Below are positions 1-64,000 of a stretch of DNA of 64,000 nucleotides, piece by piece. The translations under genes were made by a program, and so were the position numbers. The stretch spans positions 3,233,001-3,297,000 of the forward strand of contig NZ_CP092831.1 of NCBI RefSeq assembly GCF_022531965.1. The letters run 5' to 3'. Numbering within the stretch: position 1 is the stretch's first letter; the number at the start of each line of letters is the position of its first letter. The notes beneath the pieces were generated by a model that made no database searches, was not told where the DNA came from, and saw only the letters and a program-made list of their open reading frames with translations. Origin of the DNA: Paenibacillus peoriae (GTDB taxonomy: Bacteria; Bacillota; Bacilli; Paenibacillales; Paenibacillaceae).

Positions 1-270
1 CTGCCCCGCCAGTAACTGATCAATGCTCTCTTGCACAAAGGAACTGCCATTCACGCTATCTTGCGTAGCTCGTGCAGCTATTCGCAACATCAGCTCGCTC
101 AGACCTTGTTTCTGCCGAATAGCTTCCAGCACATTCTTATAGGAAACCTCCAGAGCGGGCGGAAGCATTAATCTGCTTCGCGCCTCCTGCAGCCCAGTAG
201 TTCGACGATTCCCCGGATTACCGAACAAGATAAACGGCTCGCTGACAATACAGTCTGACATCCTAACCAT
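1..270 (-). CDS. STM4014 family protein, N-terminal part (runs off the left edge)
   Basis: The minus strand reads open from an ATG at 270 to the window edge, giving 90 codons. An in-frame TGA lies four codons upstream of that ATG and a GAGG-type ribosome site sits about 7 bases before it, so the start is well fixed. The N-terminus carries the motif FILFGNPGNRRT followed by RLMLPPALEVSYK, which I recognise as the opening of the STM4014 family, proteins of unknown function often described as ATP-grasp-like. The gene follows the STM4015-like gene by 67 bases on the same strand, as in the Salmonella STM4011-STM4015 type of cluster. Function is unknown and the C-terminal part is outside the window. 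Confidence 0.75.
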   Translation of the reverse strand, partial: MVRMSDCIVSEPFILFGNPGNRRTTGLQEARSRLMLPPALEVSYKNVLEAIRQKQGLSELMLRIAARATQDSVNGSSFVQESIDQLLAGQ

Positions 271-337
271 AGAGCCGCCTCACTTTAGATCATTTTAATT
301 TTGAAAACAGTCCGTTTTAGAAATCCATTTGTACAAA

Positions 338-1180
338 TTACTCAGTCAGTGATGGATAGCGCCAATCATCTTCCTCATCCGCTTCTTGTTGATCTTCCAC
401 GTTCACAGATAGACCCGAGCTTTTCCAACGTTGCATCATTTCACTAGACATATAATGATAGCTCAAATCCAGATGCTTCAGCCCTTTTATACTTTCACTA
501 GCCAGTAGCGCTTCTGCACCTTTATCAGACAACGTACCTTGTGAGAGATCCAGCACTTCCAATTGTCCAATCACAGGGGCATTAGCTGCTGCAATAGCAA
601 TTTCATCCTGTATTTCACTATCTTTGAGTCCCAAGTATGTAAGTTTGGGAAAAGGATTGCTGTCTAAAAACGGCAAAATATCTTTAAGGTTACCGTCAAA
701 GCCATAGTTCTCGACACCCAAATACAGTTCCAACTTGCGCAGTTCAGGCAGTTCGGCATTACATATTTGCTGAAGAACGCTCACAGGCAGGCCACCACAG
801 ATAATAACCAATTCTTGAAGATGGTTATGACGAAGCGGCTCCAAGCTCAGGTCCTGGCTTCCTTTGATATGAAAGGACTCCAATGCTGGAAACGCTTCTA
901 ACAATGGGGACAGATTCGTCTGGTTAATCCATGAAACCTCACACTCATCGTATTCCATATCACCAATAAACAGTTTGCGTATCTTAGGGAAATGATCTTT
1001 GAGCTTCACTAACACTGGGATAAAATCCTCTGGTGAACTTTCATAGGCGCCGCCCCAATCACCAATGATGAGATCTGTAACTTGCGCGCTCTCCGGCTTG
1101 GCTGCCAGTTCCTCAATAGATTTAGCCATCGTTTGGCCATTCTCGTAAGCTTCATAATCCACTACCAATTTCACTTCCAT
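338..1180 (-). CDS. STM4015 family leucine-rich-repeat protein
   Basis: A 280-residue cytosolic protein with no signal peptide. The body is a run of leucine-rich repeats such as LRKLELYLG, LTYLGLKDSEI, LEVLDLSQGTL and LKHLDLSYHYM. The C-terminus is acidic and ends in YPSLTE, which resembles the usual end of STM4015 family proteins. A GGAG sequence precedes the ATG. It is the first gene of an apparent operon with the STM4014-like gene downstream. Members of this family travel with two radical SAM proteins, a hydrolase and STM4014; the product of the cluster is not known. A scaffold or substrate-binding role for the repeats is inference. Confidence 0.8.
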   Translation of the reverse strand: MEVKLVVDYEAYENGQTMAKSIEELAAKPESAQVTDLIIGDWGGAYESSPEDFIPVLVKLKDHFPKIRKLFIGDMEYDECEVSWINQTNLSPLLEAFPALESFHIKGSQDLSLEPLRHNHLQELVIICGGLPVSVLQQICNAELPELRKLELYLGVENYGFDGNLKDILPFLDSNPFPKLTYLGLKDSEIQDEIAIAAANAPVIGQLEVLDLSQGTLSDKGAEALLASESIKGLKHLDLSYHYMSSEMMQRWKSSGLSVNVEDQQEADEEDDWRYPSLTE

Positions 1181-1310
1181 CTTACAATTCCTCCGATCGC
1201 TTGTCTGAGATCTCGTAAACTATCTATTTCCAATTTAGTCTATCCTATTCTACCAATGTTCGTCAAAAATAGTCCCATATCGACATTAATCCTATGTAAA
1301 ATCTGCTGAA

Positions 1311-1350
1311 TGAAATAAAAACAAGACAGCCCGCTAAGCAGGCTGTCTTT
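1311..1350 (-). terminator. Intrinsic terminator of the efflux operon
   Basis: An 8-bp perfect stem (AGACAGCC, 1324-1331, pairing with 1341-1348) with a 9-base loop is followed on the minus strand by TGTTTTTATTT. It lies about 55 bases after the stop of the lipoprotein adaptor gene. Confidence 0.85.
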
Positions 1351-1403
1351 GCATATTCATAATAAACTTCTACTATTATATAGTACGTAAGTTTAGAGCC
1401 TAA

Positions 1404-2870
1404 TTATTGGCTAATTGTAATCGGTGAGTTATCGGACAGCAATGCCAGATTATTCACGATCACATTCTCCTCATTGCTCAAGCCACTGGTAACGAGTGTT
1501 TGTGAACCTGCCGTCTGAACAGTCTTCACTTCCTTACGTTTCGCATGGTCTCCGTTTACAACATATACATATTCTTTACCTTGATCCTTTTGAACTGCCG
1601 CAGTAGGAACCACAATGCCTTCTTGTGCATTGGCAGCGACAAAGCTGATATCAGCCAACATGCCGGATTTCAGTATCGTGTCTGGATTCGCTACTGAGAT
1701 TTTTACAGGATAACCTTTTCCACTTGCATCCAACGGGCTTACATTTTTAACTGTACCTGTTGTTACAATGTTGGAAGCTGCAACACGAACCTGTACCTTG
1801 TCACCTGCTTTTACATTGTTGATCTGTTCCGCTGGAACATAGATCAAAGTATTGACCGTACTCAGATTAGCGATGACCAGCGCAGGAGACTGAGCGGATA
1901 CCATTTCGCCCACTTCTGCATTTTTAGTGCCCACAATACCATTGATCGGTGATGTTACAACAGTATCATCCAATGCGTCCTGAGCAATGTTCACATTCAG
2001 CTGAGCCTGCTTAAGAGATTGTTGGCTGGACTCGATAACCGCAGTATTTTGAGATACTTTGAGCTGATTTTGCGCATTACTGTAACCGCTATTGGCATTA
2101 CTGTAGCTATTTTTTGCTGAATCATAGCTGTTGCGAGCTGTAGTTAGAGCCTTCTGCGCAGCTACCAACTGATCTTGCGCGTTAGCCTGCGCATTTTGTG
2201 CATTATTGTAAGCCGCTTCCGCATTCACGACTGCTGTTTTGGCTTGTTCTAATTGTGCTTGGGTGCTCGCACCTGCATCAAATAGACTTTGTGTACGTGT
2301 TACATTCTTCTGTGCATCTGCCAAAGCTTGCTGCGTTTGTTTCACCGTATTGGCTGCCGAGGAGACACCATGTGTTGCTTGTTCTACGGCTGTAGTGGCT
2401 TGATTAATAGCTCCCTGTGCCTGATTGATTGCACTTTGGGATTGAATCACGCCACTCTTGGACTGCACTAAGCCCGAGTTTGCTTGAACCATCGTAGATT
2501 CGTGGGATGCTTGAGCGGTGCTTACTCCGGCTGCTGCCGCAGCTGCTGCGGCGCGGGCTTTCGCAACATTATTCCGCATATCCTTATCATCAAGCTTGAA
2601 CAGTACTTGACCCTTTTTAACCTCGGAGCCAATATCCACAGGCAGCTCAACCACTTTACCGCCCACTTTAGGCACGATGTTCACCGTCTCCGAAGGTGTA
2701 ACCGTTCCTGTATAAATATTTCCCTGTCCGATAATTCCCTGCTGTGCTTGGCTGATTTTAACCGGAACGACCATATCCTGAGCCGCCCCGCTATTACTGG
2801 AGCAGCCTGCCAGCACTGCGCCGCCGAGCACTAAAGCCGCTAATGTACTTTCTACTCTCAATATTTTCAT
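1404..2870 (-). CDS. Efflux adaptor (membrane fusion protein), lipoprotein, MacA/HlyD-like
   Basis: A 488-residue protein with a lipoprotein signal peptide: a hydrophobic segment ends in the lipobox LAGC, with the acylated Cys near residue 23. After it come a first half-lipoyl/barrel segment (around 55-95), a very long Ala/Gln/Asn-rich coiled-coil hairpin (around 100-285) with repeats such as VEQATHGVSS, and then a second lipoyl half and beta-barrel (TSPINGIVG, LVIANLSTVN). This is the adaptor order of the RND/MacA type. It is the last gene of a three-gene operon with a DHA2 permease and a shorter EmrA-like adaptor. A Gram-positive has no TolC, so the hairpin probably spans the wall region or clamps the transporter. 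AAAGGGA precedes the ATG. Confidence 0.85.
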   Translation of the reverse strand: MKILRVESTLAALVLGGAVLAGCSSNSGAAQDMVVPVKISQAQQGIIGQGNIYTGTVTPSETVNIVPKVGGKVVELPVDIGSEVKKGQVLFKLDDKDMRNNVAKARAAAAAAAAGVSTAQASHESTMVQANSGLVQSKSGVIQSQSAINQAQGAINQATTAVEQATHGVSSAANTVKQTQQALADAQKNVTRTQSLFDAGASTQAQLEQAKTAVVNAEAAYNNAQNAQANAQDQLVAAQKALTTARNSYDSAKNSYSNANSGYSNAQNQLKVSQNTAVIESSQQSLKQAQLNVNIAQDALDDTVVTSPINGIVGTKNAEVGEMVSAQSPALVIANLSTVNTLIYVPAEQINNVKAGDKVQVRVAASNIVTTGTVKNVSPLDASGKGYPVKISVANPDTILKSGMLADISFVAANAQEGIVVPTAAVQKDQGKEYVYVVNGDHAKRKEVKTVQTAGSQTLVTSGLSNEENVIVNNLALLSDNSPITISQ

Positions 2871-2938
2871 GATAATTCCCTTTCTTTCTGTCCGTGGAAA
2901 TAATGTAAGCCATCCAGTCGTATTTTATAGTTCTTTGA

Positions 2939-4456
2939 TTAAGCTTCCGGCTGTGTCTTTGCTTTCTTCCTCTGAATAAACAAAAAGATTAGTGGAATCG
3001 TGCAAAACAGCGGTATGGATGAAATGAGGAACGTATCCCCAATCCCTCTTGATGTGGCATCTAGTGTGATTAAACTACTTATGGATGACATCCATGAGCT
3101 GCCCAATGTCGCTTGTAGCGTATGAGCCGAGTCTGGCGTAATGGACTCCGAAATTTGCTGGGCATGAGCAGCCGAACGGCTTTGCATAATGGCGGTTAGC
3201 ACCGCAATCGCCATAGATGCAGCCACAGTACGTACCAGATTGGATGCTGTAGATGCATTGGCTACCTTGCTCGGATGAACGGCATTCATACCGACCGTGG
3301 ACAATGGCATCATGCAAATACCAATTCCCAGACCCCGTAATGCCATTACGGTTTCCAACCAGGCATGCGAAGTATCTGGCGTAAGCTGGTGAAGATGATA
3401 GGTCATAAAGCTGGTTAGCGTCAGGCCCACAAGCCCCAAAGGCACAATTCCGAACTTATCGAACAGCTTCCCGGCAATAGGCATCATAGCCGCCATGGCA
3501 ATGGCCTGTGGAATGAGGATAATACCAGTATCAATCGGTGACACACGCTGGATATTTTGCAAAAACAACGGTGTTAGGAACGTTCCTCCGTACATCCCCA
3601 TCATGACCAGACTAGAGGCAATAACACTAATCGTATACTTTGAATTCTTGAATAATGAGATTTCAATTACAGCATTATCCTTGCCGCTTTCTACATAGAT
3701 CAGAAAAACAAGTGCCCAGAAAGCAATAAACAGCAGGGATACAATTCCAAAAGAAGTCCAGCCATCACGCTGGCCGTTTGTCAATGCGTACAAGAGTGTT
3801 CCGGCACAAGTTGCGGCCAGCAAAAAGCCCGGTAGATCAAACGGCTTCGGCTCTACTTTAGGCGGCTCTTTGATTAGAAGAATAACCATTAAAATTGCAA
3901 ATAAAGCAACCGGCACACTGACAATAAACAAGAACCGCCAGTTAAACCACTCAATCAAATATCCGCTAAGCGTAGGCCCTACAGCCGGCGCTGCCATTGC
4001 GGCGATCCCCCATATACCAAGGGACATACCGATTTGTTCACGCGGCATAATTTTGTAAATAATCGTCATACTCAGCGGCATAATAACACCACCGCCCAGA
4101 CCAGCCAGCACCCGTGCTGCGATCAGGGAAGAATCACTCCATGCAAAAATACATATTCCCGTTCCCAGCGAAAATACGCTGAGCGCTAGAATCAAAAACT
4201 TTTTGTATCCGAGGCGCTGCTCCATATATCCGGTAATCGGTACAATTACACCAGATGCAAGCGTGTAACCTGTAATAACCCACTGAATACGTGTCGTCGT
4301 AGATCCTAAATCCGTCGTCAATCTAGGAATGGCGACATTGATCAGACTGTTGTTCAGAATGGCGACAAAGGCGCCTAAAACGATAGCGAAAAAGGCAAGC
4401 CAGCGTTCTTTGGAAGAATCTGTCGAAGGAGCAGCAGCAATTTCATTGGCAGCCAC
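2939..4456 (-). CDS. DHA2-family MFS multidrug exporter (EmrB-like)
   Basis: A 505-residue membrane protein with about 14 hydrophobic segments, the size and layout of DHA2 drug:proton antiporters such as EmrB. The antiporter motif C region reads PAVGPTLSGYL near residue 155, and the end is basic (RKKAKTQPEA). The start is a GTG 7 bases after GGAGGGG. It lies 15 bases after the EmrA-like adaptor and 68 bases before the lipoprotein adaptor, so the three are probably one transcript. The substrate cannot be read from the sequence; drugs or self-made lipopeptides or polyketides are possible. Confidence 0.9.
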   Translation of the reverse strand: MAANEIAAAPSTDSSKERWLAFFAIVLGAFVAILNNSLINVAIPRLTTDLGSTTTRIQWVITGYTLASGVIVPITGYMEQRLGYKKFLILALSVFSLGTGICIFAWSDSSLIAARVLAGLGGGVIMPLSMTIIYKIMPREQIGMSLGIWGIAAMAAPAVGPTLSGYLIEWFNWRFLFIVSVPVALFAILMVILLIKEPPKVEPKPFDLPGFLLAATCAGTLLYALTNGQRDGWTSFGIVSLLFIAFWALVFLIYVESGKDNAVIEISLFKNSKYTISVIASSLVMMGMYGGTFLTPLFLQNIQRVSPIDTGIILIPQAIAMAAMMPIAGKLFDKFGIVPLGLVGLTLTSFMTYHLHQLTPDTSHAWLETVMALRGLGIGICMMPLSTVGMNAVHPSKVANASTASNLVRTVAASMAIAVLTAIMQSRSAAHAQQISESITPDSAHTLQATLGSSWMSSISSLITLDATSRGIGDTFLISSIPLFCTIPLIFLFIQRKKAKTQPEA

Positions 4457-4471
4457 ATGGACCCCTCCTTT

Positions 4472-5134
4472 TTAAGGTGTATGAATTTTTACTTCCACGT
4501 TCGTTCCAGGGATAAGCTTCATATCCTTCGGCTTGTTCACAGCAATCTCTACAGGCACACGCTGGGTCACCTTGTTAAAGTTACCACTTGTGTTGACTGC
4601 AGGAACGAGTGAGAACACGGCGTTGGAGGCTTCGCCCACTTTACGAACTTTACCCTGAATCACCTGGTCACCTGCTGCATCAAGCGTAATATCCACAAGC
4701 TGTCCTGGTTTAATACGGTTAATGTCAGTTTCTTCAATGTTCGTGGATACGTACAAGCTGTTCATATCCACCATAGTTGCAACAGCACTACCCGGCGATC
4801 CGATTTCATGCTCTTTGGAATAAATCTTAATGACGGTTCCGTTGATCGGCGCGCGCAGTACGGACTTGCTGATCATACTCGCATCCAGCCCAGATACATC
4901 CTGCTCGGCAATAGGTTCATTACGCTGAACAACATCTCCTTCTTCCACATCAATGTGGCTTATTTCTCCGGAGATTTGCGGCATTACTTTATATTGATCT
5001 GCTTGAATGCGCGCATCGTCACTTTTAACAAAGTGTGTTGCTTGATACCAATAATAGTAGCCAATAGCTCCACCGCTCAGAACGAGCAGTACAATGAGGA
5101 TTGGCAATACAGTTTTCTTACTCACTTCTTCCAC
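4472..5134 (-). CDS. HlyD/EmrA-family secretion adaptor
   Basis: A 220-residue protein with one N-terminal membrane helix (around 9-27) and then biotinyl-lipoyl-like halves: VMPQISGEISHIDVEEGDVV and, after a very short spacer, LRAPINGTVIKI. A barrel ends in PGTNVEVKIHTP. The coiled-coil hairpin of EmrA is almost absent, so this is a short adaptor, usual in Firmicutes. The ORF opens with GTG at 5134, but a second GTG at 5125 (MSKKTVLPI) is better placed behind the purine-rich AGGGGTGG and may be the real start. It is the first gene of the efflux operon. Confidence 0.85.
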   Translation of the reverse strand: MEEVSKKTVLPILIVLLVLSGGAIGYYYWYQATHFVKSDDARIQADQYKVMPQISGEISHIDVEEGDVVQRNEPIAEQDVSGLDASMISKSVLRAPINGTVIKIYSKEHEIGSPGSAVATMVDMNSLYVSTNIEETDINRIKPGQLVDITLDAAGDQVIQGKVRKVGEASNAVFSLVPAVNTSGNFNKVTQRVPVEIAVNKPKDMKLIPGTNVEVKIHTP

Positions 5135-5409
5135 CCCTGTTGTCCAAAAAATTTTTATTATTCAACGCTAATATTTTAAAATTGAAATATTAGGCCATTA
5201 AACCAAATGAAGAACGTAAATAAACACATGGCAACGTGCCATGCAAAAGACAGGACTTATTTTATGTACATAGGACAAGCTAATCCATGATCCACAAACC
5301 GTCTTTTTATATTTAAATATTTTCATATAACTATTGTACATTGAAATATTATAGATATATTTATCTGTTCAGGCAACATAAATTTTCAGTTTTTTCATAA
5401 TTTTTTTTC
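5135..5409. promoter_or_regulatory. Upstream region of the efflux operon with A+T inverted repeats
   Basis: This 275-base gap has no gene. It holds a perfect 8-bp inverted repeat, TAATATTT/AAATATTA (5169-5176 and 5185-5192). A related pair, AATATTT at 5316-5322 and AAATATT at 5344-5350, lies further upstream. A 7-3-7 palindrome, CATGGCA ACG TGCCATG, sits at 5227-5243. These are candidate operator sites for the efflux operon. No regulator gene is adjacent on this side, so the binding protein is unknown. Confidence 0.4.
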
Positions 5410-5440
5410 ATAAAAAAGAACCTTGTTTCCAAGGCTCTTT
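5410..5440 (-). terminator. Intrinsic terminator after the flavodoxin operon
   Basis: On the minus strand AGAGCCTTG, GAAA and CAAGGTTCT form a hairpin with one mismatch, followed by TTTTTTATG. It lies 44 bases after the stop of the 270-residue hypothetical gene. Confidence 0.8.
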
Positions 5441-5483
5441 CACGAAAAGGGATAGTTTACAATTAAAGGGTTACACATTAACG

Positions 5484-6296
5484 TTAAGAGAAAGGCGTAG
5501 GTACAGCTAACCGTTGTTTGCAGTTTTTCGCCTCCTGCCCTTCCTTCGTGTTCTTATTCATTCTGTTTCCATGAGAAACTTGCTCCCCTATGCACCCTCC
5601 GCAACGGCAGCGTTCTGTCGTCCCATGTACATCCTCTTTGGAATCCCGTAATAGCCGTACGTAATCCAGAGATTGCTGTAAAGAAGCAGGTCCCGGAATG
5701 AAACGGACCCTCTTGCCTTCCAGCAGACAGTATACCTCAATAAGCTGAGGAAGAGCTCCAAATGCATAATAACAAAATACATTTGTCATATGTTGGAATG
5801 TACTAATAACGTTAGGATTATAGTCAACGATGTACTTTTGAATGAGCAGGGAATCTGCTTCTGCTGATAGTTGCCAAGCAGCCTGAACAATAAGCGAAAT
5901 ATTGACCTCTAACTCAGGCACGGACGTACAAAATTGTTCATACAGCATCACAGGCACCATCAAGTCATTATTTAAGCCACAAATTTTTGACAACTCACCT
6001 GACACTTTATTTTTGACATCCCAATAATGGAACAAAGATTCAAAGCTGTCTGACTGCTTGGGCCACCATTTCTCCAGCACATACTGGACAGGGACTTCCC
6101 GCCGTACCTTTACTTCCATTCCAAAGTATTCGTTGAGCGCATGCCCTACTGCATATTGAACCCGTTGCCGCCAATTCCAGCCCTCACGCCCTCTTTTCCT
6201 CTGTGATTGACGGATTGGCTGTGGAGTTCTCCACATCTCCTCCAGCTGATAGTCGTGCAGAAGAGGAAAGCCGCTTAAGCTATCGCTATTGCGCAT
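5484..6296 (-). CDS. Hypothetical protein in an iron-regulated flavodoxin operon
   Basis: A 270-residue protein that I do not recognise. It has no signal peptide and no clear membrane helix. The N-terminal third is basic (RQSQRKRGREGWNWRQR), the middle is Tyr/Phe/Leu-rich and probably helical, and a CRCGGC motif near residue 235 could bind metal. The end is basic and low in complexity. The ATG follows GAGGGATAGGT. The flavodoxin stop is only 20 bases upstream, so both are read from the same promoter, which carries a Fur box. An iron-starvation role is inference from context; a partner or maturation factor for the flavodoxin is one possibility. Confidence 0.7.
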   Translation of the reverse strand: MRNSDSLSGFPLLHDYQLEEMWRTPQPIRQSQRKRGREGWNWRQRVQYAVGHALNEYFGMEVKVRREVPVQYVLEKWWPKQSDSFESLFHYWDVKNKVSGELSKICGLNNDLMVPVMLYEQFCTSVPELEVNISLIVQAAWQLSAEADSLLIQKYIVDYNPNVISTFQHMTNVFCYYAFGALPQLIEVYCLLEGKRVRFIPGPASLQQSLDYVRLLRDSKEDVHGTTERCRCGGCIGEQVSHGNRMNKNTKEGQEAKNCKQRLAVPTPFS

Positions 6297-6316
6297 ACCT
6301 ATCCCTCACTCTCTTC

Positions 6317-6775
6317 TCAGGACACCCCAATACCAGCCTGTGCAAATTGTCTTCCGTAAGCTCGGCAATTCTCCTTATCATCATCCAATGGATTGAATTC
6401 AATCTTCAGACTCTCCTGAATGACCGATGCGCCGCGTTCTTTGACTTTTTCCTCTACCAAGTCCACTGCACCACAGAATTGCGTATAGGATGTATCTCCA
6501 CTGCCAAATACTGCCGTCTTTTTACCAGACAGATCAAGTTCGTCTAGTTCCTCGTAAAAATCCAAAAATTCATCAGGAAGCTCACCATCTCCCCATGTAT
6601 ATACACCCAGCAGGAACCCGTCATATGCGAGCAGTTCTTGCGCACTGCAATCATACGAAGCCTTCAACTCAGCCTCATGTCCTGCCTGACGGACGCCCTC
6701 GGCGATCAATTCCGCAATTTCCTCTGTATTACCGGTCAAACTGGCATAAGTAATCATGATTTTACCCAAGTTCAT
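6317..6775 (-). CDS. Flavodoxin (short chain)
   Basis: A 152-residue protein. The FMN phosphate loop reads SLTGNTEE near residues 13-20 and the isoalloxazine-binding loops YTWGDGELP (around 59) and GSGDTSYTQFCGA (around 91) are both present. The length is that of short-chain flavodoxins such as YkuN/YkuP. Flavodoxins replace ferredoxin as low-potential electron carriers when iron is scarce, and the gene sits right behind a promoter overlapped by a Fur box. It is the first gene of a two-gene operon. The ORF starts MNLGKIMITYAS; the ATG at 6775 follows GAGGGATGAA closely. Confidence 0.92.
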   Translation of the reverse strand: MNLGKIMITYASLTGNTEEIAELIAEGVRQAGHEAELKASYDCSAQELLAYDGFLLGVYTWGDGELPDEFLDFYEELDELDLSGKKTAVFGSGDTSYTQFCGAVDLVEEKVKERGASVIQESLKIEFNPLDDDKENCRAYGRQFAQAGIGVS

Positions 6776-6824
6776 CCCTCACCTTTATTTGAAATATGGG
6801 ATGCTTTCACTCCCTGTTACTCAA

Positions 6825-6854
6825 ATAATATTTGATAATGATTCTCATTGTCAA
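6825..6854 (-). promoter_or_regulatory. Sigma-A promoter with overlapping Fur box
   Basis: On the minus strand there is TTGACA (6849-6854), an 18-base spacer and TATTAT (6825-6830). The spacer and -35 region hold TGACAATGAGAATCATTATCA (6833-6853 on the plus strand), a near-perfect 7-1-7 type Fur box. Iron-loaded Fur bound here would block polymerase, so the flavodoxin operon should be induced by iron limitation. Confidence 0.88.
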
Positions 6855-6900
6855 ATGTTAATTTCAAAAACTAGGTTTAATCTTGGGGAAATATACGCAA

Positions 6901-6925
6901 AACAGCCGCATTACATGCGGCTGTT
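6901..6925 (-). terminator. Perfect hairpin with T-rich minus-strand tail (orphan terminator)
   Basis: AACAGCCGCA and TGCGGCTGTT form a perfect 10-bp stem with a 5-base loop. The minus-strand tail is TTGCGTATATTTCC. No minus-strand gene is seen just upstream, so it may insulate the flavodoxin promoter or end an antisense transcript from the methyltransferase region. Confidence 0.5.
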
Positions 6926-7008
6926 GGCTGAAAATCTATGGATAAGCAAATTAATTAGAGGCCTGTTTAATGAAGTAGAATTTCAGCTGTGTTGATAAAA
7001 AAATATTA

Positions 7009-7069
7009 TGTACGTACAATCCATTCCATTTTCATTATTATAATAAAAAACGGGTGGTTGTACGTACAA
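7009..7069. promoter_or_regulatory. Two copies of a TGTACGTACA palindrome, 50 bp apart
   Basis: The 10-bp perfect palindrome TGTACGTACA occurs at 7009-7018 and 7059-7068. The second copy extends to TTGTACGTACAA. The spacing of 50 bases is close to five helical turns, which suits two dimers on one DNA face. They lie about 200 bases upstream of the methyltransferase gene. A weak catabolite-type sequence, TGGAAGCGCTATAA, lies near 7092. The rest of the 6926-7265 gap shows no gene. Confidence 0.45.
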
Positions 7070-7271
7070 GTGGGATTGGTTTCATTTTAATATGGAAGCG
7101 CTATAATTACAAGTACATCCGAGAAAAAATATTTTAGACCCATTGACTACTTACTTATTTATGTAATCATTCGATTGTTGCTGAGGTTTGTTGTACAATA
7201 GACTCCATATGGGGATTTCTGTGCAGCTTGCTGCCTGAATCCTGAATTGACTGCTGAAGGATGGATTGTAC

Positions 7272-8135
7272 ATGTATGTAGCACAAGAATGGAAAGACTA
7301 TGAAGTAATGGATACAGGCGGTGGTGAAAAACTGGAACGTTGGGGTGATATTGTCCTGCGTCGTCCCGATCCGCAAATCATATGGCCTTTGGCCCAGGAA
7401 ACAGCCGAATGGCGTAATGTTCATGGGCATTATCACCGCAGTTCCTCCGGTGGCGGCAACTGGGATATGAAAAAACCTATCCCCGAGCGCTGGACAATTA
7501 GCTATGGACCGCTTAAATTCCACATTAAACCGACCAGCTTCAAGCATACTGGCCTTTTTCCGGAGCAAGCAGCGAACTGGAGCTGGATGATGGATAAAAT
7601 CAAAGGCGCAGGCAGACCGATTTCCGTACTGAACCTGTTTGCATACACGGGAGGAGCCACTACTGCTGCTGCGTATGCAGGAGCCAGTGTAGTTCATGTG
7701 GATGCCGCCAAAGGCATGGTACAGTGGGCAAAGGAAAACGTTCAATTGTCCGGTCTGGCTGACCGTCCAGTACGCTTCATTACGGATGACGTATTCAAGT
7801 TCGTGCAACGGGAACAACGTCGGGACAACCGTTATGATGCCATTATTATGGACCCTCCTTCTTACGGGCGCGGACCGAACGGAGAAACTTGGAAGCTTGA
7901 AGAAAGCCTATACCCGTTTCTCGAATCCTGCATGAGCATCATTTCGGATCAACCGCTGTTCATGCTTATTAACTCCTATACTACAGGTATTTCGCCTACT
8001 GTATTGCGCAACATGCTGAGCATGACAATGCAACAAAAGTACGGCGGCCAAATTAGCGCTGGTGAAATCGGATTGCCGATCACACGCTCGGGATTGAATT
8101 TGCCTTGTGGTATTCTCGGACGCTGGGAGGCTTAA
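7272..8135 (+). CDS. Class I SAM-dependent RNA methyltransferase (RlmI/RlmK-like)
   Basis: A 287-residue protein from the ATG at 7272; AAGGA lies 10 bases before it, whereas an in-frame TTG at 7266 is too close. The N-terminal part (around 1-95) resembles the central region of COG1092-type rRNA methyltransferases (HTGLFPEQ). The Rossmann domain has the SAM motif LNLFAYTGGAT, the acidic VVHVDAAKG, and the catalytic-type DPPSYGRGP. There is no PUA domain. It is followed after 9 bases by a pseudouridine synthase, which supports a role in RNA modification. The exact nucleotide target is not known. Confidence 0.85.
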   Translation: MYVAQEWKDYEVMDTGGGEKLERWGDIVLRRPDPQIIWPLAQETAEWRNVHGHYHRSSSGGGNWDMKKPIPERWTISYGPLKFHIKPTSFKHTGLFPEQAANWSWMMDKIKGAGRPISVLNLFAYTGGATTAAAYAGASVVHVDAAKGMVQWAKENVQLSGLADRPVRFITDDVFKFVQREQRRDNRYDAIIMDPPSYGRGPNGETWKLEESLYPFLESCMSIISDQPLFMLINSYTTGISPTVLRNMLSMTMQQKYGGQISAGEIGLPITRSGLNLPCGILGRWEA

Positions 8136-8144
8136 ATTCCTCTT

Positions 8145-8891
8145 ATGACTCAAAATGAACTTACTCGGCATGAACATGCACAGTCGAACATCCCTGTCCT
8201 ATATGAGGACAATCATGTTTTGGCGGTTGTAAAGCCTGTCAATGTTCCAACGCAAGAGGATGCCAGTGGTGATCCTGATCTGTTGTCTTTACTCAAGGAA
8301 GATTTAAAAATTAGACACAATAAGCCTGGTAACGTTTTTTTGGGTTTAGTTCACAGACTGGATCGGCCTGTAGGTGGAGCCATGATTTTTGCTAAGACGT
8401 CCAAAGCTGCTTCTCGCCTGTCAGAGTCGGTTCGAAGTCGTCATTTCCACAAACTGTATACAGCCGTTCTGAATGGCGTTCCTACGGCCCCACAAGGCCG
8501 TCTGACCCATTACCTGCTAAAGGATAGTCGAACCAACACAGTTCAAACGGTTCGGCCTGGCATGGCTGGTGCGAAGGAAGCCATTTTGGAGTATCGCGTA
8601 ATCGGACAAGCGGATGGACTCAGTCTCGTGCAGATTAAGCTGCACACCGGACGCTCACACCAAATTCGTGTGCAAATGCAAGCGATCGGCTGTCCCCTCT
8701 ACGGTGACCAAAAATATGGGGGTAATCTGAGTCGGCCCGGTCAACAGCTGGCGCTTTGGTCCTTACTCGCTGGAGCACCGCATCCGGTTAGCAAGGACGA
8801 TATGAGATTTCATTCGCTACCTCCTGTTCAATTTCCATGGAATGAATGGCCCAGGTCGCTTTATGAGAACATGATTACGTCTGAAATTTGA
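8145..8891 (+). CDS. RluA-family pseudouridine synthase
   Basis: A 248-residue enzyme that converts uridine to pseudouridine in rRNA or tRNA. The catalytic motif is HRLDRPVGG with the nucleophilic Asp, and downstream are LHTGRSHQIRVQ and GCPLYGDQKYGG, all hallmarks of the RluA/RluD group. There is no S4 domain at the N-terminus, so it is a short, YlyB-like form. GGGAGG lies 14 bases before the ATG, inside the end of the methyltransferase gene, which suggests translational coupling. Confidence 0.9.
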   Translation: MTQNELTRHEHAQSNIPVLYEDNHVLAVVKPVNVPTQEDASGDPDLLSLLKEDLKIRHNKPGNVFLGLVHRLDRPVGGAMIFAKTSKAASRLSESVRSRHFHKLYTAVLNGVPTAPQGRLTHYLLKDSRTNTVQTVRPGMAGAKEAILEYRVIGQADGLSLVQIKLHTGRSHQIRVQMQAIGCPLYGDQKYGGNLSRPGQQLALWSLLAGAPHPVSKDDMRFHSLPPVQFPWNEWPRSLYENMITSEI

Positions 8892-8944
8892 ACCGAAAAG
8901 CCCTGCTCTATCTGGATATCTACATCCTCAATCCCTATTTGCAC

Positions 8945-8993
8945 AAAGAACCTGTAACGCATGTGAACAAACATGCATTGCAGGTTCTTTTTT
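8945..8993. terminator. Bidirectional terminator between convergent genes
   Basis: AAGAACCTG-AACGCATGT pairs with ACATGC-TTGCAGGTTCTT around a GAACAA loop. The plus-strand tail is TTTTTT; the minus-strand tail is TTTGTGC. It serves the pseudouridine synthase gene and the convergent DHA2 gene. Confidence 0.85.
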
Positions 8994-9027
8994 GCAGAAA
9001 ATTAAATTAATGCGTCATCTCATCCTT

Positions 9028-10545
9028 TTATGACGAGGAAGCCACGGACTGCCCCTTCTTGCTGCTTACCAGCTGTTGACGGGGATGGGCGTTTTTTGCA
9101 TTCGTATTTTTAATAAAAAACGCTAAAATCAGAGCGGCCACACTCAACACTGTTGCAATGATAAAAGCCGAGTTAATCCCATAAATTGTAGCTTGATTGC
9201 CTGCAGCCAGCATCCCCGCTTTATCCGTCACAGTTAGTCCCTCAGATGTAACAATCGACGTCAAACGGTTGCTGCTTTGTGTGGACATCACTGTCACCAG
9301 AATTGCCGTCCCAATCGAGCCGGAAATCATACGCAGCGTGTTACTCATCGCCGTACCATGTGCATTCAATCGTTGTGGAAGCTGATTCAACCCTGCCGTT
9401 TGGATCGGCATCATCAGTAACGACATCCCGAACATCCGCACCGTATAATTAATTAACAGTGTCATATAGGTGGTTGTTTCGGTCAACCGTGTAAATTCCC
9501 AAGTTGTTATAGCCATGATCAGCAAGCCAATTACAGACAACCAACGTGCTCCGATTCGGTCAAAAATAGCCCCCGTTACAGGAGACATGAGCCCCATCAG
9601 AATCGCTCCCGGTAACATTAGCATACCGGACTGGAGCGGTGTAAAACCCCGAATATTTTGCAAATAAATCGGAAGCAATATCATACCGGCGTACAAAGCC
9701 ATCGTCACAATCACATTAATGATTGTCGTCAAGCTGTACACATCGTATTTAAAGATACGGAACTCCAGCATAGGCTCATCTACCTTCAGCTGGCGGATAA
9801 TAAACAAAATAAGCGAAATTGTCCCAACGATAAGCGTAGACAGGACAGGAATACTTCCCCAACCCGATGTTCCTGCATCACTAAAGCCGTATAACAGTCC
9901 ACCGAAACCGAGCGTAGACAAAATGATGCCAGGAATGTCCAACTTAGGTTTGGACTGCTCCGTTACATTTTTCAGAAAAATAAATCCGATCACAATCGAA
10001 ATCACTGAAATCGGTAGGATGATCCAGAACAATACCCGCCAGTCATAATGCTGTACTATATAACCGGATAAGGTAGGCCCAATGGCTGGAGCAAAACCCA
10101 TCGCAATCCCCAAGGTTCCCATCGCTCGGCCACGACGCTCTATTGGGTAGATGTTCAAGATAACGACCATCATTAATGGCATCATGATACCTGCTCCCGC
10201 GGCCTGAATAAGTCGACCGATCAGCAATATGCTGAAGCCTGGCGCTATAGCACATAACAGCGTGCCTATTGAAAAAATAGTCATCGCACTAATAAACAAT
10301 TTACGAGTGGAGAAACGGGCAATCAAGAACGCGGTCACCGGGATCAGTACCCCATTCACAAGCATAAAGCCCGTGCTAAGCCACTGAGCTATATTGGCAT
10401 CTATATTCAGATCACTCATCATTTTCGGTAAAGCCACACTGATTAACGTCTGATTTAATATCGCTACAATCGCGCCAATCAACAGAGCGGCCACAATGGG
10501 TGCTCTGCGTACATTACCTGGTAGTGTCATTTGAGGACTGCTCAA
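9028..10545 (-). CDS. DHA2-family MFS multidrug exporter
   Basis: A 505-residue, 14-segment membrane protein. Motif C reads FAPAIGPTLSGYI and motif A-like residues are present. It resembles the other DHA2 protein at 2939-4456 in length and motifs, so the two are paralogous transporters. The reading frame opens with TTG at 10545 (AAGGGA about 10 bases before it); an ATG at 10530 is the alternative but has no ribosome site. The start overlaps the end of the MarR gene by 32 bases, so regulator and exporter are translationally coupled and the exporter is very probably the MarR protein's target. Confidence 0.9.
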   Translation of the reverse strand: MSSPQMTLPGNVRRAPIVAALLIGAIVAILNQTLISVALPKMMSDLNIDANIAQWLSTGFMLVNGVLIPVTAFLIARFSTRKLFISAMTIFSIGTLLCAIAPGFSILLIGRLIQAAGAGIMMPLMMVVILNIYPIERRGRAMGTLGIAMGFAPAIGPTLSGYIVQHYDWRVLFWIILPISVISIVIGFIFLKNVTEQSKPKLDIPGIILSTLGFGGLLYGFSDAGTSGWGSIPVLSTLIVGTISLILFIIRQLKVDEPMLEFRIFKYDVYSLTTIINVIVTMALYAGMILLPIYLQNIRGFTPLQSGMLMLPGAILMGLMSPVTGAIFDRIGARWLSVIGLLIMAITTWEFTRLTETTTYMTLLINYTVRMFGMSLLMMPIQTAGLNQLPQRLNAHGTAMSNTLRMISGSIGTAILVTVMSTQSSNRLTSIVTSEGLTVTDKAGMLAAGNQATIYGINSAFIIATVLSVAALILAFFIKNTNAKNAHPRQQLVSSKKGQSVASSS

Positions 10546-10999
10546 GTTGATTCATTCCCTTCGGTGTTAATTTCATGATCATTTGTTTATGGATATCCAG
10601 GACCATCTCTAGCTGCTCCTTCGGGATGTCCAGAATGGGCAAGACGCGCTCCATCCACATGGCGTCTACTTTTTGCATGATATCTTTTCCTTCCGGCGTA
10701 AGCGTCAGCACTAAGGATCTACGGTCATGCTCATGCCGTCCGCGAGCAATATATCCCGCCTTGGTCAAGCGGTCAACCACCCCACTCATAGAGCTGCTTC
10801 CCACATGTGCTATGTCTGCCAGCTCGGATAACCCGATGTTGGGGCGTTTATTCAGAATGGCCAAAGCCATATGCTGTATGGCCGTCAGATCCAAATGCTG
10901 CTCTTCATTCCAGAAGGCATAAAATATCGTTTTATTAACCTCTCTTATTGATTGAATAATCCGGTACACCTCAAGTCTGTCTTCCTCTCTGTCACTCAC
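10514..10999 (-). CDS. MarR-family transcriptional regulator
   Basis: About 161 residues with a winged helix-turn-helix: IGLSELADIAHVGSSSMSGVVDRL is the recognition region and RHEHDRRSLVLTLTPEG the wing. The frame is open to a GTG at 11032 and has an ATG at 11008, but AAGAAGG lies 9 bases before a GTG at 10999 (MSDREEDRLEV), the best-supported start. It overlaps the DHA2 exporter gene by 32 bases. MarR proteins usually repress their own operon and release DNA on binding a phenolic or drug-like ligand. The palindromes just upstream are the likely operators. Confidence 0.88.
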   Translation of the reverse strand: MSDREEDRLEVYRIIQSIREVNKTIFYAFWNEEQHLDLTAIQHMALAILNKRPNIGLSELADIAHVGSSSMSGVVDRLTKAGYIARGRHEHDRRSLVLTLTPEGKDIMQKVDAMWMERVLPILDIPKEQLEMVLDIHKQMIMKLTPKGMNQLEQSSNDTTR

Positions 11000-11037
11000 T
11001 GGAACCATCCTTCTTTCTATTACCCAATTCACAATCC

Positions 11038-11078
11038 ATATGCATATACATAAACTAGAAACTATTTGTATACGAAAT
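11038..11078. promoter_or_regulatory. Candidate MarR operator region
   Basis: ATATGCATAT (11038-11047) is a perfect palindrome. GTATAC with partly symmetric T-rich and A-rich flanks lies at 11065-11076. Both are just upstream of the marR-exporter operon start, in an A+T-rich stretch that must hold its promoter. I could not pick a single convincing -35/-10 pair. Confidence 0.4.
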
Positions 11079-11154
11079 GTTATTTATTTATAACTATTAT
11101 TTTATCATCTCTTATGTAAATGTCAACATTCACCCAAATATCACCTATCCTTCA

Positions 11155-11202
11155 ACACAAAAAAGCGCGGTATGAATACCACGATAGGTATTTCATCCGC
11201 GC
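11155..11202 (-). terminator. Intrinsic terminator of the second MarR gene
   Basis: GCGCGG-ATGAAATACC pairs with GGTATTCAT-CCGCGC across 11165-11202, followed on the minus strand by TTTTTTGTG. It lies 66 bases after the MarR stop. Confidence 0.85.
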
Positions 11203-11268
11203 ACTCCTATTAATATTAAGATGATAATCTGCTACGTACAGCTACTTTTCATGCATCCACCATTCTAG

Positions 11269-11739
11269 TTATTCTGCTCGTTCTATTTGTTCCTTTACTC
11301 CCTCAGCCTCACTTGTCGATACTGAAGTCTTCGCCTTCGGTGTAATTTTCCCCAACAAATAAACCAGCAAATTTTGATTGTGCTGAGAAATTCGGTTCAA
11401 TGCAGAACCCAGAAAATCATCCCGGATTCGCAATCCACGCTCTACTTCTTCTCTTCCTTGATCCGAAATGACAATCCATACAATTCTACGGTCCTTTACG
11501 TCTCTGAAACGGGTGACCAGTCGATTCCGCTCCATCCGATCCAGCAGCATCGTAACCGCGGCTGGTGTGGTGGCGAGATATGGGATTAGTTGAGACGGTT
11601 TCATGCGGCCGTATTCGTTCAAAACCTCCAGCACTGTAAGTTGAGCTTCCGTTAGTGATGGAGCCAGCTGCTGCTCCATATGAACCTTATAATCCTTAGC
11701 CATTCTGGACCAGATTTTCGCAAATTCGGTCGTTTGCAT
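11269..11739 (-). CDS. MarR-family transcriptional regulator
   Basis: A 156-residue protein with a MarR winged helix: MKPSQLIPYLATTPAAVTMLLDRME is the recognition region and RFRDVKDRRIVWIVISDQG the wing. The ATG follows GGAGTGAGG. The tail (KTSVSTSEAEGVKEQIERAE) is longer and more charged than usual. It appears to be a single-gene unit with its own terminator. It is a distinct gene from the MarR at 10514, not a recent duplicate. The target is unknown. The 200-base gap upstream (11740-11937) shows no gene. Confidence 0.88.
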   Translation of the reverse strand: MQTTEFAKIWSRMAKDYKVHMEQQLAPSLTEAQLTVLEVLNEYGRMKPSQLIPYLATTPAAVTMLLDRMERNRLVTRFRDVKDRRIVWIVISDQGREEVERGLRIRDDFLGSALNRISQHNQNLLVYLLGKITPKAKTSVSTSEAEGVKEQIERAE

Positions 11740-11937
11740 TTTGCCTCACTCCTTTAAATAACAGGGTCAGTAAAAGCATCAAAGTTACCGTATGGGCCAC
11801 CGTCCGGATTGTATTTCATCACATTAAATTTTCGCCATTCAGCCCCGGTTTCCTGCCGTTTTTGGAGCATGAAATGAAAAGGGGAAGGAAGTCTCACCTC
11901 GGTTTTGAAGGCTGGTCAGGGTTCGACACCATGACGG

Positions 11938-11985
11938 CAAAAAGGTCCTCATTCGTGCCGGAATGGCACGAGAGGACCTCTCTTT
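11938..11985. terminator. Strong bidirectional terminator after parC
   Basis: AGGTCCTC...CGTGCC (from 11943) pairs with GGCACG-GAGGACCT (to 11979) around a GGAAT loop. T-runs follow on both strands. It lies 36 bases after the parC stop. Confidence 0.88.
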
Positions 11986-12014
11986 TTCGAGCTAAAAAGC
12001 GCTTGACTTTCCCA

Positions 12015-14477
12015 TTATTCTATGGACTGTGAAGCTTGCGGCTCACTACGCAGCAGCACATTCACAATTTCGTCCTTCTTCTCCGCTGGAGCCAGCAACT
12101 TGCCTGTATCCTTTCGGTCGGTCAAAGGAGCCTTTTCCGAAAGGAAGGACATCGTCTGTCCTTCTGCTGTGATCGCAAATAATTGAACAGCTTCACGGCA
12201 ATAGAAGGCAGCCACGATTCGAGTTCCATTCGAACGTACTCGTTTGCCTTCCTTGAACTCAAAGGTGGTGATACCTTTGCCGCCTCTTCCCTGTGTAGGA
12301 TAGTCCAACAGAAGCGTACGCTTACCATAACCAGACTCGGTCAGCACCAACACTTCTCCTTCATCCTCTTCTACCCATAACGCCGCGATAATTTCATCGC
12401 CTTCCGCCAGCTGTATACCTTTGACACCAGCCGAGACGCGGCCCATCGCATTAACCTCTTGCTCCTTGAAGCGTATACTCATACCCGCGCGGGTAATCAG
12501 CATAATATCCCGGGTACCCTCGCTTAACGTTACCGATAACACCTCATCGTCCCCTGCTACTTTGCAGGCTGCTACAGCACTGGAACGCTTTGTGGCATAT
12601 TCTGTGAGTTCTGTTCGTTTGACTTGCCCTTTCTTCGTTACAAACACCAAACTTTTGCCGATTTCCTCCATGTTTTTGATCGGAATAACGCTTACGATAC
12701 GATCTTCCTTCGATAGCGAAATGACATTGACAATTGGAGTTCCCGGCTCTTTCCACTTATACTCCGGTATCTGATGCACAGGCAGCAAAAAGTATTGTCC
12801 ACGCTGGGTGAAGACGAGCAGCACATCGAGTGTATTGACGTCAAGGAACTGGGTAATGTAGTCCCCTTCTTTAACTCCGGAATTTGAACGGTCCCCGCCA
12901 GAACGAGTGAACGACAGCATACTCGTACGTTTCACATAGCCATCTTTCGAGAGGGTTAGCAATACATCCTCTGCCGCAACCATGACCTCCAGATTTACTT
13001 TAATCTCTTCTACCTCACCTTGTATCTCCGAGCGACGGTCAATGCCGTACTTTTCGCGAATTTCCAACAGTTCCTTGCGAATCAGGCTGATCAGCTTACG
13101 ATCACTTTCCAGAATAGAACGATATTGCGCGATTTTTTTCTGGATGTCACCCAGTTCTTTTTCAAGCGTGGTGATTTCCAGATTGGTGAGACGGTACAAC
13201 TGCAAAGTCAAAATAGAATCTGCCTGACGTTCGCTAAAACCAAACATCCATTGTAAATTATTTTGCGCGTCCTGACGATTTTTGGAAGCTTTAATGGCTG
13301 CGATGACCTCATCCAGAATGTTCAGTGCCTTGACCAAACCTTCCAATACATGGGCACGATCCTCTGCCTTTTCCAGTTCATACTGGATACGGTGAGTGAC
13401 AACTTCGCGTTGATGAGCAATATACGCTTCCAAAATGGACTTTAGCCCAAGCTGATGTGGCGCTTTGTTCACAATGGCTACCATATTGAAGTTATATGCC
13501 ACCTGTAGGTCGGTTTTTTTCAGCAAATAAGCTAAAATCCCTTCCGCATCGGCTTCCTTCTTCAGCTCCACAACGATGCGCAAACCATTTCGTCCACTTT
13601 CGTCACGAACCTCGGCAATCCCTTCCACCTTTTTCTCCAGACGGATATTTTCCATGGCGGTTACGAGCCTTGATTTGACGATTTGGTATGGGATTTCGGT
13701 AATGACCAGCTGCTGCTTACCTCCGCGCAAGGACTGAATTTCCGTTTTGGAACGAATATAAATGCGTCCTTTTCCCGTGCGGTAAGCGTCCTTGATGCCT
13801 TCGCCACCCATAATGAGTCCACCAGTCGGGAAATCAGGACCTTTAATAAAGGTCATAATTTCTTCCAGCTCAATCTCCGGCTTTTCCATCACCGCGATGC
13901 TGGCATCAATAACTTCGCGTAAACTATGTGTAGGGATCTCTGTCGCAAATCCCGCCGAGATCCCACTGGAACCGTTCACCAACAAATTTGGATAACGTGA
14001 CGGCAACACCACGGGCTCTTTGGCCGAGTTATCAAAATTGTCCTTGAACAAAACCGTACGCTTTTCAATATCGCGCAGCATTTCCATTGCGATCGGAGAC
14101 AAGCGGGCCTCCGTGTAACGCATAGCTGCTGCCGGGTCATCATCCTGGGAACCCCAGTTACCGTGACCGTCCACCAGCACGTGACTCATTTTCCAGGGCT
14201 GTGCCATCCGTACCATGCCGTCGTAAATCGACGAATCACCGTGGGGGTGGTAATTACCCATAACGTCCCCAACGGTTTTGGCCGATTTACGATATGCTTT
14301 ATCCGGCGTATTGCCCGAGTCGTACATTGCATAAAGAATACGACGTTGCACGGGTTTTAATCCGTCCCGTACATCGGGTATCGCCCGGTCCTGAATAATA
14401 TATTTGGAATATCGGCCAAAGCGGTCACCGACCACTTCCTCCAGAAAAGCTGGCAAAAACTGCTCCGATAAGCTCAT
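12015..14477 (-). CDS. parC: DNA topoisomerase IV subunit A
   Basis: An 820-residue type IIA topoisomerase subunit. With ParE it decatenates daughter chromosomes. The active-site Tyr is in [12 protein letters not shown] at about residue 121. The quinolone-resistance region reads [11 protein letters not shown], with the wild-type Ser82 and Asp86 that fluoroquinolones need. The opening [20 protein letters not shown] and the C-terminal beta-propeller with ParC-type rather than GyrA-type boxes, together with parE directly upstream, place it as ParC rather than GyrA. The parE stop lies 22 bases before the ATG, which follows AGAGGTG. Confidence 0.95.
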
Positions 14478-14499
14478 GTATACACCTCTTTTGATAGCA

Positions 14500-16479
14500 C
14501 TACTCTACGTATTCCGTGAAATCTACGTTTTCCACGATCCAGCGTTTGCGTGGATCCACCTTATCACCCATCAAAGTGGACACCCTACGTTCAGCCTTGG
14601 CTGCATCCTCTATCTGAACGCGTAACAAGGTGCGTGAATCGGGATTCATCGTTGTTTCCCATAACTGATCAGGGTTCATTTCCCCGAGCCCTTTATAGCG
14701 TTGTAGCTCAAAATTTCGTCCAAATTCTTTTAAGTAATTATCGAGCTGCTCGTCAGTCCAAGCATAACGCACGGTTTCGAGTTTACCCGACTTTCGAGTT
14801 ATTTTATACAATGGCGGTTGAGCAATAAATATGCGTCCTGCATCAATAAGCTCTTTCATATACCGATAAAAGAACGTCAACAACAGCACTTGAATGTGCG
14901 CACCATCTGTATCTGCATCGGTCATAATGATGATTTTGGAATAATTGCTGTCTTCCAGCGAAAACTCTGTTCCTACCCCCGCACCAATAGCTGCTGTAAT
15001 AGCACGGTACTCATCATTCTTCATAATATCCGCCAGTTTGGATTTTTCCGGATTCATCGGCTTGCCCTTTAGTGGCAATATGGCCTGAATTTTGGAATCC
15101 CGTCCCTGCTTGGCTGATCCTCCAGCCGAATCGCCTTCCACAATAAACAACTCATTACGTGTAAAATCCTTGGACTGCGCAGGCGACAGTTTACCATTCA
15201 AATTGGAACTTTCACTGCGTTTTTTACCAGAACGCATTTCATCCCGAGCTTTACGTGCAGCTTCACGCGCTCTGGATGCTTGAACTGCCTTCTTGATCAA
15301 AGTTTGTGCTATCTGCGGATTTTCTTCCAAAAAACGCTGCATCTGCTCAGATACGATGGCATCCACTGTACTTCGTGCCGAAGCGCTACCCAGCTGATCC
15401 TTTGTCTGACCGACAAATTCAACCTCAGCCATCTTGACACTGATTACAGCCATCATGCCCTCACGTAGATCGTTGCCCTCCAAGTTTTTATCCTTTTCTT
15501 TCAACATCACCGTTTTCCGGGCATAATCGTTCATGACACGAGTGTAAGCGGTTTTGAATCCTGTTTCATGCGTACCTCCGCCACGTGTCGGAATGGAGTT
15601 GACGAACGAAGCAATCGTCTCTGTATAACCTGCATTGTACTGGATGGCAATCTCTACTTCAATGTCTTCTTTCTCGGCATTAAAGTGAATAACATCATGC
15701 AGCACATCCTTGCCCTCATTCAGAAAAGCAACAAACTGACTTGCGCCACCCTCATAAAAATACTCATCTGACTTTCCGCTGCGTTCGTCTTTAAGTTGAA
15801 TACGAAGGCCCGAATTTAGAAAAGCAATTTCCTGAAGGCGCTCAGCCAACGTATCGTAGTTAAAATGAATGCCTGCCTGAAAAACACGAATATCCGGTTT
15901 AAATGTAATTTTCGATCCCGTCTTGTTAGTATTGCCCAGCACTTCAAGGCCTGTGGTCGGTTCCCCGACATGCTCCACGCCCTTCTTGTCCTGCCAATAT
16001 TCAAACCGCTGACGGTGAATCTTGCCGTCCCGGTAAATTTCTACTTCAAGCCATTCCGAAAGAGCGTTCGTTACAGACGCACCTACACCGTGCAAACCCC
16101 CGGACTTTTTATATCCCGAACCGCCAAACTTACCTCCGGCGTGCAAAATGGTGAATACAACCTGAGGCGTAGGAATTCCCGTTTTGTGCATTCCCGTAGG
16201 AATACCGCGTCCGTTGTCTGATACCGTAACGGAACCGTCCTTATGCATTGTAATATCAATGCGAGAGCAAAACTTGGCGAGATGTTCATCCACCGCGTTG
16301 TCTACAATTTCCCATACCAAATGATGCAGCCCCGAAGAACTGGTGCTCCCGATGTACATGCCCGGCCGTTTGCGAACTGCCACAAGCCCTTCGAGCACTT
16401 GAATGTCGTCCGCGCCATATTCCGAAGCTCCGCTTTGTGTGCCGGACGCCCCCGCAGACAAGTCGATTTTGTCGACCAT
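14500..16479 (-). CDS. parE: DNA topoisomerase IV subunit B (ATPase)
   Basis: A 659-residue GHKL ATPase/TOPRIM protein. ATP-binding residues are in EIVDNAVDE (Glu57, Asn61), SDNGRGIP (Asp88) and GGLHGVGAS. The TOPRIM domain has [14 protein letters not shown] and the metal-binding DADTDGAHI, and PLKGKPMN lies between. The C-terminus has the conserved [10 protein letters not shown]. The length suits Gram-positive ParE. It sits directly before parC in the usual order. The ATG at 16479 follows GGGGGAG. Confidence 0.95.
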
Positions 16480-16577
16480 TCATGCTCCCCCTTTGTCTAA
16501 TCGTAACCGTGTTTTGCCTTATTCTTGATGATTTTCACCAAAAATGCAAACAGATGTTTTCTTTTACCTTGTCCATT

Positions 16578-17567
16578 TTAATTCAATATATCCCGTTTCG
16601 TAAAGACGGCGAATGAAACAATCAATGCCGCAGCCCCCCAAATGCCCAGTACAGCTAAAGAAAAGGGTAAAGTCATTCCCTCAATCGGGGCGGGGCTTCC
16701 AGATAAATAATCGGTTAATTGGAGGTTAACCATAAATAAATATTTAGCACTCTGCCAAGACGAAGCCATGTTTGTCAAAATAGTGCCCGAAATGAGTGCA
16801 GCCATCATGACCACGATACTTGCCGCCGTACTTCGTACCAGGACAGATACCATAAAGGCTAACGAAGCTACCACAAGACTGACAAACCAGATTAATCCGG
16901 CTTGCAGCATCAGATAATGCCATTGTGGAATCGCATGTACAGCAGACAAATCCACCGTCGATCCAACAATTTGAAATCCGGTAAATACCGGAACATTAAA
17001 ACCGCGAAAACCAAAAAACAAGCCTGATATCACATAGCTAATTACAAATACAGCCAAAATGATGAGCGAAACGAACATGTACAATGTCAGCAGCTTACTC
17101 AGCAGTATTTTCCACCGCCTGACTGGGCGGGTAAGCAACATTTTTATCGTGCCTGTCGTCCGTTCTCCTGAAACCAAGTCGGAGGCAATAGCCATAATCA
17201 ACAATGGAACGAACAGATTTATGGAATTATCCATAAACTCTCTGGTAAAAGTGACACCACTCGGCTCATTCGGATTCACATCATTTTCCAAATAATATTG
17301 CATCTGCTGCACAAAGACCCGACGGTAGGTCTTCCATTCCTCGGGAACCCGGTCACTTCCCAGCGAGTTTTGATTATCGGTAATCGCCTGACGCAGTTCA
17401 AGCCGCCAATCATTGCCGAATTTTTCGCGATTGTTTTCTGCCACTTTCATCTGAGCGTACGTAAAAATCGGCACAAGCACAAGTAAAACTAGTAAAATGA
17501 CATAAAATCGTTTCTTCTTGATAATTTTGAGTGTTTCATTTTGTACGAGCGGTAAAATGTTATTCAA
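16578..17567 (-). CDS. ABC-2 type transporter permease
   Basis: About 329 residues, with one N-terminal membrane helix, a large extracellular loop (around 40-115) and five further helices, the ABC-2 permease layout of NatB- and BcrB-like proteins. GERTTGTIKMLLTRPVRRW is the typical coupling motif. The frame opens at GTG 17576, but GGAAGGTGAG is spaced properly only for the TTG at 17567 (MNNILPLVQ), which I prefer. It overlaps the ATPase gene. Substrate unknown; sodium, peptide-antibiotic or lipid export are the usual roles of such pairs. Confidence 0.85.
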   Translation of the reverse strand: MNNILPLVQNETLKIIKKKRFYVILLVLLVLVPIFTYAQMKVAENNREKFGNDWRLELRQAITDNQNSLGSDRVPEEWKTYRRVFVQQMQYYLENDVNPNEPSGVTFTREFMDNSINLFVPLLIMAIASDLVSGERTTGTIKMLLTRPVRRWKILLSKLLTLYMFVSLIILAVFVISYVISGLFFGFRGFNVPVFTGFQIVGSTVDLSAVHAIPQWHYLMLQAGLIWFVSLVVASLAFMVSVLVRSTAASIVVMMAALISGTILTNMASSWQSAKYLFMVNLQLTDYLSGSPAPIEGMTLPFSLAVLGIWGAAALIVSFAVFTKRDILN

Positions 17568-18636
17568 GTATCTCACCTTCCGTCATTTTCAGGAATAGCT
17601 GCTCCAGTGTAGGGTTGATTTTGGTTACACCTTTAACGGAAATACCGGAAGCCGTCATTTGTGTCACCAGCTCCGCAATATGCTCTTCATCCATTTCTGT
17701 AAAAATTGCATCGGCTCCGCTACCTGCAACAATACTGTCATCAATTAATTCATCGGCGTTCGTAATCATTTGCACATGCGGAGAATTTTGCAATATGGCA
17801 AGACCCTGATCACGAGGCTCCAGTTGCCATACGGCCATATGTGAGTGCGTCTCAACCAGTTCTCGTACACCACCTACAGCTAGCACCTTTCCCCTACTTA
17901 TAATTGCCACCCGATCACATAGCAGCTGGATTTCGCTAAGCAAATGACTGGAAACAAATACAGCCATGCCTTCTGCCGCTAGCAAACGGATAAAAGCTCT
18001 CATTTCCTTGATCCCCTTGGGGTCTAACCCGTTGGTCGGTTCATCCAAAATCAGCAATTTCGGTCTACCGAGCAAGGCTTGGGCTATACCAAGACGCTGG
18101 CGCATTCCGAGAGAATACGTACTTACTTTATCATGGATACGGCGATCGAGCCGAACCAGCTCAACGACTTCGCGGATACGCTGTTCGTCTACACCAGGCT
18201 GCATACGGGCAAAATGCTCTAAATTCTCCCAACCTGTCAGATAGCTGTACACCTCTGGATTTTCCACAATAGAACCAATATGCCGTAAAGCCTGCTCAGG
18301 GTCACGATTTACATTATGTCCACAGACAGTAATCGTCCCTTCCGTAGGCTTAATTAAATCGACCAGCATACGAATAGTCGTCGTTTTCCCAGCCCCATTA
18401 GGGCCGAGAAATCCGAAAATTTCACCCGCACGAACGTCGAATGTTACATCATGAATGATCATTTTGCGTTTGATACGTTTCTTAACGTGCTGAACAGAGA
18501 GAACTGTTTCGTTATTGCTTCTGTCTCTGCCTGTGCTGCCAACCTGATTGGCGGAATGGAAACTGGACACTGCATCCCTTGAGGTCGAATTTTCGGTTAT
18601 TCCAGTCCCGTTCTTGTCAGCAGATTGGATGCTCAT
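17560..18636 (-). CDS. ABC transporter ATP-binding protein
   Basis: A 358-residue ATPase. Walker A is GPNGAGKTTT, the signature is YSLGMRQRLGIAQ, and Walker B is LLILDEPTNGLDP. The first 50 residues are a Ser/Asn-rich extension before the domain begins (LSVQHVKKRIKRK), unusual for the family. The C-terminal 110 residues form the regulatory extension seen in BcrA- and CcmA-like exporters. Its ATG overlaps the stop of the SGNH hydrolase gene (TAATG) and its end overlaps the permease gene, so the three are one operon. Confidence 0.9.
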   Translation of the reverse strand: MSIQSADKNGTGITENSTSRDAVSSFHSANQVGSTGRDRSNNETVLSVQHVKKRIKRKMIIHDVTFDVRAGEIFGFLGPNGAGKTTTIRMLVDLIKPTEGTITVCGHNVNRDPEQALRHIGSIVENPEVYSYLTGWENLEHFARMQPGVDEQRIREVVELVRLDRRIHDKVSTYSLGMRQRLGIAQALLGRPKLLILDEPTNGLDPKGIKEMRAFIRLLAAEGMAVFVSSHLLSEIQLLCDRVAIISRGKVLAVGGVRELVETHSHMAVWQLEPRDQGLAILQNSPHVQMITNADELIDDSIVAGSGADAIFTEMDEEHIAELVTQMTASGISVKGVTKINPTLEQLFLKMTEGEILE

Positions 18637-19547
18637 TAGTTGTTCCCTCCCTTTTTCACTTCAGCAGGTTGGCTGCTTGTAGACTGTTGTTCATTATCCA
18701 CTTTATCGGCATCCTTCGTGTTTGCAACTGCAAACCCTTGCGCGATACGTTCAGCGATTGCCTGATAGCCCTGTCCGTTTGGATGAAAATGATCGGATGA
18801 TAAATAGACGGGCAAATTTTGCTGGAATAAATCGAAAGTTGGAACCAGAGTCATATTGCTGTTTTGGTTGGTAATTGCCATGGCAGCCAGATTCCATTCT
18901 GTTACCACAAGATTACCGGGAATTTTCATTTCCTGCAGATCACTGAATGGATTATATAATCCGACATAGATAATTTTAGCATTCGGATTGATTTTCCCTA
19001 CCTTTGTCAGCACTTTTTGCAGACGTTTGGCGGCATCAGGCACAGCTTTACGCAAACCACTGAGTGTAGGCGGCTCTTTGCCGGTTTGGGCAGCCTGAGC
19101 CCCCTGAAATAAATCATTTCCGCCAATCGAGACCATAATAACGTTAGCCTTTTTCAACACATAAGAAACACCAGGCTCATCCAGCTTGGTCAATAGTCCT
19201 TGAGTCGTCAGTCCATTAATCCCCAGATTATTTATGAGCTGAGCCTTATGGCCTTCCTGATTATTTAACAAGCTCACCGACCGACGCACAAAACCACTTC
19301 CGGAGTCATCCCCCGTGCCTTTGGCTAGCGAATCTCCAATGGCAGCTACCCGAAACTCTCCCGTCTGATTAGTAGCGGATGGCGCAGTTTGTGTCTGCGA
19401 TGAACCGGAATGTACAGGTTGAGTGCTAACCATTGGCTCTGGAGCCGTGATACTTTGTACTGCTGTAATAAATCCGTACAATAATAGCAATGTGGCGGCA
19501 ATGGAAACGGAACCGACAGACCGCCAAATCCATTTTGATGAATTCAC
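18636..19547 (-). CDS. Membrane-anchored SGNH/GDSL hydrolase
   Basis: About 303 residues from a GTG at 19547, which has GGAGG 8 bases before it; the frame is open further but without a ribosome site. An N-terminal membrane helix anchors the enzyme outside. Block I is IGDSLAKGTGDD with the nucleophilic Ser, block III is GGNDLF, and block V is DHFHPNGQG with the catalytic Asp and His. Such enzymes are extracellular lipases, esterases or deacylases. It leads an operon with an ABC exporter, so it could process the exported lipid or peptide (inference). The C-terminus is a short Gln/Ser/Lys tail. Confidence 0.88.
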   Translation of the reverse strand: MNSSKWIWRSVGSVSIAATLLLLYGFITAVQSITAPEPMVSTQPVHSGSSQTQTAPSATNQTGEFRVAAIGDSLAKGTGDDSGSGFVRRSVSLLNNQEGHKAQLINNLGINGLTTQGLLTKLDEPGVSYVLKKANVIMVSIGGNDLFQGAQAAQTGKEPPTLSGLRKAVPDAAKRLQKVLTKVGKINPNAKIIYVGLYNPFSDLQEMKIPGNLVVTEWNLAAMAITNQNSNMTLVPTFDLFQQNLPVYLSSDHFHPNGQGYQAIAERIAQGFAVANTKDADKVDNEQQSTSSQPAEVKKGGNN

Positions 19548-19669
19548 TCGTGTTCCCTCCTGATAGCTTAGTGAAATAAACATAAAGCTTCTTATATCAT
19601 TTTGCAAATAAACCGTTCGGAATAAAAGCGCAATAAATGCTTAGAGTCACATATAATTTCCCATGAACA

Positions 19670-19700
19670 TGCAAAAAAAGGATGGCAAATGACCATCCTT
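19670..19700 (-). terminator. Intrinsic terminator of the AIM24-like gene
   Basis: On the minus strand AAGGATGG and CCATCCTT pair around a TCATTTG loop, followed by TTTTTTTGC. Confidence 0.88.
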
Positions 19701-19722
19701 ATCTCTAATCAAACGAATCAAA

Positions 19723-20403
19723 CTATTTGCTATCAGGGATGAAACTTTTGATCCATTGTCCAAAACTGCCCGGATTTCGACTTTGTATCAGTACCGTTCC
19801 TTCACCGCGAAAACGGCATACAAGCGCTTCTCCACTCGTTACGCTGGACAACCAGCCTTTCGATGCTTTTTCAATTTTATAATCCATATAATCCGGCCAT
19901 GCCACCAGATGAGCATTATCAATAATACGCTCCTCTCCTGGCGCGATATAAATGGGATGAATGGCTCCATAAGAGGATAGGAATACCGTACCTCGACCAC
20001 TGATTTCTACGATAAAAAAACCTTCACCGGAGAATAAACCTTTCATCAGGTTTTGCATTTTGGTGCTAACCTCAATGCCTTCTGTACAAGCTAGAAAACC
20101 GTCCTTTTGGACCATCAACCTATACGTGCCATCCAATTCCACCGCTTGTACATCACCTATACTGGCAGGGGCTAACAACACTTCAGCCGGCCCACGGGCT
20201 GCCCTCAGTTCTTGAAAAAAGAATTTTTCTCCGCTTAGCATTCTGCCTAAACCACGTAACAGTCCACCGTCTACCGTCCCCTTTATATCTACACTGGAAG
20301 ACATGGAAACCATTGCTCCCATTTCCGCTTTGATCATTTCCCCGGGGTTCAACTGCACCTTGAGCATAGCAAAGGCACCTTCATGCACGATTTCGTAGCT
20401 CAT
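19723..20403 (-). CDS. AIM24/TIGR00266-family protein
   Basis: A 226-residue protein without signal peptide. It shows the family features: MLKVQLNPGEMIKAEMGAMVSMS near the start, GGLLRGLGRMLSGE, and SRNPGSFGQWIKSFIP at the end. The fold is a double-layered beta barrel related to tryptophan-RNA-binding attenuation proteins. The biochemical role of bacterial members is not established. It appears as a single gene with its own terminator. AGGTGAG lies before the ATG. Confidence 0.85.
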   Translation of the reverse strand: MSYEIVHEGAFAMLKVQLNPGEMIKAEMGAMVSMSSSVDIKGTVDGGLLRGLGRMLSGEKFFFQELRAARGPAEVLLAPASIGDVQAVELDGTYRLMVQKDGFLACTEGIEVSTKMQNLMKGLFSGEGFFIVEISGRGTVFLSSYGAIHPIYIAPGEERIIDNAHLVAWPDYMDYKIEKASKGWLSSVTSGEALVCRFRGEGTVLIQSRNPGSFGQWIKSFIPDSK

Positions 20404-20530
20404 TTGCTCACCTAGCTTTCCATAAATAGTCTGCTATCCATTCAACTTGCTGCTATCATACTATAAATACGTCCCTTATGTCTTTTCTGGTATAAAGCAA
20501 GGGTTATGCCTGTGGAGGAATAAGAGACAC

Positions 20531-20561
20531 CAAAAGACCCGCTGAACGTGTCAGCGGGTCT
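20531..20561 (-). terminator. Intrinsic terminator of the CAP-domain gene
   Basis: AGACCCGCTGA (20535-20545) and TCAGCGGGTCT (20551-20561) form a perfect 11-bp stem; the minus-strand tail is TTTTGGTG. A second perfect 11-bp inverted repeat (AACGTCATGCC, 20569-20579 with 20599-20609, 19-base loop) lies between it and the stop codon. Confidence 0.85.
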
Positions 20562-20630
20562 CCAGATTAACGTCATGCCACTATCTTTTCATAACAGCGG
20601 CATGACGTTTCGAACGTATTTACTATCATC

Positions 20631-21371
20631 TTAGTTACGTGTGAACTCTTGTACCCAATATCCATTGTAGTAAGCCACACCGATTTGCGTATATTCTGCC
20701 TTCAAAATATTCTCACGATGTCCCTGACTGTTCATCCAAGCTTTCATTACTTCTTGTGGTGTTTGTTGTCCCATAGCAATATTCTCACCCGCATACGTAT
20801 AAGTTACACCGAACTTTTTCATCATATCAAAGGGTGAACCGTAGGTCGGAGATGTATGGGAAAAGTAATTGTTCGTGCTCATGTCCTTCGCCTTGGCTAA
20901 GGCTACTTCTGTAAGCTTCGCATTAGATGTAAGGGGCTTCAGACCTTTTTGGCTGCGCTCGTTGTTTACAAGCTTTACAACCTCAGCTGCAAATTGGGAC
21001 TTGCTGAGTTGTGCATCAGACCCTGCAGACTGACCCGCGCCTGAGTTTGTGTTTTGTTTTTGGGCCTGTTGCTTGTTACTAGACTGCGAAGCCTTTTGGC
21101 TACCTTGTTTGGTTGTTGTTTGCTTGCCGGATGAAGGATTTGCTGTTTTGTTTTTAGCCTTGTCCTTTTCAGATGCATCCTTAATTACGGTCTTTGTTAT
21201 CGTAGTCGTCCCGTTGGACATATTGACGGTATATCCGTTATTTTGAAACCACTGTTGTAGTTGGGCAGTCAAATCGTCAGCTGGTGAAGCTGATGCCGGA
21301 ACGATGAATCCTGCGGATAAAATGGCGCTTAGACTTCCCATCACAAGTGTTTTTTTCAACATATTCTTCAT
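20631..21371 (-). CDS. Secreted CAP-domain protein (YkwD-like)
   Basis: A 246-residue exported protein. The signal peptide ends near PASASPA. A first small part (around 31-62) reads like a peptidoglycan or spore-coat-type motif, then comes a Lys/Gln/Ser-rich linker (around 70-120), then a CAP/SCP domain (around 125-246) with VNNERSQKGL, LAKAKDMSTNNYFSHTSP, YAGENIAMGQ and GHRENIL. Bacterial CAP proteins of this type are linked to spores, cell wall or plant contact; their activity is poorly known. The ATG follows AAGGAGATGA. Confidence 0.9.
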   Translation of the reverse strand: MKNMLKKTLVMGSLSAILSAGFIVPASASPADDLTAQLQQWFQNNGYTVNMSNGTTTITKTVIKDASEKDKAKNKTANPSSGKQTTTKQGSQKASQSSNKQQAQKQNTNSGAGQSAGSDAQLSKSQFAAEVVKLVNNERSQKGLKPLTSNAKLTEVALAKAKDMSTNNYFSHTSPTYGSPFDMMKKFGVTYTYAGENIAMGQQTPQEVMKAWMNSQGHRENILKAEYTQIGVAYYNGYWVQEFTRN

Positions 21372-21486
21372 TTCGTCATCTCCTTGTTGTATAAATGCCT
21401 TGGTGTGAACGCGTCCGGTTACAACTTTGTAATCTTTACTCTAGCAGTATATCATGTTTTATAGCAGGATCAATGGTATAAAAGTT

Positions 21487-21530
21487 GGAAAAAAAATAGC
21501 CCCGCTCGGAATGAACCATGCGGAACTAAG
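21487..21530 (-). terminator. Weak possible terminator after purT-GNAT
   Basis: On the minus strand CCGC and GCGG pair around a 15-base loop, and GGGGCTATTTTTTTT follows. The stem is short, so this is a tentative call. Confidence 0.35.
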
Positions 21531-21578
21531 TTAAAAGTAGTGAGGCTTTAAGTATTAAATTGTCTTGTTGTAGGCTGA

Positions 21579-22040
21579 TTATCTAAGCTTTTTGCTGAAA
21601 CGGTAGCCTTGCTTTTCAAAGCCGATTCGGTTGTAGAAAGCCCGGGCCTCTACTTGTTTGATGCGGTTATTCGCTCCAGTAATGAATAAATGATAGCATC
21701 CTTGCGCACGTCCCCACTCCTCACCACAAGCCACCAGGCGCTTGCCAATGCCCTCGCCGCGATACTCCCCGCTCACGACTAGCATGGTGATTTGTACGGC
21801 AGGATCAGGATAAGCCAAGCTTTGAGCCGTATGCATGCCGATTACTCCGACAACACGACCATCCATTTCTGCAACCATCATATTCGCTTGACTGTCCTCC
21901 CGCGTTGTTCCCATAACTTCTTTCATTACACCACAAGTCATCGGGTATCCGACTTCTCTTAGTAGTCCTGTTACGGCTTCGCAATCGCCAAGCTCTACGG
22001 AACGAATTGTCAGTACTGGAATCATCACATTGTTAGACAT
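21579..22040 (-). CDS. GNAT-family N-acetyltransferase
   Basis: A 153-residue acetyltransferase. The acetyl-CoA loop is [11 protein letters not shown] near residue 93, preceded by the beta-strand ITMLVVSGE, and the C-terminus has [17 protein letters not shown]. The substrate is unknown. The start codon overlaps the end of purT by 8 bases (ATGTCTAA), so the two are translated together; a link to purine or glycine metabolism would be inference only. Confidence 0.9.
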
Positions 22041-23217
22041 GATTTACCTCCACTTTCAGCATATTAGCAGCTTCTTCGGCCGTCTTCCGTGCTGTTTCCA
22101 CATCTTCTGCAGCGCTAAGCGCTACAGCCATCCGGCGACCCGGCTTGGTTTCTGGCTTCCCGAACACTCGCACCTGTGTCCGGGGTAGCAATAATGCATC
22201 ATGCAGACCGCTTATTACAAAATCCCGCGTAGCCACTTCTGCCTTCAAAGTAGCTGAAGCTCCTGGTGTAAGCAACGTGACAGATGGCACTGGGAATCCG
22301 AGGATGGCCCGCACGTGAAGTGCAAATTCCGACAAATCCTGCGTGATCATGGTCACCATACCTGTATCATGCGGACGAGGGGATACTTCACTGAATATGA
22401 CGCCATCAGTCGTTAAAAATAGCTCTACGCCAAACAATCCGTAACCACCCAGTTCATCCGTAATCGTACGGGCAATGTCTTCCGCCTCCGAAAGCTGCTT
22501 GTCCGTCATGCCATGGGGCTGCCAGGATTCGACATAATCCCCATCTTTCTGAATATGGCCAATCGGTGGGCAAAAAGTCGTACCCGAAACCGATCTGACG
22601 GTCAATAAGGTGATTTCGCTCTCAAACGGGACAAAAGCTTCAACAATGACACGTGTAGTTTTGGCACGCGCGCCTTCCAGCGCCGTATTCCAGCAGGATT
22701 CTGCATCTTCGATTGCCCGGCATACAGACTGCCCTTTACCCGACGAACTCATCAAGGGCTTGACCACGCATGGCGTGCCCAGCTCATGAACCGCCGACCG
22801 CAACTGCTCAAAGTTATCTGCAAAACGATAGGCAGCAGTCGGAAGCTGTAATTTCTCGGCAGCCAGCCTGCGGATACCTTCCCGGTCCATCGTAAGACGG
22901 GCGGCACGGGCCGTTGGTACTACGTGAAATCCTTCTTGCTCTAATTCTTCCAAAGCACCCGTAGCAATAGCTTCGATTTCAGGTACAATTATGTCGGGCT
23001 TTTCCTCACGAATTAGTGCCTTCAACGCCTCAGCATCCTGCATATCCAGACAGTGAGAGCGATGGGCTACCTGCATTGCTGGAGCCAGTTCATAGCGATC
23101 AACAGCAATACATTCCACGCCAAGCCGCTGAGCTTCAATAATGACTTCTTTTCCCAATTCGCCGCTACCCAGCAGCAGCATCTTCTTAGCCTTGGCAGAA
23201 AAAGGAGCACCCCACAT
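22033..23217 (-). CDS. purT: Formate-dependent phosphoribosylglycinamide formyltransferase
   Basis: About 394 residues from the ATG at 23217, which has GGGGGAAGAG in front; the frame is open to 23310 but those codons look untranslated. The enzyme makes formyl-GAR from GAR, formate and ATP in purine synthesis. The N-terminal nucleotide-binding motif is [11 protein letters not shown], the ATP-grasp region includes [12 protein letters not shown] and [12 protein letters not shown]. The length matches E. coli PurT (392). Use of formate fits a cell that also has a formate dehydrogenase. No purine riboswitch is seen upstream. Confidence 0.93.
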
Positions 23218-23347
23218 CTTGAACTCTTCCCCCTCTGACGAAAATTGCTCTGATCTCTTTTCATCTTTATTTTCAGGGTTTAGCTCCAAGAATGCAATAG
23301 TGCTCGGCATTTAAATTTACAAAAAACGCGATTTTTTGATCTTTTTT

Positions 23348-25186
23348 TTACAAAAATCTGAACTGTGCTTCCACCAGCCCCCGATATATTCCATGTTTTT
23401 TCATCAATTGTTCATGATTACCACTTTCTTGGATTTCCCCATGATCCAGTACAACGATATGATCAGCATTTCGAATGGTAGACAAACGGTGAGCGACCAT
23501 AAAAGAAGTTCTGCCTTCCAGTAAAACCTGAAGAGCCTCCTGAATTTTCAACTCCGTTTCTGTATCAATACTGGCTGTGGCCTCATCCAGAATAAGAATT
23601 CGCGGATTAGCCAGCAAGGCACGAGCAAAGGATAAGAGCTGTCGCTGGCCCATGGACAGCATTCCCCCCCGCTCCTCTACTTCTGTTTCATAGCCAGCTG
23701 GCAAGTGAACAATGAATTCATGAGCATTGACCGCCTTCGCAGCCGCTTCAATTTCCTCATCCGTTGCATCCAAACGGCCAAATCGGATATTATCGCGTAT
23801 CGTCCCCGAAAAAATAAATGTATCCTGAAGCACGATGCTAATCTGGCTTCGCAAGCTCTCCACCGTGACATCACGCACATCTTGACCGTCAATCGTAAGC
23901 CTCCCTGACGTAATGTCATAAAAACGGCTGAGCAGATTAATAATTGTACTTTTACCTGAGCCGGTGTGACCCACAAGCGCTATAGATTGACCCGCTTCGA
24001 CGGAAAGACTAATACCTTTAAGCGCCTGACGTCCCTTCTCATATTCAAAAATGACCTTTTCAAATTGGATGTCACCCCGAATGGGTGGCAAGGCTTTTGC
24101 TCCCGGTTTGTTTGCAATATTCGGCTGTTCATCCATAAACTCAAAAATTCGTTCTGACGAGGCCATCGCAACCAGTAACTGATTATACATTTGGCCCAGC
24201 CGATTAATCGGCTCCCAAAAGTTCCCAACATAGTTGGCAAACGCAACCAGCAGTCCCACTGTAAGCTGATCTGTCTGAATTAAATGCGCTCCAAACCAGA
24301 ACAGCACAAGCGTACCAAAACCTCCGGTAATATCAATAAGTGGGCCAAAAACCTGATTCATGGCAGAAGCCTTATCCCACGATTTTTTGCTAGAGCTGTT
24401 CATATCGTCGAAATAAGCCATGTTTTCCTGCTCCTGCGTATACGCTTGTGTCACACGAATCCCCTGAATAGACTCATTCAAATGAGAGTTGATACGCGAG
24501 TTCTTCATACGCACTTCTTGCCAAGCGCGACGGATGCGAACGCGCAGCTTGGTCGAGATCAAAAACATGATCGGAACGGTCACAATTACTGCCAAACCGA
24601 GCTTCCAGTTAATAAGCAGCAAAATGACAATAATTCCGATAAGCTGTACGCAGTCAATCAGGACATTCACTGCACCGTTCGTAAAAAGATCCTGTAGCGA
24701 GTTAATGTCATTCGTCACGCGCACTAATACAGAACCTGCCGGTCTCTTATCAAAAAAGTTAAAGGATAGCTTTTGAATATGCTTGAACAAATCTTCACGC
24801 AAATCGTAAATAACCCGTTGACCGATAATATTGGTGAATTTAATGCGGTACGTGCTGGCTGCCCATTGAATTAAATATAACAAGAGCACGGCACCCGTGA
24901 TGAGCAGCAGTAACTTTACGCTGGGTAGTGCAGGCCATGCGGGAGCAATTGCCTTATCAATGGCCAGACTGATCAAATAAGGAACCGTCAGTTTGGTAAT
25001 GGTACCAAGAATCATCATGACCAGAAGGATCGGCAGAATCTGACGGGCATAGGGCTTCATGTATGCCAGCAAACGTTTGAATTCTGACCAGTTAAACGGT
25101 TTGTCAATGACATCATCATCTTGATAGACAAAGCGCTCATTCGTCGGTTTTTTTAACGGTTTGGCTTTTTCTGCGGGTATATTCAT
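23348..25186 (-). CDS. ABC exporter half-transporter (canonical-site subunit)
   Basis: A 612-residue fusion of a six-helix exporter membrane domain (around 30-330) and an ATPase domain. Walker A is GHTGSGKST, Walker B is ILILDEATASID with the catalytic Glu, and the H-loop is AHRLST. The signature is altered to LSMGQ. Its ATG overlaps the stop of the partner gene by 4 bases. The pair forms a heterodimeric type IV exporter of the BmrC/BmrD or YfiB/YfiC kind. The altered signature belongs to the degenerate site completed by the partner. Probable multidrug or lipid export. Confidence 0.92.
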   Translation of the reverse strand: MNIPAEKAKPLKKPTNERFVYQDDDVIDKPFNWSEFKRLLAYMKPYARQILPILLVMMILGTITKLTVPYLISLAIDKAIAPAWPALPSVKLLLLITGAVLLLYLIQWAASTYRIKFTNIIGQRVIYDLREDLFKHIQKLSFNFFDKRPAGSVLVRVTNDINSLQDLFTNGAVNVLIDCVQLIGIIVILLLINWKLGLAVIVTVPIMFLISTKLRVRIRRAWQEVRMKNSRINSHLNESIQGIRVTQAYTQEQENMAYFDDMNSSSKKSWDKASAMNQVFGPLIDITGGFGTLVLFWFGAHLIQTDQLTVGLLVAFANYVGNFWEPINRLGQMYNQLLVAMASSERIFEFMDEQPNIANKPGAKALPPIRGDIQFEKVIFEYEKGRQALKGISLSVEAGQSIALVGHTGSGKSTIINLLSRFYDITSGRLTIDGQDVRDVTVESLRSQISIVLQDTFIFSGTIRDNIRFGRLDATDEEIEAAAKAVNAHEFIVHLPAGYETEVEERGGMLSMGQRQLLSFARALLANPRILILDEATASIDTETELKIQEALQVLLEGRTSFMVAHRLSTIRNADHIVVLDHGEIQESGNHEQLMKKHGIYRGLVEAQFRFL

Positions 25187-26958
25187 GGTCTCACCTGCCC
25201 TTCGGATACACCGTCTGGAGCCTGAGCTATGTAATCGGCGTATTGAATATGATACACATCCTGATATGGACCTGGAGTAGCAATAAGCTGTTCATGTGTT
25301 CCACGCTGGACGATTCGTCCTTCCTCAAGCACCACAATTTCATTGGCATGGCGAAGCGAAGAGATTCGATGAGCGATTATAAATGTTGTTCGACCACGCA
25401 TAACCTCTTGAAAACCGGTCTGTATTTCATGCTCTGTTTCCATATCGACCGCACTGGTAGCATCATCCAGTACCAGAATTTTCGGATTTTTGAGTAGTGC
25501 GCGCGCGATGGCGATCCGTTGTTTCTGCCCTCCGGACAGTCCCAATCCACGTTCTCCAACGACAGTGTCATATCCCAGCGGTAGTTCAGTTATGAATTCA
25601 TGCGCCTGAGCCAGTTTGGAAACGCGTATGATGTCATCCATACTGACATGGCTTAAACCATATGAAATATTATTACGTATAGAGGACGAAAACAAAAACG
25701 TCTCCTGAAACACAGAAGAAATTTGAGCACGCAAATCACGAATCTTCAAGTGACGTATATCCTTGCCATCCAACTTGATACTTCCTGCATTCACATTATA
25801 AGCACGCATGAGTAATTGAATAATGGTAGACTTCCCTGACCCCGTTCCTCCTAAAATTCCAATGACTGATCCTGGCGGTGCGTCTAAATTGATGTCAACA
25901 ACAGCAGGAAGCTTATTTCCGTAAGCAAAGGTAACATGTTCAAACGTAACATGTCCTTCCACCTGATCGGCATCGAGTGTAAGTGCTCCGGCTTCATCGG
26001 TTACATCTATGGACTGATTTAGCAGTTCCAAGACCCTTTCACCAGAAGCTTTGGACTGCGTATAGTTATTGATATGAAAGCCAATGCTCCAGATGGGGCC
26101 GATAATATACCAAATTAAGCTAAAGAAAGCGACGAGCTGCCCCAAGGTCATTGACTTCTGAATGACCAGATACCCGCCCATGCCCAACAGAAGGACCACA
26201 CTGACAGAAGCAATTAGTTCCATAGCAGGGAAGAACCGACTCCATAAGGAAGCAGCTTGAATTTGATTACTTTTGTATTGCTCATTACGTACTGAAAATT
26301 TCTCAACTTCATATGATTCGCGGGCAAAAGATTTGACGGTTCGCACACCTGTTATGTTTTCTTGGACTGCTGTCGTCAAGGCGCTAAGGGCAATCCGCAT
26401 TTCCTGAAAGGTGGGATGAATCCGGGATTCAAACTTGAATGTGACGAAGAGCAGCAATGGCATGCTGATCATCGTAATGAGGGTGAGCTGCCAGTTAATA
26501 TACAGCATCATCATAGAGCCGAATACGACCATCAGTAGCACATTGAGGAGTTGGGCAAAACCAAACCCAATAAAGTTACGAATTGCCTCCAAATCACCAG
26601 TCAGTCGGGACATGAGATCACCCGTTTTGGCCGTGTCATAATATCTAAAGGACAAAAATTGCAGCTTTTCGTAACAAGCATTGCGGAGGCGGTATGCCAG
26701 GTAGTTACCTAGCCGTCCACCAAAAAAACCATGTAAAAATTGCATGAACCCTTTGATGATGACTACTCCCAGCACAGTCAGAGCCAGCGCCGGAACTTTC
26801 CCGAAGTCACCGGGGATGATAGCGTTATCAATAAGCCTTTGGAGCAGGTTCGGATACACCAGTCCCAGAGCCGTCGCTATCGCAAGGCATAAAATAGAAA
26901 GAAACAGATAGTGTCTCCTCTCGCGAAAAAAAACTTGCAGTTGCCTGAGCACTTCCAT
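25183..26958 (-). CDS. ABC exporter half-transporter (degenerate-site subunit)
   Basis: A 591-residue exporter with membrane domain then ATPase domain. Walker A is GGTGSGKST and the signature is a normal LSGGQ, but Walker B reads ILVLDDATS, with Asp in place of the catalytic Glu. That substitution is the mark of the non-hydrolysing site in heterodimeric exporters. It is translationally coupled to the next gene (4-base overlap). The start at 26958 is an ATG soon after a GGAGGGACAT sequence. The 260-base gap before the dynamin gene (26959-27221) holds only that gene's terminator. Confidence 0.92.
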   Translation of the reverse strand: MEVLRQLQVFFRERRHYLFLSILCLAIATALGLVYPNLLQRLIDNAIIPGDFGKVPALALTVLGVVIIKGFMQFLHGFFGGRLGNYLAYRLRNACYEKLQFLSFRYYDTAKTGDLMSRLTGDLEAIRNFIGFGFAQLLNVLLMVVFGSMMMLYINWQLTLITMISMPLLLFVTFKFESRIHPTFQEMRIALSALTTAVQENITGVRTVKSFARESYEVEKFSVRNEQYKSNQIQAASLWSRFFPAMELIASVSVVLLLGMGGYLVIQKSMTLGQLVAFFSLIWYIIGPIWSIGFHINNYTQSKASGERVLELLNQSIDVTDEAGALTLDADQVEGHVTFEHVTFAYGNKLPAVVDINLDAPPGSVIGILGGTGSGKSTIIQLLMRAYNVNAGSIKLDGKDIRHLKIRDLRAQISSVFQETFLFSSSIRNNISYGLSHVSMDDIIRVSKLAQAHEFITELPLGYDTVVGERGLGLSGGQKQRIAIARALLKNPKILVLDDATSAVDMETEHEIQTGFQEVMRGRTTFIIAHRISSLRHANEIVVLEEGRIVQRGTHEQLIATPGPYQDVYHIQYADYIAQAPDGVSEGQVRP

Positions 26959-27154
26959 GTCAATGTCCCTCCATTAGTTGCACGACGTTGTTATATGGCT
27001 TAGTGAAGTTTACCATTCGCGTTCCAAGGCGGCAAAGAGGATAACGAGCCGTATTCAGGCAGGTTATCAATTGGTGGCTGATTAGACAAATTAAATCGCT
27101 TTCTTATTATTGAATGTGGCTATTTACTCAGTATTGCTTTCTTTTTGGAGCATG

Positions 27155-27187
27155 CATAAAACACCGGGTTGTCCCACAACCCGGTGT
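27155..27187 (-). terminator. Intrinsic terminator of the dynamin gene
   Basis: ACACCGGGTTGT (27161-27172) and ACAACCCGGTGT (27176-27187) form a perfect 12-bp stem with a 3-base loop; the minus-strand tail is TTTTATGC. Confidence 0.9.
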
Positions 27188-27221
27188 CCTGATCTTTAAT
27201 CATTGGTGAACATATTTATCT

Positions 27222-30200
27222 TTACTCCAAAGCCGCAATCTTGCCAGCAAGTTCTTCCCAAACCTGTGGCTGCTCACCGCCCATAAGGGCATGCTCCATG
27301 CCACGAGTCGTCTCCAGCATTTGCTCTCGAAGCTGAGCTTTCTGCCACAATTGTTCCTCCTGCATCAGCGTAACGTAAAAAGCAGACATTCGTTCACGTT
27401 GCTGATCCACAGCTTCCCCGATTCGCTCGCGTAATATCGGCTCCAGTTTGGTTTGTAGATTCGCTCGACCAGTTCCTTCAAAAAATAGCTTTGGATTTTT
27501 AAAGCTATTCCAATAATCCTTCCAATGAATGGACTCCTGCAGGGAAATTTCCTTCAGCTCGGGAACAGCCCATTTTCTCGATTCAGGTATTGTGCAATCT
27601 AGTCCTGGCAACTGATGGTTCATGTGTTCTACGCACTGTTGTATAGCCTTGTGCACCAAAGTTTGTCCCGTTTTTTCCAGCTGGAGTGTGGTTGCCAGTA
27701 ATTCCTGAGACAGCTCCAGTTCGATTAAACGCATCAGCTCACGACCACAAGATGCAAAAGCCGAACGAAGATCACCTACTCCTTCACGCAGAACAGATGG
27801 ATGAAACGCCTCTGCCATAAATTCTCCAGTCCGATAGGACAGCCTTTGACGTACATGATACAGCAGTTCATCGGTCTCGCCCGATAACACAGATGCACCG
27901 TTGCTATCAGTCAGGCCTAGGAGCGTATGCTCCAATTCCCCACGGATGCGAGTTAATCGCTCTAATCGTATCTCCCGTTCTTCCACGCTATAGCGGGCAT
28001 CGGCTGCATGTTGCTCTATGCGGTTCCGCAGCCGGGCCAGTTCCTGCATAGCCGAAGCGATGGACAAACCTGCCAGCTCTTCGGCTGCAAATGCCGAGAA
28101 ATCATCTTCAAATGCATCAAAACGTGAAGCTGAACGCAGCGAAGCCTCTCCCTGTTCGGTAGCTTCCAACGCCAGCATACTGGAAAGCGGATAAATACGT
28201 GGTTTTCGGATTCCATTCGCCTGTAGTTGTTCCTGTACATGCCGGGTAACAGAATGCAGTTCTTCTTCAGAAGAAGCCAGATCTGATGCATTAACAATAA
28301 AAAACGTCTGATCCAGTGCCATGGTCTCTTTAACTCGACCTAGTTGATTCAGGAACTGCCGGTCGCCTTGCGTAAACGCATGGTTATAATAGGTGACAAA
28401 TACAAGAGCATCCGCATGCTTCATATAGTTGAAGGTCACGCCTGTGTGCCGTGCATTCACAGAATCCGCTCCTGGCGTATCCACTAGCACGATGCCCTGA
28501 CGGGTCAGAGCACAATCATAATAAAGGTCAATATGCTCCACAAAGCATGATTTGTGCTCAGACGCGACAAAATCCCGATACTGCTCTAAATTCACCTGAA
28601 GCTGTTGTCCCAGCAAGCTTTCAGCTTCTTCCCATCCGGCTGCGGCAGCCTTTAAAAAACTATAATGAGGCCTGCCCGCAGGATGGATGCCTTCCGGAGA
28701 TAAAGCATGAACGGCTTCTTGCCAGCCCGCTGCCCCTGGCTCTCCCAATCCTAATAACCGAAATGAGTATTTAAGATCTTCCCGCAACGCGTCCACTGAT
28801 TTCATATGGACGTCAGCCGTGGCATGGCGCTCAGCACTTGCAGGCGCCATTATGCGGTTAATCGCCGCTGTCGTCGGATGCGGCGATACGGGCAACACAG
28901 CTTCACCCAACAAAGCGTTGGCAAAGCTGGATTTCCCAGCGCTGAACGCTCCGAACAGCGCCAGCGTAAACTGCCCGCCCTCCAGCGCAGCGGCGCGGGC
29001 ATGTAAATCCCGTACCGCCGCTTGCATGGCAGGGTACGGACTTACGAGGGCAGCGGCAGCCTTCAATTGGGCCGCTGCTGCATCCAACCGCGTGCGGCGG
29101 CCTCCAGCGGCAGGCTGTGCTGCCGCCGTCCCTGCTAGCGGCTGTGCCGATGCGTTGCGCGGGCCAGCGATGCCTGGGCGCGCAACGCCCGTTGGCGCCG
29201 CAGCAGCGGCGGTATCGGACGCCGATGCAGGCGCGTCCGCACAGGGCAACCCGCTTGGCGCGGGAGCCTGCGGCAGCAAGCTGCGCAACAGGTTGGCGTA
29301 CGAAGCCGAGGCCTGCACGCGAGTGCTGTAGCGGCTCGCCGCCTCCGCCTGTGCCAACAGCGCAGTGTGCTTCTCTGCGAGAGCCGCGCGGCGGGCTTTG
29401 GCTCGCACTGCTAGCTGGGCCAGCAGGCGGTCTAGCAGCGTCAGCGCCTTGCGGCGGCAATCGGCGGTCACAGCAGCGCGTAGGTCCTTGCAATAGTTTA
29501 ACGTATACTCTGGCGACAACGCATTTTCCTTCACCGTCTGCTCTACCAGTTGCCGGTCTATCACAGGACGGATGCCATCCAGCTCCTGCTCCATCGCAGA
29601 GGTCCACAACCCCTGACCGTCACCCCAAGACCGCAGAAGCTCCCGTACATGAGGAAGCAATTGTCCCTCCACCTGATCAGTCAGCATTCCTGTCAGCCGT
29701 TCCAAACGGCTTTCCTTTTCTCGCTCAGTCTTTCCTCCTGCAAACCATAGTCCTGTTTTGAAGCCCGGCTTGCGGCTCTCTAAGTATTCGCCTGCGGCTT
29801 CACGTAGCTCCGCTGGCGTCAAATGTGCGTGTTCCAGTAGATGATCCAGCTCTTGACGCAGCCGTTTACGCTCCTGCTCCGGGAGCATCTTCCAGTGTTC
29901 GTCTTCTTGCTGCAAGGTTTTCTGCTCTATATCCAGCCGCAAAATGGCTTCTTCCCCACCCGCTTCTTTTAGCAGTGTGTTCAGTTCCTCTTCTTCAGCT
30001 GACTGCACAGTCTCTACATGTTGCTCTACCAAATGATGCATAGAGGACACTAAACTGTATGCCAAAAGCTCTGTTTTTCGCTCCAGCAATTTCGGAATCA
30101 GGTGCGTCAACTGTTTCCACTGGTTCCATGGATGATTCTGCTCCTTCAAGGAAGTAAAAAGGATGTCCGTATAATGAACTTGCCAGGCGTGAAAGCTAGT

Positions 30201-30872
30201 CTCCACCTCATTACGATAACGTGTAAATGAAAGCTCCCGCTCCCGGTGTTTATCGATTTGATTGATGATCAAATATAACGGCTTGCCCCAATCCGATAAA
30301 CTTTTGGCAAAAGACAAATTATTTTCAGATTGGACATGGTTGTAATCCATTACATAAAAAACAATATCTGCCCAATGTAAAGCAGAATGTGTCGCCAGCG
30401 CATGTCCGTGGTCTGTGGAATCGACGCCGGGTGTATCCAGCAGCACTCCTCCGTTAGATAATATGGGAACATCCTCCCACACTTGAACCGATTCATAGGC
30501 TCCACCATTTTTACAATACTCAGCAAGCTCGGACAGGGAGGCTTCCATGCTTTCCGGCTCTGGATTTTCCGCTGTTTGGGCTGGATGAATGAGTGCTCTC
30601 GGACGTCCATAACGGATGGACACTACATTAGCGCTCGTAGGCACCGGTCCAGATGGCAGGACGGTTTTACCACACAGGCTGTTAATCAGGCTCGATTTAC
30701 CCGCTGAAAAATGTCCACAAAAGGCAATGGTCAGCTCCTGCGCATATGCTTTTTCCAGCAGATCCCCTACCGCCTTCGCTCCCGCTTCATCCCCGGCTTT
30801 ACGCAGTGTATTCTGTATCTGTTCTATCGTATCCAACCACTTTCCCGCATCCCCTGTAATCGTTTGCATCAT
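27222..30872 (-). CDS. Bacterial dynamin with two GTPase domains (DynA-like)
   Basis: A 1216-residue protein, close to the length of B. subtilis DynA (YpbR, about 1190). Two dynamin units are fused. The first has G1 GHFSAGKSS (residues 53-61), G3 LLDTPGVDSTD and G4 NQIDK. The second has G1 GAFSAGKSS near residue 645, G3 LVDTPGADSVN and G4-like VNASDLAS. Each is followed by a long helical stalk region. An Ala/Pro-rich, GC-rich segment (around 500-640) joins the two. DynA proteins fuse membranes and protect cells from pore-forming stress and phage lysis. It is monocistronic here; GGAGTGG lies 12 bases before the ATG. Confidence 0.92.
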   Translation of the reverse strand: MMQTITGDAGKWLDTIEQIQNTLRKAGDEAGAKAVGDLLEKAYAQELTIAFCGHFSAGKSSLINSLCGKTVLPSGPVPTSANVVSIRYGRPRALIHPAQTAENPEPESMEASLSELAEYCKNGGAYESVQVWEDVPILSNGGVLLDTPGVDSTDHGHALATHSALHWADIVFYVMDYNHVQSENNLSFAKSLSDWGKPLYLIINQIDKHRERELSFTRYRNEVETSFHAWQVHYTDILFTSLKEQNHPWNQWKQLTHLIPKLLERKTELLAYSLVSSMHHLVEQHVETVQSAEEEELNTLLKEAGGEEAILRLDIEQKTLQQEDEHWKMLPEQERKRLRQELDHLLEHAHLTPAELREAAGEYLESRKPGFKTGLWFAGGKTEREKESRLERLTGMLTDQVEGQLLPHVRELLRSWGDGQGLWTSAMEQELDGIRPVIDRQLVEQTVKENALSPEYTLNYCKDLRAAVTADCRRKALTLLDRLLAQLAVRAKARRAALAEKHTALLAQAEAASRYSTRVQASASYANLLRSLLPQAPAPSGLPCADAPASASDTAAAAAPTGVARPGIAGPRNASAQPLAGTAAAQPAAGGRRTRLDAAAAQLKAAAALVSPYPAMQAAVRDLHARAAALEGGQFTLALFGAFSAGKSSFANALLGEAVLPVSPHPTTAAINRIMAPASAERHATADVHMKSVDALREDLKYSFRLLGLGEPGAAGWQEAVHALSPEGIHPAGRPHYSFLKAAAAGWEEAESLLGQQLQVNLEQYRDFVASEHKSCFVEHIDLYYDCALTRQGIVLVDTPGADSVNARHTGVTFNYMKHADALVFVTYYNHAFTQGDRQFLNQLGRVKETMALDQTFFIVNASDLASSEEELHSVTRHVQEQLQANGIRKPRIYPLSSMLALEATEQGEASLRSASRFDAFEDDFSAFAAEELAGLSIASAMQELARLRNRIEQHAADARYSVEEREIRLERLTRIRGELEHTLLGLTDSNGASVLSGETDELLYHVRQRLSYRTGEFMAEAFHPSVLREGVGDLRSAFASCGRELMRLIELELSQELLATTLQLEKTGQTLVHKAIQQCVEHMNHQLPGLDCTIPESRKWAVPELKEISLQESIHWKDYWNSFKNPKLFFEGTGRANLQTKLEPILRERIGEAVDQQRERMSAFYVTLMQEEQLWQKAQLREQMLETTRGMEHALMGGEQPQVWEELAGKIAALE

Positions 30873-30954
30873 AAGCTACGGTTCCACTCCTTATCACTTG
30901 TCTGCACCAAATAGCTATATTGTAGCATTCCTAAGCCATTGTGAGAATCATCAC

Positions 30955-31010
30955 ATCAAAAAAACTAAACAGCGCTCCCCGCCAGTACCTGGCTTTAGGG
31001 AACGCTGTTT
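30955..31010 (-). terminator. Hairpin terminator at the end of the nth region
   Basis: AACAGCG-TCCC pairs with GGGAG-CGCTGTT, with an inner CCAG/CTGG stem. The minus-strand tail is TAGTTTTTTTG. It lies beyond the glutathione peroxidase relic, 340 bases after the small gene at 31354. Confidence 0.7.
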
Positions 31011-31290
31011 TCGTACATGATAACAAAAAGTTCATTTTATTCTGTCCAAAACGGATCATTAGGAATAAGTATTTAGGCAACCGAATGCATTTATCAAAGC
31101 CCTCAAGGGACAACGACGAAGCAAGATATGTAAACAACGGGTGAGCCTGCTCATTACGTACATTCACCTTTTGGAACATGCGGAACGAGACACCATAATT
31201 CAGGGTACAAAATGTATGCACACTTCATTGGAAGAGGCTCTATCCACATCAGGATGGTCTGCAAGGTTCGTGTATATATGCGCCTTCGGG
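31011..31290 (-). pseudogene. Glutathione peroxidase relic
   Basis: On the minus strand a frame reads FCTLNYGVSFRMFQKVNV followed by AHPLFTYL and LEGFDK. This matches the middle of glutathione peroxidases, where FC.LNYGV.FPMF.K.DV and AHPL..YL are conserved. Upstream in a shifted frame, ASSNE recalls the PGSNEE that precedes it, and an out-of-frame CCTTGC may be the remnant of PCNQF. The N-terminal half with the catalytic Cys is unreadable, and the WNFTKF region is damaged (MNFLLS). It is therefore a decayed gene. No intact copy is present in the window. Confidence 0.7.
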
Positions 31291-31353
31291 CTGGTTAAAC
31301 CAGCCGAGCCGCCTATACCGGAACATGCAACGCATGTCGTCCGCTAATTGAAC

Positions 31354-31626
31354 TTAATTGGCTGCAGTCTCAAGCACTGGCAGCAAAATTTCAAATACTT
31401 GACCATGCTGTAAAATCGTAATCCCACGGGATTTATCCTTCATTACGACCACTTCTGGCTTTTGTGACATACGCTCCAGATAATGCTCAGGTACATCACC
31501 GGAATGACTAACCGTGATTCCCTCAAGCTCGCGCTCTTCGTTTTCAGCAAATTCTGTTGTTACAATTTGCTCAAAAATATCAGAGAATGCTTCAAAATTG
31601 TCTGTATATACCGAAATGCACTTCAT
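31354..31626 (-). CDS. Small conserved-looking hypothetical protein
   Basis: A 90-residue acidic protein from the ATG at 31626, which has AAGG 9 bases before it; an ATG at 31635 is too close to that site. It has no signal peptide or membrane helix. The sequence starts MKCISVYTDNFEAFSDIFEQI and holds HSGDVPEHYLERM and KSRGITILQHGQVFEILLP. I do not recognise the family. It follows nth by about 60 bases on the same strand and may be co-transcribed. Confidence 0.7.
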   Translation of the reverse strand: MKCISVYTDNFEAFSDIFEQIVTTEFAENEERELEGITVSHSGDVPEHYLERMSQKPEVVVMKDKSRGITILQHGQVFEILLPVLETAAN

Positions 31627-31684
31627 ACTCTTCATCCTTTTCTACACATAAATGGTTAAACCCTCTTGTTACCTTTGTGGGTCT

Positions 31685-32359
31685 TTAAGCTCTACGTTCC
31701 TTATCTTTTCTGATAAGAGACGTTTTCATACGTTTCTTGCCTTCCCTGCATACATCAAGCAACGGACACACCTGACATTGAGGGTTTTGAGCTTTACAAT
31801 GGTAGCGCCCGAAAAAAATGAGCCTGTGGTGGGTCAAAGACCATTCATCCCTAGGAACCCTCTTCATCAGCTTTTTTTCCACCTCAAGCACTGAATCATC
31901 CCACCCTGCAAAGCCGAGTCGTTTTGAAACGCGCTCTACATGCGTATCTACCGCAATAGCTGGTACATTAAAAGCAGTAGATACAACGACATTAGCCGTC
32001 TTGCGGCCAACACCGGGTAGCTTAACCAGTTGATCGTGCTCCGAAGGTATCTCTCCCCCGTACTGGTCTATTAAAATACGACAGAGGTTATGAATATGCT
32101 TGGCCTTGTTTCGGTACAAGCCGATTCTGCGAATATCCTGCTCCAGTTCCTCAAGAGGAACAGCTAGGTAATCCTCAGGTGACTTGTATTTTTGAAACAG
32201 GTCTGCCGTTACTTTATTGACCATCTGATCGGAGCATTGAGCAGACAATAACACGGCGATCGTTAATTCAAAAGCATTGTCATGGTTCAACTCACAATGG
32301 GCATCCGGAAACATCGTACCGATGGTGTCCAATATATGACGTGCGGTTGCTGCATTCAC
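31685..32359 (-). CDS. nth: Endonuclease III (DNA glycosylase/AP lyase)
   Basis: A 224-residue base-excision repair enzyme from the GTG at 32359, with GGAGG 10 bases upstream; a TTG at 32380 is in frame but overlaps that site. The helix-hairpin-helix is KLPGVGRKTA, holding the catalytic Lys, and the catalytic Asp is in VDTHVERVS. The C-terminus has the [4Fe-4S] ligands in the C-X6-C-X2-C-X5-C pattern. It removes oxidised pyrimidines and nicks the abasic site. Confidence 0.95.
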   Translation of the reverse strand: MNAATARHILDTIGTMFPDAHCELNHDNAFELTIAVLLSAQCSDQMVNKVTADLFQKYKSPEDYLAVPLEELEQDIRRIGLYRNKAKHIHNLCRILIDQYGGEIPSEHDQLVKLPGVGRKTANVVVSTAFNVPAIAVDTHVERVSKRLGFAGWDDSVLEVEKKLMKRVPRDEWSLTHHRLIFFGRYHCKAQNPQCQVCPLLDVCREGKKRMKTSLIRKDKERRA

Positions 32360-32379
32360 GGAAATCCTACCTCCTACCA

Positions 32380-32418
32380 AAAAAAACGTCTTGATACGGG
32401 ATAGCCCGCATCAAGACG
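32380..32418 (-). terminator. Intrinsic terminator after the GerMN gene
   Basis: CGTCTTGAT-CGGG (from 32387) pairs with CCCG-ATCAAGACG (to 32418) around ATAG; the minus-strand tail is TTTTTTTTGG. Confidence 0.9.
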
Positions 32419-32572
32419 GTCACTCTAAATAATCATCCGGAAAGAAACGAATACTATTTGTGCATGACTGCCTGCATAGGCGAGAAATACACTCCTATAT
32501 TATCATTATCTGTCACAGATTGCACGTGAAAAGTGTGCAAATTCCCAAGAAATTTTCATAGCGTCTGATCGG

Positions 32573-33223
32573 TTAGCGACTCATGGGATGATCCAAATCT
32601 ACATGCCCCATTAAGGACTCTAGAGATTGACCATCTACGAGCAAATCCAGCGTTTTGACTTCCTTGAATTGGAACATCGTTTTCTTCAAGGCATCGATAG
32701 CCAATTCCTCGCCGCCAGCTCCCAATCGAGCCTCGTCCGGCAGGGAAATATCAAAAGTCAATGCACCGTTATCCAATTTGATCTTATGCACGGAAATTTT
32801 CTCGGACCACAACGGGATTAGAGCAGAATCCCCACTCTTTTGCAGAGCTTCAAACGCTTTTTGCAACTTTTCCAGCTCGCTTGGATAGGTAATTTCCTTT
32901 TTCTGTTCTTTCAAGCCATTCTCTTGAGTATCCGTATAGTACACCGTAATCTGTTGTGTTTGTCGATCTCCTGAATTTTCCGTGTCCGTCTTGGTCTTTG
33001 TAGGCTCTGTTGACGGAGATGCAGGTGTTTGACTCGCCCCATTATTTTCAGCAGACTGAGCCGATGGATCAGGGGTCGTCTGTTCGGGTGTGCTATTTTG
33101 TGCATTAGAAGTTTGTGTTTCCTGAGATGGAGTCGCAGGAGCCGTTGTTTGCTTAGAGGCACACCCTGCACCTGCAATGGCAAACAGTGCCAGCAGACCT
33201 GCAATTACGATTTTCTTGTTCAT
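32573..33223 (-). CDS. GerMN-domain lipoprotein
   Basis: A 216-residue exported lipoprotein: the lipobox is AGAGC with the acylated Cys near residue 20. A Thr/Ser/Pro/Gln-rich linker (around 22-90) follows. The rest is one GerMN (sporulation/spore germination) domain with QITVYYTD, LEKLQKAFEAL and the closing KTLDLLVDGQSLESLMGH. B. subtilis GerM has two such domains and acts in sporulation and germination; this one has a single copy. GGAGGGGG precedes the ATG. The next gene upstream is a cell-wall amidase, so both may act on the wall. Confidence 0.88.
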   Translation of the reverse strand: MNKKIVIAGLLALFAIAGAGCASKQTTAPATPSQETQTSNAQNSTPEQTTPDPSAQSAENNGASQTPASPSTEPTKTKTDTENSGDRQTQQITVYYTDTQENGLKEQKKEITYPSELEKLQKAFEALQKSGDSALIPLWSEKISVHKIKLDNGALTFDISLPDEARLGAGGEELAIDALKKTMFQFKEVKTLDLLVDGQSLESLMGHVDLDHPMSR

Positions 33224-33268
33224 ATGTCCCCCTCCTTGCTTGACGTTGACAAGCGATTTGTTGAAGAT

Positions 33269-34768
33269 TTATTTTACGTCGAGATACTCTGTGATTCCAT
33301 CTGCAATCCCTTGAGCTACCCGGTTTTGAAAATCTTCATCAAACAGTGTGGCTTCCTCTTTTGCATTACTCAGATATCCTACTTCAAGCAATACGGCTGG
33401 CATAGTCGTTTCCCGAATTACATGGAAATTGCCATAACGAATGCCGCGGTCTGTTAGGCCCGTCGCAGGTGCAAAGTACTTGTGCATAACGTTGGCGAAC
33501 GCTTTGCTTGCACTACGCTGGTAATACGTCTCTGTACCGTTGGAAGCTGAGCTACCGCTGCTGTTAGCATGAATGGACACAAACACGTTAGCATTAAGGT
33601 TTTCAGCTACTTTTACGCGCTGTTTAAGCTCCAAGAATGTATCATCACTGCGTGTCAGCACAACCTCAAGTTTGGGGTTCTGCTTTAATATGCTTTCTAC
33701 TTTCAGAGCCATCGCTAAGTTGAAGGTCTTTTCATAGTTTTTTCTCGAAACACCAACTGCTCCAGAATCTTTTGCTCCATGACCAGCATCAATAACAACG
33801 ACCTTTTTACCATTGCTGTTCGTTGGTGATGTCTGTGTGTCATCCGGCTGTGAGCCATCTGGTAACGTTGCGTCTGGCATGGTATTCACTGAATCTTTGG
33901 AAGCCAGATCGACGATAACACGATTCGAGCCATCATTATATGCGGTATAATTCATGGCATGTTTCAAATCAATAACAACGCGCACCGTTGAAGGTTCCTT
34001 TTGGAATAAAGCATAACGGATACCGGACACATCCGCTTCATTCTCAATGTCCAGCGAACCATTTAAGCTGCTATCCAGCTTTTGCTGGTCTCCGAAATTG
34101 TCAGCAAACGCAGTCGCTGGCAAATCCACCACTACCCGATCAGGGCCTGTCATCGTAAACGCTTTCGGCTTGACGGCACTGGCTGTTGTGATAGTTAAAC
34201 GGTTTTGGCTGAAACTGATTCCCTGCACCTGTGTAACACCTGAGTTTGCATTATTCGTTGGTGCAGTTACACTTCCAGTACCTGTACTGTTATTTCCGGA
34301 CTTGGGAGGTGTAAATTCCCCGTTTCCAGACCCGCTACTGCGGGTATATAATTTTACGGACTTGGAGCTGCTGTCCCATTTTACGTCCAGTCCCATTTGC
34401 TCGCCGATAAAACGAAGCGGTACAAGGGCATAATTGGAACGCAGCAGAGGCGAAGCATCCAGACTAATGTCGCTTCCATTGACAGTCGCCGTCTTACTTC
34501 CGATTATCATTCGGATCAAGGTACTGTCCTTCTCAATCGTTATGGTTCGCGCCTGCTGCTTCCATGTCACGTCATATCCCAAATTTTCAGAAATTACGCG
34601 TAGCGGGACCATTGTACTTCCGCCAATTACTTGTGCCTTAGCACCACTAGGGACACTTAACTGTTGATCGTCGAGATAGATTTGTGTTCCACTCGAAGCC
34701 GCATGTCCATAACCCGGAACCGCCCACATGAAGACAAATAATAACAACAAAAAACCAAATTTCTTCAT
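33269..34768 (-). CDS. N-acetylmuramoyl-L-alanine amidase with stalk and AMIN domains
   Basis: A 499-residue secreted enzyme that cuts the amide bond between muramic acid and the stem peptide. After the signal peptide come a copper-amine-oxidase-like stalk domain (around 25-145; VPLRVISENLGYDV and VPLRFIGEQMG), a Gly/Ser/Asn linker, an AMIN domain (around 180-290), and an Amidase_3 domain (around 325-499). Zinc and catalytic residues lie in DAGHGAKDSGAVG, the Glu of YEKTFNLA, SIHANSS and the last Glu of LLEVGYLSN. It is a paralogue of the gene at 35065. GAAGGGTG precedes the ATG. Confidence 0.92.
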   Translation of the reverse strand: MKKFGFLLLLFVFMWAVPGYGHAASSGTQIYLDDQQLSVPSGAKAQVIGGSTMVPLRVISENLGYDVTWKQQARTITIEKDSTLIRMIIGSKTATVNGSDISLDASPLLRSNYALVPLRFIGEQMGLDVKWDSSSKSVKLYTRSSGSGNGEFTPPKSGNNSTGTGSVTAPTNNANSGVTQVQGISFSQNRLTITTASAVKPKAFTMTGPDRVVVDLPATAFADNFGDQQKLDSSLNGSLDIENEADVSGIRYALFQKEPSTVRVVIDLKHAMNYTAYNDGSNRVIVDLASKDSVNTMPDATLPDGSQPDDTQTSPTNSNGKKVVVIDAGHGAKDSGAVGVSRKNYEKTFNLAMALKVESILKQNPKLEVVLTRSDDTFLELKQRVKVAENLNANVFVSIHANSSGSSASNGTETYYQRSASKAFANVMHKYFAPATGLTDRGIRYGNFHVIRETTMPAVLLEVGYLSNAKEEATLFDEDFQNRVAQGIADGITEYLDVK

Positions 34769-34989
34769 TCGTCACCCTTCCATTCATAATTTTTTTGCCA
34801 CATGCTCCGGTGCGGCGACCTGATATACGCGCTTATGTAATATCAGACAACCTTTTAGACGTTATCTCACACCAAAAGTTGCGAATATATTCCATCATAA
34901 CAGAAATATACGTGCCAAAGAACTACTTTTGTCGAATTTTGACTAAAAATATAGATCATTTGCTTTCCATCAAAAGTCACAGCCGAAAA

Positions 34990-35051
34990 AACTAAAAAAG
35001 CTACTTTTCACCCCCATGAATTTTCATTAAAAAGGTGGAAAGTAGCTTTTA
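34990..35051 (-). terminator. Terminator between the two amidase genes
   Basis: AAAGCTACTTT pairs with AAAGTAGCTTTT, with CACC/GGTG further in and a long A+T loop; the minus-strand tail is TTTTTTAGTTTTTTC. So the two amidase genes are separate transcripts. The remaining gap (34769-34989) must hold the promoter of the 33269 gene; I see no other feature. Confidence 0.8.
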
Positions 35052-35064
35052 TTGTAAACCTCAC

Positions 35065-36648
35065 TTAGTTAAGTGGTTCCGTTGCTGCTGTGCCTGCTGT
35101 TCCGAGATACTCCTTCAACCCATCGACAATACCTTCAGCGATCCTCTCTTGTGTTTCTTCTGTGAACATGGCTGCTTCATTAGATATATTACTAAGGTAG
35201 CCACACTCCAGCAATACTGCAGGCATTTGTGATTTTCTCGTCACCACATGGTTTGCCACTTTAATGCCGTTATCCTTGAACTCGGTTGCTGCTACAAGAT
35301 GCTTGTGCATGATCGTGGCCAGGCTCAAACTTTCCTGACGTGCATAATAGGTTTCTGACCCATTAGCTTTTCCGTTATTAGAAACTGGCATACTGTTACC
35401 ATGAATGGAAACAAACACGCTAGCCTGCTGATTATTAGCGAGCTGTGGTCGTTCATCCAGCGTGGGATACGTATCTCCATTACGAGTCAATATGATTTGG
35501 ATATCGGGATCATTTTGCAGAAGCTGCTCGACCTTTAACGCTACCGTCAATGCAAATTCCTTTTCATGTCGCCCAGTCACACTACCTGCCCCAGGGTCCT
35601 TGCCACCATGTCCGGGATCAATTACGACGATTCGCCGTCCTTCGACATTCGTTGGTGTTACCACTGCTGAATTCACACTACGCTCACGCAATTGAAGGGT
35701 GATATCACCTAGGCCATTGGTTGAAAGATCGTAATCATGTGTCTGATTTAAAGCAATGACAATGCGTACGCCCCCATCTCGTCCATCTGCGGGAGCAAAT
35801 CTAATTTCCTGCACATCCTCACTGTCACTATTCGTCAACGCCCGCGTGCCATCGGTGCGAATCGGGAACGGCTGAAGAAAATCAGTCGCCAGTGAAGCCC
35901 CTGGTAAATCTACAACAATACGATCATTCCCCGTCATTTTGGATACTTTAGGGGTAACATCTTTATTCAGAGAAATCCTTAACGTTTCACCCTCAAAAGT
36001 AATATTTTTTACAATCAACGCATTTGCTGCGGTCTGTTCTGTATTTTGCTGCTTGGTTGGTGAAGATGCAGCTTCAGTATGCTTATCTGCTTCAACTGGG
36101 TTTATTGTCGTCGCTGTTGCTGAAGACGTTTTATTGGTGCTTGTTGTACTCCGTGTTGACGTTTGCGACGATGGTTGGGATTGTGACTGTTTATTTGCTT
36201 GTTGAGTTGCAGCCTTTTGACTGAGATTTACGGATTTACTTTTATTATTCCAATCTACTTTTAGTCCCATTTGCTCCCCAACAAAACGTAATGGAACCAT
36301 GGTTGAGCTGCCCCGAAGCACAGGAGGTGCATCCAGACTAACTGTTTTTCCATTCACATCAGCCGATGTACGGCCTACATACATAGACATATCGGTACTA
36401 TTTTTTTGAATTGAGATTTTATAGGATTGTGGTTCCCACTTGAATTGATATCCAAGCTGCTCCCCAACCACCCTTAGCGGTACCATGATTTTTCCATTGA
36501 CCATTTCAGGCTTGGCATCTGCAGGCGCTTCCACCCTTTTGCCATCTAAAAACAAATCTGCTCCAGCCGCGTTCACATGAGGGGAGGACGGCCACAACCA
36601 AATCAAGATAGCCGCTAGTATCACCCAACCATATTTCTTCATCCTCAT
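35065..36648 (-). CDS. N-acetylmuramoyl-L-alanine amidase, second paralogue
   Basis: A 527-residue protein with the same domain order as the gene downstream: signal peptide, stalk domain (VPLRVVGEQLGYQF, VPLRFVGEQMG), a longer Ser/Thr/Gln-rich linker (around 150-205), AMIN domain (around 215-325), Amidase_3 domain. Active-site elements are DPGHGGKDPGAGS, HEKEFALTVALKVE, SIHGNSM and LLECGYLSN. The two proteins are clearly related through the full length but differ much in the linker. ATG-AGG-ATG gives two possible starts, 36648 and 36642. Confidence 0.92.
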   Translation of the reverse strand: MRMKKYGWVILAAILIWLWPSSPHVNAAGADLFLDGKRVEAPADAKPEMVNGKIMVPLRVVGEQLGYQFKWEPQSYKISIQKNSTDMSMYVGRTSADVNGKTVSLDAPPVLRGSSTMVPLRFVGEQMGLKVDWNNKSKSVNLSQKAATQQANKQSQSQPSSQTSTRSTTSTNKTSSATATTINPVEADKHTEAASSPTKQQNTEQTAANALIVKNITFEGETLRISLNKDVTPKVSKMTGNDRIVVDLPGASLATDFLQPFPIRTDGTRALTNSDSEDVQEIRFAPADGRDGGVRIVIALNQTHDYDLSTNGLGDITLQLRERSVNSAVVTPTNVEGRRIVVIDPGHGGKDPGAGSVTGRHEKEFALTVALKVEQLLQNDPDIQIILTRNGDTYPTLDERPQLANNQQASVFVSIHGNSMPVSNNGKANGSETYYARQESLSLATIMHKHLVAATEFKDNGIKVANHVVTRKSQMPAVLLECGYLSNISNEAAMFTEETQERIAEGIVDGLKEYLGTAGTAATEPLN

Positions 36649-36773
36649 TCCCCTAACTTATATATGTATTTTTTGGTGTTTCTCACAGACACAGTCCTTC
36701 AACCATTTTACATTTACAATACCATGCTGAGTCGAACCGTCAACCCCTTATTTTCCAATTTATTTTTTGAGCA

Positions 36774-36815
36774 TGATAAAAGCCCGCAGGCAAAAGGATT
36801 GCCAATACGGGCTTT
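36774..36815 (-). terminator. Intrinsic terminator of leuCD
   Basis: AAAGCCCG (36779-36786) pairs with CGGGCTTT (36808-36815), with an inner GGCA/TGCC stem; the minus-strand tail is TTTTATCATG. It lies 60 bases after the leuD stop. Confidence 0.85.
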
Positions 36816-36874
36816 CTGTCTAACAAATGAGCAAGCTATATGGCTTCGTATTGAACCTAAACTGGGAATTATGA

Positions 36875-37477
36875 TTATGCGCCTTGTTTCGCAGCGCGTC
36901 TTTGTTCATACGCCAGAATTTCAGATTCATGCTGGAGTGTCAGTCCAATATCGTCCAAGCCTTGCAGCAGGAACTGACGGCGATGTTCATCCAGATCGAA
37001 TTCAATTTTCAGACCATAGTCGTCTGTGATTGTTTTTTCATTCAGGTCTACGTTCAGTTGGTAGTTATCATGCTGCGCCGTACGCTGGAACAATTCCTCT
37101 ACTTGCTCTTCAGACAGCTTGATCGGCAATATACCGTTTTTAAAACAGTTATTATAGAAGATATCTGCATAAGACGGAGCAATTACGCAACGAAACCCAT
37201 AGTCCATAATCGCCCACGGTGCATGCTCACGTGAGGAGCCACAGCCAAAGTTAGCGCGAGAGATCAGCACAGACGCCCCTGCATAACGAGGCTTGTTCGG
37301 TTCAAATTCAGGATTGATATTGCCTTCTTCATCAAACCGCCACTCGTAGAACAGAAACTGTCCAAAGCCCGTACGCTCAATTCGTTTCAAAAACTGCTTA
37401 GGAATAATAGCGTCTGTGTCCACGTTCACCCGATCCACAGGTGCTACAATTCCTTTTAATGTTGTAAAAGCTTGCAT
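36875..37477 (-). CDS. leuD: 3-isopropylmalate dehydratase small subunit
   Basis: A 200-residue protein from the ATG at 37477 (MQAFTTLKG), with GGAGGA 7 bases before it; the longer frame to 37531 overlaps leuC and lacks a start signal. [21 protein letters not shown] and [15 protein letters not shown] are the diagnostic motifs. With LeuC it isomerises 2-isopropylmalate to 3-isopropylmalate in leucine synthesis. The leuC stop is 20 bases upstream. Confidence 0.95.
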
Positions 37478-37497
37478 CGTAATTCCTCCTCTGTATC

Positions 37498-38925
37498 CTA
37501 GCGGACTACTTCTTCCTGCTTGAATTTCCAATCCCGTACATCAACAAAATGCCCATGAATCGCCGCAGCGGCTGCCATTGCTGGAGATACCAGATGAGTC
37601 CGTCCTCCGCGTCCCTGACGACCTTCAAAGTTACGATTAGAAGTCGAAGCACAACGCTGTCCCGGTTGCAGCACGTCTGGATTCATCGCAAGACACATAC
37701 TGCATCCTGCTTCACGCCACTCAAATCCTGCTTCTTTAAAAATGATGTCCAGTCCTTCTTCTTCAGCCTGAATTTTCACACGTCCCGAACCTGGTACGAC
37801 GATGGCCGTTACTTTGTCAGAAACCTTGTAGCCTTTGGCAACCTCAGCGGCTGCACGCAAATCTTCAATCCGCCCATTAGTGCACGAGCCGATAAACACA
37901 TAATCAATCGCAATATCCGTGATCGGAGTACCTGGCTTCAAATCCATATATTCAAGCGCTTTCTCAGCCGCTTTACGTTCGTTTTCGGTTGGCAGTTCTG
38001 CCGGAATCGGTACGGTTGAGGAAATATCTGTACCCATACCCGGGCTCGTTCCCCAGGTTACTTGAGGAATCAAAGCATCTACGTCAAACTCCAGCACAAC
38101 ATCAAACTCAGCGCCTTCATCTGTGACAAGCTCTTTCCACTCAGCAACCGCTTGCTCGAAAGCGTCTCCTTGTGCTACATGTTGACGTCCACGCAAGTAG
38201 TTGAAGGTGGTTTCGTCCGGTGCAATCATTCCTGCCCTGGCTCCGCCTTCTATGGACATGTTACACACAGTCATGCGCTCTTCCATGCTCAATTCGCGAA
38301 TAGATTCACCTGTATACTCAATAACATAGCCTGTAGCGAAATCTGTACCGTATTTGGCGATGACACCCAAAATCATGTCTTTTGCTGTCACACCAGGTTT
38401 GCGGGTACCTACAAAGCGAACTTCCATCGTTTTGGCTTTGGCTTGCTGGAGACATTGTGTTGCCATTACGTGCTCTACCTCACTGGTTCCGATACCAAAA
38501 GCGAGTGCTCCGAACGCCCCATGTGTGGAAGTATGGCTATCACCACAAACAATCGTTTTGCCCGGATGAGTCAGACCAAGTTCAGGCCCCATAACGTGAA
38601 CGACACCCTGATCCACCGTATCCAAATCATACAGTGTGACACCGAAATCACGGCAATTTTGAGTTAATGTATCAATTTGCTGCTTGGAAATCGGGTCCGT
38701 AATATTGTAACGGTCCTTAGTCGGTACGTTATGATCCATCGTTGCAAACGTAAGCTCTGGACGACGTACCTGACGGCCGCTAAGACGTAATCCCTCAAAC
38801 GCCTGTGGCGATGTTACCTCATGTACGAGGTGAAGATCGATGTACAAAATACTCGGCTTACCTGCTTCCTGATAGATGACATGGTTATCCCAAATTTTCT
38901 CGAACATAGTCTTTTTACTCATCAT
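37498..38925 (-). CDS. leuC: 3-isopropylmalate dehydratase large subunit
   Basis: A 475-residue aconitase-family enzyme. The [4Fe-4S] ligands are the Cys of [11 protein letters not shown] and the pair in [40 protein letters not shown] is typical of LeuC. The gene starts ATGATG after AGGGGTGAATA. leuCD stands alone here, away from the other leucine genes, and there is no T-box leader in the sequence upstream. Confidence 0.95.
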
Positions 38926-39019
38926 TATTCACCCCTGTGTTTTTCGAACCTAGTGGAGAGAAGCTGAGCGGCTCTCTCTTGAATGTCAACAATATACCAC
39001 GGGATGTCTGATTGGTCTA

Positions 39020-39032
39020 AGATATGATATCT
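39020..39032. promoter_or_regulatory. Palindrome AGATAT-G-ATATCT upstream of leuC
   Basis: A perfect 13-base palindrome lies about 95 bases upstream of the leuC start, where a LysR-type or similar regulator could bind. No regulator gene is adjacent, and I could not assign a convincing promoter. Confidence 0.35.
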
Positions 39033-39134
39033 ATAGAAGTGATAGGTTAAGGCTATAAGAATAGATGAGGTGAATATAGGCGGTTCCTTGCACTGATTTC
39101 TATCAGCTCTTAATAGTAAAAACAGTCCACTTAT

Positions 39135-39206
39135 TTCAGCCGCTCCGGCGTGGATCAGGCGTAGTTAAGGGGTTATTCCCCTACCCACTCCGGAAAAGCG
39201 GCTGAA
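39135..39206. other. Long structured hairpin element of unknown type
   Basis: TTCAGCCGCT (39135-39144) pairs perfectly with 39197-39206. The stem goes on as CCGGCGTGG with CCACTCCGG (one mismatch, 39145-39153 with 39185-39193, a 3-base bulge between). An apical AGGGG/CCCCT stem with a TTATT loop lies inside (39168-39182). That makes 23 base pairs in 72 bases. No T-run follows on either strand, so it is not a plain terminator. It could be a structured RNA or a dispersed palindromic repeat. Confidence 0.5.
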
Positions 39207-39331
39207 GGTCATTCTGTTGTTTTCAAAACGTTGTTGTTTCACCAACTTCTTTAAGGTCGGGGACGGGTCGAACGGCGAACCTTATACATTCCTCAGGAGC
39301 TAATGTGGCTACTGGTGGAGCTTAAGAATCT

Positions 39332-39448
39332 TTATAAATGAATTAATTTCAAGATGATTACCAGCAAAATGAACAGTGCCAAGACAGCAGCTATCGACGT
39401 CCAAACTCTTCCGGTGATTCCCGCGTAGTCTCTTTTCATTTCCCCCAC
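39332..39448 (-). CDS. Small membrane protein, 38 residues
   Basis: A short frame missed by length cut-offs. A GTG at 39448 has GGAGG 8 bases upstream (39457-39461). An ATG three codons on is the alternative. The product starts MGEMKRDYAGITGRVW and continues as one hydrophobic helix of about 20 residues ending in KLIHL. The composition and the strong ribosome site support a real single-span small protein. Function unknown. Confidence 0.55.
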   Translation of the reverse strand: MGEMKRDYAGITGRVWTSIAAVLALFILLVIILKLIHL

Positions 39449-39539
39449 ACGTAACGCCTCCTTTATTTTAGGGTACTATACTCCATAGGCTATGCGAGGT
39501 CTTGATTAAAGGAAGGGCTTCTTAACAAAAAATGCTTAG

Positions 39540-39728
39540 TCAATCCAGTACCAGCCTGTCTGCTCTCAACCAAGCGATAAAGTCATTGACCTCTTTCATG
39601 CTTAAGTCAAATTCCTTGTCCAAACCGGTAGTCATGGTCAATACCATGATTGCGCGATTACCTGAGAGTTGCTCAGGGTCAGTTTGACCTCCTCCTTGTG
39701 GAGTGACAGAGGCTTCATTATTTTACTG
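39540..39728 (-). pseudogene. Relic of a Paenibacillus C-terminal domain (inverted copy)
   Basis: The minus strand reads GNRAIMVLTMTTGLDKEFDLS then KEVNDFIAWL, and breaks down into another frame at the AGTG motif. This aligns with GDRAILTVTMGNGFDKEFDLS and KELNAFTAWY in the plus-strand relic at 39890-40497. A stop lies upstream in frame and there is no start codon. It is a fragment of a second, inverted copy of the same domain. Confidence 0.7.
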
Positions 39729-39889
39729 TATATATTTGGAAGTATATTCCTCGAAATGTGTCTAAACATAAACCTGCCAATCTATAAATACAATCTAAAT
39801 ATTTGCATATTTATCTAACTGATGACTTACCCAAGATCGATCCTACTCCCCTGTTATTACTTGGAATTATATTAAATCTTCTCAATACT

Positions 39890-40497
39890 ATATTATGAGG
39901 CGTGGCGAAGTATCCACGCTGGATTGCTTATGAATTTGAAAGTCCTGTAGTTGTCAACAAATATGTGTTGGCTCCACGTAGATCTAGTTTAACCGAATCG
40001 CCAAAAGATTGGATGTTCGAAGGGTCGGACGGTGTTTCACGGGTCATTCTCGATACACAAAAAAATATTACTAACTGGAAAGAAAAAGAGAAAAAAGAAT
40101 TTCATTTACCAATGAAACAAAATATAAAAAATACCGTTTGAACATCACTAGTAATACTGGTAATTCTCTATTTTCACTTGGAGCCTTCGAGATGTACAAT
40201 AATTTGCCGGTAACACCAACACCAGATCCGTCTACAACACCTGGTTCGTCCGATACAGATAAGGCCTCTCAAGCAACTGGTGACCGCGCTATTCTTACTG
40301 TAACCATGGGTAATGGGTTTGATAAAGAATTCGATCTGAGTAAAAAAGAATTGAATGCTTTCACCGCTTGGTATGACGCAAAGGATACTGGTAGAGGTCC
40401 TTCATTCTTTGCCATTGATAAGCACAATAACAACAAGGGACCATTCAGCAACCGTAAAGACTACGTAATATTCAACAAAATCCTTACGTTGAAGTAA
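39890..40497 (+). pseudogene. Truncated and frameshifted secreted-protein gene (discoidin-like domain plus C-terminal domain)
   Basis: Two abutting frames form one broken gene. The first (from about 39899) reads PRWIAYEFESPVVVNKYVL and DWMFEGSDG, like an F5/8 type C (discoidin) carbohydrate-binding domain. The second continues YRLNITSNTGNSLFSLGAFEM, the end of the same domain, then a Pro/Thr linker and a domain with GDRAILTVTMGNGFDKEFDLS, IDKHNNNKGPF and YVIFNKILTL. The frames switch at a six-A run near 40125-40131. An in-frame TGA at 39896 and the lack of an N-terminal part show that the 5' end is lost. Confidence 0.8.
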
Positions 40498-40526
40498 GTG
40501 AGTATTCAACTAAATAATAAACACCA

Positions 40527-40563
40527 AAGGACTCCATACTGGTTACATACCAGCGGAGTCCTT
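40527..40563. terminator. Hairpin after the relic gene
   Basis: AAGGACTCC and GGAGTCCTT form a 9-bp stem, with an inner TGGT/ACCA pairing. The tails are not very T-rich, so termination may be weak. The following 40564-40733 shows no gene. Confidence 0.5.
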
Positions 40564-40733
40564 ATTCACATCCACTCTAAATTCAAACTGATCAATGAAA
40601 AAAAGCTCTACCGAACAATTAAGGGGATTAATTCACTTGTTGGCTTGAACAAACGCATAATTAGCCCTCCTCACCAAACGGCTAGAAGGACAGTTGTATA
40701 GCTAGGATAACTTAGAGATTTCCAGGCTGTGAA

Positions 40734-41132
40734 TCAGCTCCCCCCCCATGTTTCCCCATTAACTTTATAGTCGCTGCCTCTCCACTGAAGTATGTAGTCT
40801 CCAGAACGCAAACCGTCGCTGAAACCTTGGTCAGTAGATTTCCAAGTCACTGTGTCGTGAGGAGCGATTACTAATCCTTCAATATATAGTTTGTTTGAAC
40901 CGCTGTGAGTTAAACTTACCTTTACTGGATGATCAGAGTGATTCTTCATACGAAGTTTAACATGACCCCATCCTTTAGGGACACTAAAGGATTCTTTTAC
41001 AGTTGCGCTTCCCCCCGATCTTTGATTAATTATGGTGTTTTTGCTAGTTATACTTGGTGAAGCTGAAGCAGCACCTACCGTAGTTGCTATAGCTAAAGAT
41101 AAAATCGAGAACAGAAATATTCTTTTCTTCAT
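40734..41132 (-). CDS. Secreted hypothetical protein
   Basis: A 132-residue exported protein. The signal peptide runs to about ASASPS (residue 26). The mature part of about 105 residues looks all-beta, with GWGHVKLRMKNHSDHPVKVSLTHSG type strands and a final QWRGSDYKVNGETWGGS. No Cys, no known motif. AGGAGAGG precedes the ATG. I do not recognise the family. It lies in the accessory region near the quorum-sensing pair and could be one of its outputs (inference). Confidence 0.8.
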   Translation of the reverse strand: MKKRIFLFSILSLAIATTVGAASASPSITSKNTIINQRSGGSATVKESFSVPKGWGHVKLRMKNHSDHPVKVSLTHSGSNKLYIEGLVIAPHDTVTWKSTDQGFSDGLRSGDYILQWRGSDYKVNGETWGGS

Positions 41133-41180
41133 CCTTTTCCTCTCCTATTTTTTGTTATGGTCTACCTTTAAGGCTACCGA

Positions 41181-41420
41181 TTACAATTTGGTAGGTTCTT
41201 TAAGATCTACTCTAAATTCAAACTGCTTACGAAAGAAATACGACTCGTTAATCTTAATTGCATCAGGCGAAAACTTTTCCACTACTCCGCCGTAGTCAAC
41301 GACCGTTATCAACTCATTGCTCAACGGCTGTACTACATATACTCTTACCTGGCCTAACGCATCTGCAAAAAGTTCTATATCCGACTTTGACACTCTATAT
41401 GTATAGTTCATGCTGATCAC
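41181..41420 (-). CDS. Small hypothetical protein
   Basis: A 79-residue protein starting at GTG 41420 or, more likely, ATG 41411 (MNYTYRVSKSD). No signal peptide. It contains VRVYVVQPLSNELITVVDYGGVVEKF and ends in KEPTKL. The ribosome site is weak, so expression is uncertain. It lies between the secreted 132-residue protein and the signal peptide gene on the same strand. Function unknown. Confidence 0.5.
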   Translation of the reverse strand: MISMNYTYRVSKSDIELFADALGQVRVYVVQPLSNELITVVDYGGVVEKFSPDAIKINESYFFRKQFEFRVDLKEPTKL

Positions 41421-41466
41421 TTCAGAAATAGTATTCGAGTAAATCGTGTGGTAATTCCTACACTGA

Positions 41467-41509
41467 AGAAAGCTCTGCCAACCATAAGGTTAGCAGAGCT
41501 TTTTCTTTA
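41467..41509. terminator. Terminator after the signal peptide gene
   Basis: AAGCTCTGC (41470-41478) pairs with GCAGAGCTT, with an inner AACC/GGTT stem. T-rich tails follow on both strands (TTTTTC on plus, TTTCTTC on minus). It closes the receptor-peptide operon. Confidence 0.8.
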
Positions 41510-41629
41510 AAATCCTCCAATGGTAACGTTAGGCTGAATACTATGGTGGTGGTTAAAGGCTTGGTCCGGCATAGTAACAATAAACAAAAAGCTAGCCGCG
41601 ATGACTAAAAGTACCATTTTTTTGAACAT
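41507..41629 (-). CDS. Pre-propeptide of a quorum-sensing signal (AloP/Phr-like)
   Basis: A 40-residue peptide: MFKKMVLLVIAASF starts a classic short signal sequence (positive charges, then a hydrophobic core to about residue 19), and a 20-residue tail ends in IQPNVTIGGF. The ATG lies inside the last codons of the receptor gene (38-base overlap, other frame), after GGGTGTGGG. Size, export signal, C-terminal tail and overlap are those of Phr, NprX and AloP signals of RRNPP systems. The mature peptide is probably cut from the C-terminal tail; the exact ends cannot be read from the sequence. Confidence 0.75.
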   Translation of the reverse strand: MFKKMVLLVIAASFLFIVTMPDQAFNHHHSIQPNVTIGGF

Positions 41630-43007
41630 TGTTTTCCCACACCCTTTCAATAAAATTGAAATACTCAGCTTTAGTTTCAGGAACTGCATGGGCTTGAAAA
41701 CGAACAAACAACCCCATACAGTTTATAAAGTAAGTTTCATTATTTATTATATGTGACTTTACCATTGCATTCATCAAATATTTAAAGCCATCAATGTACT
41801 TCCCTCGGTATAAATAATAAAAACCTAACTCGTAACCAAACCACGCGATATAATCCGGTATCACTTGTCGGGTATACATATCATCTGATGATGGTTGTTG
41901 TGAAAAAGTCGCAATTAGCGTTTCAAATCGTTTGAGTATATCGTCTACATCTATGCTAAACTGGTTTGCTGCGATTATAACATTCAGCAGTTTTGAAAGC
42001 TTTTCATTCTCGTTAGCGGCTGATGTTGTAGCAATATATTCAACATAATCGTTCAGCAGGCTTATTTCTCCTGACAACAGCTTATATACGTAAGTATTTC
42101 CTACCGCCCAGTGACTGAACAGGTTTACCCAGTGTTTTGTGTCCTCGTCATCCTCTTTAACCCAGTCTAAATCCGCATAGGCGTATGTATATTGTAGAGC
42201 TTGTTGATAATCGCCTTGAGCTTCACAAACACTAGCACACAACAGGTCAGCATAAGCAATGTATCCAAATAACGGCCCTCTTGTTCTCTTTTCATCATCT
42301 AGAAACTTTCGTTTTTCTTGGTGTTGTAAACTATACTGGATTTCCGCTTTAGCTCTCATTTGCCTTGCCATTTCGTCTACCTTGTCCCATTTACGTAATG
42401 ACCTATATACGTTTGCCAAATCCTTCAATGCGTCAAGCTGGTCTATTTCATCCAAACGCTCGACATAAGGCTCAAACAGTATAGCTGCCTTCATATTCCG
42501 ACTTTGATCATCTCCAATTTGAATCGTAAATATTCGATATTGACAGACTGCCAGACGTTCAGAATGTTGGTACTTCTCTGCTTCTGCTACGCTCTCATAG
42601 AGCAGCAGCGCCGCAGCATGGCGTCCTTGAGCGAATAGGGTTTCTGCAATGTCAAACAGTTTGGGCGAATAAAGTAGATTGTCCATGATGGCTCCTACCA
42701 CTCGACGGATCGCATCCAACTTGTCCAACTCCGCACAACGATACAAAAATGGCTCGATTCGTCTCATATTCGGGGGCGTGTCGATGATGTAGTTTTCTAT
42801 AAATAAGTCGTAAAAGTGGCCTTCCGGTAAACCCATCGCCTCAGTAATTAGATCAAGCTGGTTAACAGACATAGGCTTGTTTCCTGTCACAATGGCACTT
42901 AGCGCCCCCCTATTCATGCCTGCAACTTGCCCAAATTGCGATAGACTCAAACCTTCTTGTTTTAAATATCCGTCTAATTCTGCTCTAATCGTAGGTGTAT
43001 GCTTCAT
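41592..43007 (-). CDS. RRNPP-family peptide receptor/transcription regulator (AloR-like)
   Basis: About 471 residues from the ATG at 43007, which has AAGGGTGG 7 bases before it; the frame opens 6 codons earlier. An N-terminal XRE helix-turn-helix (around 5-60; LSLSQFGQVAGMNRGALSAIVTGNK) is followed by some 400 residues of helical TPR-like repeats such as FAQGRHAAALLLYESVAEAEKY and AQGDYQQALQYTYAY. This is the layout of PlcR, NprR, AimR and the AloR receptors known from P. polymyxa. The signal gene overlaps its 3' end. Divergent secreted genes lie upstream and are likely targets. Confidence 0.85.
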   Translation of the reverse strand: MKHTPTIRAELDGYLKQEGLSLSQFGQVAGMNRGALSAIVTGNKPMSVNQLDLITEAMGLPEGHFYDLFIENYIIDTPPNMRRIEPFLYRCAELDKLDAIRRVVGAIMDNLLYSPKLFDIAETLFAQGRHAAALLLYESVAEAEKYQHSERLAVCQYRIFTIQIGDDQSRNMKAAILFEPYVERLDEIDQLDALKDLANVYRSLRKWDKVDEMARQMRAKAEIQYSLQHQEKRKFLDDEKRTRGPLFGYIAYADLLCASVCEAQGDYQQALQYTYAYADLDWVKEDDEDTKHWVNLFSHWAVGNTYVYKLLSGEISLLNDYVEYIATTSAANENEKLSKLLNVIIAANQFSIDVDDILKRFETLIATFSQQPSSDDMYTRQVIPDYIAWFGYELGFYYLYRGKYIDGFKYLMNAMVKSHIINNETYFINCMGLFVRFQAHAVPETKAEYFNFIERVWENNVQKNGTFSHRG

Positions 43008-43290
43008 GTCATATCCACCCTTCATACAGAAATTCCAAAACTTTTATATTATTGCATTCTATTGTTGTCCATAATTTAACAGTTGTCAATAACCTTTATT
43101 TCTTTTGCATTTTATTAAAGAACTTCGGCATAATCGGTGGCATGAAATGACGTAAAGAACACTCTCCGCAGCCTATACCCATCTTAAAAAATATTAAATA
43201 TATTCATATATGCCATAAAAAGGTTTACAATATTAGTAGATTCCTTTACGCTGGCTTTGTATTTACAAATTTTTCAAGGAGGTACTTTGT
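43008..43290. promoter_or_regulatory. Divergent promoter region of the receptor and the secreted protein
   Basis: No gene in 283 bases. On the minus strand the motif GGACAAC/TGACAAC occurs twice 20 bases apart (about 43060-43090), with a TTGACA among them. On the plus side TTTACA near 43225 could be the -35 of the secreted-protein gene, whose ATG at 43291 follows AAGGAGG. The repeats are candidate receptor sites. Confidence 0.4.
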
Positions 43291-44106
43291 ATGAAAGTAA
43301 AATTTCTTCCACAAGCTTTTCTGGCTGCAACGCTACTCATTTCTTTGGGAGTCGTCAGCCCGGCAATCTCTCATGCCGAAAAAGGAGATAAAATCCCTGA
43401 CCGCATGTTAGCGGGTACCATCATCCAATATGATGAGAACAATAACATGGTTGTATTGGAAAAAGGAACTCCAGTACCTGAACAGCAAAAATCTAAAGCT
43501 GCTATTGCCCCACTTACTGCTGAACAACAGGCTGAGCTAGAAAAAGAAAAACAACAGGATAAAGAAATCGATGAAGCAACCAAATCACTGCCGGTATATC
43601 ATATTGATAACCCTGACCCTCAGCCTGGTTTAAAAGTTATTTATGACGGCGAAGGTTACATCAAAGATATTATCTTGCCTGATCAAAAAGAAAATGCGAT
43701 TACTACTAATAATGTTTCGCTTCAAGCATTACCACGCGGTACACGCAAACCACCTGGGGCATATACATATGGAAATCATGATAATGAAATTAAAATTAGC
43801 GGAACATCTGATGGCTATGTTCGAGGCACAGGGAGAGGAACAAACTTCACAGACACGTATGGAGAAAATTCCAATAGACTTCAAAGAGGTGACTGTGCAA
43901 CAAAAGGAGCCATTGATAATCTCGAGTTTGGGACAAAAATTCGGGTAAGAAATTATGATAATGATATCGTAGCTAATTTTTATAAAGCTGATAATGGGAG
44001 TCTTCCAGATGCAGTCATTGATATTTGGAAAACGGGTGTAGAGGATCTAGGTTTAGAATGGCATTCGTACGTCTCATTTTCAGCAAGATATTCCTATGAT
44101 TTTTAA
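43291..44106 (+). CDS. Secreted protein with a possible double-psi beta-barrel domain
   Basis: A 271-residue exported protein with a signal peptide ending at SHAEKGD (near residue 31). Residues 30-160 form a charged, Gln/Glu/Lys-rich propeptide-like part. The C-terminal 100 residues have GDCATKGAIDNLEFGTKIRVRN and a DNGSLPDAVIDIWKTGVEDLG block, reminiscent of RlpA/expansin-type double-psi barrels, with Asp residues that could be catalytic. That assignment is inference. AAGGAGG lies 8 bases before the ATG. It is divergent from the quorum-sensing receptor. Confidence 0.8.
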   Translation: MKVKFLPQAFLAATLLISLGVVSPAISHAEKGDKIPDRMLAGTIIQYDENNNMVVLEKGTPVPEQQKSKAAIAPLTAEQQAELEKEKQQDKEIDEATKSLPVYHIDNPDPQPGLKVIYDGEGYIKDIILPDQKENAITTNNVSLQALPRGTRKPPGAYTYGNHDNEIKISGTSDGYVRGTGRGTNFTDTYGENSNRLQRGDCATKGAIDNLEFGTKIRVRNYDNDIVANFYKADNGSLPDAVIDIWKTGVEDLGLEWHSYVSFSARYSYDF

Positions 44107-44121
44107 GATCTTTATACCAAA

Positions 44122-44155
44122 AAAGGATAGGATCTCGCGTCCTATCCTTTCCCTT
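44122..44155 (+). terminator. Intrinsic terminator after the secreted protein
   Basis: AAAGGATAGGA (44122-44132) and TCCTATCCTTT (44140-44150) form a perfect 11-bp stem followed by CCCTTTTC. Confidence 0.85.
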
Positions 44156-44206
44156 TTCGTTATCATCTTCAGTTTGATTCATCACTTATCTCAGAAAGGA
44201 TGCTTC

Positions 44207-45289
44207 GTGTTGAGAACAAGTAGCTACAAATTTTTTAGATTCTTTATACTTTCCCTGCTCGTGCCAGCTTTATTGTCATCCTGCTCTCCCTCTTTTACCC
44301 CACCAGCAGAATCATCTGTACCCAAAAAGGCCCAATCAAATGAAAAAGTAGTGTCGGCCGGGAAAGGCCAGTATCTATCCATGACTTATACAGAGTATGT
44401 GAATGGGAAGAAATCAGATCAAGGCATGGTTATGCGAGTTATGACATACGACTTAAACAGCAAAAAATTGACCAAGCTGGCCGATGTTCCTTATACCTCT
44501 CAATACCCGCTTTCTGTAGTGTCCTTGCCTGATCACAAAATTTATTACTCTGCCGATGTTGGTGATAAGGGAGACCAATTATTTTCGTATGACTTGAATA
44601 CCAAAAAAATCGAACAGCTTACCGATAATTTGTTTGCCATCAATCGTATCGTACCAACTACTCCAGATGGCCCACTCGTTCTGGTTGCGGTCAAAAAAGG
44701 AGAACGTATACTTAAAACTATTTTCTACAATAAAACAACGCACGCCATGAAATTTATGCATGATGAAAACCAAGATAATATCACTTGGTCTATAGCCTAT
44801 AATTCAGAAAAAAATACAATTTACAATTCACAGTATTCGGAGAGGGAGCGAGATAAACAAGGTGACATCTCAGACCGAACACAGACCATTATGGTCCCCC
44901 CGGACAACAAGGTTACAGAAATCAATAACGTTACCAAGCAAGAGCGTTCTATCGTCACACTAAAAAAAGAGAAAATAACTTCAATGTCCAGCAGTAATGA
45001 TAAGCTGCTCCTCATAACCACTCGTTTCATTAATCACGGCAATCCCGAGTATAGTCTGGTTGATATTGCAACAGGTAAACGTACCAAAATAAAGTTGCCC
45101 TTTTTATCCCGCCAATTTGTCTATATGTCCCCGGATGGCAAGGGGGTCTATTATTTGGGCAGCACTTCTCAGAAAAATCAGGCAGAAAGACGCGGCGTAT
45201 ATTATTATGATTTCACATCGAAAATTCAAACCCCCATTTTCATACAAGAAGAGGGTTTTATCAATAACTTCATACTGCTGAACAAGTAA
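44207..45289 (+). CDS. Lipoprotein with beta-propeller-like repeats
   Basis: About 360 residues. The frame is open from 44096, but AAAGGA sits 6-9 bases before a GTG at 44207 and a TTG at 44210, giving a clean lipoprotein signal peptide with lipobox LSSC. The mature protein repeats a pattern of the TolB/WD type: MTYDLNSKKLTKLADVP, FSYDLNTKKIEQLTD, YSLVDIATGKRTKIKLP and YYYDFTSKIQTPIF, so a beta-propeller is likely. No catalytic motif seen. It stands behind its own terminator-bounded region near the quorum-sensing locus. Confidence 0.8.
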   Translation: MLRTSSYKFFRFFILSLLVPALLSSCSPSFTPPAESSVPKKAQSNEKVVSAGKGQYLSMTYTEYVNGKKSDQGMVMRVMTYDLNSKKLTKLADVPYTSQYPLSVVSLPDHKIYYSADVGDKGDQLFSYDLNTKKIEQLTDNLFAINRIVPTTPDGPLVLVAVKKGERILKTIFYNKTTHAMKFMHDENQDNITWSIAYNSEKNTIYNSQYSERERDKQGDISDRTQTIMVPPDNKVTEINNVTKQERSIVTLKKEKITSMSSSNDKLLLITTRFINHGNPEYSLVDIATGKRTKIKLPFLSRQFVYMSPDGKGVYYLGSTSQKNQAERRGVYYYDFTSKIQTPIFIQEEGFINNFILLNK

Positions 45290-45311
45290 TCATTCTGTTG
45301 AACTATGCCAA

Positions 45312-45352
45312 AAAGCCGGAAAGAAGCAAGTTTACGCTATCTTTCCGGCTTT
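45312..45352 (+). terminator. Intrinsic terminator of the propeller lipoprotein
   Basis: AAAGCCGGAAAGA (45312-45324) and TCTTTCCGGCTTT (45340-45352) form a perfect 13-bp stem; tail CCTTATCTG. Confidence 0.8.
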
Positions 45353-45391
45353 CCTTATCTGTTTAGTGTTTACTTTGTAACTATAGCCGTA

Positions 45392-45947
45392 TTAGTCTTG
45401 CTCCGTAGCAGGCGCTTGTACTGATTCTGTTGGTTCTTGAATAGACTCAGTTGCTGTCTGAACCTGACCGGATGATACCTCTGCTGTAGCCTGAGCCAAA
45501 AAATCATTAAGCTTCGCGGCAAGACCCGATACAGCTTCCTTAGCTGCTGCCCGTGTTGCCTCCTCGTTTGGCTGTGCGTCAGTAGCGAGTGCCACTTTTG
45601 TTTTGGCCTTATACTCCAGATATGCCTTCTCAATCGCGGATTTTAACTCTACTTGGGATACTACGATACCTTGACTGGAAAGAGTAAGTGAAGCATACTG
45701 CAAAGCCTCCTGAAGCTTACGTTCTCCTCCAGCTTCTTTAAATGCTGTTTGAGCAAAAGCAAAGCCCTCCCCAGCAATTTTATGGATTATTTCCCTCTGT
45801 GCCGCCGTAGTACGCGCTTCTAGCCACACGTTAACCTTAGTTTTGAGTTTTGTTCAGACCTCCTAAAACAAACGCTGTAAGCACACCCACAGCGGCTGTG
45901 GCGATGGTATTTACGTAAGGTTGCACAGTTTCGATAATTGATTGCAT
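45392..45947 (-). pseudogene. Phage holin of the LLH type, frameshifted
   Basis: The ATG at 45947 follows AAAGGGG and opens a frame reading MQSIIETVQPYVNTIATAAVG then a hydrophobic helix to GGLNK. That frame stops at once, but the next frame continues LKTKVNVWLEARTT and runs 145 codons to 45392 (VELKSAIEKAYLEYK, then an acidic Gln/Thr tail). The join is at a four-A run (45848-45851 on the plus strand reads TTTT); removal of one base restores a single LLH-like holin of about 180 residues. It is the last gene of the broken prophage lysis module. Confidence 0.75.
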
Positions 45948-46005
45948 GATTACTTTTCCCCTTTCGTTTTCAACGATGCGATTTTATTTTTTGAATCCCA
46001 GGACA

Positions 46006-46902
46006 CTACTGCCCGTAAGCTTCTGCAATTGGCTTGAGTTGCACATAAGCCGTATCGTCTACAAGTTGGACAGTTTGCAGCTTGGCTCTGTTTAAATACG
46101 CTTCCTTACGGGTGTTGTCCCAGTGATAAGAAAAGCCCAATACATCTGCCAAAGACCGCAACGGTACATAAGTTCTGGAGCCATGTAGAAGTGCTCTCCC
46201 CGCTTCTTTGCCATTGACGCGGAATATGCCGGGTGTAACGGATTCTGTCTCTTGTGCAGGGACAACAGCGCCGAATCGCTTACATAGCTCGTCCGCTGTA
46301 CCGTCAAACTCATTCATGTCCACGTTCCCTTTTATCCCAGCTACCTTGCCGCTGTCGCTGTATTGCCAAATATCCCAACGTTTCCATGTCACTGTGTCGC
46401 TTGGGACGCGAGTGTCACTATACCGGGCTATCCATAATGGGTAACCGCCCAATGAGGCGTTAAAATTGGCGGCAAAGGCACTACCCGTGTAAATGATTGG
46501 CTTTCGTCCTGTCAGGCGCTCCAATTCCAAAAGAAAGGCTAATGCTACAGCACTAATAAGTGTTTGGAGAGCTTGCCAGGATTGTTTTCGTAGTCCATCA
46601 CCGCAGGAAGCTCCAGCGCTTTGGCACCTCCAACCTGATCCTACACATCAGCAAAATGCCGTGCATCCGCTTTCTCTGTGTCAACACTGGTGGCATCTAA
46701 AAAATGATAGGCCCCCAACAACACGCCTGCTTTCTTGGCTTTTTTTGCATTTGTAATGAATGTTGGGTCAACATAACTTGCCCCTGACTTGCTTTAATGT
46801 AGGCAAATGAAATACCGTCGGTTTAACCGCCTTCCAATCAATCTTTCCTTGATAACGGGATACGTCTATTCCTTGGGCATTACGGCTGTTTCGTCGTTGC
46901 AT
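46006..46902 (-). pseudogene. Phage endolysin (GH25 lysozyme plus stalk domain), multiply broken
   Basis: The start (ATG 46902, after AGGAAGGAGAG) reads QGIDVSRYQGKIDWKAVK, the GH25 opening with its catalytic-type Asp. The frame then shifts: DGISFAYIKASQG, shift, SYVDPTFITNAKKAKKAG and LLGAYHFLDA, an in-frame stop after HFADV, VMDYENNPGK, a third shift, then an intact stretch to 46006 with GRKPIIYTG and WDIWQYSDSGKV, followed by a stalk domain (VPLRSLADVLGF). Three frameshifts and one stop make it non-functional as a whole. Together the pieces cover a complete GH25 domain. Confidence 0.85.
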
Positions 46903-47322
46903 CCTCTTTCTCTCCTTCCTTACCACTTTTACTTTTTAAAACTTCTACGGCCTGTCGGATCACAGGCGGGATAGGAACGCCGAGTCTGCCACCATTCTCC
47001 AAAATGGACCGTAGCTCATTTTCCATATAAAAATAGGCGACCGCATCTCGGAATAGGTGCGAATCGCCTAAGACTCCATCAATTAGATGGGATACTGCTA
47101 CCATTGCAAAAATAAATACCTTTCGAGCTATACCGATAAGACCAATCTTGCTTTTTAAACCTGGTCCGGTACCCTTCTTACCTTCTACGGCAGCGGCAAA
47201 TAATCCGGTCACATAATCAATAATGACCAGGCAAGTAACACCCCCAATACTCCCGACCACCCACCATAAAAATACGTCACATCGCTGCTTCCTAAAGCAG
47301 TACAGAACTTAAAAACTCCCAC
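46880..47322 (-). pseudogene. Phage holin (Phage_holin_4 type), frameshifted
   Basis: A GTG at 47322 with AAGAAGG 8 bases upstream starts a frame containing VTYFYGGWSGVLGVLLA. The frame then fails, and the neighbouring frame carries on with LVIIDYVTGLFAAAVEGKKG and KSKIGLIGIARKVFIF to a stop at 46880. The shift is near 47227-47232. Together they make a normal 145-residue holin of the toxin-secretion/phage-lysis family. The end overlaps the start of the endolysin relic, the usual lysis-cassette order. Confidence 0.75.
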
Positions 47323-47352
47323 TTATCCAACCTTCTTCCCCCGTCTCTCCGT

Positions 47353-47573
47353 TCAGGAAACTTTTCCTGAGCTATCATCATTTGCTTTTTGATTCTTTTC
47401 CTCTTGGGCCTGTATCTCTGCTAATGCATTTCCTACCGCAATATCCAAACCTATAAGAATTTCTTTCCGGCGTGCTGGCTGTGAAGCAATTACAGCAAAA
47501 TAACCTCAGTCAATTCTTGAACCGATCTGGTTAGATCCAGTAGTATATCCAATGTGGATTTTATCTTTGCCAT
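47353..47573 (-). pseudogene. Small phage-associated gene, frameshifted
   Basis: An ATG at 47573 after GGAGGTGA opens MAKIKSTLDILLDLTRSVQELTE and then hits a stop. The shifted frame continues FAVIASQPARRKEILIGLDIAV to a stop at 47353. One base change near 47500 would join them into a protein of about 70 residues. I do not recognise the family. It is upstream of the holin relic on the same strand. Confidence 0.55.
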
Positions 47574-47810
47574 GTATTTCGTCACCTCCTCAAGACGCAA
47601 AATAAGCCCCTGAATTATCAGTGGCTTTTCATACTTGTATCTTAAATTAATTTGCTGCTATAACGCTACGAGTTTTAAAGGGAAATATTGTTCAGTGAAT
47701 ATAAATTTGTAGACGGACAATACGTCATTAAGCTAACGGACAGTTTAACTTGATTGGTGATATTATGCTACTCTATAAATAAGCAAATAATTTAATCAAG
47801 AGGTGTAATA

Positions 47811-48236
47811 ATGCGGTTTCATGAATTTTATATCGGACAAGTATTTAAAACCAAGTCTTTGAAATTAACTCAAGAGGATATTACCAGATTTGCAAGGGAG
47901 TTTGACCCGCAATATATGCATTTAGATGAAGAGAAAGCATTAAAAGGCAGGTTTAATGGAATTATCGCTTCAGGAATTCAAACATTAGCTGTTTCTTTTA
48001 AGCTTTGGGTTGAAACAGGGAGTTACGGTGATGAGGTTATTGCTGGAACTGCTATGAATAATATTAAATTTATTAAGCCAGTATATCCAGGCGACGAATT
48101 GTACACCATCGTTGAAGTGATTGGAGTAAAAGAGATGAGGAATGGAACAGGACTCGTTACTGTAATGCTGTCGACTTTCAACCACAAAGAGGAGCAAGTT
48201 TTTGAAGGCGATTTATCCGTTCTGGTTAAACAGTAA
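47811..48236 (+). CDS. MaoC-like hot-dog dehydratase
   Basis: A 141-residue protein with the MaoC/(R)-hydratase pattern: ITRFAREFDPQYMHLDEEKA holds the hydratase-type Asp and His, followed by ASGIQTLAVSF and PVYPGDELYTIVEV. Such enzymes hydrate enoyl-CoA or act on related thioesters. AGAGGTG precedes the ATG. It stands alone between the prophage relic and the degraded region, with its own terminator. The upstream 47580-47810 shows no other gene. Confidence 0.88.
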   Translation: MRFHEFYIGQVFKTKSLKLTQEDITRFAREFDPQYMHLDEEKALKGRFNGIIASGIQTLAVSFKLWVETGSYGDEVIAGTAMNNIKFIKPVYPGDELYTIVEVIGVKEMRNGTGLVTVMLSTFNHKEEQVFEGDLSVLVKQ

Positions 48237-48265
48237 AGTTTTATAAAATCAATTATTAAAGGTTT

Positions 48266-48305
48266 GAAGAGGCCCATGCATTCTAGCACGGACCTCTTCT
48301 CTTTA
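48266..48305 (+). terminator. Terminator of the MaoC gene
   Basis: GAAGAGG and CCTCTTC pair (48266-48272 with 48293-48299), followed by TCTTTATTT. Confidence 0.7.
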
Positions 48306-48876
48306 TTTATACATGGCTTGACTTGCGGCTTTATGTTCAGCCACACGTTGCAGTAATTTCTTCATTTGGCGACCTTTAAGTTGCCCTTCTACAACTGAAT
48401 TTCGCATAGATTCTACATCTTGAACCCGCACTTTACCCCATGATGAAAGCGATTGTACAGTGCGATAAATTGCTTTGCTGCCACTTTATTATGGGTCTCG
48501 ACTTGGAAACCAACGCTGTTCGTCGGGTGTTTGTAACAGACAATGACTTGGGCGATCTGCTTAGGATCTGTTGGTTTGTGTACAGACAAATTAGCGTTGG
48601 ATTGATGATTTAGCGTACCCAGTATTCCTCTTAGCAACTAATCTTCCGGAATTCGCATAACCTGAAGATGATGTTCACGAATACCACTTCCAATCCCACA
48701 CATATCATGGTAGTTGCAGAATCACGTACGATATCACCCATTTTGGATAACATATCTATATCTTCTGGTGTTCGACTAGCATTTTCGTTCAATGTAATAA
48801 TAATAAATTCATCTACTGCTTTTGTATTAGAACTGTACAAGCAATGCGATAGAACGAGAAGCATCATACAAACCAT
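48303..48876 (-). pseudogene. Degraded coding region, minus strand
   Basis: Two stretches look like decayed genes. One frame (48637 to about 48455) reads DPKQIAQVIVCYKHPTNSVGF and KQFIALYN, then the next frame continues SLSSWGKVRVQDVESM and QMKKLLQRVAEHKAASQ to a stop at 48303; a single base near 48451-48456 would join them. Upstream, 48876-48641 reads FIIITLNENASRTPEDIDML and DIVRDSATTMICVG, after which an alternative frame (GSGIREHHLQVMRIPED) runs to a stop. I do not recognise either product. The region ends just before the formate dehydrogenase leader. Confidence 0.45.
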
Positions 48877-48944
48877 AGAGGTAAAGCTGCTTCAAGAGGG
48901 GGCTAATCCATGTAAAATTTTGGTTCAGTGTAATGAATTTCACA

Positions 48945-49025
48945 TCTTTCCGGGCCAACCTGTTCTACCATAGAAGAGTGATACGCCGTGCTGGGCAGAC
49001 CACTTTGGTCGGGACGGTTACGTCT
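48945..49025 (+). promoter_or_regulatory. Probable molybdenum-cofactor riboswitch
   Basis: A compact fold lies upstream of a molybdoenzyme operon. AACC (48957-48960) pairs with GGTT (49016-49019) and encloses TTCTA-CCA-TAGAA (48963-48975). GATACGCCGT follows, with CCGT pairing to ACGG (49014-49017), and GACC pairs with GGTC (48998-49010). GGGCCAAC, GTGATACG and GGGCAGACC...GGTCGGGA resemble the conserved core of the Moco RNA motif, known to sit before molybdoenzyme and Moco genes. The call rests on memory of the motif and on context; a covariance search would settle it. Confidence 0.55.
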
Positions 49026-49103
49026 TGTTCTAAACTAGTTACACAGGCTGTCTGGCATGCGCGGCAAGTACGCCTTTATTTTGATTCGAAGCGGAGTGTC
49101 CAG

Positions 49104-49469
49104 ATGTTGAATACCGAATTGGAATACCGTGAGCGCATCAGGAAGTTGGCCGTATGTATTGTCAAACACTACCGGGGAAAAGGACCGGACAACGTCAAGG
49201 TTTCACTGGATTCGCCGCTCCGGATTACGGTAGAAATTCGAGGTACATTGTCTAATCTGTCCGAAATCCTCGTTCATGAAGGGGCTGAGGACAAGGTCAG
49301 AGAATATTGGGACGTCCTTCGTCCCTATCTGGAAAAGGAGTTTATGAACGAAGCCGAAAAAACACTCGGCAGTCCCTTCACTTATACTTGGGAGGTCTGC
49401 CCCTCCGTCCATGGAGACGGACACATTATCATTACTCTAGAACTACAACACATACACCGGTTGGATTAG
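49104..49469 (+). CDS. DUF2294 (MpsC-like) domain protein
   Basis: A 121-residue protein from the ATG at 49104, with GGAG 7 bases before it. The frame is open from 48933, but those codons lie in the structured leader. Key stretches are CIVKHYRGKGPDNVKVSLD, VEIRGTLSNLSEILVHEGAEDKV and TYTWEVCPSVHGDGHIIITLEL, the pattern of DUF2294, now named for MpsC of a membrane-potential system. These domains are often near formate dehydrogenase genes in Bacillaceae, as here. The biochemical role in this setting is unknown. A terminator-like hairpin separates it from fdhF. Confidence 0.75.
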   Translation: MLNTELEYRERIRKLAVCIVKHYRGKGPDNVKVSLDSPLRITVEIRGTLSNLSEILVHEGAEDKVREYWDVLRPYLEKEFMNEAEKTLGSPFTYTWEVCPSVHGDGHIIITLELQHIHRLD

Positions 49470-49502
49470 CGGGAAGGAGCCTTGTCTCCTCGCTCGCGGA
49501 TA

Positions 49503-49553
49503 AGCCAGTACAGGATGCAGCGTAAAGCGGCATTTTTGTATTGGCTTTTTTTA
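49503..49553 (+). terminator. Terminator or attenuator before fdhF
   Basis: AGCCAGTACA (49503-49512) pairs with TGTATTGGCT (49537-49546, one mismatch) and TTTTTTT follows. It lies only 45 bases before the fdhF start, so it either ends the DUF2294 transcript or limits read-through into fdhF. Confidence 0.65.
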
Positions 49554-49597
49554 TGTTTCGAGTTTCATCTATTTCATATAAAAGAGGTGCTGCACTT

Positions 49598-51760
49598 ATG
49601 GCAGACAAGGTATTGACCGTATGTCCCTACTGCGGGAGCGGTTGTCAGCTTCATTTGCTGGTGGAAAAAGGACAGGTAATTGGCGCAGAGCCGGCTGGTG
49701 GTCGTACGAATGAAGGAACGTTGTGTCTAAAAGGACACTACGGATGGGATTTTCTGAATGACCCGCAAATTCTGACTGCACGCTTGCGCAAGCCCATGAT
49801 TCGCAAAAATGGAGTTATGGAGGAAGTGGAGTGGAAGGAAGCCATTCAATATACTGCCGAACGGCTGTCAGCAATTAAGGAAAAATACGGACCCGACTCC
49901 ATTATGGGAACGGGCTCCGCACGTGGTCCGGGAAATGAGGCCAATTATGTCATGCAAAAGTTCATGCGGGCGGTCATTGGCACGAACAATATTGACCATT
50001 GCGCTCGTGTATGCCATGGCCCTTCTGTGGCAGGTTTGACTTACTCGCTCGGAGATGGAGCTATGTCCAACTCTATTCCTGAAATTGAACACTCTGATCT
50101 CATTTTCGTATTTGGATATAATGCACCCGAAACACATCCGATCGTCGCAAGACGCATTGTAGCTGCCAAGCAAAGAGGCGCCAAAATTATTGTATGCGAT
50201 CCGCGCATGACCGAAACAGCTCGTATCTCGAATATGTGGCTACCCTTAAAGGGCGGTTCGAACATGGCTTTGGTGAACGCTTTTGGTCATGTACTTGTGC
50301 ATGAAGGACTGTACGACAAACGATATGTGGAAGCAAACACAGAAGGCTTTGCCGAATATGTAGACAGCATTAAAAAATATACTCCCGAATATGCGGAAGG
50401 CATTACGGGGGTCAAGGCGGCCGATATCCGGGCGGCTATGAGGGAATATGCAAAGGCCCCTACCGCTACCATTTTGTACGGAATGGGCGTATGCCAATTT
50501 TCACAGGCCGTTGACGTAGTAAAGGGGCTCGCTTCCCTTGCACTGTTGACCGGAAATCTGGGCAAGCCGAATGTGGGTATCGGACCAGTACGGGGACAAA
50601 ACAATGTACAGGGTTCCTGTGACATGGGTGCTTTACCGAATGTGTATCCTGGCTATCAGGATGTAACAGACACCACGGTTCGCAAAAAGTTTGAAAAAGC
50701 ATGGGGTGTTGAGCTGCCGCGTAAAAAAGGATATCCACTTACGGAGGTACCACACCTCATCCTGAAGGAGAACAAGCTGAAAGCTTATTACATTTTCGGC
50801 GAAGACCCTGTACAAAGTGATCCGAACGCCGCCGAGTTGCGTGAAGCCCTAGACCAATTGGAATTTGTCGTGGTCCAGGATATTTTCATGAACAAAACAG
50901 CGCTGCATGCCGATGTCATCCTCCCTTCTACTGCTTGGGGCGAGCATGACGGTGTATATTCTTCGGCAGATCGGGGCTTTCAGCGCATCCGAAAGGCCGT
51001 CGAGCCACAGGGTGATGTAAAGCCAGACTGGGCTATTATTAGCGAGGTTGCTACCGCCATGGGCTACCCTATGTCCTATGCAAACACAGAGGAAATTTGG
51101 GATGAAATGCGTAGCCTCTGCCCATTATTCTCCGGTGCCAGCTACCAAAAAATGGAGCAGCAAGGCGGCGTGCAATGGCCCTGCCCTACTGAGGATCATC
51201 CAGGTACACCGTATTTGTATAAAGGAAATCAATTTTCGACACCTAGTGGCAAAGGCAGATTATTCGCCTGCGAATGGCGTCCGCCACAAGAACAACCGGA
51301 TGCAAAATACCCGCTTGTCTTGTCTACAGTCCGTGAGGTAGGCCACTACTCCGTTCGTACCATGACTGGCAATTGCCGTGCGCTGCGCCAATTGTCTGAT
51401 GAGCCTGGCTTTATTCAGATTAGCCCGGAAGACGGAGCAGATCTGAATATTCTGGATGGTGAAATTGTTGCCATATCCTCCCGCCGGGGACGCATCATGG
51501 CTCGGGCACAAATCAGTGACCGTGTGCAACAAGGTGCGACCTACATGACCTATCACTGGTGGGTTGGAGCATGCAACGAGCTGACCGCTGATTTTCTCGA
51601 TCCGGTATCCAAAACCCCGGAATTAAAATACTGTGCCATCCGCCTGGAACGAATCGCCGACCAAGCTCAGGCCGAACGTGATGTACATGAATCGTACCAA
51701 CAGATTCGCAAACAGATGAACGTCCAGGAAGCTGTTTTGGCTGATAAGGTGACAAGATGA
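49598..51760 (+). CDS. fdhF: Molybdopterin formate dehydrogenase (FdhF, Cys form)
   Basis: A 720-residue enzyme from the ATG at 49598, with AAGAGGTG 8 bases before it. It is strongly similar along its length to E. coli formate dehydrogenase H. The single [4Fe-4S] site is CPYCGSGCQ with CLKG. The active-site motif is ARVCHGPSVAGL near residue 137, with Cys where E. coli has selenocysteine, so no SECIS element is needed. VREVGHYSVRTMTGN and TYHWWVGACNEL belong to the C-terminal cofactor domain. It oxidises formate or reduces CO2. It leads an operon with two ferredoxin-like subunits and an [FeFe] hydrogenase. Confidence 0.95.
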   Translation: MADKVLTVCPYCGSGCQLHLLVEKGQVIGAEPAGGRTNEGTLCLKGHYGWDFLNDPQILTARLRKPMIRKNGVMEEVEWKEAIQYTAERLSAIKEKYGPDSIMGTGSARGPGNEANYVMQKFMRAVIGTNNIDHCARVCHGPSVAGLTYSLGDGAMSNSIPEIEHSDLIFVFGYNAPETHPIVARRIVAAKQRGAKIIVCDPRMTETARISNMWLPLKGGSNMALVNAFGHVLVHEGLYDKRYVEANTEGFAEYVDSIKKYTPEYAEGITGVKAADIRAAMREYAKAPTATILYGMGVCQFSQAVDVVKGLASLALLTGNLGKPNVGIGPVRGQNNVQGSCDMGALPNVYPGYQDVTDTTVRKKFEKAWGVELPRKKGYPLTEVPHLILKENKLKAYYIFGEDPVQSDPNAAELREALDQLEFVVVQDIFMNKTALHADVILPSTAWGEHDGVYSSADRGFQRIRKAVEPQGDVKPDWAIISEVATAMGYPMSYANTEEIWDEMRSLCPLFSGASYQKMEQQGGVQWPCPTEDHPGTPYLYKGNQFSTPSGKGRLFACEWRPPQEQPDAKYPLVLSTVREVGHYSVRTMTGNCRALRQLSDEPGFIQISPEDGADLNILDGEIVAISSRRGRIMARAQISDRVQQGATYMTYHWWVGACNELTADFLDPVSKTPELKYCAIRLERIADQAQAERDVHESYQQIRKQMNVQEAVLADKVTR

Positions 51761-52407
51761 GCGGCACAGGGAATATGATGCACCGTCCGACTGATACCCG
51801 GTCAGCTTCGATGAGTAGAATGGGAGCAGCCGGTAGAACAAGCGCTGTTGCTTCTTCTTTTGTAGTCGCAGACGCCGGGCAGTGCATCGGCTGCAAAGCC
51901 TGTGAACTGGCGTGCTTCGCCGTTCACAGTCAGGCTAACGGTATAGGAGCTTCGGTCGGAACCGTCAGCGTTCCTGTCGTACCCAAGGTGTATGTTGTTC
52001 GTACAGGGGATACGTATGTGCCGGTGCAATGCCGGCATTGCGAAAATGCCCCCTGCGCACATGCCTGTCCGGTGCAGGCCATTCGTCAGGAGGACGGAGT
52101 CGTCATGATAGATGAGGATCGATGTATCGGCTGTACTTCCTGTGTTTTGGCCTGTCCCTTCGGGGCAATTGAGGTGTCTCCGGTCTACCGGGCCGGACAC
52201 CTTGTGACGCAGTCCGGCCTGACTCACCGGGCAAATCGAGTGGCCCTTCCCCGCACCGCGGCAAGCAAATGCGATCTGTGCGCGGAAACAGAGAACGGAC
52301 AGCCTGCATGTGTAGATGCCTGCCCGAATCATGTCCTACGGCTGGCCAAGGGTATATCCGACTCGCCTCCAGAGCCTCGGCGGGAAGTCTTTTTCCCACG
52401 CCTGTAA
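51757..52407 (+). CDS. Four-cluster ferredoxin subunit (HycB/HydN-like)
   Basis: A 216-residue iron-sulfur protein; the ATG overlaps the fdhF stop (ATGA). Four Cys clusters are seen: CIGCKACELAC, CRHCENAPCAHAC, CIGCTSCVLAC and CDLC with CVDAC, for four [4Fe-4S] centres. HycB-type proteins carry electrons between FdhF and a hydrogenase. The first 35 residues are an Arg/Ser-rich extension not seen in most family members; a start further in (MSRMGAAG) is possible. A similar protein is encoded at 54009. Confidence 0.92.
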   Translation: MSGTGNMMHRPTDTRSASMSRMGAAGRTSAVASSFVVADAGQCIGCKACELACFAVHSQANGIGASVGTVSVPVVPKVYVVRTGDTYVPVQCRHCENAPCAHACPVQAIRQEDGVVMIDEDRCIGCTSCVLACPFGAIEVSPVYRAGHLVTQSGLTHRANRVALPRTAASKCDLCAETENGQPACVDACPNHVLRLAKGISDSPPEPRREVFFPRL

Positions 52408-52439
52408 GGTCAAAATCAGCCGCAGAAAGGTAGAAAAAC

Positions 52440-53945
52440 ATGTCAACCACTATAGACAAGATCTCTTCACCTCCTTGTATGAAGACGACTGATTACACAG
52501 ACCCTGTCATTCATATTGACCCGACGCTCTGCACGGGATGCAGACGCTGTGCTGAGGTTTGTCCAGTAGATGCCATAGAGGGACTGCCTGGAGAACCGCA
52601 AACCATTAATGCAGACCGATGTGTTATTTGCGGTCAATGTGTACAAATATGCAGCGTATACGCATCTGACTGGGCAGGTTCATCTCCACAGGAAAGCGCC
52701 GCTAGACGGCTGGAGCGTATACAAGAACGCGATATGCCTGCCGACATCAGAGAGCCGCTATTCGCTGCCTATTATAGCTACAACTTGAATAAGGTAAGCG
52801 ATATGATGACCAAACCTGGACAGTTTCGGATCGTCCAATGTGCTCCGGCCATTCGTGTTTCACTCGCGGAGGAATTCGGTATGCCGTTTGGCACCTTGAC
52901 GCCTGGGAAAATGGCTGCTGCTTTGCGCCGCCTTGGTTTCGACCGGGTATATGACACCAACTTTGGAGCTGACGTGACCATCATGGAGGAAGGCACGGAA
53001 TTGATTCGTCGCGTGACCGAAGGCGGTCCCTTGCCTATGTTCACATCCTGCTGTCCAGCATGGGTCCGATTTGCCGAGATCGAATATCCCGATCTGCTAG
53101 ACCATCTATCCAGCTGCAAATCTCCGATGCAAATGTTAGGAGCGCTTATCAAATCTTATGGCGCACAACTGGACGAAGTGGAACCTGCGAATATATACAG
53201 CGTTGCCATCATGCCATGTACTTGTAAACAATTTGAATGTGATCGTCCCGAAATGGAATCTGACGGTTACCGTGATGTAGATGAGGTACTGACCACGCGT
53301 GAACTTGCATACTGGATCAAGCAGAGCGGAATTGATTTTGCAAACCTGCCTGATGAAGAATTCGATTCACCGTTAGGGCAATATTCCGGTGCAGGCTCCA
53401 TTTTTGGAGTCACTGGAGGAGTCATGGAAGCTGCCATCCGTACAGGTTACGAGCTGCTGACGAATGAAAAACTGCCGAAGCTCCAACTCGATTTTGTACG
53501 TGGTGAGGAAGGCATTCGAGTAGCTGAGGTTCAGGTAGGCAAGCTACAGCTCAAGGTAGCGGTCGTCGCCGGGCTACAGCATGCCTATCAGCTACTGGAT
53601 CGTGTCCAGGCGGGCGAATGTGATTATCATTTTATTGAGGTGATGGGCTGCCCTGCCGGATGTATCAGTGGAGGGGGACAACCCAAGATCATGTTAGAAA
53701 AGCAACGAATTGAAGCTTATCGGGCACGTAAATCCTCCATTTATGGACATGATGCTGCACGCCAGGTACGAAAATCGCATGAGAACCCTCACATCATTAA
53801 ACTTTATGATGAATTTCTAGGTGAGCCGCTGGGTCATGTGTCGCATCATCTTCTGCACACGACCTTCCAACAACGGGGGCCCGGCAAGCAAAGCCGCAGT
53901 AGCACTATTTCTATCAAAGGGGATACGGATTACTCCATTCATTAA
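52440..53945 (+). CDS. hydA: [FeFe] hydrogenase, catalytic subunit
   Basis: A 501-residue hydrogenase. An N-terminal two-cluster ferredoxin domain has CTGCRRCAEVCPVD and CVICGQCVQIC. The H-cluster domain has all three signatures: L1 FTSCCPAW (about residue 201), L2 MPCTCKQFE (about 257) and L3 EVMGCPAGCISGGGQP (about 400). The Cys residues bind the [4Fe-4S] part of the H-cluster, and the second Cys of L1 is the proton-transfer Cys. The size is that of the M2-type enzymes used in HDCR. AAAGGTAG precedes the ATG. It interconverts protons and H2. Confidence 0.95.
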   Translation: MSTTIDKISSPPCMKTTDYTDPVIHIDPTLCTGCRRCAEVCPVDAIEGLPGEPQTINADRCVICGQCVQICSVYASDWAGSSPQESAARRLERIQERDMPADIREPLFAAYYSYNLNKVSDMMTKPGQFRIVQCAPAIRVSLAEEFGMPFGTLTPGKMAAALRRLGFDRVYDTNFGADVTIMEEGTELIRRVTEGGPLPMFTSCCPAWVRFAEIEYPDLLDHLSSCKSPMQMLGALIKSYGAQLDEVEPANIYSVAIMPCTCKQFECDRPEMESDGYRDVDEVLTTRELAYWIKQSGIDFANLPDEEFDSPLGQYSGAGSIFGVTGGVMEAAIRTGYELLTNEKLPKLQLDFVRGEEGIRVAEVQVGKLQLKVAVVAGLQHAYQLLDRVQAGECDYHFIEVMGCPAGCISGGGQPKIMLEKQRIEAYRARKSSIYGHDAARQVRKSHENPHIIKLYDEFLGEPLGHVSHHLLHTTFQQRGPGKQSRSSTISIKGDTDYSIH

Positions 53946-54008
53946 TACGTTAAGTTTTTTATGCTGTATACATTATATTTGTCGTTAGTTAGAGAGGAGT
54001 CGAATTGT

Positions 54009-54599
54009 ATGAACCGTTTTGTTTTAGCTGATCCCGACCAGTGTATCGGATGTCGTACCTGTGAAATCGCATGTGTCATCGCACATTCAGCGGAGAACCC
54101 TTTTATCTCACCAGATGATGAGTTTCATTTTCACCCTCGTCTGAAGGTTATTAAATCATTTGGAGTCACTGCACCCGTTCAGTGTCGTCACTGTGAGGAT
54201 GCCCCATGCGCTAACGCTTGTCCGAACGGCTCCATTACGAACGCAGATGGCTGCATTCTCATTAACAGTGAAAGCTGCATTGGCTGTAAAACCTGCATGA
54301 TCGCCTGCCCTTACGGCGCGATTACCATGGTACCCGAGTATCGAAACGGGCAGCCTGTCGTTCAAGACGGACTGTACACCAATATGTCAGGCCGTTTGCA
54401 ACCCAAAGAACGCATGATTGCCAGCAAATGTGATTTGTGCGAAGGTGTGGACGGCGGACCGGCCTGCATTGGTAAATGTCCAACACAAGCCCTCAAGCTG
54501 GTCGAGCCAGATCTGGTTCATGCCCGGGTTGAGGAAAAACGCGCTGCAAGTGCACGTCAGCTGCTGCATATGACACGCATTCCGGCAACAGGTCTATGA
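54009..54599 (+). CDS. Second four-cluster ferredoxin subunit (HycB-like)
   Basis: A 196-residue protein from the ATG at 54009, with GAGAGGAG 9 bases before it; the frame is open from 53961 without a start signal. Clusters are CIGCRTCEIAC, CRHCEDAPCANAC, CIGCKTCMIAC and CDLC with CIGKC. It is a paralogue of the 51757 protein without the N-terminal extension. The C-terminus is a charged helix-like tail (RVEEKRAASARQLLHM). In HDCR two different HycB subunits link FdhF and HydA and can build filaments; whether this tail does so is inference. The stop overlaps the next gene (ATGA). Confidence 0.92.
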   Translation: MNRFVLADPDQCIGCRTCEIACVIAHSAENPFISPDDEFHFHPRLKVIKSFGVTAPVQCRHCEDAPCANACPNGSITNADGCILINSESCIGCKTCMIACPYGAITMVPEYRNGQPVVQDGLYTNMSGRLQPKERMIASKCDLCEGVDGGPACIGKCPTQALKLVEPDLVHARVEEKRAASARQLLHMTRIPATGL

Positions 54600-56044
54600 C
54601 TGAAGGTTTCCCTCTACCTACAAATACGCGAACCGAGCGGGATGCGTTAGGAGAGATGGAAATTCCCGCAGACGCCTTTTACGGTATTCACACCACACGC
54701 GCGATGAACAATTTTGCGGTCAGTGGCAGGCCTGTGAACCAAAACCTGATCCACGCTCTTGTGTTGGTAAAAAAAGTAGCCGCTCAAGTGAATGGTGAGC
54801 AGAAACGGCTTCCTGTCCAACGGGCCTCTGCCATTGTATATGCTTGTGATGAAATACTCGCCGGGAGACACCAACATATGTTTACCGTGGATGCTATGCA
54901 AGGCGGCGCAGGCACCAGTACCCATATGAATGTAAATGAGGTCATTGCTAATTTGGCCATCGTACAGCTAGGAGGCAGACCAGGGCAGTATGAAATTGTA
55001 CATCCGCTGGATGATGTGAACTGCTGTCAGTCTACGAATGATGTCTATCCCACAGCGCTACGAATTGCAGCGATACGGCTGCTTCGGCCTTTATGTGACA
55101 CAATGTCTTCGTTACAGGATGCTTTACAACACAAAGAAACAGAATATGCCGACCTACTCAAGCTAGGCCGCACTCAGCTAATAGATGCCCTGCCCATGAT
55201 GGCCGGGCAGGGCTTTGGTGCCTATGCAAAGGCTATAGCGCGCGACCGCTGGCGTCTCTATAAGGCCGAAGAGCGGCTGCGGGAAATCCCTATTGGAGGC
55301 ACGGCGATTGGCACAGGTATGAACGCGCCCCGCGCTTACAGCTATCGGATGGTCGAAAAACTGGCGGATGAGACCGGCTTTGGACTGAGTCGCAGCGACC
55401 ACCCGATGGATCCGATTCAAAATATGGATGTCTTTGTGGAGGTGTCCGGTCTACTCAAAGCAGCCGCCGTGAATCTGTACAAAATATCTGGCGATTTTCG
55501 CCTACTGGCCTCTGGTCCTTTCGGTGGTATTGGCGAATACACGCTGCCTCCAGTTCAGGCCGGATCCTCTATTATGCCTGGCAAGGTCAATCCGGTAATA
55601 GCTGAAATGGCAGGACTAACAGCCATGCGTGTGATAGCCGAAGATGCGGCTATCACTATGGCCGCTGCCTCGGGTCAGTTGGAGCTAAACGCATTCCTGC
55701 CGCTGATTGCCGAATCGTTGCTGGAATCGCTACATATTCTGAACAGAGCGGTTCGACTATTCGAAGAACGATGTGTGCGTGGCCTGATCGTGCGTGAAGA
55801 ACGCTGTATTACAAATCTACGTAACTCAGCCGTGATGGCTTCTGCGCTGGTCGCGGAGCTTGGCTATGATGAGGCTGCCTCCATTGCATCGACGGCCATT
55901 GTGCAAGGTCGCACACCAGAGGATATTGCAGAAGATCGCGGCCTACTGACCCGTTCGCGGATTGACCAATTATGCCATCCCTATACAGTAACCAAGCCCG
56001 GAATTCCGGGGCAGGAAGAAGGAACTCACCATGGGAATGAATGA
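54596..56044 (+). CDS. Aspartase/fumarase-superfamily lyase, aspartate ammonia-lyase-like
   Basis: A 482-residue lyase. The family signature is GSSIMPGKVNP near residue 325, with QSTNDVYPTALR and GAGTSTHMNVNEV further up; these hold the catalytic Ser and substrate ligands. It overlaps the upstream hycB-like gene by 4 bases and hydF by 14, so it is firmly inside the hydrogenase operon. Aspartase would release ammonia from aspartate. Ammonia is the source of the bridging amine in the H-cluster dithiolate, so a maturation role is an attractive inference. Fumarase or another lyase activity is not excluded. Confidence 0.85.
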   Translation: MTEGFPLPTNTRTERDALGEMEIPADAFYGIHTTRAMNNFAVSGRPVNQNLIHALVLVKKVAAQVNGEQKRLPVQRASAIVYACDEILAGRHQHMFTVDAMQGGAGTSTHMNVNEVIANLAIVQLGGRPGQYEIVHPLDDVNCCQSTNDVYPTALRIAAIRLLRPLCDTMSSLQDALQHKETEYADLLKLGRTQLIDALPMMAGQGFGAYAKAIARDRWRLYKAEERLREIPIGGTAIGTGMNAPRAYSYRMVEKLADETGFGLSRSDHPMDPIQNMDVFVEVSGLLKAAAVNLYKISGDFRLLASGPFGGIGEYTLPPVQAGSSIMPGKVNPVIAEMAGLTAMRVIAEDAAITMAAASGQLELNAFLPLIAESLLESLHILNRAVRLFEERCVRGLIVREERCITNLRNSAVMASALVAELGYDEAASIASTAIVQGRTPEDIAEDRGLLTRSRIDQLCHPYTVTKPGIPGQEEGTHHGNE

Positions 56045-57284
56045 TACCCCTCGTAGCAACCGACCACATATCGTCCTGCTTGGTCGCCGTAACGCAGGCA
56101 AATCCAGCATTCTGAACACCCTGACTGGTCAGCCCGTCGCTGTGGTATCTCCTGTAGGAGGAACGACCACGGACCCCGTTTTCAAACCGATGGAGCTGCT
56201 CCCAGCGGGTCCCATTGTTTTGGTGGATACCGCCGGACTGGACGATGAGGGTGAGATCGGAGAGCTGCGCCGCAACAAAACGCTAGAAATACTTAATAGT
56301 ACAGACTTGGCTCTTCTCGTTATCGACGCCACCGTTGGAGTCGGATTATTCGAGCATGAGCTACTCGAAAAGCTCCGTATCAAAAAGATTCCTGTTATTG
56401 GGGTATTGAATAAGATAGATACCCTTACAGAATCAGATAAAACGGCTACAAAACTGGCAACTGAACTGGATCTCACCTTGATTCCTTTCAGTGCATCTTT
56501 GCTCCGGGGAGACACGGAACTGAAAAAGGCTATCACGAATACACTCCCCCAAAACGAGGATCGTTTTCGTATCGTCGGTGACCTGTTGTCACCCGGCGAT
56601 GTTGTTGTGCTGGTCGTTCCCATTGACAAAGCTGCACCAAAAGGCCGATTGATCCTGCCACAACAGCAAACAATCCGCGATACACTAGAGAGTGATGCCA
56701 TCGCCGTAGTGACCAAAGAACATGAACTACGATTGACACTGGAGAGATTGGGACGCAAGCCTCGCTTGGTCATTACCGATTCACAGGTTTTTATGAAAGT
56801 AGCGGCTGACACGCCCAAAGATGTGCCTCTCACCTCTTTTTCCATCCTGTTTGCCCGTCATAAAGGCGATCTGGACGAACTGGTACGAGGTGCAAGAGCC
56901 ATTGATCGCCTCAAAGATGGAGACCGTGTACTTATTGCCGAAGCCTGCACTCACCAATGCCAATCTGACGATATTGGTCGAGTGAAAATTCCCCGCTGGC
57001 TCCGCCAAACGATAGGCAAACGTCTCATCATCGAGCATGCATCCGGCTCCAGCTTCCCTGATGATCTGAGCGAATATGCACTGGTTATTCATTGCGGTGC
57101 ATGCATGCTCAATCGGCGTACGATGCTTCATCGAATGTCGGAAACGAAAGCTGCCGGCGTGCCGATTGTGAACTATGGTGTTTTCATCGCTTATGTACAG
57201 GGGGTCTTTCCCCGTGCTATTGAATGCTTCCCATCTGCTATGCTGGCATGGGAGCAAGCTGTAGAGGCCGGCAGTTATTCCTAA
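56031..57284 (+). CDS. hydF: [FeFe] hydrogenase maturation GTPase HydF
   Basis: A 417-residue protein. The GTPase domain has G1 GRRNAGKSS, G2 GTTTDP, G3 DTAGLDD and G4 NKIDT. The C-terminal part has the cluster ligands in the C-X-H...H-C-X2-C pattern (ACTHQC near residue 305, IHCGAC near 348). HydF is the scaffold on which the diiron subcluster is completed before transfer to HydA. AAGAAGG lies 8 bases before the ATG. It is the last gene of the plus-strand operon. Confidence 0.95.
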   Translation: MGMNDTPRSNRPHIVLLGRRNAGKSSILNTLTGQPVAVVSPVGGTTTDPVFKPMELLPAGPIVLVDTAGLDDEGEIGELRRNKTLEILNSTDLALLVIDATVGVGLFEHELLEKLRIKKIPVIGVLNKIDTLTESDKTATKLATELDLTLIPFSASLLRGDTELKKAITNTLPQNEDRFRIVGDLLSPGDVVVLVVPIDKAAPKGRLILPQQQTIRDTLESDAIAVVTKEHELRLTLERLGRKPRLVITDSQVFMKVAADTPKDVPLTSFSILFARHKGDLDELVRGARAIDRLKDGDRVLIAEACTHQCQSDDIGRVKIPRWLRQTIGKRLIIEHASGSSFPDDLSEYALVIHCGACMLNRRTMLHRMSETKAAGVPIVNYGVFIAYVQGVFPRAIECFPSAMLAWEQAVEAGSYS

Positions 57285-57324
57285 AAGTCCTCATCTCGGT
57301 ATTCATATTTTTTTCCAGACACAC

Positions 57325-57365
57325 AAAAGCAGTCGCGCTGATTTCAACGCGACTGCTTTTTATTT
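57325..57365. terminator. Bidirectional terminator between hydF and hydG
   Basis: AAAAGCAGTCGCG (57325-57337) and CGCGACTGCTTTT (57348-57360) form a perfect 13-bp stem; T-runs follow on both strands. Confidence 0.92.
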
Positions 57366-57428
57366 TCAAGTTCATTATAAATCATGAGATTTCATAGCGT
57401 GAAATGATACTACGAATAATATAAATTG

Positions 57429-58841
57429 CTAAAAATACAAATCGCGTTCGCCTGCTTCCAGTCGTTCAAGTCTGTCAAGCGTCAAACGGCGCGTCGATTC
57501 ACGTGGTATACGCTCCAGATTTTCTCGCAGAGCGGCAGCTCCCAGTTCACGTGCCTCCTCATCCCCATAATCCAGCAGATATTCTTGGAAGGTCAGCAGC
57601 GAATTCGGCTGGCATACATTATGAATTTGTCCTGATTTGGCAAGCTCCATGAAACGATCTCCAGTTCGCCCCTCACGGTAGCAAGCTGTGCAGTAGCTCG
57701 GCATATATCCGCCACGGCACAGACTTTTAATAATTTCCGATGGTGAGCGATGATCCCCCACCTCAAATTGAGGCTTATCATCAGTTTCCTGTTTTGCATA
57801 TGCCCCTACGCCTGTAGCTGAACCTGCACTAATCTGCGACACGCCTAGACCAATGACGCGGTCCCTATATTCCGGCTCCTCGCGCGTGGACAGGATCATT
57901 CCAGCATAAGGGACAGCCAGTCGAAGAACGGATACAATTTTCATAAAATCCTCATCGTTGACCAGGTACGGATATCGCTCCAGATCTACATTTTCAGCCG
58001 GACGCAATCGTGGAACTGAAACCGTATGAGGGCCACAGCCAAAGGCTTCTTCCAAGTGCTCGGCATGTTTCAGCATCGCTACGGTCTCATAGCGAAAATC
58101 ATACAGACCGTACAACACACCGATCCCCACATCATCTATACCCGCACGCATGGCTCTGTCCATTGCCGTAGTGTGCCAATCAAAGTCCCGCTTTGGTCCC
58201 TGCAGGTGGAATTTACGATAGCTTTCACGATGATACGTTTCCTGAAATAAAATATACGTTCCAATGCCCACCTCTGCCAGCTTCCGATAGTCCTCTTCGG
58301 TTGTGGATGCAATATTCACATTGATCCGCCGAATGCTGCCGTTATCCACCTTGACCTCATAGATCTGGCGCAGACAATCGACGATATAGTCAATGGGACA
58401 ATGAACTGGGTCTTCTCCCGCTTCCAGCACGAGTCGCTTGTGTCCCAGTTCTTGAAGCACTCTAACCTCCTCCACCAATTCCTCCGGTGTCAGACGGCTA
58501 CGAGTAAAGCTGTCATTGGTATGTTTATAACCACAATATTCGCAGTTATTCACGCAGTGGTTGCTTACATATAAAGGGGCGAACAACACAATCCGGTTGC
58601 CATAAATTTGCTCTTTGACTGCCCTCGAAGATTTGAACATCTCTTCCAATAATTCAGGATCATCCACATGTAAAAGAGCCGCCGCTTCACTCGCACTCAG
58701 TCCCCGGCAGGCTCTCCCCTTTTCTAAAATTTCTAAAATACGGTGTCGATCTGTTGCCTCTTGTTTCCCCTGCTCCACTGCTGCCATAATCTCTGCTTCA
58801 TTAATAAAATCCGCCGATACTTTCTCCCGTACTCCACTCAC
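57429..58841 (-). CDS. hydG: [FeFe] hydrogenase maturase HydG (radical SAM tyrosine lyase)
   Basis: A 470-residue radical SAM enzyme that splits tyrosine to make the CO and cyanide ligands of the H-cluster. The radical SAM motif is CVNNCEYC near residue 98 and the second, dangler-type cluster has CTAC with a Cys 22 residues on (HNVC). RINVNIAS and GIGVLYGL are typical. It lies 61 bases after hydE on the same strand, and converges on hydF. The start at 58841 lies in a purine-rich stretch. Confidence 0.95.
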   Translation of the reverse strand: MSGVREKVSADFINEAEIMAAVEQGKQEATDRHRILEILEKGRACRGLSASEAAALLHVDDPELLEEMFKSSRAVKEQIYGNRIVLFAPLYVSNHCVNNCEYCGYKHTNDSFTRSRLTPEELVEEVRVLQELGHKRLVLEAGEDPVHCPIDYIVDCLRQIYEVKVDNGSIRRINVNIASTTEEDYRKLAEVGIGTYILFQETYHRESYRKFHLQGPKRDFDWHTTAMDRAMRAGIDDVGIGVLYGLYDFRYETVAMLKHAEHLEEAFGCGPHTVSVPRLRPAENVDLERYPYLVNDEDFMKIVSVLRLAVPYAGMILSTREEPEYRDRVIGLGVSQISAGSATGVGAYAKQETDDKPQFEVGDHRSPSEIIKSLCRGGYMPSYCTACYREGRTGDRFMELAKSGQIHNVCQPNSLLTFQEYLLDYGDEEARELGAAALRENLERIPRESTRRLTLDRLERLEAGERDLYF

Positions 58842-58902
58842 GTATACCCATCTCCTTATTTATGGTTACTGCAATGTTTCCGTCATAGCCTCACAAAGTT
58901 TC

Positions 58903-59910
58903 CTATCTCATAAGTTGTCGTTGCACCCTCAAACTATCACCGCGCCCCATATCGACTTCAAATCCCGCTCCACGAATCCGCAGTTCCAGGCAATGACGAC
59001 ATTGGGCAGACTCATCTCCCAAACATATTTTATTCTCATAAATCGCATACTTAGGCCTCACCGCCAGTGGCGACAAATTGGGCATCACCACATTTGCCCC
59101 TGCCTGAAGCGCCTTCTCCCTGCCTTGGGGATGAATCGTTCCCATTGCCGTGGACGCCGGAATAAGTGCATCTGGAACAACCAGTCGGGATAACGAAATA
59201 ATATCGAGAGCTTTTTCCATGCTCCCCTGACTGGCATCCCGAAGCGGCGTGTTGCTATGCGGTAAAAAAGGACCAATCCCGATCATATCTGGTGACAGGC
59301 TATGCAGATAGACCAAATCGTCTGCTAATTCACTATTTGTTTGTCCTGGTAACCCCACCATACATCCGGCCCCGATCTGAAAGCCGATTCGTTGCAAAGC
59401 CAGCAGACGGCTGCGCCTGCTTTCCATCGTCATCGTCGGATGCAGCTTGGCGTACAAACGGGGGGAAGCTGTCTCATGCCGCAGCAAAAAACGGTCCGCG
59501 CCCGCCTCGTATAATTGCTCATAAGTTTCATCATCTCGTTCACCGATGGACAGTGTGACTGCCACATCCGCGAAACGGCTTTTAATTTCTCGAATCAATT
59601 TCGTCAGCCGGGCTGCTGTAAACCAGTAATCTTCCCCACTTTGCAGCACAAAGGTCCGATAGCCGAGTTCATAGCCCTCCGCACAACAGGCCAGAATTTC
59701 TTCCGGCTGCAAACGGTAACGATCTGCCTGTTTATTCGAAGCACGCAGCCCACAGTACATGCAGTCCTGACGACATATACTGGAGAATTCAATTAATCCC
59801 CGTAAAAAAACACCTTTGCCATAGCGCTCCAATTTGGTGCGAGCTGCCAGGTGCCTCAGTTGAGCCCGTAGCGTCGGCTCATCATCCAAACGTGTCAGCA
59901 ACTCCATCAT
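58903..59910 (-). CDS. hydE: [FeFe] hydrogenase maturase HydE (radical SAM)
   Basis: A 335-residue radical SAM enzyme, motif CRQDCMYCGLR near residue 50, then QSGEDYWF, GCMVGLPGQTN and GIGPFLPHSNTPL. HydE acts on the HydG-made iron complex to help build the diiron site. The first ATG of the frame is at 59910, but 19 further codons upstream (LLLRLADGKEWTHTE) look like the conserved HydE N-terminus. That stretch begins at GTC 59967 right after a TGA, with AAGAAGG nearby but no standard start codon in frame. The true start is therefore unclear. Confidence 0.92.
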   Translation of the reverse strand: MMELLTRLDDEPTLRAQLRHLAARTKLERYGKGVFLRGLIEFSSICRQDCMYCGLRASNKQADRYRLQPEEILACCAEGYELGYRTFVLQSGEDYWFTAARLTKLIREIKSRFADVAVTLSIGERDDETYEQLYEAGADRFLLRHETASPRLYAKLHPTMTMESRRSRLLALQRIGFQIGAGCMVGLPGQTNSELADDLVYLHSLSPDMIGIGPFLPHSNTPLRDASQGSMEKALDIISLSRLVVPDALIPASTAMGTIHPQGREKALQAGANVVMPNLSPLAVRPKYAIYENKICLGDESAQCRHCLELRIRGAGFEVDMGRGDSLRVQRQLMR

Positions 59911-60140
59911 TTCCGTATGCGTCCATTCCTTGCCGTCAGCCAGACGCAGTAATAATTCGTCCGTGACTCATCCCTTCTTCCCTCGTCCATCCGGACTTCG
60001 CATCATCAGCGGCTTGTACCGTACATGTATTATTCTAGCAATATCGAAGAAGATGTAACGTGACTAGTTTCACAAAAAATCCCATTTTATAAAAACCTTC
60101 TTCAACTTCCGCCTCAAAAAATACACATTTAGCTCAACAC

Positions 60141-60180
60141 ACAAAAAAGCTGTCTCTTCCTCTAATGGAAGAAACAGCCC
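60141..60180 (-). terminator. Intrinsic terminator of the alkaline phosphatase gene
   Basis: GGGCTGTTTCTTCC pairs with GGAAGAGACAGC around ATTAGA on the minus strand, followed by TTTTTTGTGTG. Confidence 0.88.
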
Positions 60181-60199
60181 TTGTCGATGATTCTGCATA

Positions 60200-61816
60200 T
60201 TACTGAATCAAATCAATTGCCTGCTGGGGTACAAAATAATCAACACCGTTAAATACAACTACACCGTTGAGCGTGGTATTTTTACCATTCAGCATAGCAA
60301 TATTTTTGTATACCGGAAGCTCCAGCTTGTTACTGCCTTTGGTCACTGTAATGACTTTCGTATCCGCAGTAAACTTGGCTCCTTTAGCTTCAAAAGCGGC
60401 TTTTGCAGGAACAAAAAGCTGCTTGCTGACTGTATCCAAGTCCAGTCCAAGTACACGTGTCATATACTTATTTACATCCGTATTGTCGATTACACCGGAT
60501 GGACGGTCTCCGTTCGGCGCGTACGTGTACAACACGACATCGCCTCCTGTATGTCCGCCTGTAGTCCAGCCAATATTCGCACGTTTGCTAATGATCGGTC
60601 CGACAGCATAGTTCATGCTGCCTTCTTTGGCATCTTTAATGGTTTTCACTTCTTCGTCTGTCAAATCGGTGATGCCAAAATACGTGGAAAGCACCTCTTT
60701 AATATTGCTGCGATCTGCATTCAGCTTGGCTTCCAAGCCTTCACCCGTCAGCTTCGCTTTTTTCAGCGGGTCTATAAAAGCAGCTAAAGGCGTTTTGTCA
60801 TAATTGCTAGTTGTATCGCTGCTACCAATCGTCAATCCACCGTTTCCGTGGTCTGTCACTGCTACGACGACAGTATTTTGGTTTTGTTTGGCGTAATCCA
60901 CAGCCACTTTCACCGCATCGTCAAATGAAAGCACGTCACTAATAATTCCGGTTGGATCATTTGCATGGGCGGCCCAATCCACTTTACTGCCTTCTACCAT
61001 TAAGAAGAAGCCTTTATCGTTTTTGGACAACACATCAATGGCTTTCGATGTCATTTCCGCCAGACTAGGTTCCTTGGATGCATCGCGATCCAGGTTATAC
61101 GCAAGGGCTTCGGGAGAAAAGCTGCCCCAGAGCTTGCTGGAGGTCGATTTTTTCAACCCTTCAGGTGTCGTGACAAAGTCATAACCCTGGTCTTTAATTT
61201 GGGCTACCAAATCTTGGCCATCTTTACGCCCTGCTGCCTCCAAAAACTTGCCGCCTCCACCTAACACTACGTCAACCCCGTTGTAGGCTTGCTGCATGCT
61301 GAGTGCATCATAATTTTTACGATCAGGATAATGTGCGGTAAAATCAGCTGGTGTCGCATGCATAATCTCGGAAGTCGCAATAATTCCGGTCGATTTTCCT
61401 GCCAGCTTGGAAGCCTCAAGAATGGAAGCTACAGGCTTTTTGGCGTCACCCCCTGCAATGGGTTGTTGTCCAGGCATTGTCGCCTCATCAGGAAGGACAC
61501 CCACATACCCAGTATGAGATTTATGTCCTGTGGCAAAAGCAGTACCCGCTGGAGCAGAATCGGCAATTGGAGCATCCGCAGAATGCGTACGCACCATGCC
61601 GCTTGCCATGCTGTCTAACGTTAAGGAGGATCCTTTGTACCATCTAGCCAGTGCAGTGGCGTCATTAGCCATACCGTCTGGAATCAAAATAATTACGTTT
61701 TTAATCGACCTGTCCTTTTCGACTGCCATCGCCGTCCCACCGCTTACTGCTAGCATCATCGTCGCTACGAGTGCAGCCACCGATTTTTTCGTATGTAGCC
61801 CCCAACCTTTTAGCAT
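60200..61816 (-). CDS. Secreted alkaline phosphatase
   Basis: A 538-residue exported phosphomonoesterase. The signal peptide ends near AMAVEKD. Metal and active-site elements are ILIPDGM (Asp48), HSADAPIADSAPAGTAFATG with the nucleophilic Ser87, VEGSKVDWAAH, TDHGNGGL and TGGHTGGDV. The C-terminal 70 residues form a stalk-like domain (VITVTKGSNKLELPVYKN, FVPQQAIDLI) like that of copper-amine-oxidase N-terminal repeats. It releases phosphate from organic esters outside the cell. GGGAGG precedes the ATG. A LysR gene is divergent. Confidence 0.93.
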   Translation of the reverse strand: MLKGWGLHTKKSVAALVATMMLAVSGGTAMAVEKDRSIKNVIILIPDGMANDATALARWYKGSSLTLDSMASGMVRTHSADAPIADSAPAGTAFATGHKSHTGYVGVLPDEATMPGQQPIAGGDAKKPVASILEASKLAGKSTGIIATSEIMHATPADFTAHYPDRKNYDALSMQQAYNGVDVVLGGGGKFLEAAGRKDGQDLVAQIKDQGYDFVTTPEGLKKSTSSKLWGSFSPEALAYNLDRDASKEPSLAEMTSKAIDVLSKNDKGFFLMVEGSKVDWAAHANDPTGIISDVLSFDDAVKVAVDYAKQNQNTVVVAVTDHGNGGLTIGSSDTTSNYDKTPLAAFIDPLKKAKLTGEGLEAKLNADRSNIKEVLSTYFGITDLTDEEVKTIKDAKEGSMNYAVGPIISKRANIGWTTGGHTGGDVVLYTYAPNGDRPSGVIDNTDVNKYMTRVLGLDLDTVSKQLFVPAKAAFEAKGAKFTADTKVITVTKGSNKLELPVYKNIAMLNGKNTTLNGVVVFNGVDYFVPQQAIDLIQ

Positions 61817-61899
61817 TCATTTTCCTCCCAGACCTTTTTTGTACAACCAGAACTAAGATTAATTATGTTTTATCAGGAGAATGTTAAAGGAATTCATTA

Positions 61900-61957
61900 T
61901 CTATATTAAAAGATGATATTTGTGACAAAACGCTTCATCTATATAATACTTGTGACA
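61900..61957 (-). promoter_or_regulatory. Promoter and direct repeats upstream of the phosphatase gene
   Basis: On the minus strand TTGTCA (61923-61928), a 17-base spacer and TATAGA (61900-61905) form a good promoter. On the plus strand TTGTGACA occurs at 61920-61927 and 61950-61957, 30 bases apart, as direct repeats overlapping and upstream of the -35. They are a candidate activator site, for PhoP or another regulator; they do not clearly match the TTHACA PhoP repeat. Confidence 0.5.
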
Positions 61958-62054
61958 CATGAGATTCGTCAGGACTGGGCATTTAATTTTATTATTGTAT
62001 AATCAGTCTATGATGTAATAGGAAAAGTTTATAAGATAAGGAGCATGAAATTCG

Positions 62055-62972
62055 ATGGAATTCAGACAGCTTCAGTACACCCTGCAAATTGCAGCGGAAA
62101 AAAACTTCTCACGCGCAGCAGAAAAACTGCATATTGCTCAGCCTTCTTTGAGCCAACAATTGTCCAAACTTGAAAAAGAACTTGGGGTACTTTTATTTCA
62201 ACGCAACACCAGCACGGTGGAATTAACACATGCAGGAGCAAGCTTTGTAGAAAAGGCAAAAAAAATAGTTGATGCAGTCGAGCAGCTCCGGCAGGAAATG
62301 GACGATATTTCTCAGCTGCGAAAAGGGAAGGTCGTCGTTGGCAGTATGCCTATCACAGGCTCCCATTTGCTGCCGCATGTGCTGCCTGTATTCAAGAGGG
62401 CTCATCCAGACATTGAAATCGTGTTAGTCGAAGATTCATCCATGAATCTGGAGAAAAAAACGGCAAGTGGCGATACAGATCTCAGCCTGCTCTCTCTTCC
62501 CTTAGTAGAACCTACACTTTCTTATGTACCCATCGGTGAAGAATGGATTGATCTCGCTGTTCCTCCGGGTCATCCCCTAGCCCTGCGTAAAAATGGTACC
62601 CAGCCGCTGCCAGTGCATATGGAAGAACTGAAAGACGAGCCTTTTGTCGTCCTGAAAAAAGGGCAAGGCTTTCGCAAGCTGACGATGGATCTATGTCATC
62701 AAGCAGGCTTTGAACCCAATGTGGTGTTTGAAAGCACTAATATGGAGACCCTTCAATCGCTCGTAGCGACAGGTATGGGCGTGACACTCGTCCCACGTTT
62801 TATCGCACGGGCCGCCAGTAGCGAGTTTGTTCCAGCATTGCTGCCACTCGCCGAACCTACTCCCAGCCGTACCCTGGCCATTGCTTACCGGAACGGACGT
62901 TATTTGTCTAAAGCTGCCGAAGCTTTTATTGATACCTTCCGAGAAACGGTCGAGCAACTTTCTCAAAAGTAG
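62055..62972 (+). CDS. LysR-family transcriptional regulator
   Basis: A 305-residue regulator. The helix-turn-helix reads NFSRAAEKLHIAQPSLSQQLSKLEKELG near residues 17-44, and the effector domain starts near 90 (GKVVVGSMP). PPGHPLAL, TNMETLQSLVATGMGVTLVP are typical of the CynR/CcpC-like group. AAGGAG lies 11 bases before the ATG; TATAAT at 61998-62003 is a likely -10. It is divergent from the phosphatase gene. The inducer is unknown. Confidence 0.92.
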   Translation: MEFRQLQYTLQIAAEKNFSRAAEKLHIAQPSLSQQLSKLEKELGVLLFQRNTSTVELTHAGASFVEKAKKIVDAVEQLRQEMDDISQLRKGKVVVGSMPITGSHLLPHVLPVFKRAHPDIEIVLVEDSSMNLEKKTASGDTDLSLLSLPLVEPTLSYVPIGEEWIDLAVPPGHPLALRKNGTQPLPVHMEELKDEPFVVLKKGQGFRKLTMDLCHQAGFEPNVVFESTNMETLQSLVATGMGVTLVPRFIARAASSEFVPALLPLAEPTPSRTLAIAYRNGRYLSKAAEAFIDTFRETVEQLSQK

Positions 62973-62986
62973 CCTCGAACGTGAAA

Positions 62987-63032
62987 AGGACCGTCTTCCT
63001 CCCCAGCCCAAGCCAGAGAGGAAGACGGTCCT
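62987..63032 (-). terminator. Terminator of a minus-strand small transcript
   Basis: AGGACCGTCTTCCTC (62987-63001) and GAGGAAGACGGTCCT (63018-63032) form a perfect 15-bp stem. The T-run (TTTTCACG) is on the minus strand; the plus-strand tail is GGGGCTTCG. So it ends a transcript coming from about 63500 and not the LysR gene alone. Confidence 0.75.
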
Positions 63033-63310
63033 GGGGCTTCGCCCCTATACTTTCAATACTGCAATTAGATCACGGGTTCGATTACACTGTTGCGATGTTG
63101 CTTCCATCTGTCTTCAACGAACCACATTTCATGTTCATTTGAAATTCATGTCAGCCTCGCCTGATTACTCTACGCTTGCTCGGAAACTCCACTTTATCCA
63201 TCCCGCATCACTTCTTTCCTTAAGGTCTCTAGTCTTGGTATCCAAGAATGTCCTACCTCAGTTCCAATGTGCTGTGTGATCCCAAAGTGTCTGTCCTCGC
63301 CTTGTTGTGA
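63033..63310 (-). other. Region without clear coding, 3' part of a small transcript
   Basis: Between the small frame at 63311 and the terminator at 62987 I see no intact gene. Minus-strand frames break often, although short pieces look protein-like, for example IGTEVGHSWIPRLETLRKEV and WFVEDRWKQHRN. It may be an untranslated or structured RNA or a decayed coding region. Confidence 0.35.
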
Positions 63311-63451
63311 TCAGGGTCTCCCTAGATGTGGTGGACTTTTGTCCTGATCATAGCCCATTTCATAGTTGTTTCCGACAACCTGTCTATTTAAGCCTCTCGG
63401 CCGTGACAGGCCATCCCTATTCGCCAGTTCGGATCTACTTTGGTTATCCAT
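63311..63451 (-). CDS. Small protein, 46 residues, function unknown
   Basis: An ATG at 63451 has AGGAGG 9 bases upstream (63461-63466), and a TATAAT lies about 20 bases further up. The product begins MDNQSRSELANRDGLSRPRG and ends PPHLGRP. It is polar, rich in Arg, Asn, Gly and Pro, with no membrane helix, a composition like small spore or coat proteins, but I do not recognise it. The strong ribosome site, the promoter-like sequence and the matching terminator downstream support expression. Confidence 0.5.
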   Translation of the reverse strand: MDNQSRSELANRDGLSRPRGLNRQVVGNNYEMGYDQDKSPPHLGRP

Positions 63452-63532
63452 CGTTATCAACCTCCTGGTGTCGGGATACTATTATAATACACCTATAGGC
63501 TGTATCTGAAACAGGTATCATAAAAAACTTTT

Positions 63533-64000
63533 TTATGATCGAGAAGAACCAAATGCTTGCTGTACCTCGGCTTCACTCACTTGTGTTTTAAAGACCAATT
63601 TCGAAGGATCTTGAGGTGAATAAATGACCTCTATAATGCTTCCTTGCTGCAGCTTGGATAGTTGGGAAGAAAAAACATCCTTTTGCGTGGTTACATTAAA
63701 GGTATCGCCGTTGCTTTTCGTTACACTCAGCGTAAATTGAAGCTTAATTTTATCGGATCCCGCTTCACCTATGGGTGTAACATCCAGCACCTTTGCATAT
63801 GCCTGCTCACCGGTTTTGGCAATTTCCATCAGCTCGGGCGATACGCCCTGCTTGACCATTTGCTCATTCATTAACGCTTGCAAATCCATCTGCGACACCT
63901 GCCCTTTCAGGTCAAGTCCTACTTTCTTTTTGTCTTTCTCCGATATTACGAGTGGAATGATCGAGCCTGGCTGAAATTGAGCCATGGAAGTTAAAGGAAT
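63533..64000 (-). CDS. Hypothetical protein, 5' end beyond the window
   Basis: The frame is open to the right edge. An ATG at 63985 has no ribosome site, and the codons before it (IPLTS) look coding, so the start is probably outside. The visible part has a broken repeat: FQPGSIIPLVISEKDKKKVGLD at the start resembles the end of a beta-barrel unit, and a full unit follows (AYAKVLDVTPIGEAGSDKIKL, then GSIIEVIYSPQDPSKLVF). Such barrels are seen in SHOCT-associated and DUF3592-like proteins. Function unknown. Confidence 0.7.
   Translation of the reverse strand: MPLTSMAQFQPGSIIPLVISEKDKKKVGLDLKGQVSQMDLQALMNEQMVKQGVSPELMEIAKTGEQAYAKVLDVTPIGEAGSDKIKLQFTLSVTKSNGDTFNVTTQKDVFSSQLSKLQQGSIIEVIYSPQDPSKLVFKTQVSEAEVQQAFGSSRS

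Follow-up and report, generated by a model that had tools for sequence, protein, structure and literature searches.

An HDCR-type FdhF-[FeFe] hydrogenase locus with its own maturases in Paenibacillus peoriae, probably a formate hydrogenlyase

Gene content of the locus

It was found that a locus of P. peoriae very probably codes for an FdhF-HycB-HydA-HycB complex that is soluble and of the HDCR (hydrogen-dependent CO2 reductase) type, that is, an FdhF-linked [FeFe] hydrogenase, which has its own H-cluster maturases and is predicted to act mainly as a formate hydrogenlyase. Gene content, gene order, kinship and genome context were observed directly in the window (the whole stretch of 64,000 nucleotides analysed) and in the genome; from these we infer the assembly, activity and direction of the complex. 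This main reading is not new, as extracts of Schuchmann, Chowdhury and Mueller (2018, PMC6288185) report HDCR clusters in many Paenibacillus and propose a formate-hydrogenlyase role; the genus, the type of cluster and the proposed role are the same as here. No mention of a DUF2294 neighbour, aspA or a changed HycB4-type tail was found in those extracts, and the testable novelty lies in the DUF2294 neighbour and the changed tail.

The HDCR gene set, fdhF with two hycB-type genes and hydA in a single cluster, was present. On the plus strand, fdhF (49598..51760, starting with the ATG at 49598; TIGR01591, 905 bits, above its cut-off), hycB-a (51757..52407), hydA (52440..53945; TIGR02512, 457.8 bits, cut-off 405.95) and hycB-b (53961..54599, with an internal ATG near 54009 as a possible true start) are followed by an aspA-like gene (54596..56044) and hydF (56031..57284; TIGR03918, 561.2 bits, cut-off 325.55). 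These genes form one tightly packed operon with open frames, with ATGA overlaps at the fdhF/hycB-a and hycB-b/aspA junctions and a further overlap between aspA and hydF. Convergent with it on the minus strand are the genes of two radical SAM maturases, hydG (57429..58841; TIGR03955, 648.8 bits, cut-off 312.15) and hydE (58903..59910; TIGR03956, 458.6 bits, cut-off 254.6). The original prediction of a tight operon with a Cys-form FdhF, two four-cluster HycB proteins and an [FeFe] hydrogenase was borne out by the frames, spacing and profile matches, and so was that of hydE, hydF and hydG within the same 11 kb, all of which score above their NCBIfam equivalog cut-offs. The aspA-like gene and a DUF2294/MpsC-family ORF lie inside the same span and had not been named.

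HydA and FdhF

The top structural-database match of HydA was the HydA2 of the T. kivui HDCR (7qv7_D, 675.6 bits), followed by the next distinct hydrogenase at 416.8 bits, the bifurcating HydA1 of A. woodii at 387.6 bits and the T. maritima enzyme at 224.1 bits. HydA and HDCR HydA2 also fell into one clade of 35 rows (support 100/99) in a tree that was built without bifurcating enzymes, which were compared by score only, and that carried a long-branch warning around a Desulfovibrio row. A grouping with bifurcating hydrogenases, raised beforehand as an outcome that would refute the reading, was not what the scores indicated, and HydA goes with HDCR HydA2 instead of with bifurcating or periplasmic enzymes. 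None of the ten locus proteins scanned was an NAD(P)/flavin subunit of the sort expected for a C. autoethanogenum-type bifurcating formate-linked hydrogenase.

FdhF matched E. coli FDH-H (1001.7 bits) better than T. kivui HDCR FdhF (734 bits), and carries Cys at the position of Sec140 in E. coli FDH-H. A. woodii FdhF2 is described as likewise FDH-H-like, with 59% identity (PMC6288185, extracts). The locus resembles E. coli formate hydrogenlyase in its closest FdhF relative and in proposed function, but has an [FeFe] in place of a [NiFe] hydrogenase. Compared with the T. kivui HDCR (7QV7), the four subunit types are shared and their sequences match, whereas FdhF is more distant, the HycB4-type tail motif is absent and the T. 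kivui context is acetogenic. A second Fdh above the family cut-off is encoded elsewhere in the genome, and the genome as a whole has one FdhD.

C-terminal tails of the two HycB proteins

Each HycB contains 16 cluster Cys columns, common to T. kivui HycB3 and HycB4 and E. coli HycB, consistent with four [4Fe-4S] clusters. HycB-a is of the HycB4 type (7qv7 HycB4 195.4 bits, HycB3 120.3 bits), and T. kivui HycB4 is its closest match, with 53% identity over 165 columns. HycB-b scored 161.8 bits with HycB4 and 148.4 bits with HycB3, the HycB3 match reaching residue 179 of 184; it was judged to be of the HycB3 type from its C-terminal tail, which has the KR.

A C-terminal [KR]N motif of the HycB4-type subunit, picked after the tails had been inspected, was found in 0/19 Paenibacillus sequences vs 14/14 others. 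A looser HycB4-type pattern matched 7/18 Paenibacillus and 11/13 other sequences, so some Paenibacillus HycB-a tails retain part of the clostridial tail. In the HycB3-type tail, KR was found in all 19 Paenibacillus sequences and in all 15 others, which include a second copy from locus L025 whose tail is HycB4-like in appearance, and Pro in 10/19 vs 1/15. Of the features associated with T. kivui-type filaments, the HycB3-type tail motif is thus present here and the HycB4-type motif is not. According to extracts of published work, the HycB4-type C-terminal helix contributes to filament formation in T. kivui (PMC13397495), and filament formation increases HDCR activity (PMC10413684, PMC13397495). 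The expectation of filaments is weakened here because the HycB-a tail is changed.

The DUF2294 gene upstream of fdhF

An ORF of 121 aa (49104..49469, plus strand) was assigned to the DUF2294/MpsC family by a PF10057 match of E 1.3e-4, slightly short of the Pfam cut-off; all 21 aligned members matched PF10057 at E 0.01 or better. The gene lies immediately upstream of fdhF in 25/32 HDCR-type loci, and within the genus it occurs in exactly those 17 of 75 genomes which have a HydA of the present type. It was present in 23/23 loci with a Cys-type fdhF and 2/7 with a Sec-type fdhF; two of the 32 loci did not enter this count, L009 because of its truncated contig and L025 because its only covered fdhF is a 46% paralogue. 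Fisher's test gave p 1.5e-4 with relatives treated as independent and p 0.14 when collapsed by clade, and the HydA tree holds one independent contrast on supported branches and three on all branches. For these reasons the association of DUF2294 with Cys-type FdhF is treated as a lead and not as an established result.

The protein probably serves FdhF as a dedicated helper. MpsC, the namesake of the family, is dispensable in S. aureus. In open-licence literature, DUF2294 led only to work on a fungal secretome, and MpsC combined with formate dehydrogenase only to work on nitride materials, an absence that carries little weight. A bolder and rather doubtful proposal is that the Paenibacillus HDCR is a distinct sub-kind, a non-filamentous or otherwise assembled formate hydrogenlyase which would have lost the HycB4-type polymerisation helix and would depend on the DUF2294 protein acting on FdhF, whether by inserting the cofactor, stabilising the enzyme or protecting it from redox damage; this might be connected with Cys instead of Sec in FdhF.

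Maturation genes and regulatory signals

The AspA-like protein belongs to the aspartate ammonia-lyase subfamily (NF008909, 606.3 bits, cut-off 510) but stays below the stricter aspA equivalog TIGR00839 (494.6 bits, cut-off 681.2). Ammonia-lyase genes beside hydF have been described for many organisms in extracts of PMC11736057, whose main text names Paenibacillus 0 times; in the window the aspA-like gene likewise directly adjoins hydF. In the proposed pathway, HydE and HydG would produce H-cluster parts which HydF, a GTPase, would assemble, and the AspA-like enzyme is probably the source of ammonium for the dithiomethylamine bridge.

Palindromes were scored against TGTGAN6TCACA, which we take to be the Fnr consensus. 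One Fnr/CRP-like palindrome, TGTAATGAATTTCACA (48929..48944), lies 175 nt ahead of the DUF2294 start and another, TGTGAAACTAGTCACG on the minus strand (60059..60074), 164 nt ahead of hydE, each with one mismatch. In a comparison covering 22 of the 26 sequences with the DUF2294 gene (window plus 25 loci), the position of the former was kept in 6/6 polymyxa-group relatives with flank, and the other 15 loci had at least 2–3 mismatches. The spacing of the hydE-side palindrome was also kept in 6/6 such relatives, with 2 to 4 mismatches in the 7 other loci covered on that side. Because the three Fnr-like sites in the window are at chance level (mean 2.05), only their placement and conservation count as support, not their number. 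The two conserved sites suggest anaerobic co-induction of both operons in the P. polymyxa group. A hairpin at 57325..57360 (–22.1 kcal/mol; z –6.48; 0/200 shuffles equally stable) is the probable shared terminator of the converging operons. Promoter-like and terminator-like elements were about as numerous as expected by chance, and Rfam gave no match at gathering threshold in 47000–63000.

Function and direction of the complex

Formate would be oxidised by FdhF at a bis-PGD centre that contains Mo or W and has Cys as a ligand, and electrons would pass from its [4Fe-4S] cluster through the HycB clusters to HydA, where protons would be reduced to H2. No match to PF00374, the [NiFe] hydrogenase large subunit that would mark a membrane formate hydrogenlyase of the E. 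coli type, was found in the genome, and the [FeFe] hydrogenase is the only one above cut-off. There were also no genome matches to PF03598 (CdhC/acetyl-CoA synthase), the sole marker used for the CODH/ACS that would go with an acetogenic (Wood-Ljungdahl) HDCR, and one pyruvate formate-lyase was found. Because [NiFe] hydrogenase and CdhC are absent by these searches and pyruvate formate-lyase is present, the complex is read mainly as a formate hydrogenlyase, which supports the original prediction of a cytosolic enzyme working in fermentation. Since formate would come from pyruvate formate-lyase, the complex most likely runs mainly from formate to H2 + CO2, although the opposite reaction is chemically possible. 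H2 production by P. polymyxa is reported in the literature (PMC6288185 and, for strain ICGEB2008, PMC4583153; extracts of both papers).

A closely similar characterised system outside the genus is CbFdh/Hyd of C. beijerinckii (PMC12905484), where hycB-hydA-hycB stand in the same order; FdhF and HydA of strain HUN142 (locus L029) are 76% and 61% identical to the window proteins. Extracts of that paper describe a purified, soluble and reversible four-subunit complex from a likewise non-acetogenic host, with a native size >1.3 MDa, which splits formate and reduces CO2. It differs in that its genes are divided between two predicted operons, alongside Fdh maturation genes, and that the HycB4-type tail in L029 retains EEKRIRNIRA.

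That complex works in both directions at similar rates (PMC12905484, extracts), and an acetogen-like role in which CO2 reduction predominates and H2 + CO2 are turned into formate for C1 metabolism would also suit the HDCR-like subunits and the presence of FTHFS, which makes some use of formate as a C1 source possible. It is nevertheless improbable in a genome where no CdhC match and no other hydrogenase above family cut-off was found and pyruvate formate-lyase supplies formate.

We consider it quite unlikely that FdhF and HydA are separate enzymes sharing a ferredoxin pool, with HycB-a/HydA/HycB-b as a ferredoxin hydrogenase and FdhF coupled elsewhere. In clostridial loci fdhF lies 1.3–3.1 kb away from hycB-hydA-hycB, and the C. 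beijerinckii trimer is stable and active without FdhF, yet FdhF co-purified with tagged HydA there (PMC12905484, extracts for both); in the window, fdhF and hycB-a overlap by ATGA and the HycB subunits resemble HDCR HycB3 and HycB4. It is very improbable that the cluster was imported and is now silent or decaying: its HydA is patchy in the genus (17/75 genomes) and hydA is in two pieces in one of them (G025), but the frames in the window are open, order and sequence are conserved in polymyxa-group loci, and the H2 production cited above speaks against it.

Implications

For the reading of the locus as a formate hydrogenlyase of the HDCR type, the present analysis offers confirmation and a complete inventory of the parts. 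Its useful novelty lies in the comparisons. Paenibacillus may supply complexes that naturally lack one of the two filament tails but keep the other, and DUF2294, a small protein, gains in FdhF a concrete candidate partner in cultivable organisms.

Gene organization and subunit kinship

Two converging gene sets were found to occupy 49104–59967 of the window. By Pfam and NCBIfam, the plus strand carried a 121-aa ORF of the DUF2294/MpsC family (49104–49469), fdhF (49598–51760), hycB-a (51757–52407), hydA (52440–53945), hycB-b (53961–54599), an aspA-like gene (54596–56044) and hydF (56031–57284), and the minus strand carried hydG (57429–58841) and hydE (58903–59910). The originally predicted operon of FdhF, two HycB proteins and HydA, with hydE, hydF and hydG, was thereby confirmed. 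ATGA overlaps at the fdhF/hycB-a and hycB-b/aspA junctions, and a further overlap of aspA with hydF, fit translational coupling in the plus-strand operon. Where the gene sets meet, a hairpin of −22.1 kcal/mol was located (57325–57360), and 200 of 200 shuffles were less stable. Elsewhere in the window, lysin-like and holin-like ORFs upstream of the operon (46006–47260, minus strand) resembled a phage lysis remnant, and GC rose to 57% at 28001–30000 in a 1216-aa dynamin-like ORF surrounded by ∼45% GC, both likenesses being by reading only.

Compared with solved structures, HydA scored 675.6 bits with HydA2 of the T. kivui hydrogen-dependent CO2 reductase (HDCR; 7qv7), and 416.8 bits with the next distinct hydrogenase. 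Bifurcating enzymes, which were compared by score only, scored lower (A. woodii HydA1, 387.6 bits; T. maritima, 224.1 bits). In an 84-row tree that combined the window with 81 copies taken from 80 loci, T. kivui HydA2 and a Desulfovibrio periplasmic enzyme, the window and T. kivui HydA2 fell into one 35-row group (support 100/99), in which a 19-row Paenibacillus group including the window was nested (99/95); the proposed kinship with acetogen HDCR was supported for HydA. FdhF scored 1001.7 bits with E. coli FDH-H versus 734 bits with T. kivui FdhF, and carried Cys at the position of FDH-H Sec140. HycB-a matched HycB4 (195.4 bits) better than HycB3 (120.3 bits); for HycB-b the scores were 161.8 and 148.4 bits, the HycB3 match extending to residue 179 of 184. 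Each retained 16/16 shared cluster cysteines. The Cys form of FdhF and two different four-cluster ferredoxins were thus present as predicted.

Distribution, genome context and published relatives

HydA relatives were confirmed in 233 stretches, of which the best 80 were fetched; among these 80, 32 loci (L004–L035) were classed as HDCR-type by neighbouring genes: 18 from Paenibacillus, 2 from Desulfosporosinus, 10 from Clostridium, Tepidibacter or unclassified Bacillota, and 2 from deltaproteobacterial bins. Both hydG and hydE were found in 15/18 Paenibacillus loci, the contigs of the other three (L009, L016, L019) stopping short of them. Within the genus, 17 of 75 genomes held an HDCR-type HydA. 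Several local variations were observed. One congeneric hydA (G025:C1:4323309-4324804) was matched as two overlapping pieces, so that it is either a natural pseudogene or mis-sequenced; in P. sinensis, hydA and hycB-b were separated by an ORF that looked transposase-like by reading (L022:10563-11378); and Clostridium magnum had two HydA copies in the HDCR-type clade (L025:1668-3011, 10804-12006), one of them in the vicinity of an FdhF of 46% identity whose Sec position is encoded by TGA.

The aspA-like gene, unnamed in the original prediction, encodes a protein that, at 606.3 bits, clears the cut-off of 510 for the aspartate ammonia-lyase subfamily and, at 494.6 bits, falls below the 681.2 required by the stricter aspA equivalog. 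A homologue was found in 16/18 Paenibacillus loci, L011 and L012 being those without. Its position within the hyd operon agrees with excerpts of a published account, in which aspA frequently adjoins hydF and ammonia-lyases can act as the nitrogen source for the bridge in the H-cluster (PMC11736057). By reading, two Paenibacillus loci (L013:11010-12050, L017:11042-12274) had an additional MoaA-like radical SAM gene between hycB-b and aspA; none was found there in the window.

The genome holding the window (5.84 Mb, single contig) has one [FeFe] hydrogenase above the family cut-off and two further weak matches, one inside the 981-aa frame of a second formate dehydrogenase. Because it gave no match to an [NiFe] large subunit or CdhC, and held one pyruvate formate-lyase, one FTHFS and one FdhD (∼645 kb from the locus, adjoining the second, longer formate dehydrogenase), its content fits fermentative formate disposal better than acetogenesis, and the locus is read as most likely encoding a fermentative formate hydrogenlyase. 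The second enzyme (∼980 aa; G000:C1:3918500-3938400) lies with a 160-aa partner near fdhD, moaA-like and molybdate-transporter-like genes, and the genome's other PF10057 (DUF2294) gene is 8–11 kb from it.

According to excerpts of earlier publications, many Paenibacillus carry putative HDCR clusters, whose enzyme could replace formate hydrogenlyase there (PMC6288185), and extracts of P. polymyxa are cited there as producing H2 when given formate (Grau and Wilson 1962, as cited by PMC6288185). Formate hydrogenlyase, thought to use NADH, was inferred in P. polymyxa, and H2 was detected (PMC4583153). The purified C. beijerinckii complex, with hydA between two hycB genes, splits formate, reduces CO2 and exceeds 1.3 MDa (PMC12905484). 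Since HDCR clusters, this complex and the aspA–hydF link are already in print, the locus belongs to a known kind: it is confirmed, was read correctly, and was known before for the genus.

Fnr-like sites

In the window, palindromes differing at one position from the Fnr consensus TGTGAN6TCACA precede the DUF2294 start by 175 nt and hydE by 164 nt. Spacing was nearly fixed (175–181 and 164 nt, respectively) in the window and 6/6 polymyxa-group relatives with flanks (L004–L008, L010); of 440 stretches of 350 nt drawn at random from these sequences, 8 matched equally well. As these relatives are close kin and other loci (15 before DUF2294, 7 before hydE) showed 2 to 4 mismatches, the sites are no more than suggestive of Fnr-like regulation of both gene sets.

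A conserved DUF2294 gene, a candidate partner of FdhF

The first of two new points is the conserved DUF2294 gene, a candidate partner, which lay directly upstream of fdhF in 25/32 HDCR-type loci. In the remaining seven the contig was cut off (L009), the locus's own HDCR fdhF lay outside the stretch covered (L025), or the gene was absent (L024, L030–L033). Among the 75 genus genomes it occurred in exactly the 17 with HydA, ∼3 kb from hydA in 16 and on a separate contig in one (G018). This coincidence follows from linkage within one block; such linkage leaves unexplained the persistence of the gene in Clostridium and Desulfosporosinus, where the protein is 45–48% identical. Among 398 phylum genomes only two strong matches were found, both adjoining fdhF: the window and one taken as D. 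acididurans, which was not counted as independent because it is already L020. Seven other matches, spread over six genomes, were weak (21 to 28 bits), and FdhF was not matched in the ∼3 kb loci around them. A broader search gave 106 proteins, of which a part were listed by name; these came from Paenibacillus, Clostridium (a single C. perfringens bin), Desulfosporosinus and relatives that are unclassified. The gene accompanied 23/23 Cys-type versus 2/7 Sec-type fdhF, a comparison based on 1 to 3 independent contrasts only. The protein model had an alpha/beta fold, and its comparison with structures gave no clear structural kin. The family namesake MpsC is dispensable in S. aureus, as stated in an excerpt of PMC6689103.

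Tails of the HycB subunits

The second new point is a changed tail on the HycB4-type subunit, whose C-terminal helix is reported to contribute to filament formation in T. kivui. In the sequence after the last cluster Cys, a [KR]N motif, picked after the tails had been inspected, was present in 14/14 non-Paenibacillus proteins versus 0/19 from Paenibacillus (18 loci and the window), and Pro occurred in 2/14 versus 14/19. HycB4 of T. kivui has ..KKARNKE. The HycB3-type tail kept KR in 19/19 Paenibacillus and 15/15 others. Besides the late choice of the motif, further points speak against this reading: a looser tail pattern was found in 7/18 Paenibacillus HycB-a versus 11/13 others, HycB-b tails also had Pro in 10/19 Paenibacillus versus 1/15 others, and, as Paenibacillus is a single clade, the change amounts to one event or few. 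The tails vary between Paenibacillus groups, suggestive of relaxed constraint, and the Paenibacillus complex is predicted to polymerise poorly or differently. The main claim is of modest interest; bench tests are merited by the tail of the HycB4-type subunit and by the DUF2294 gene next to fdhF.
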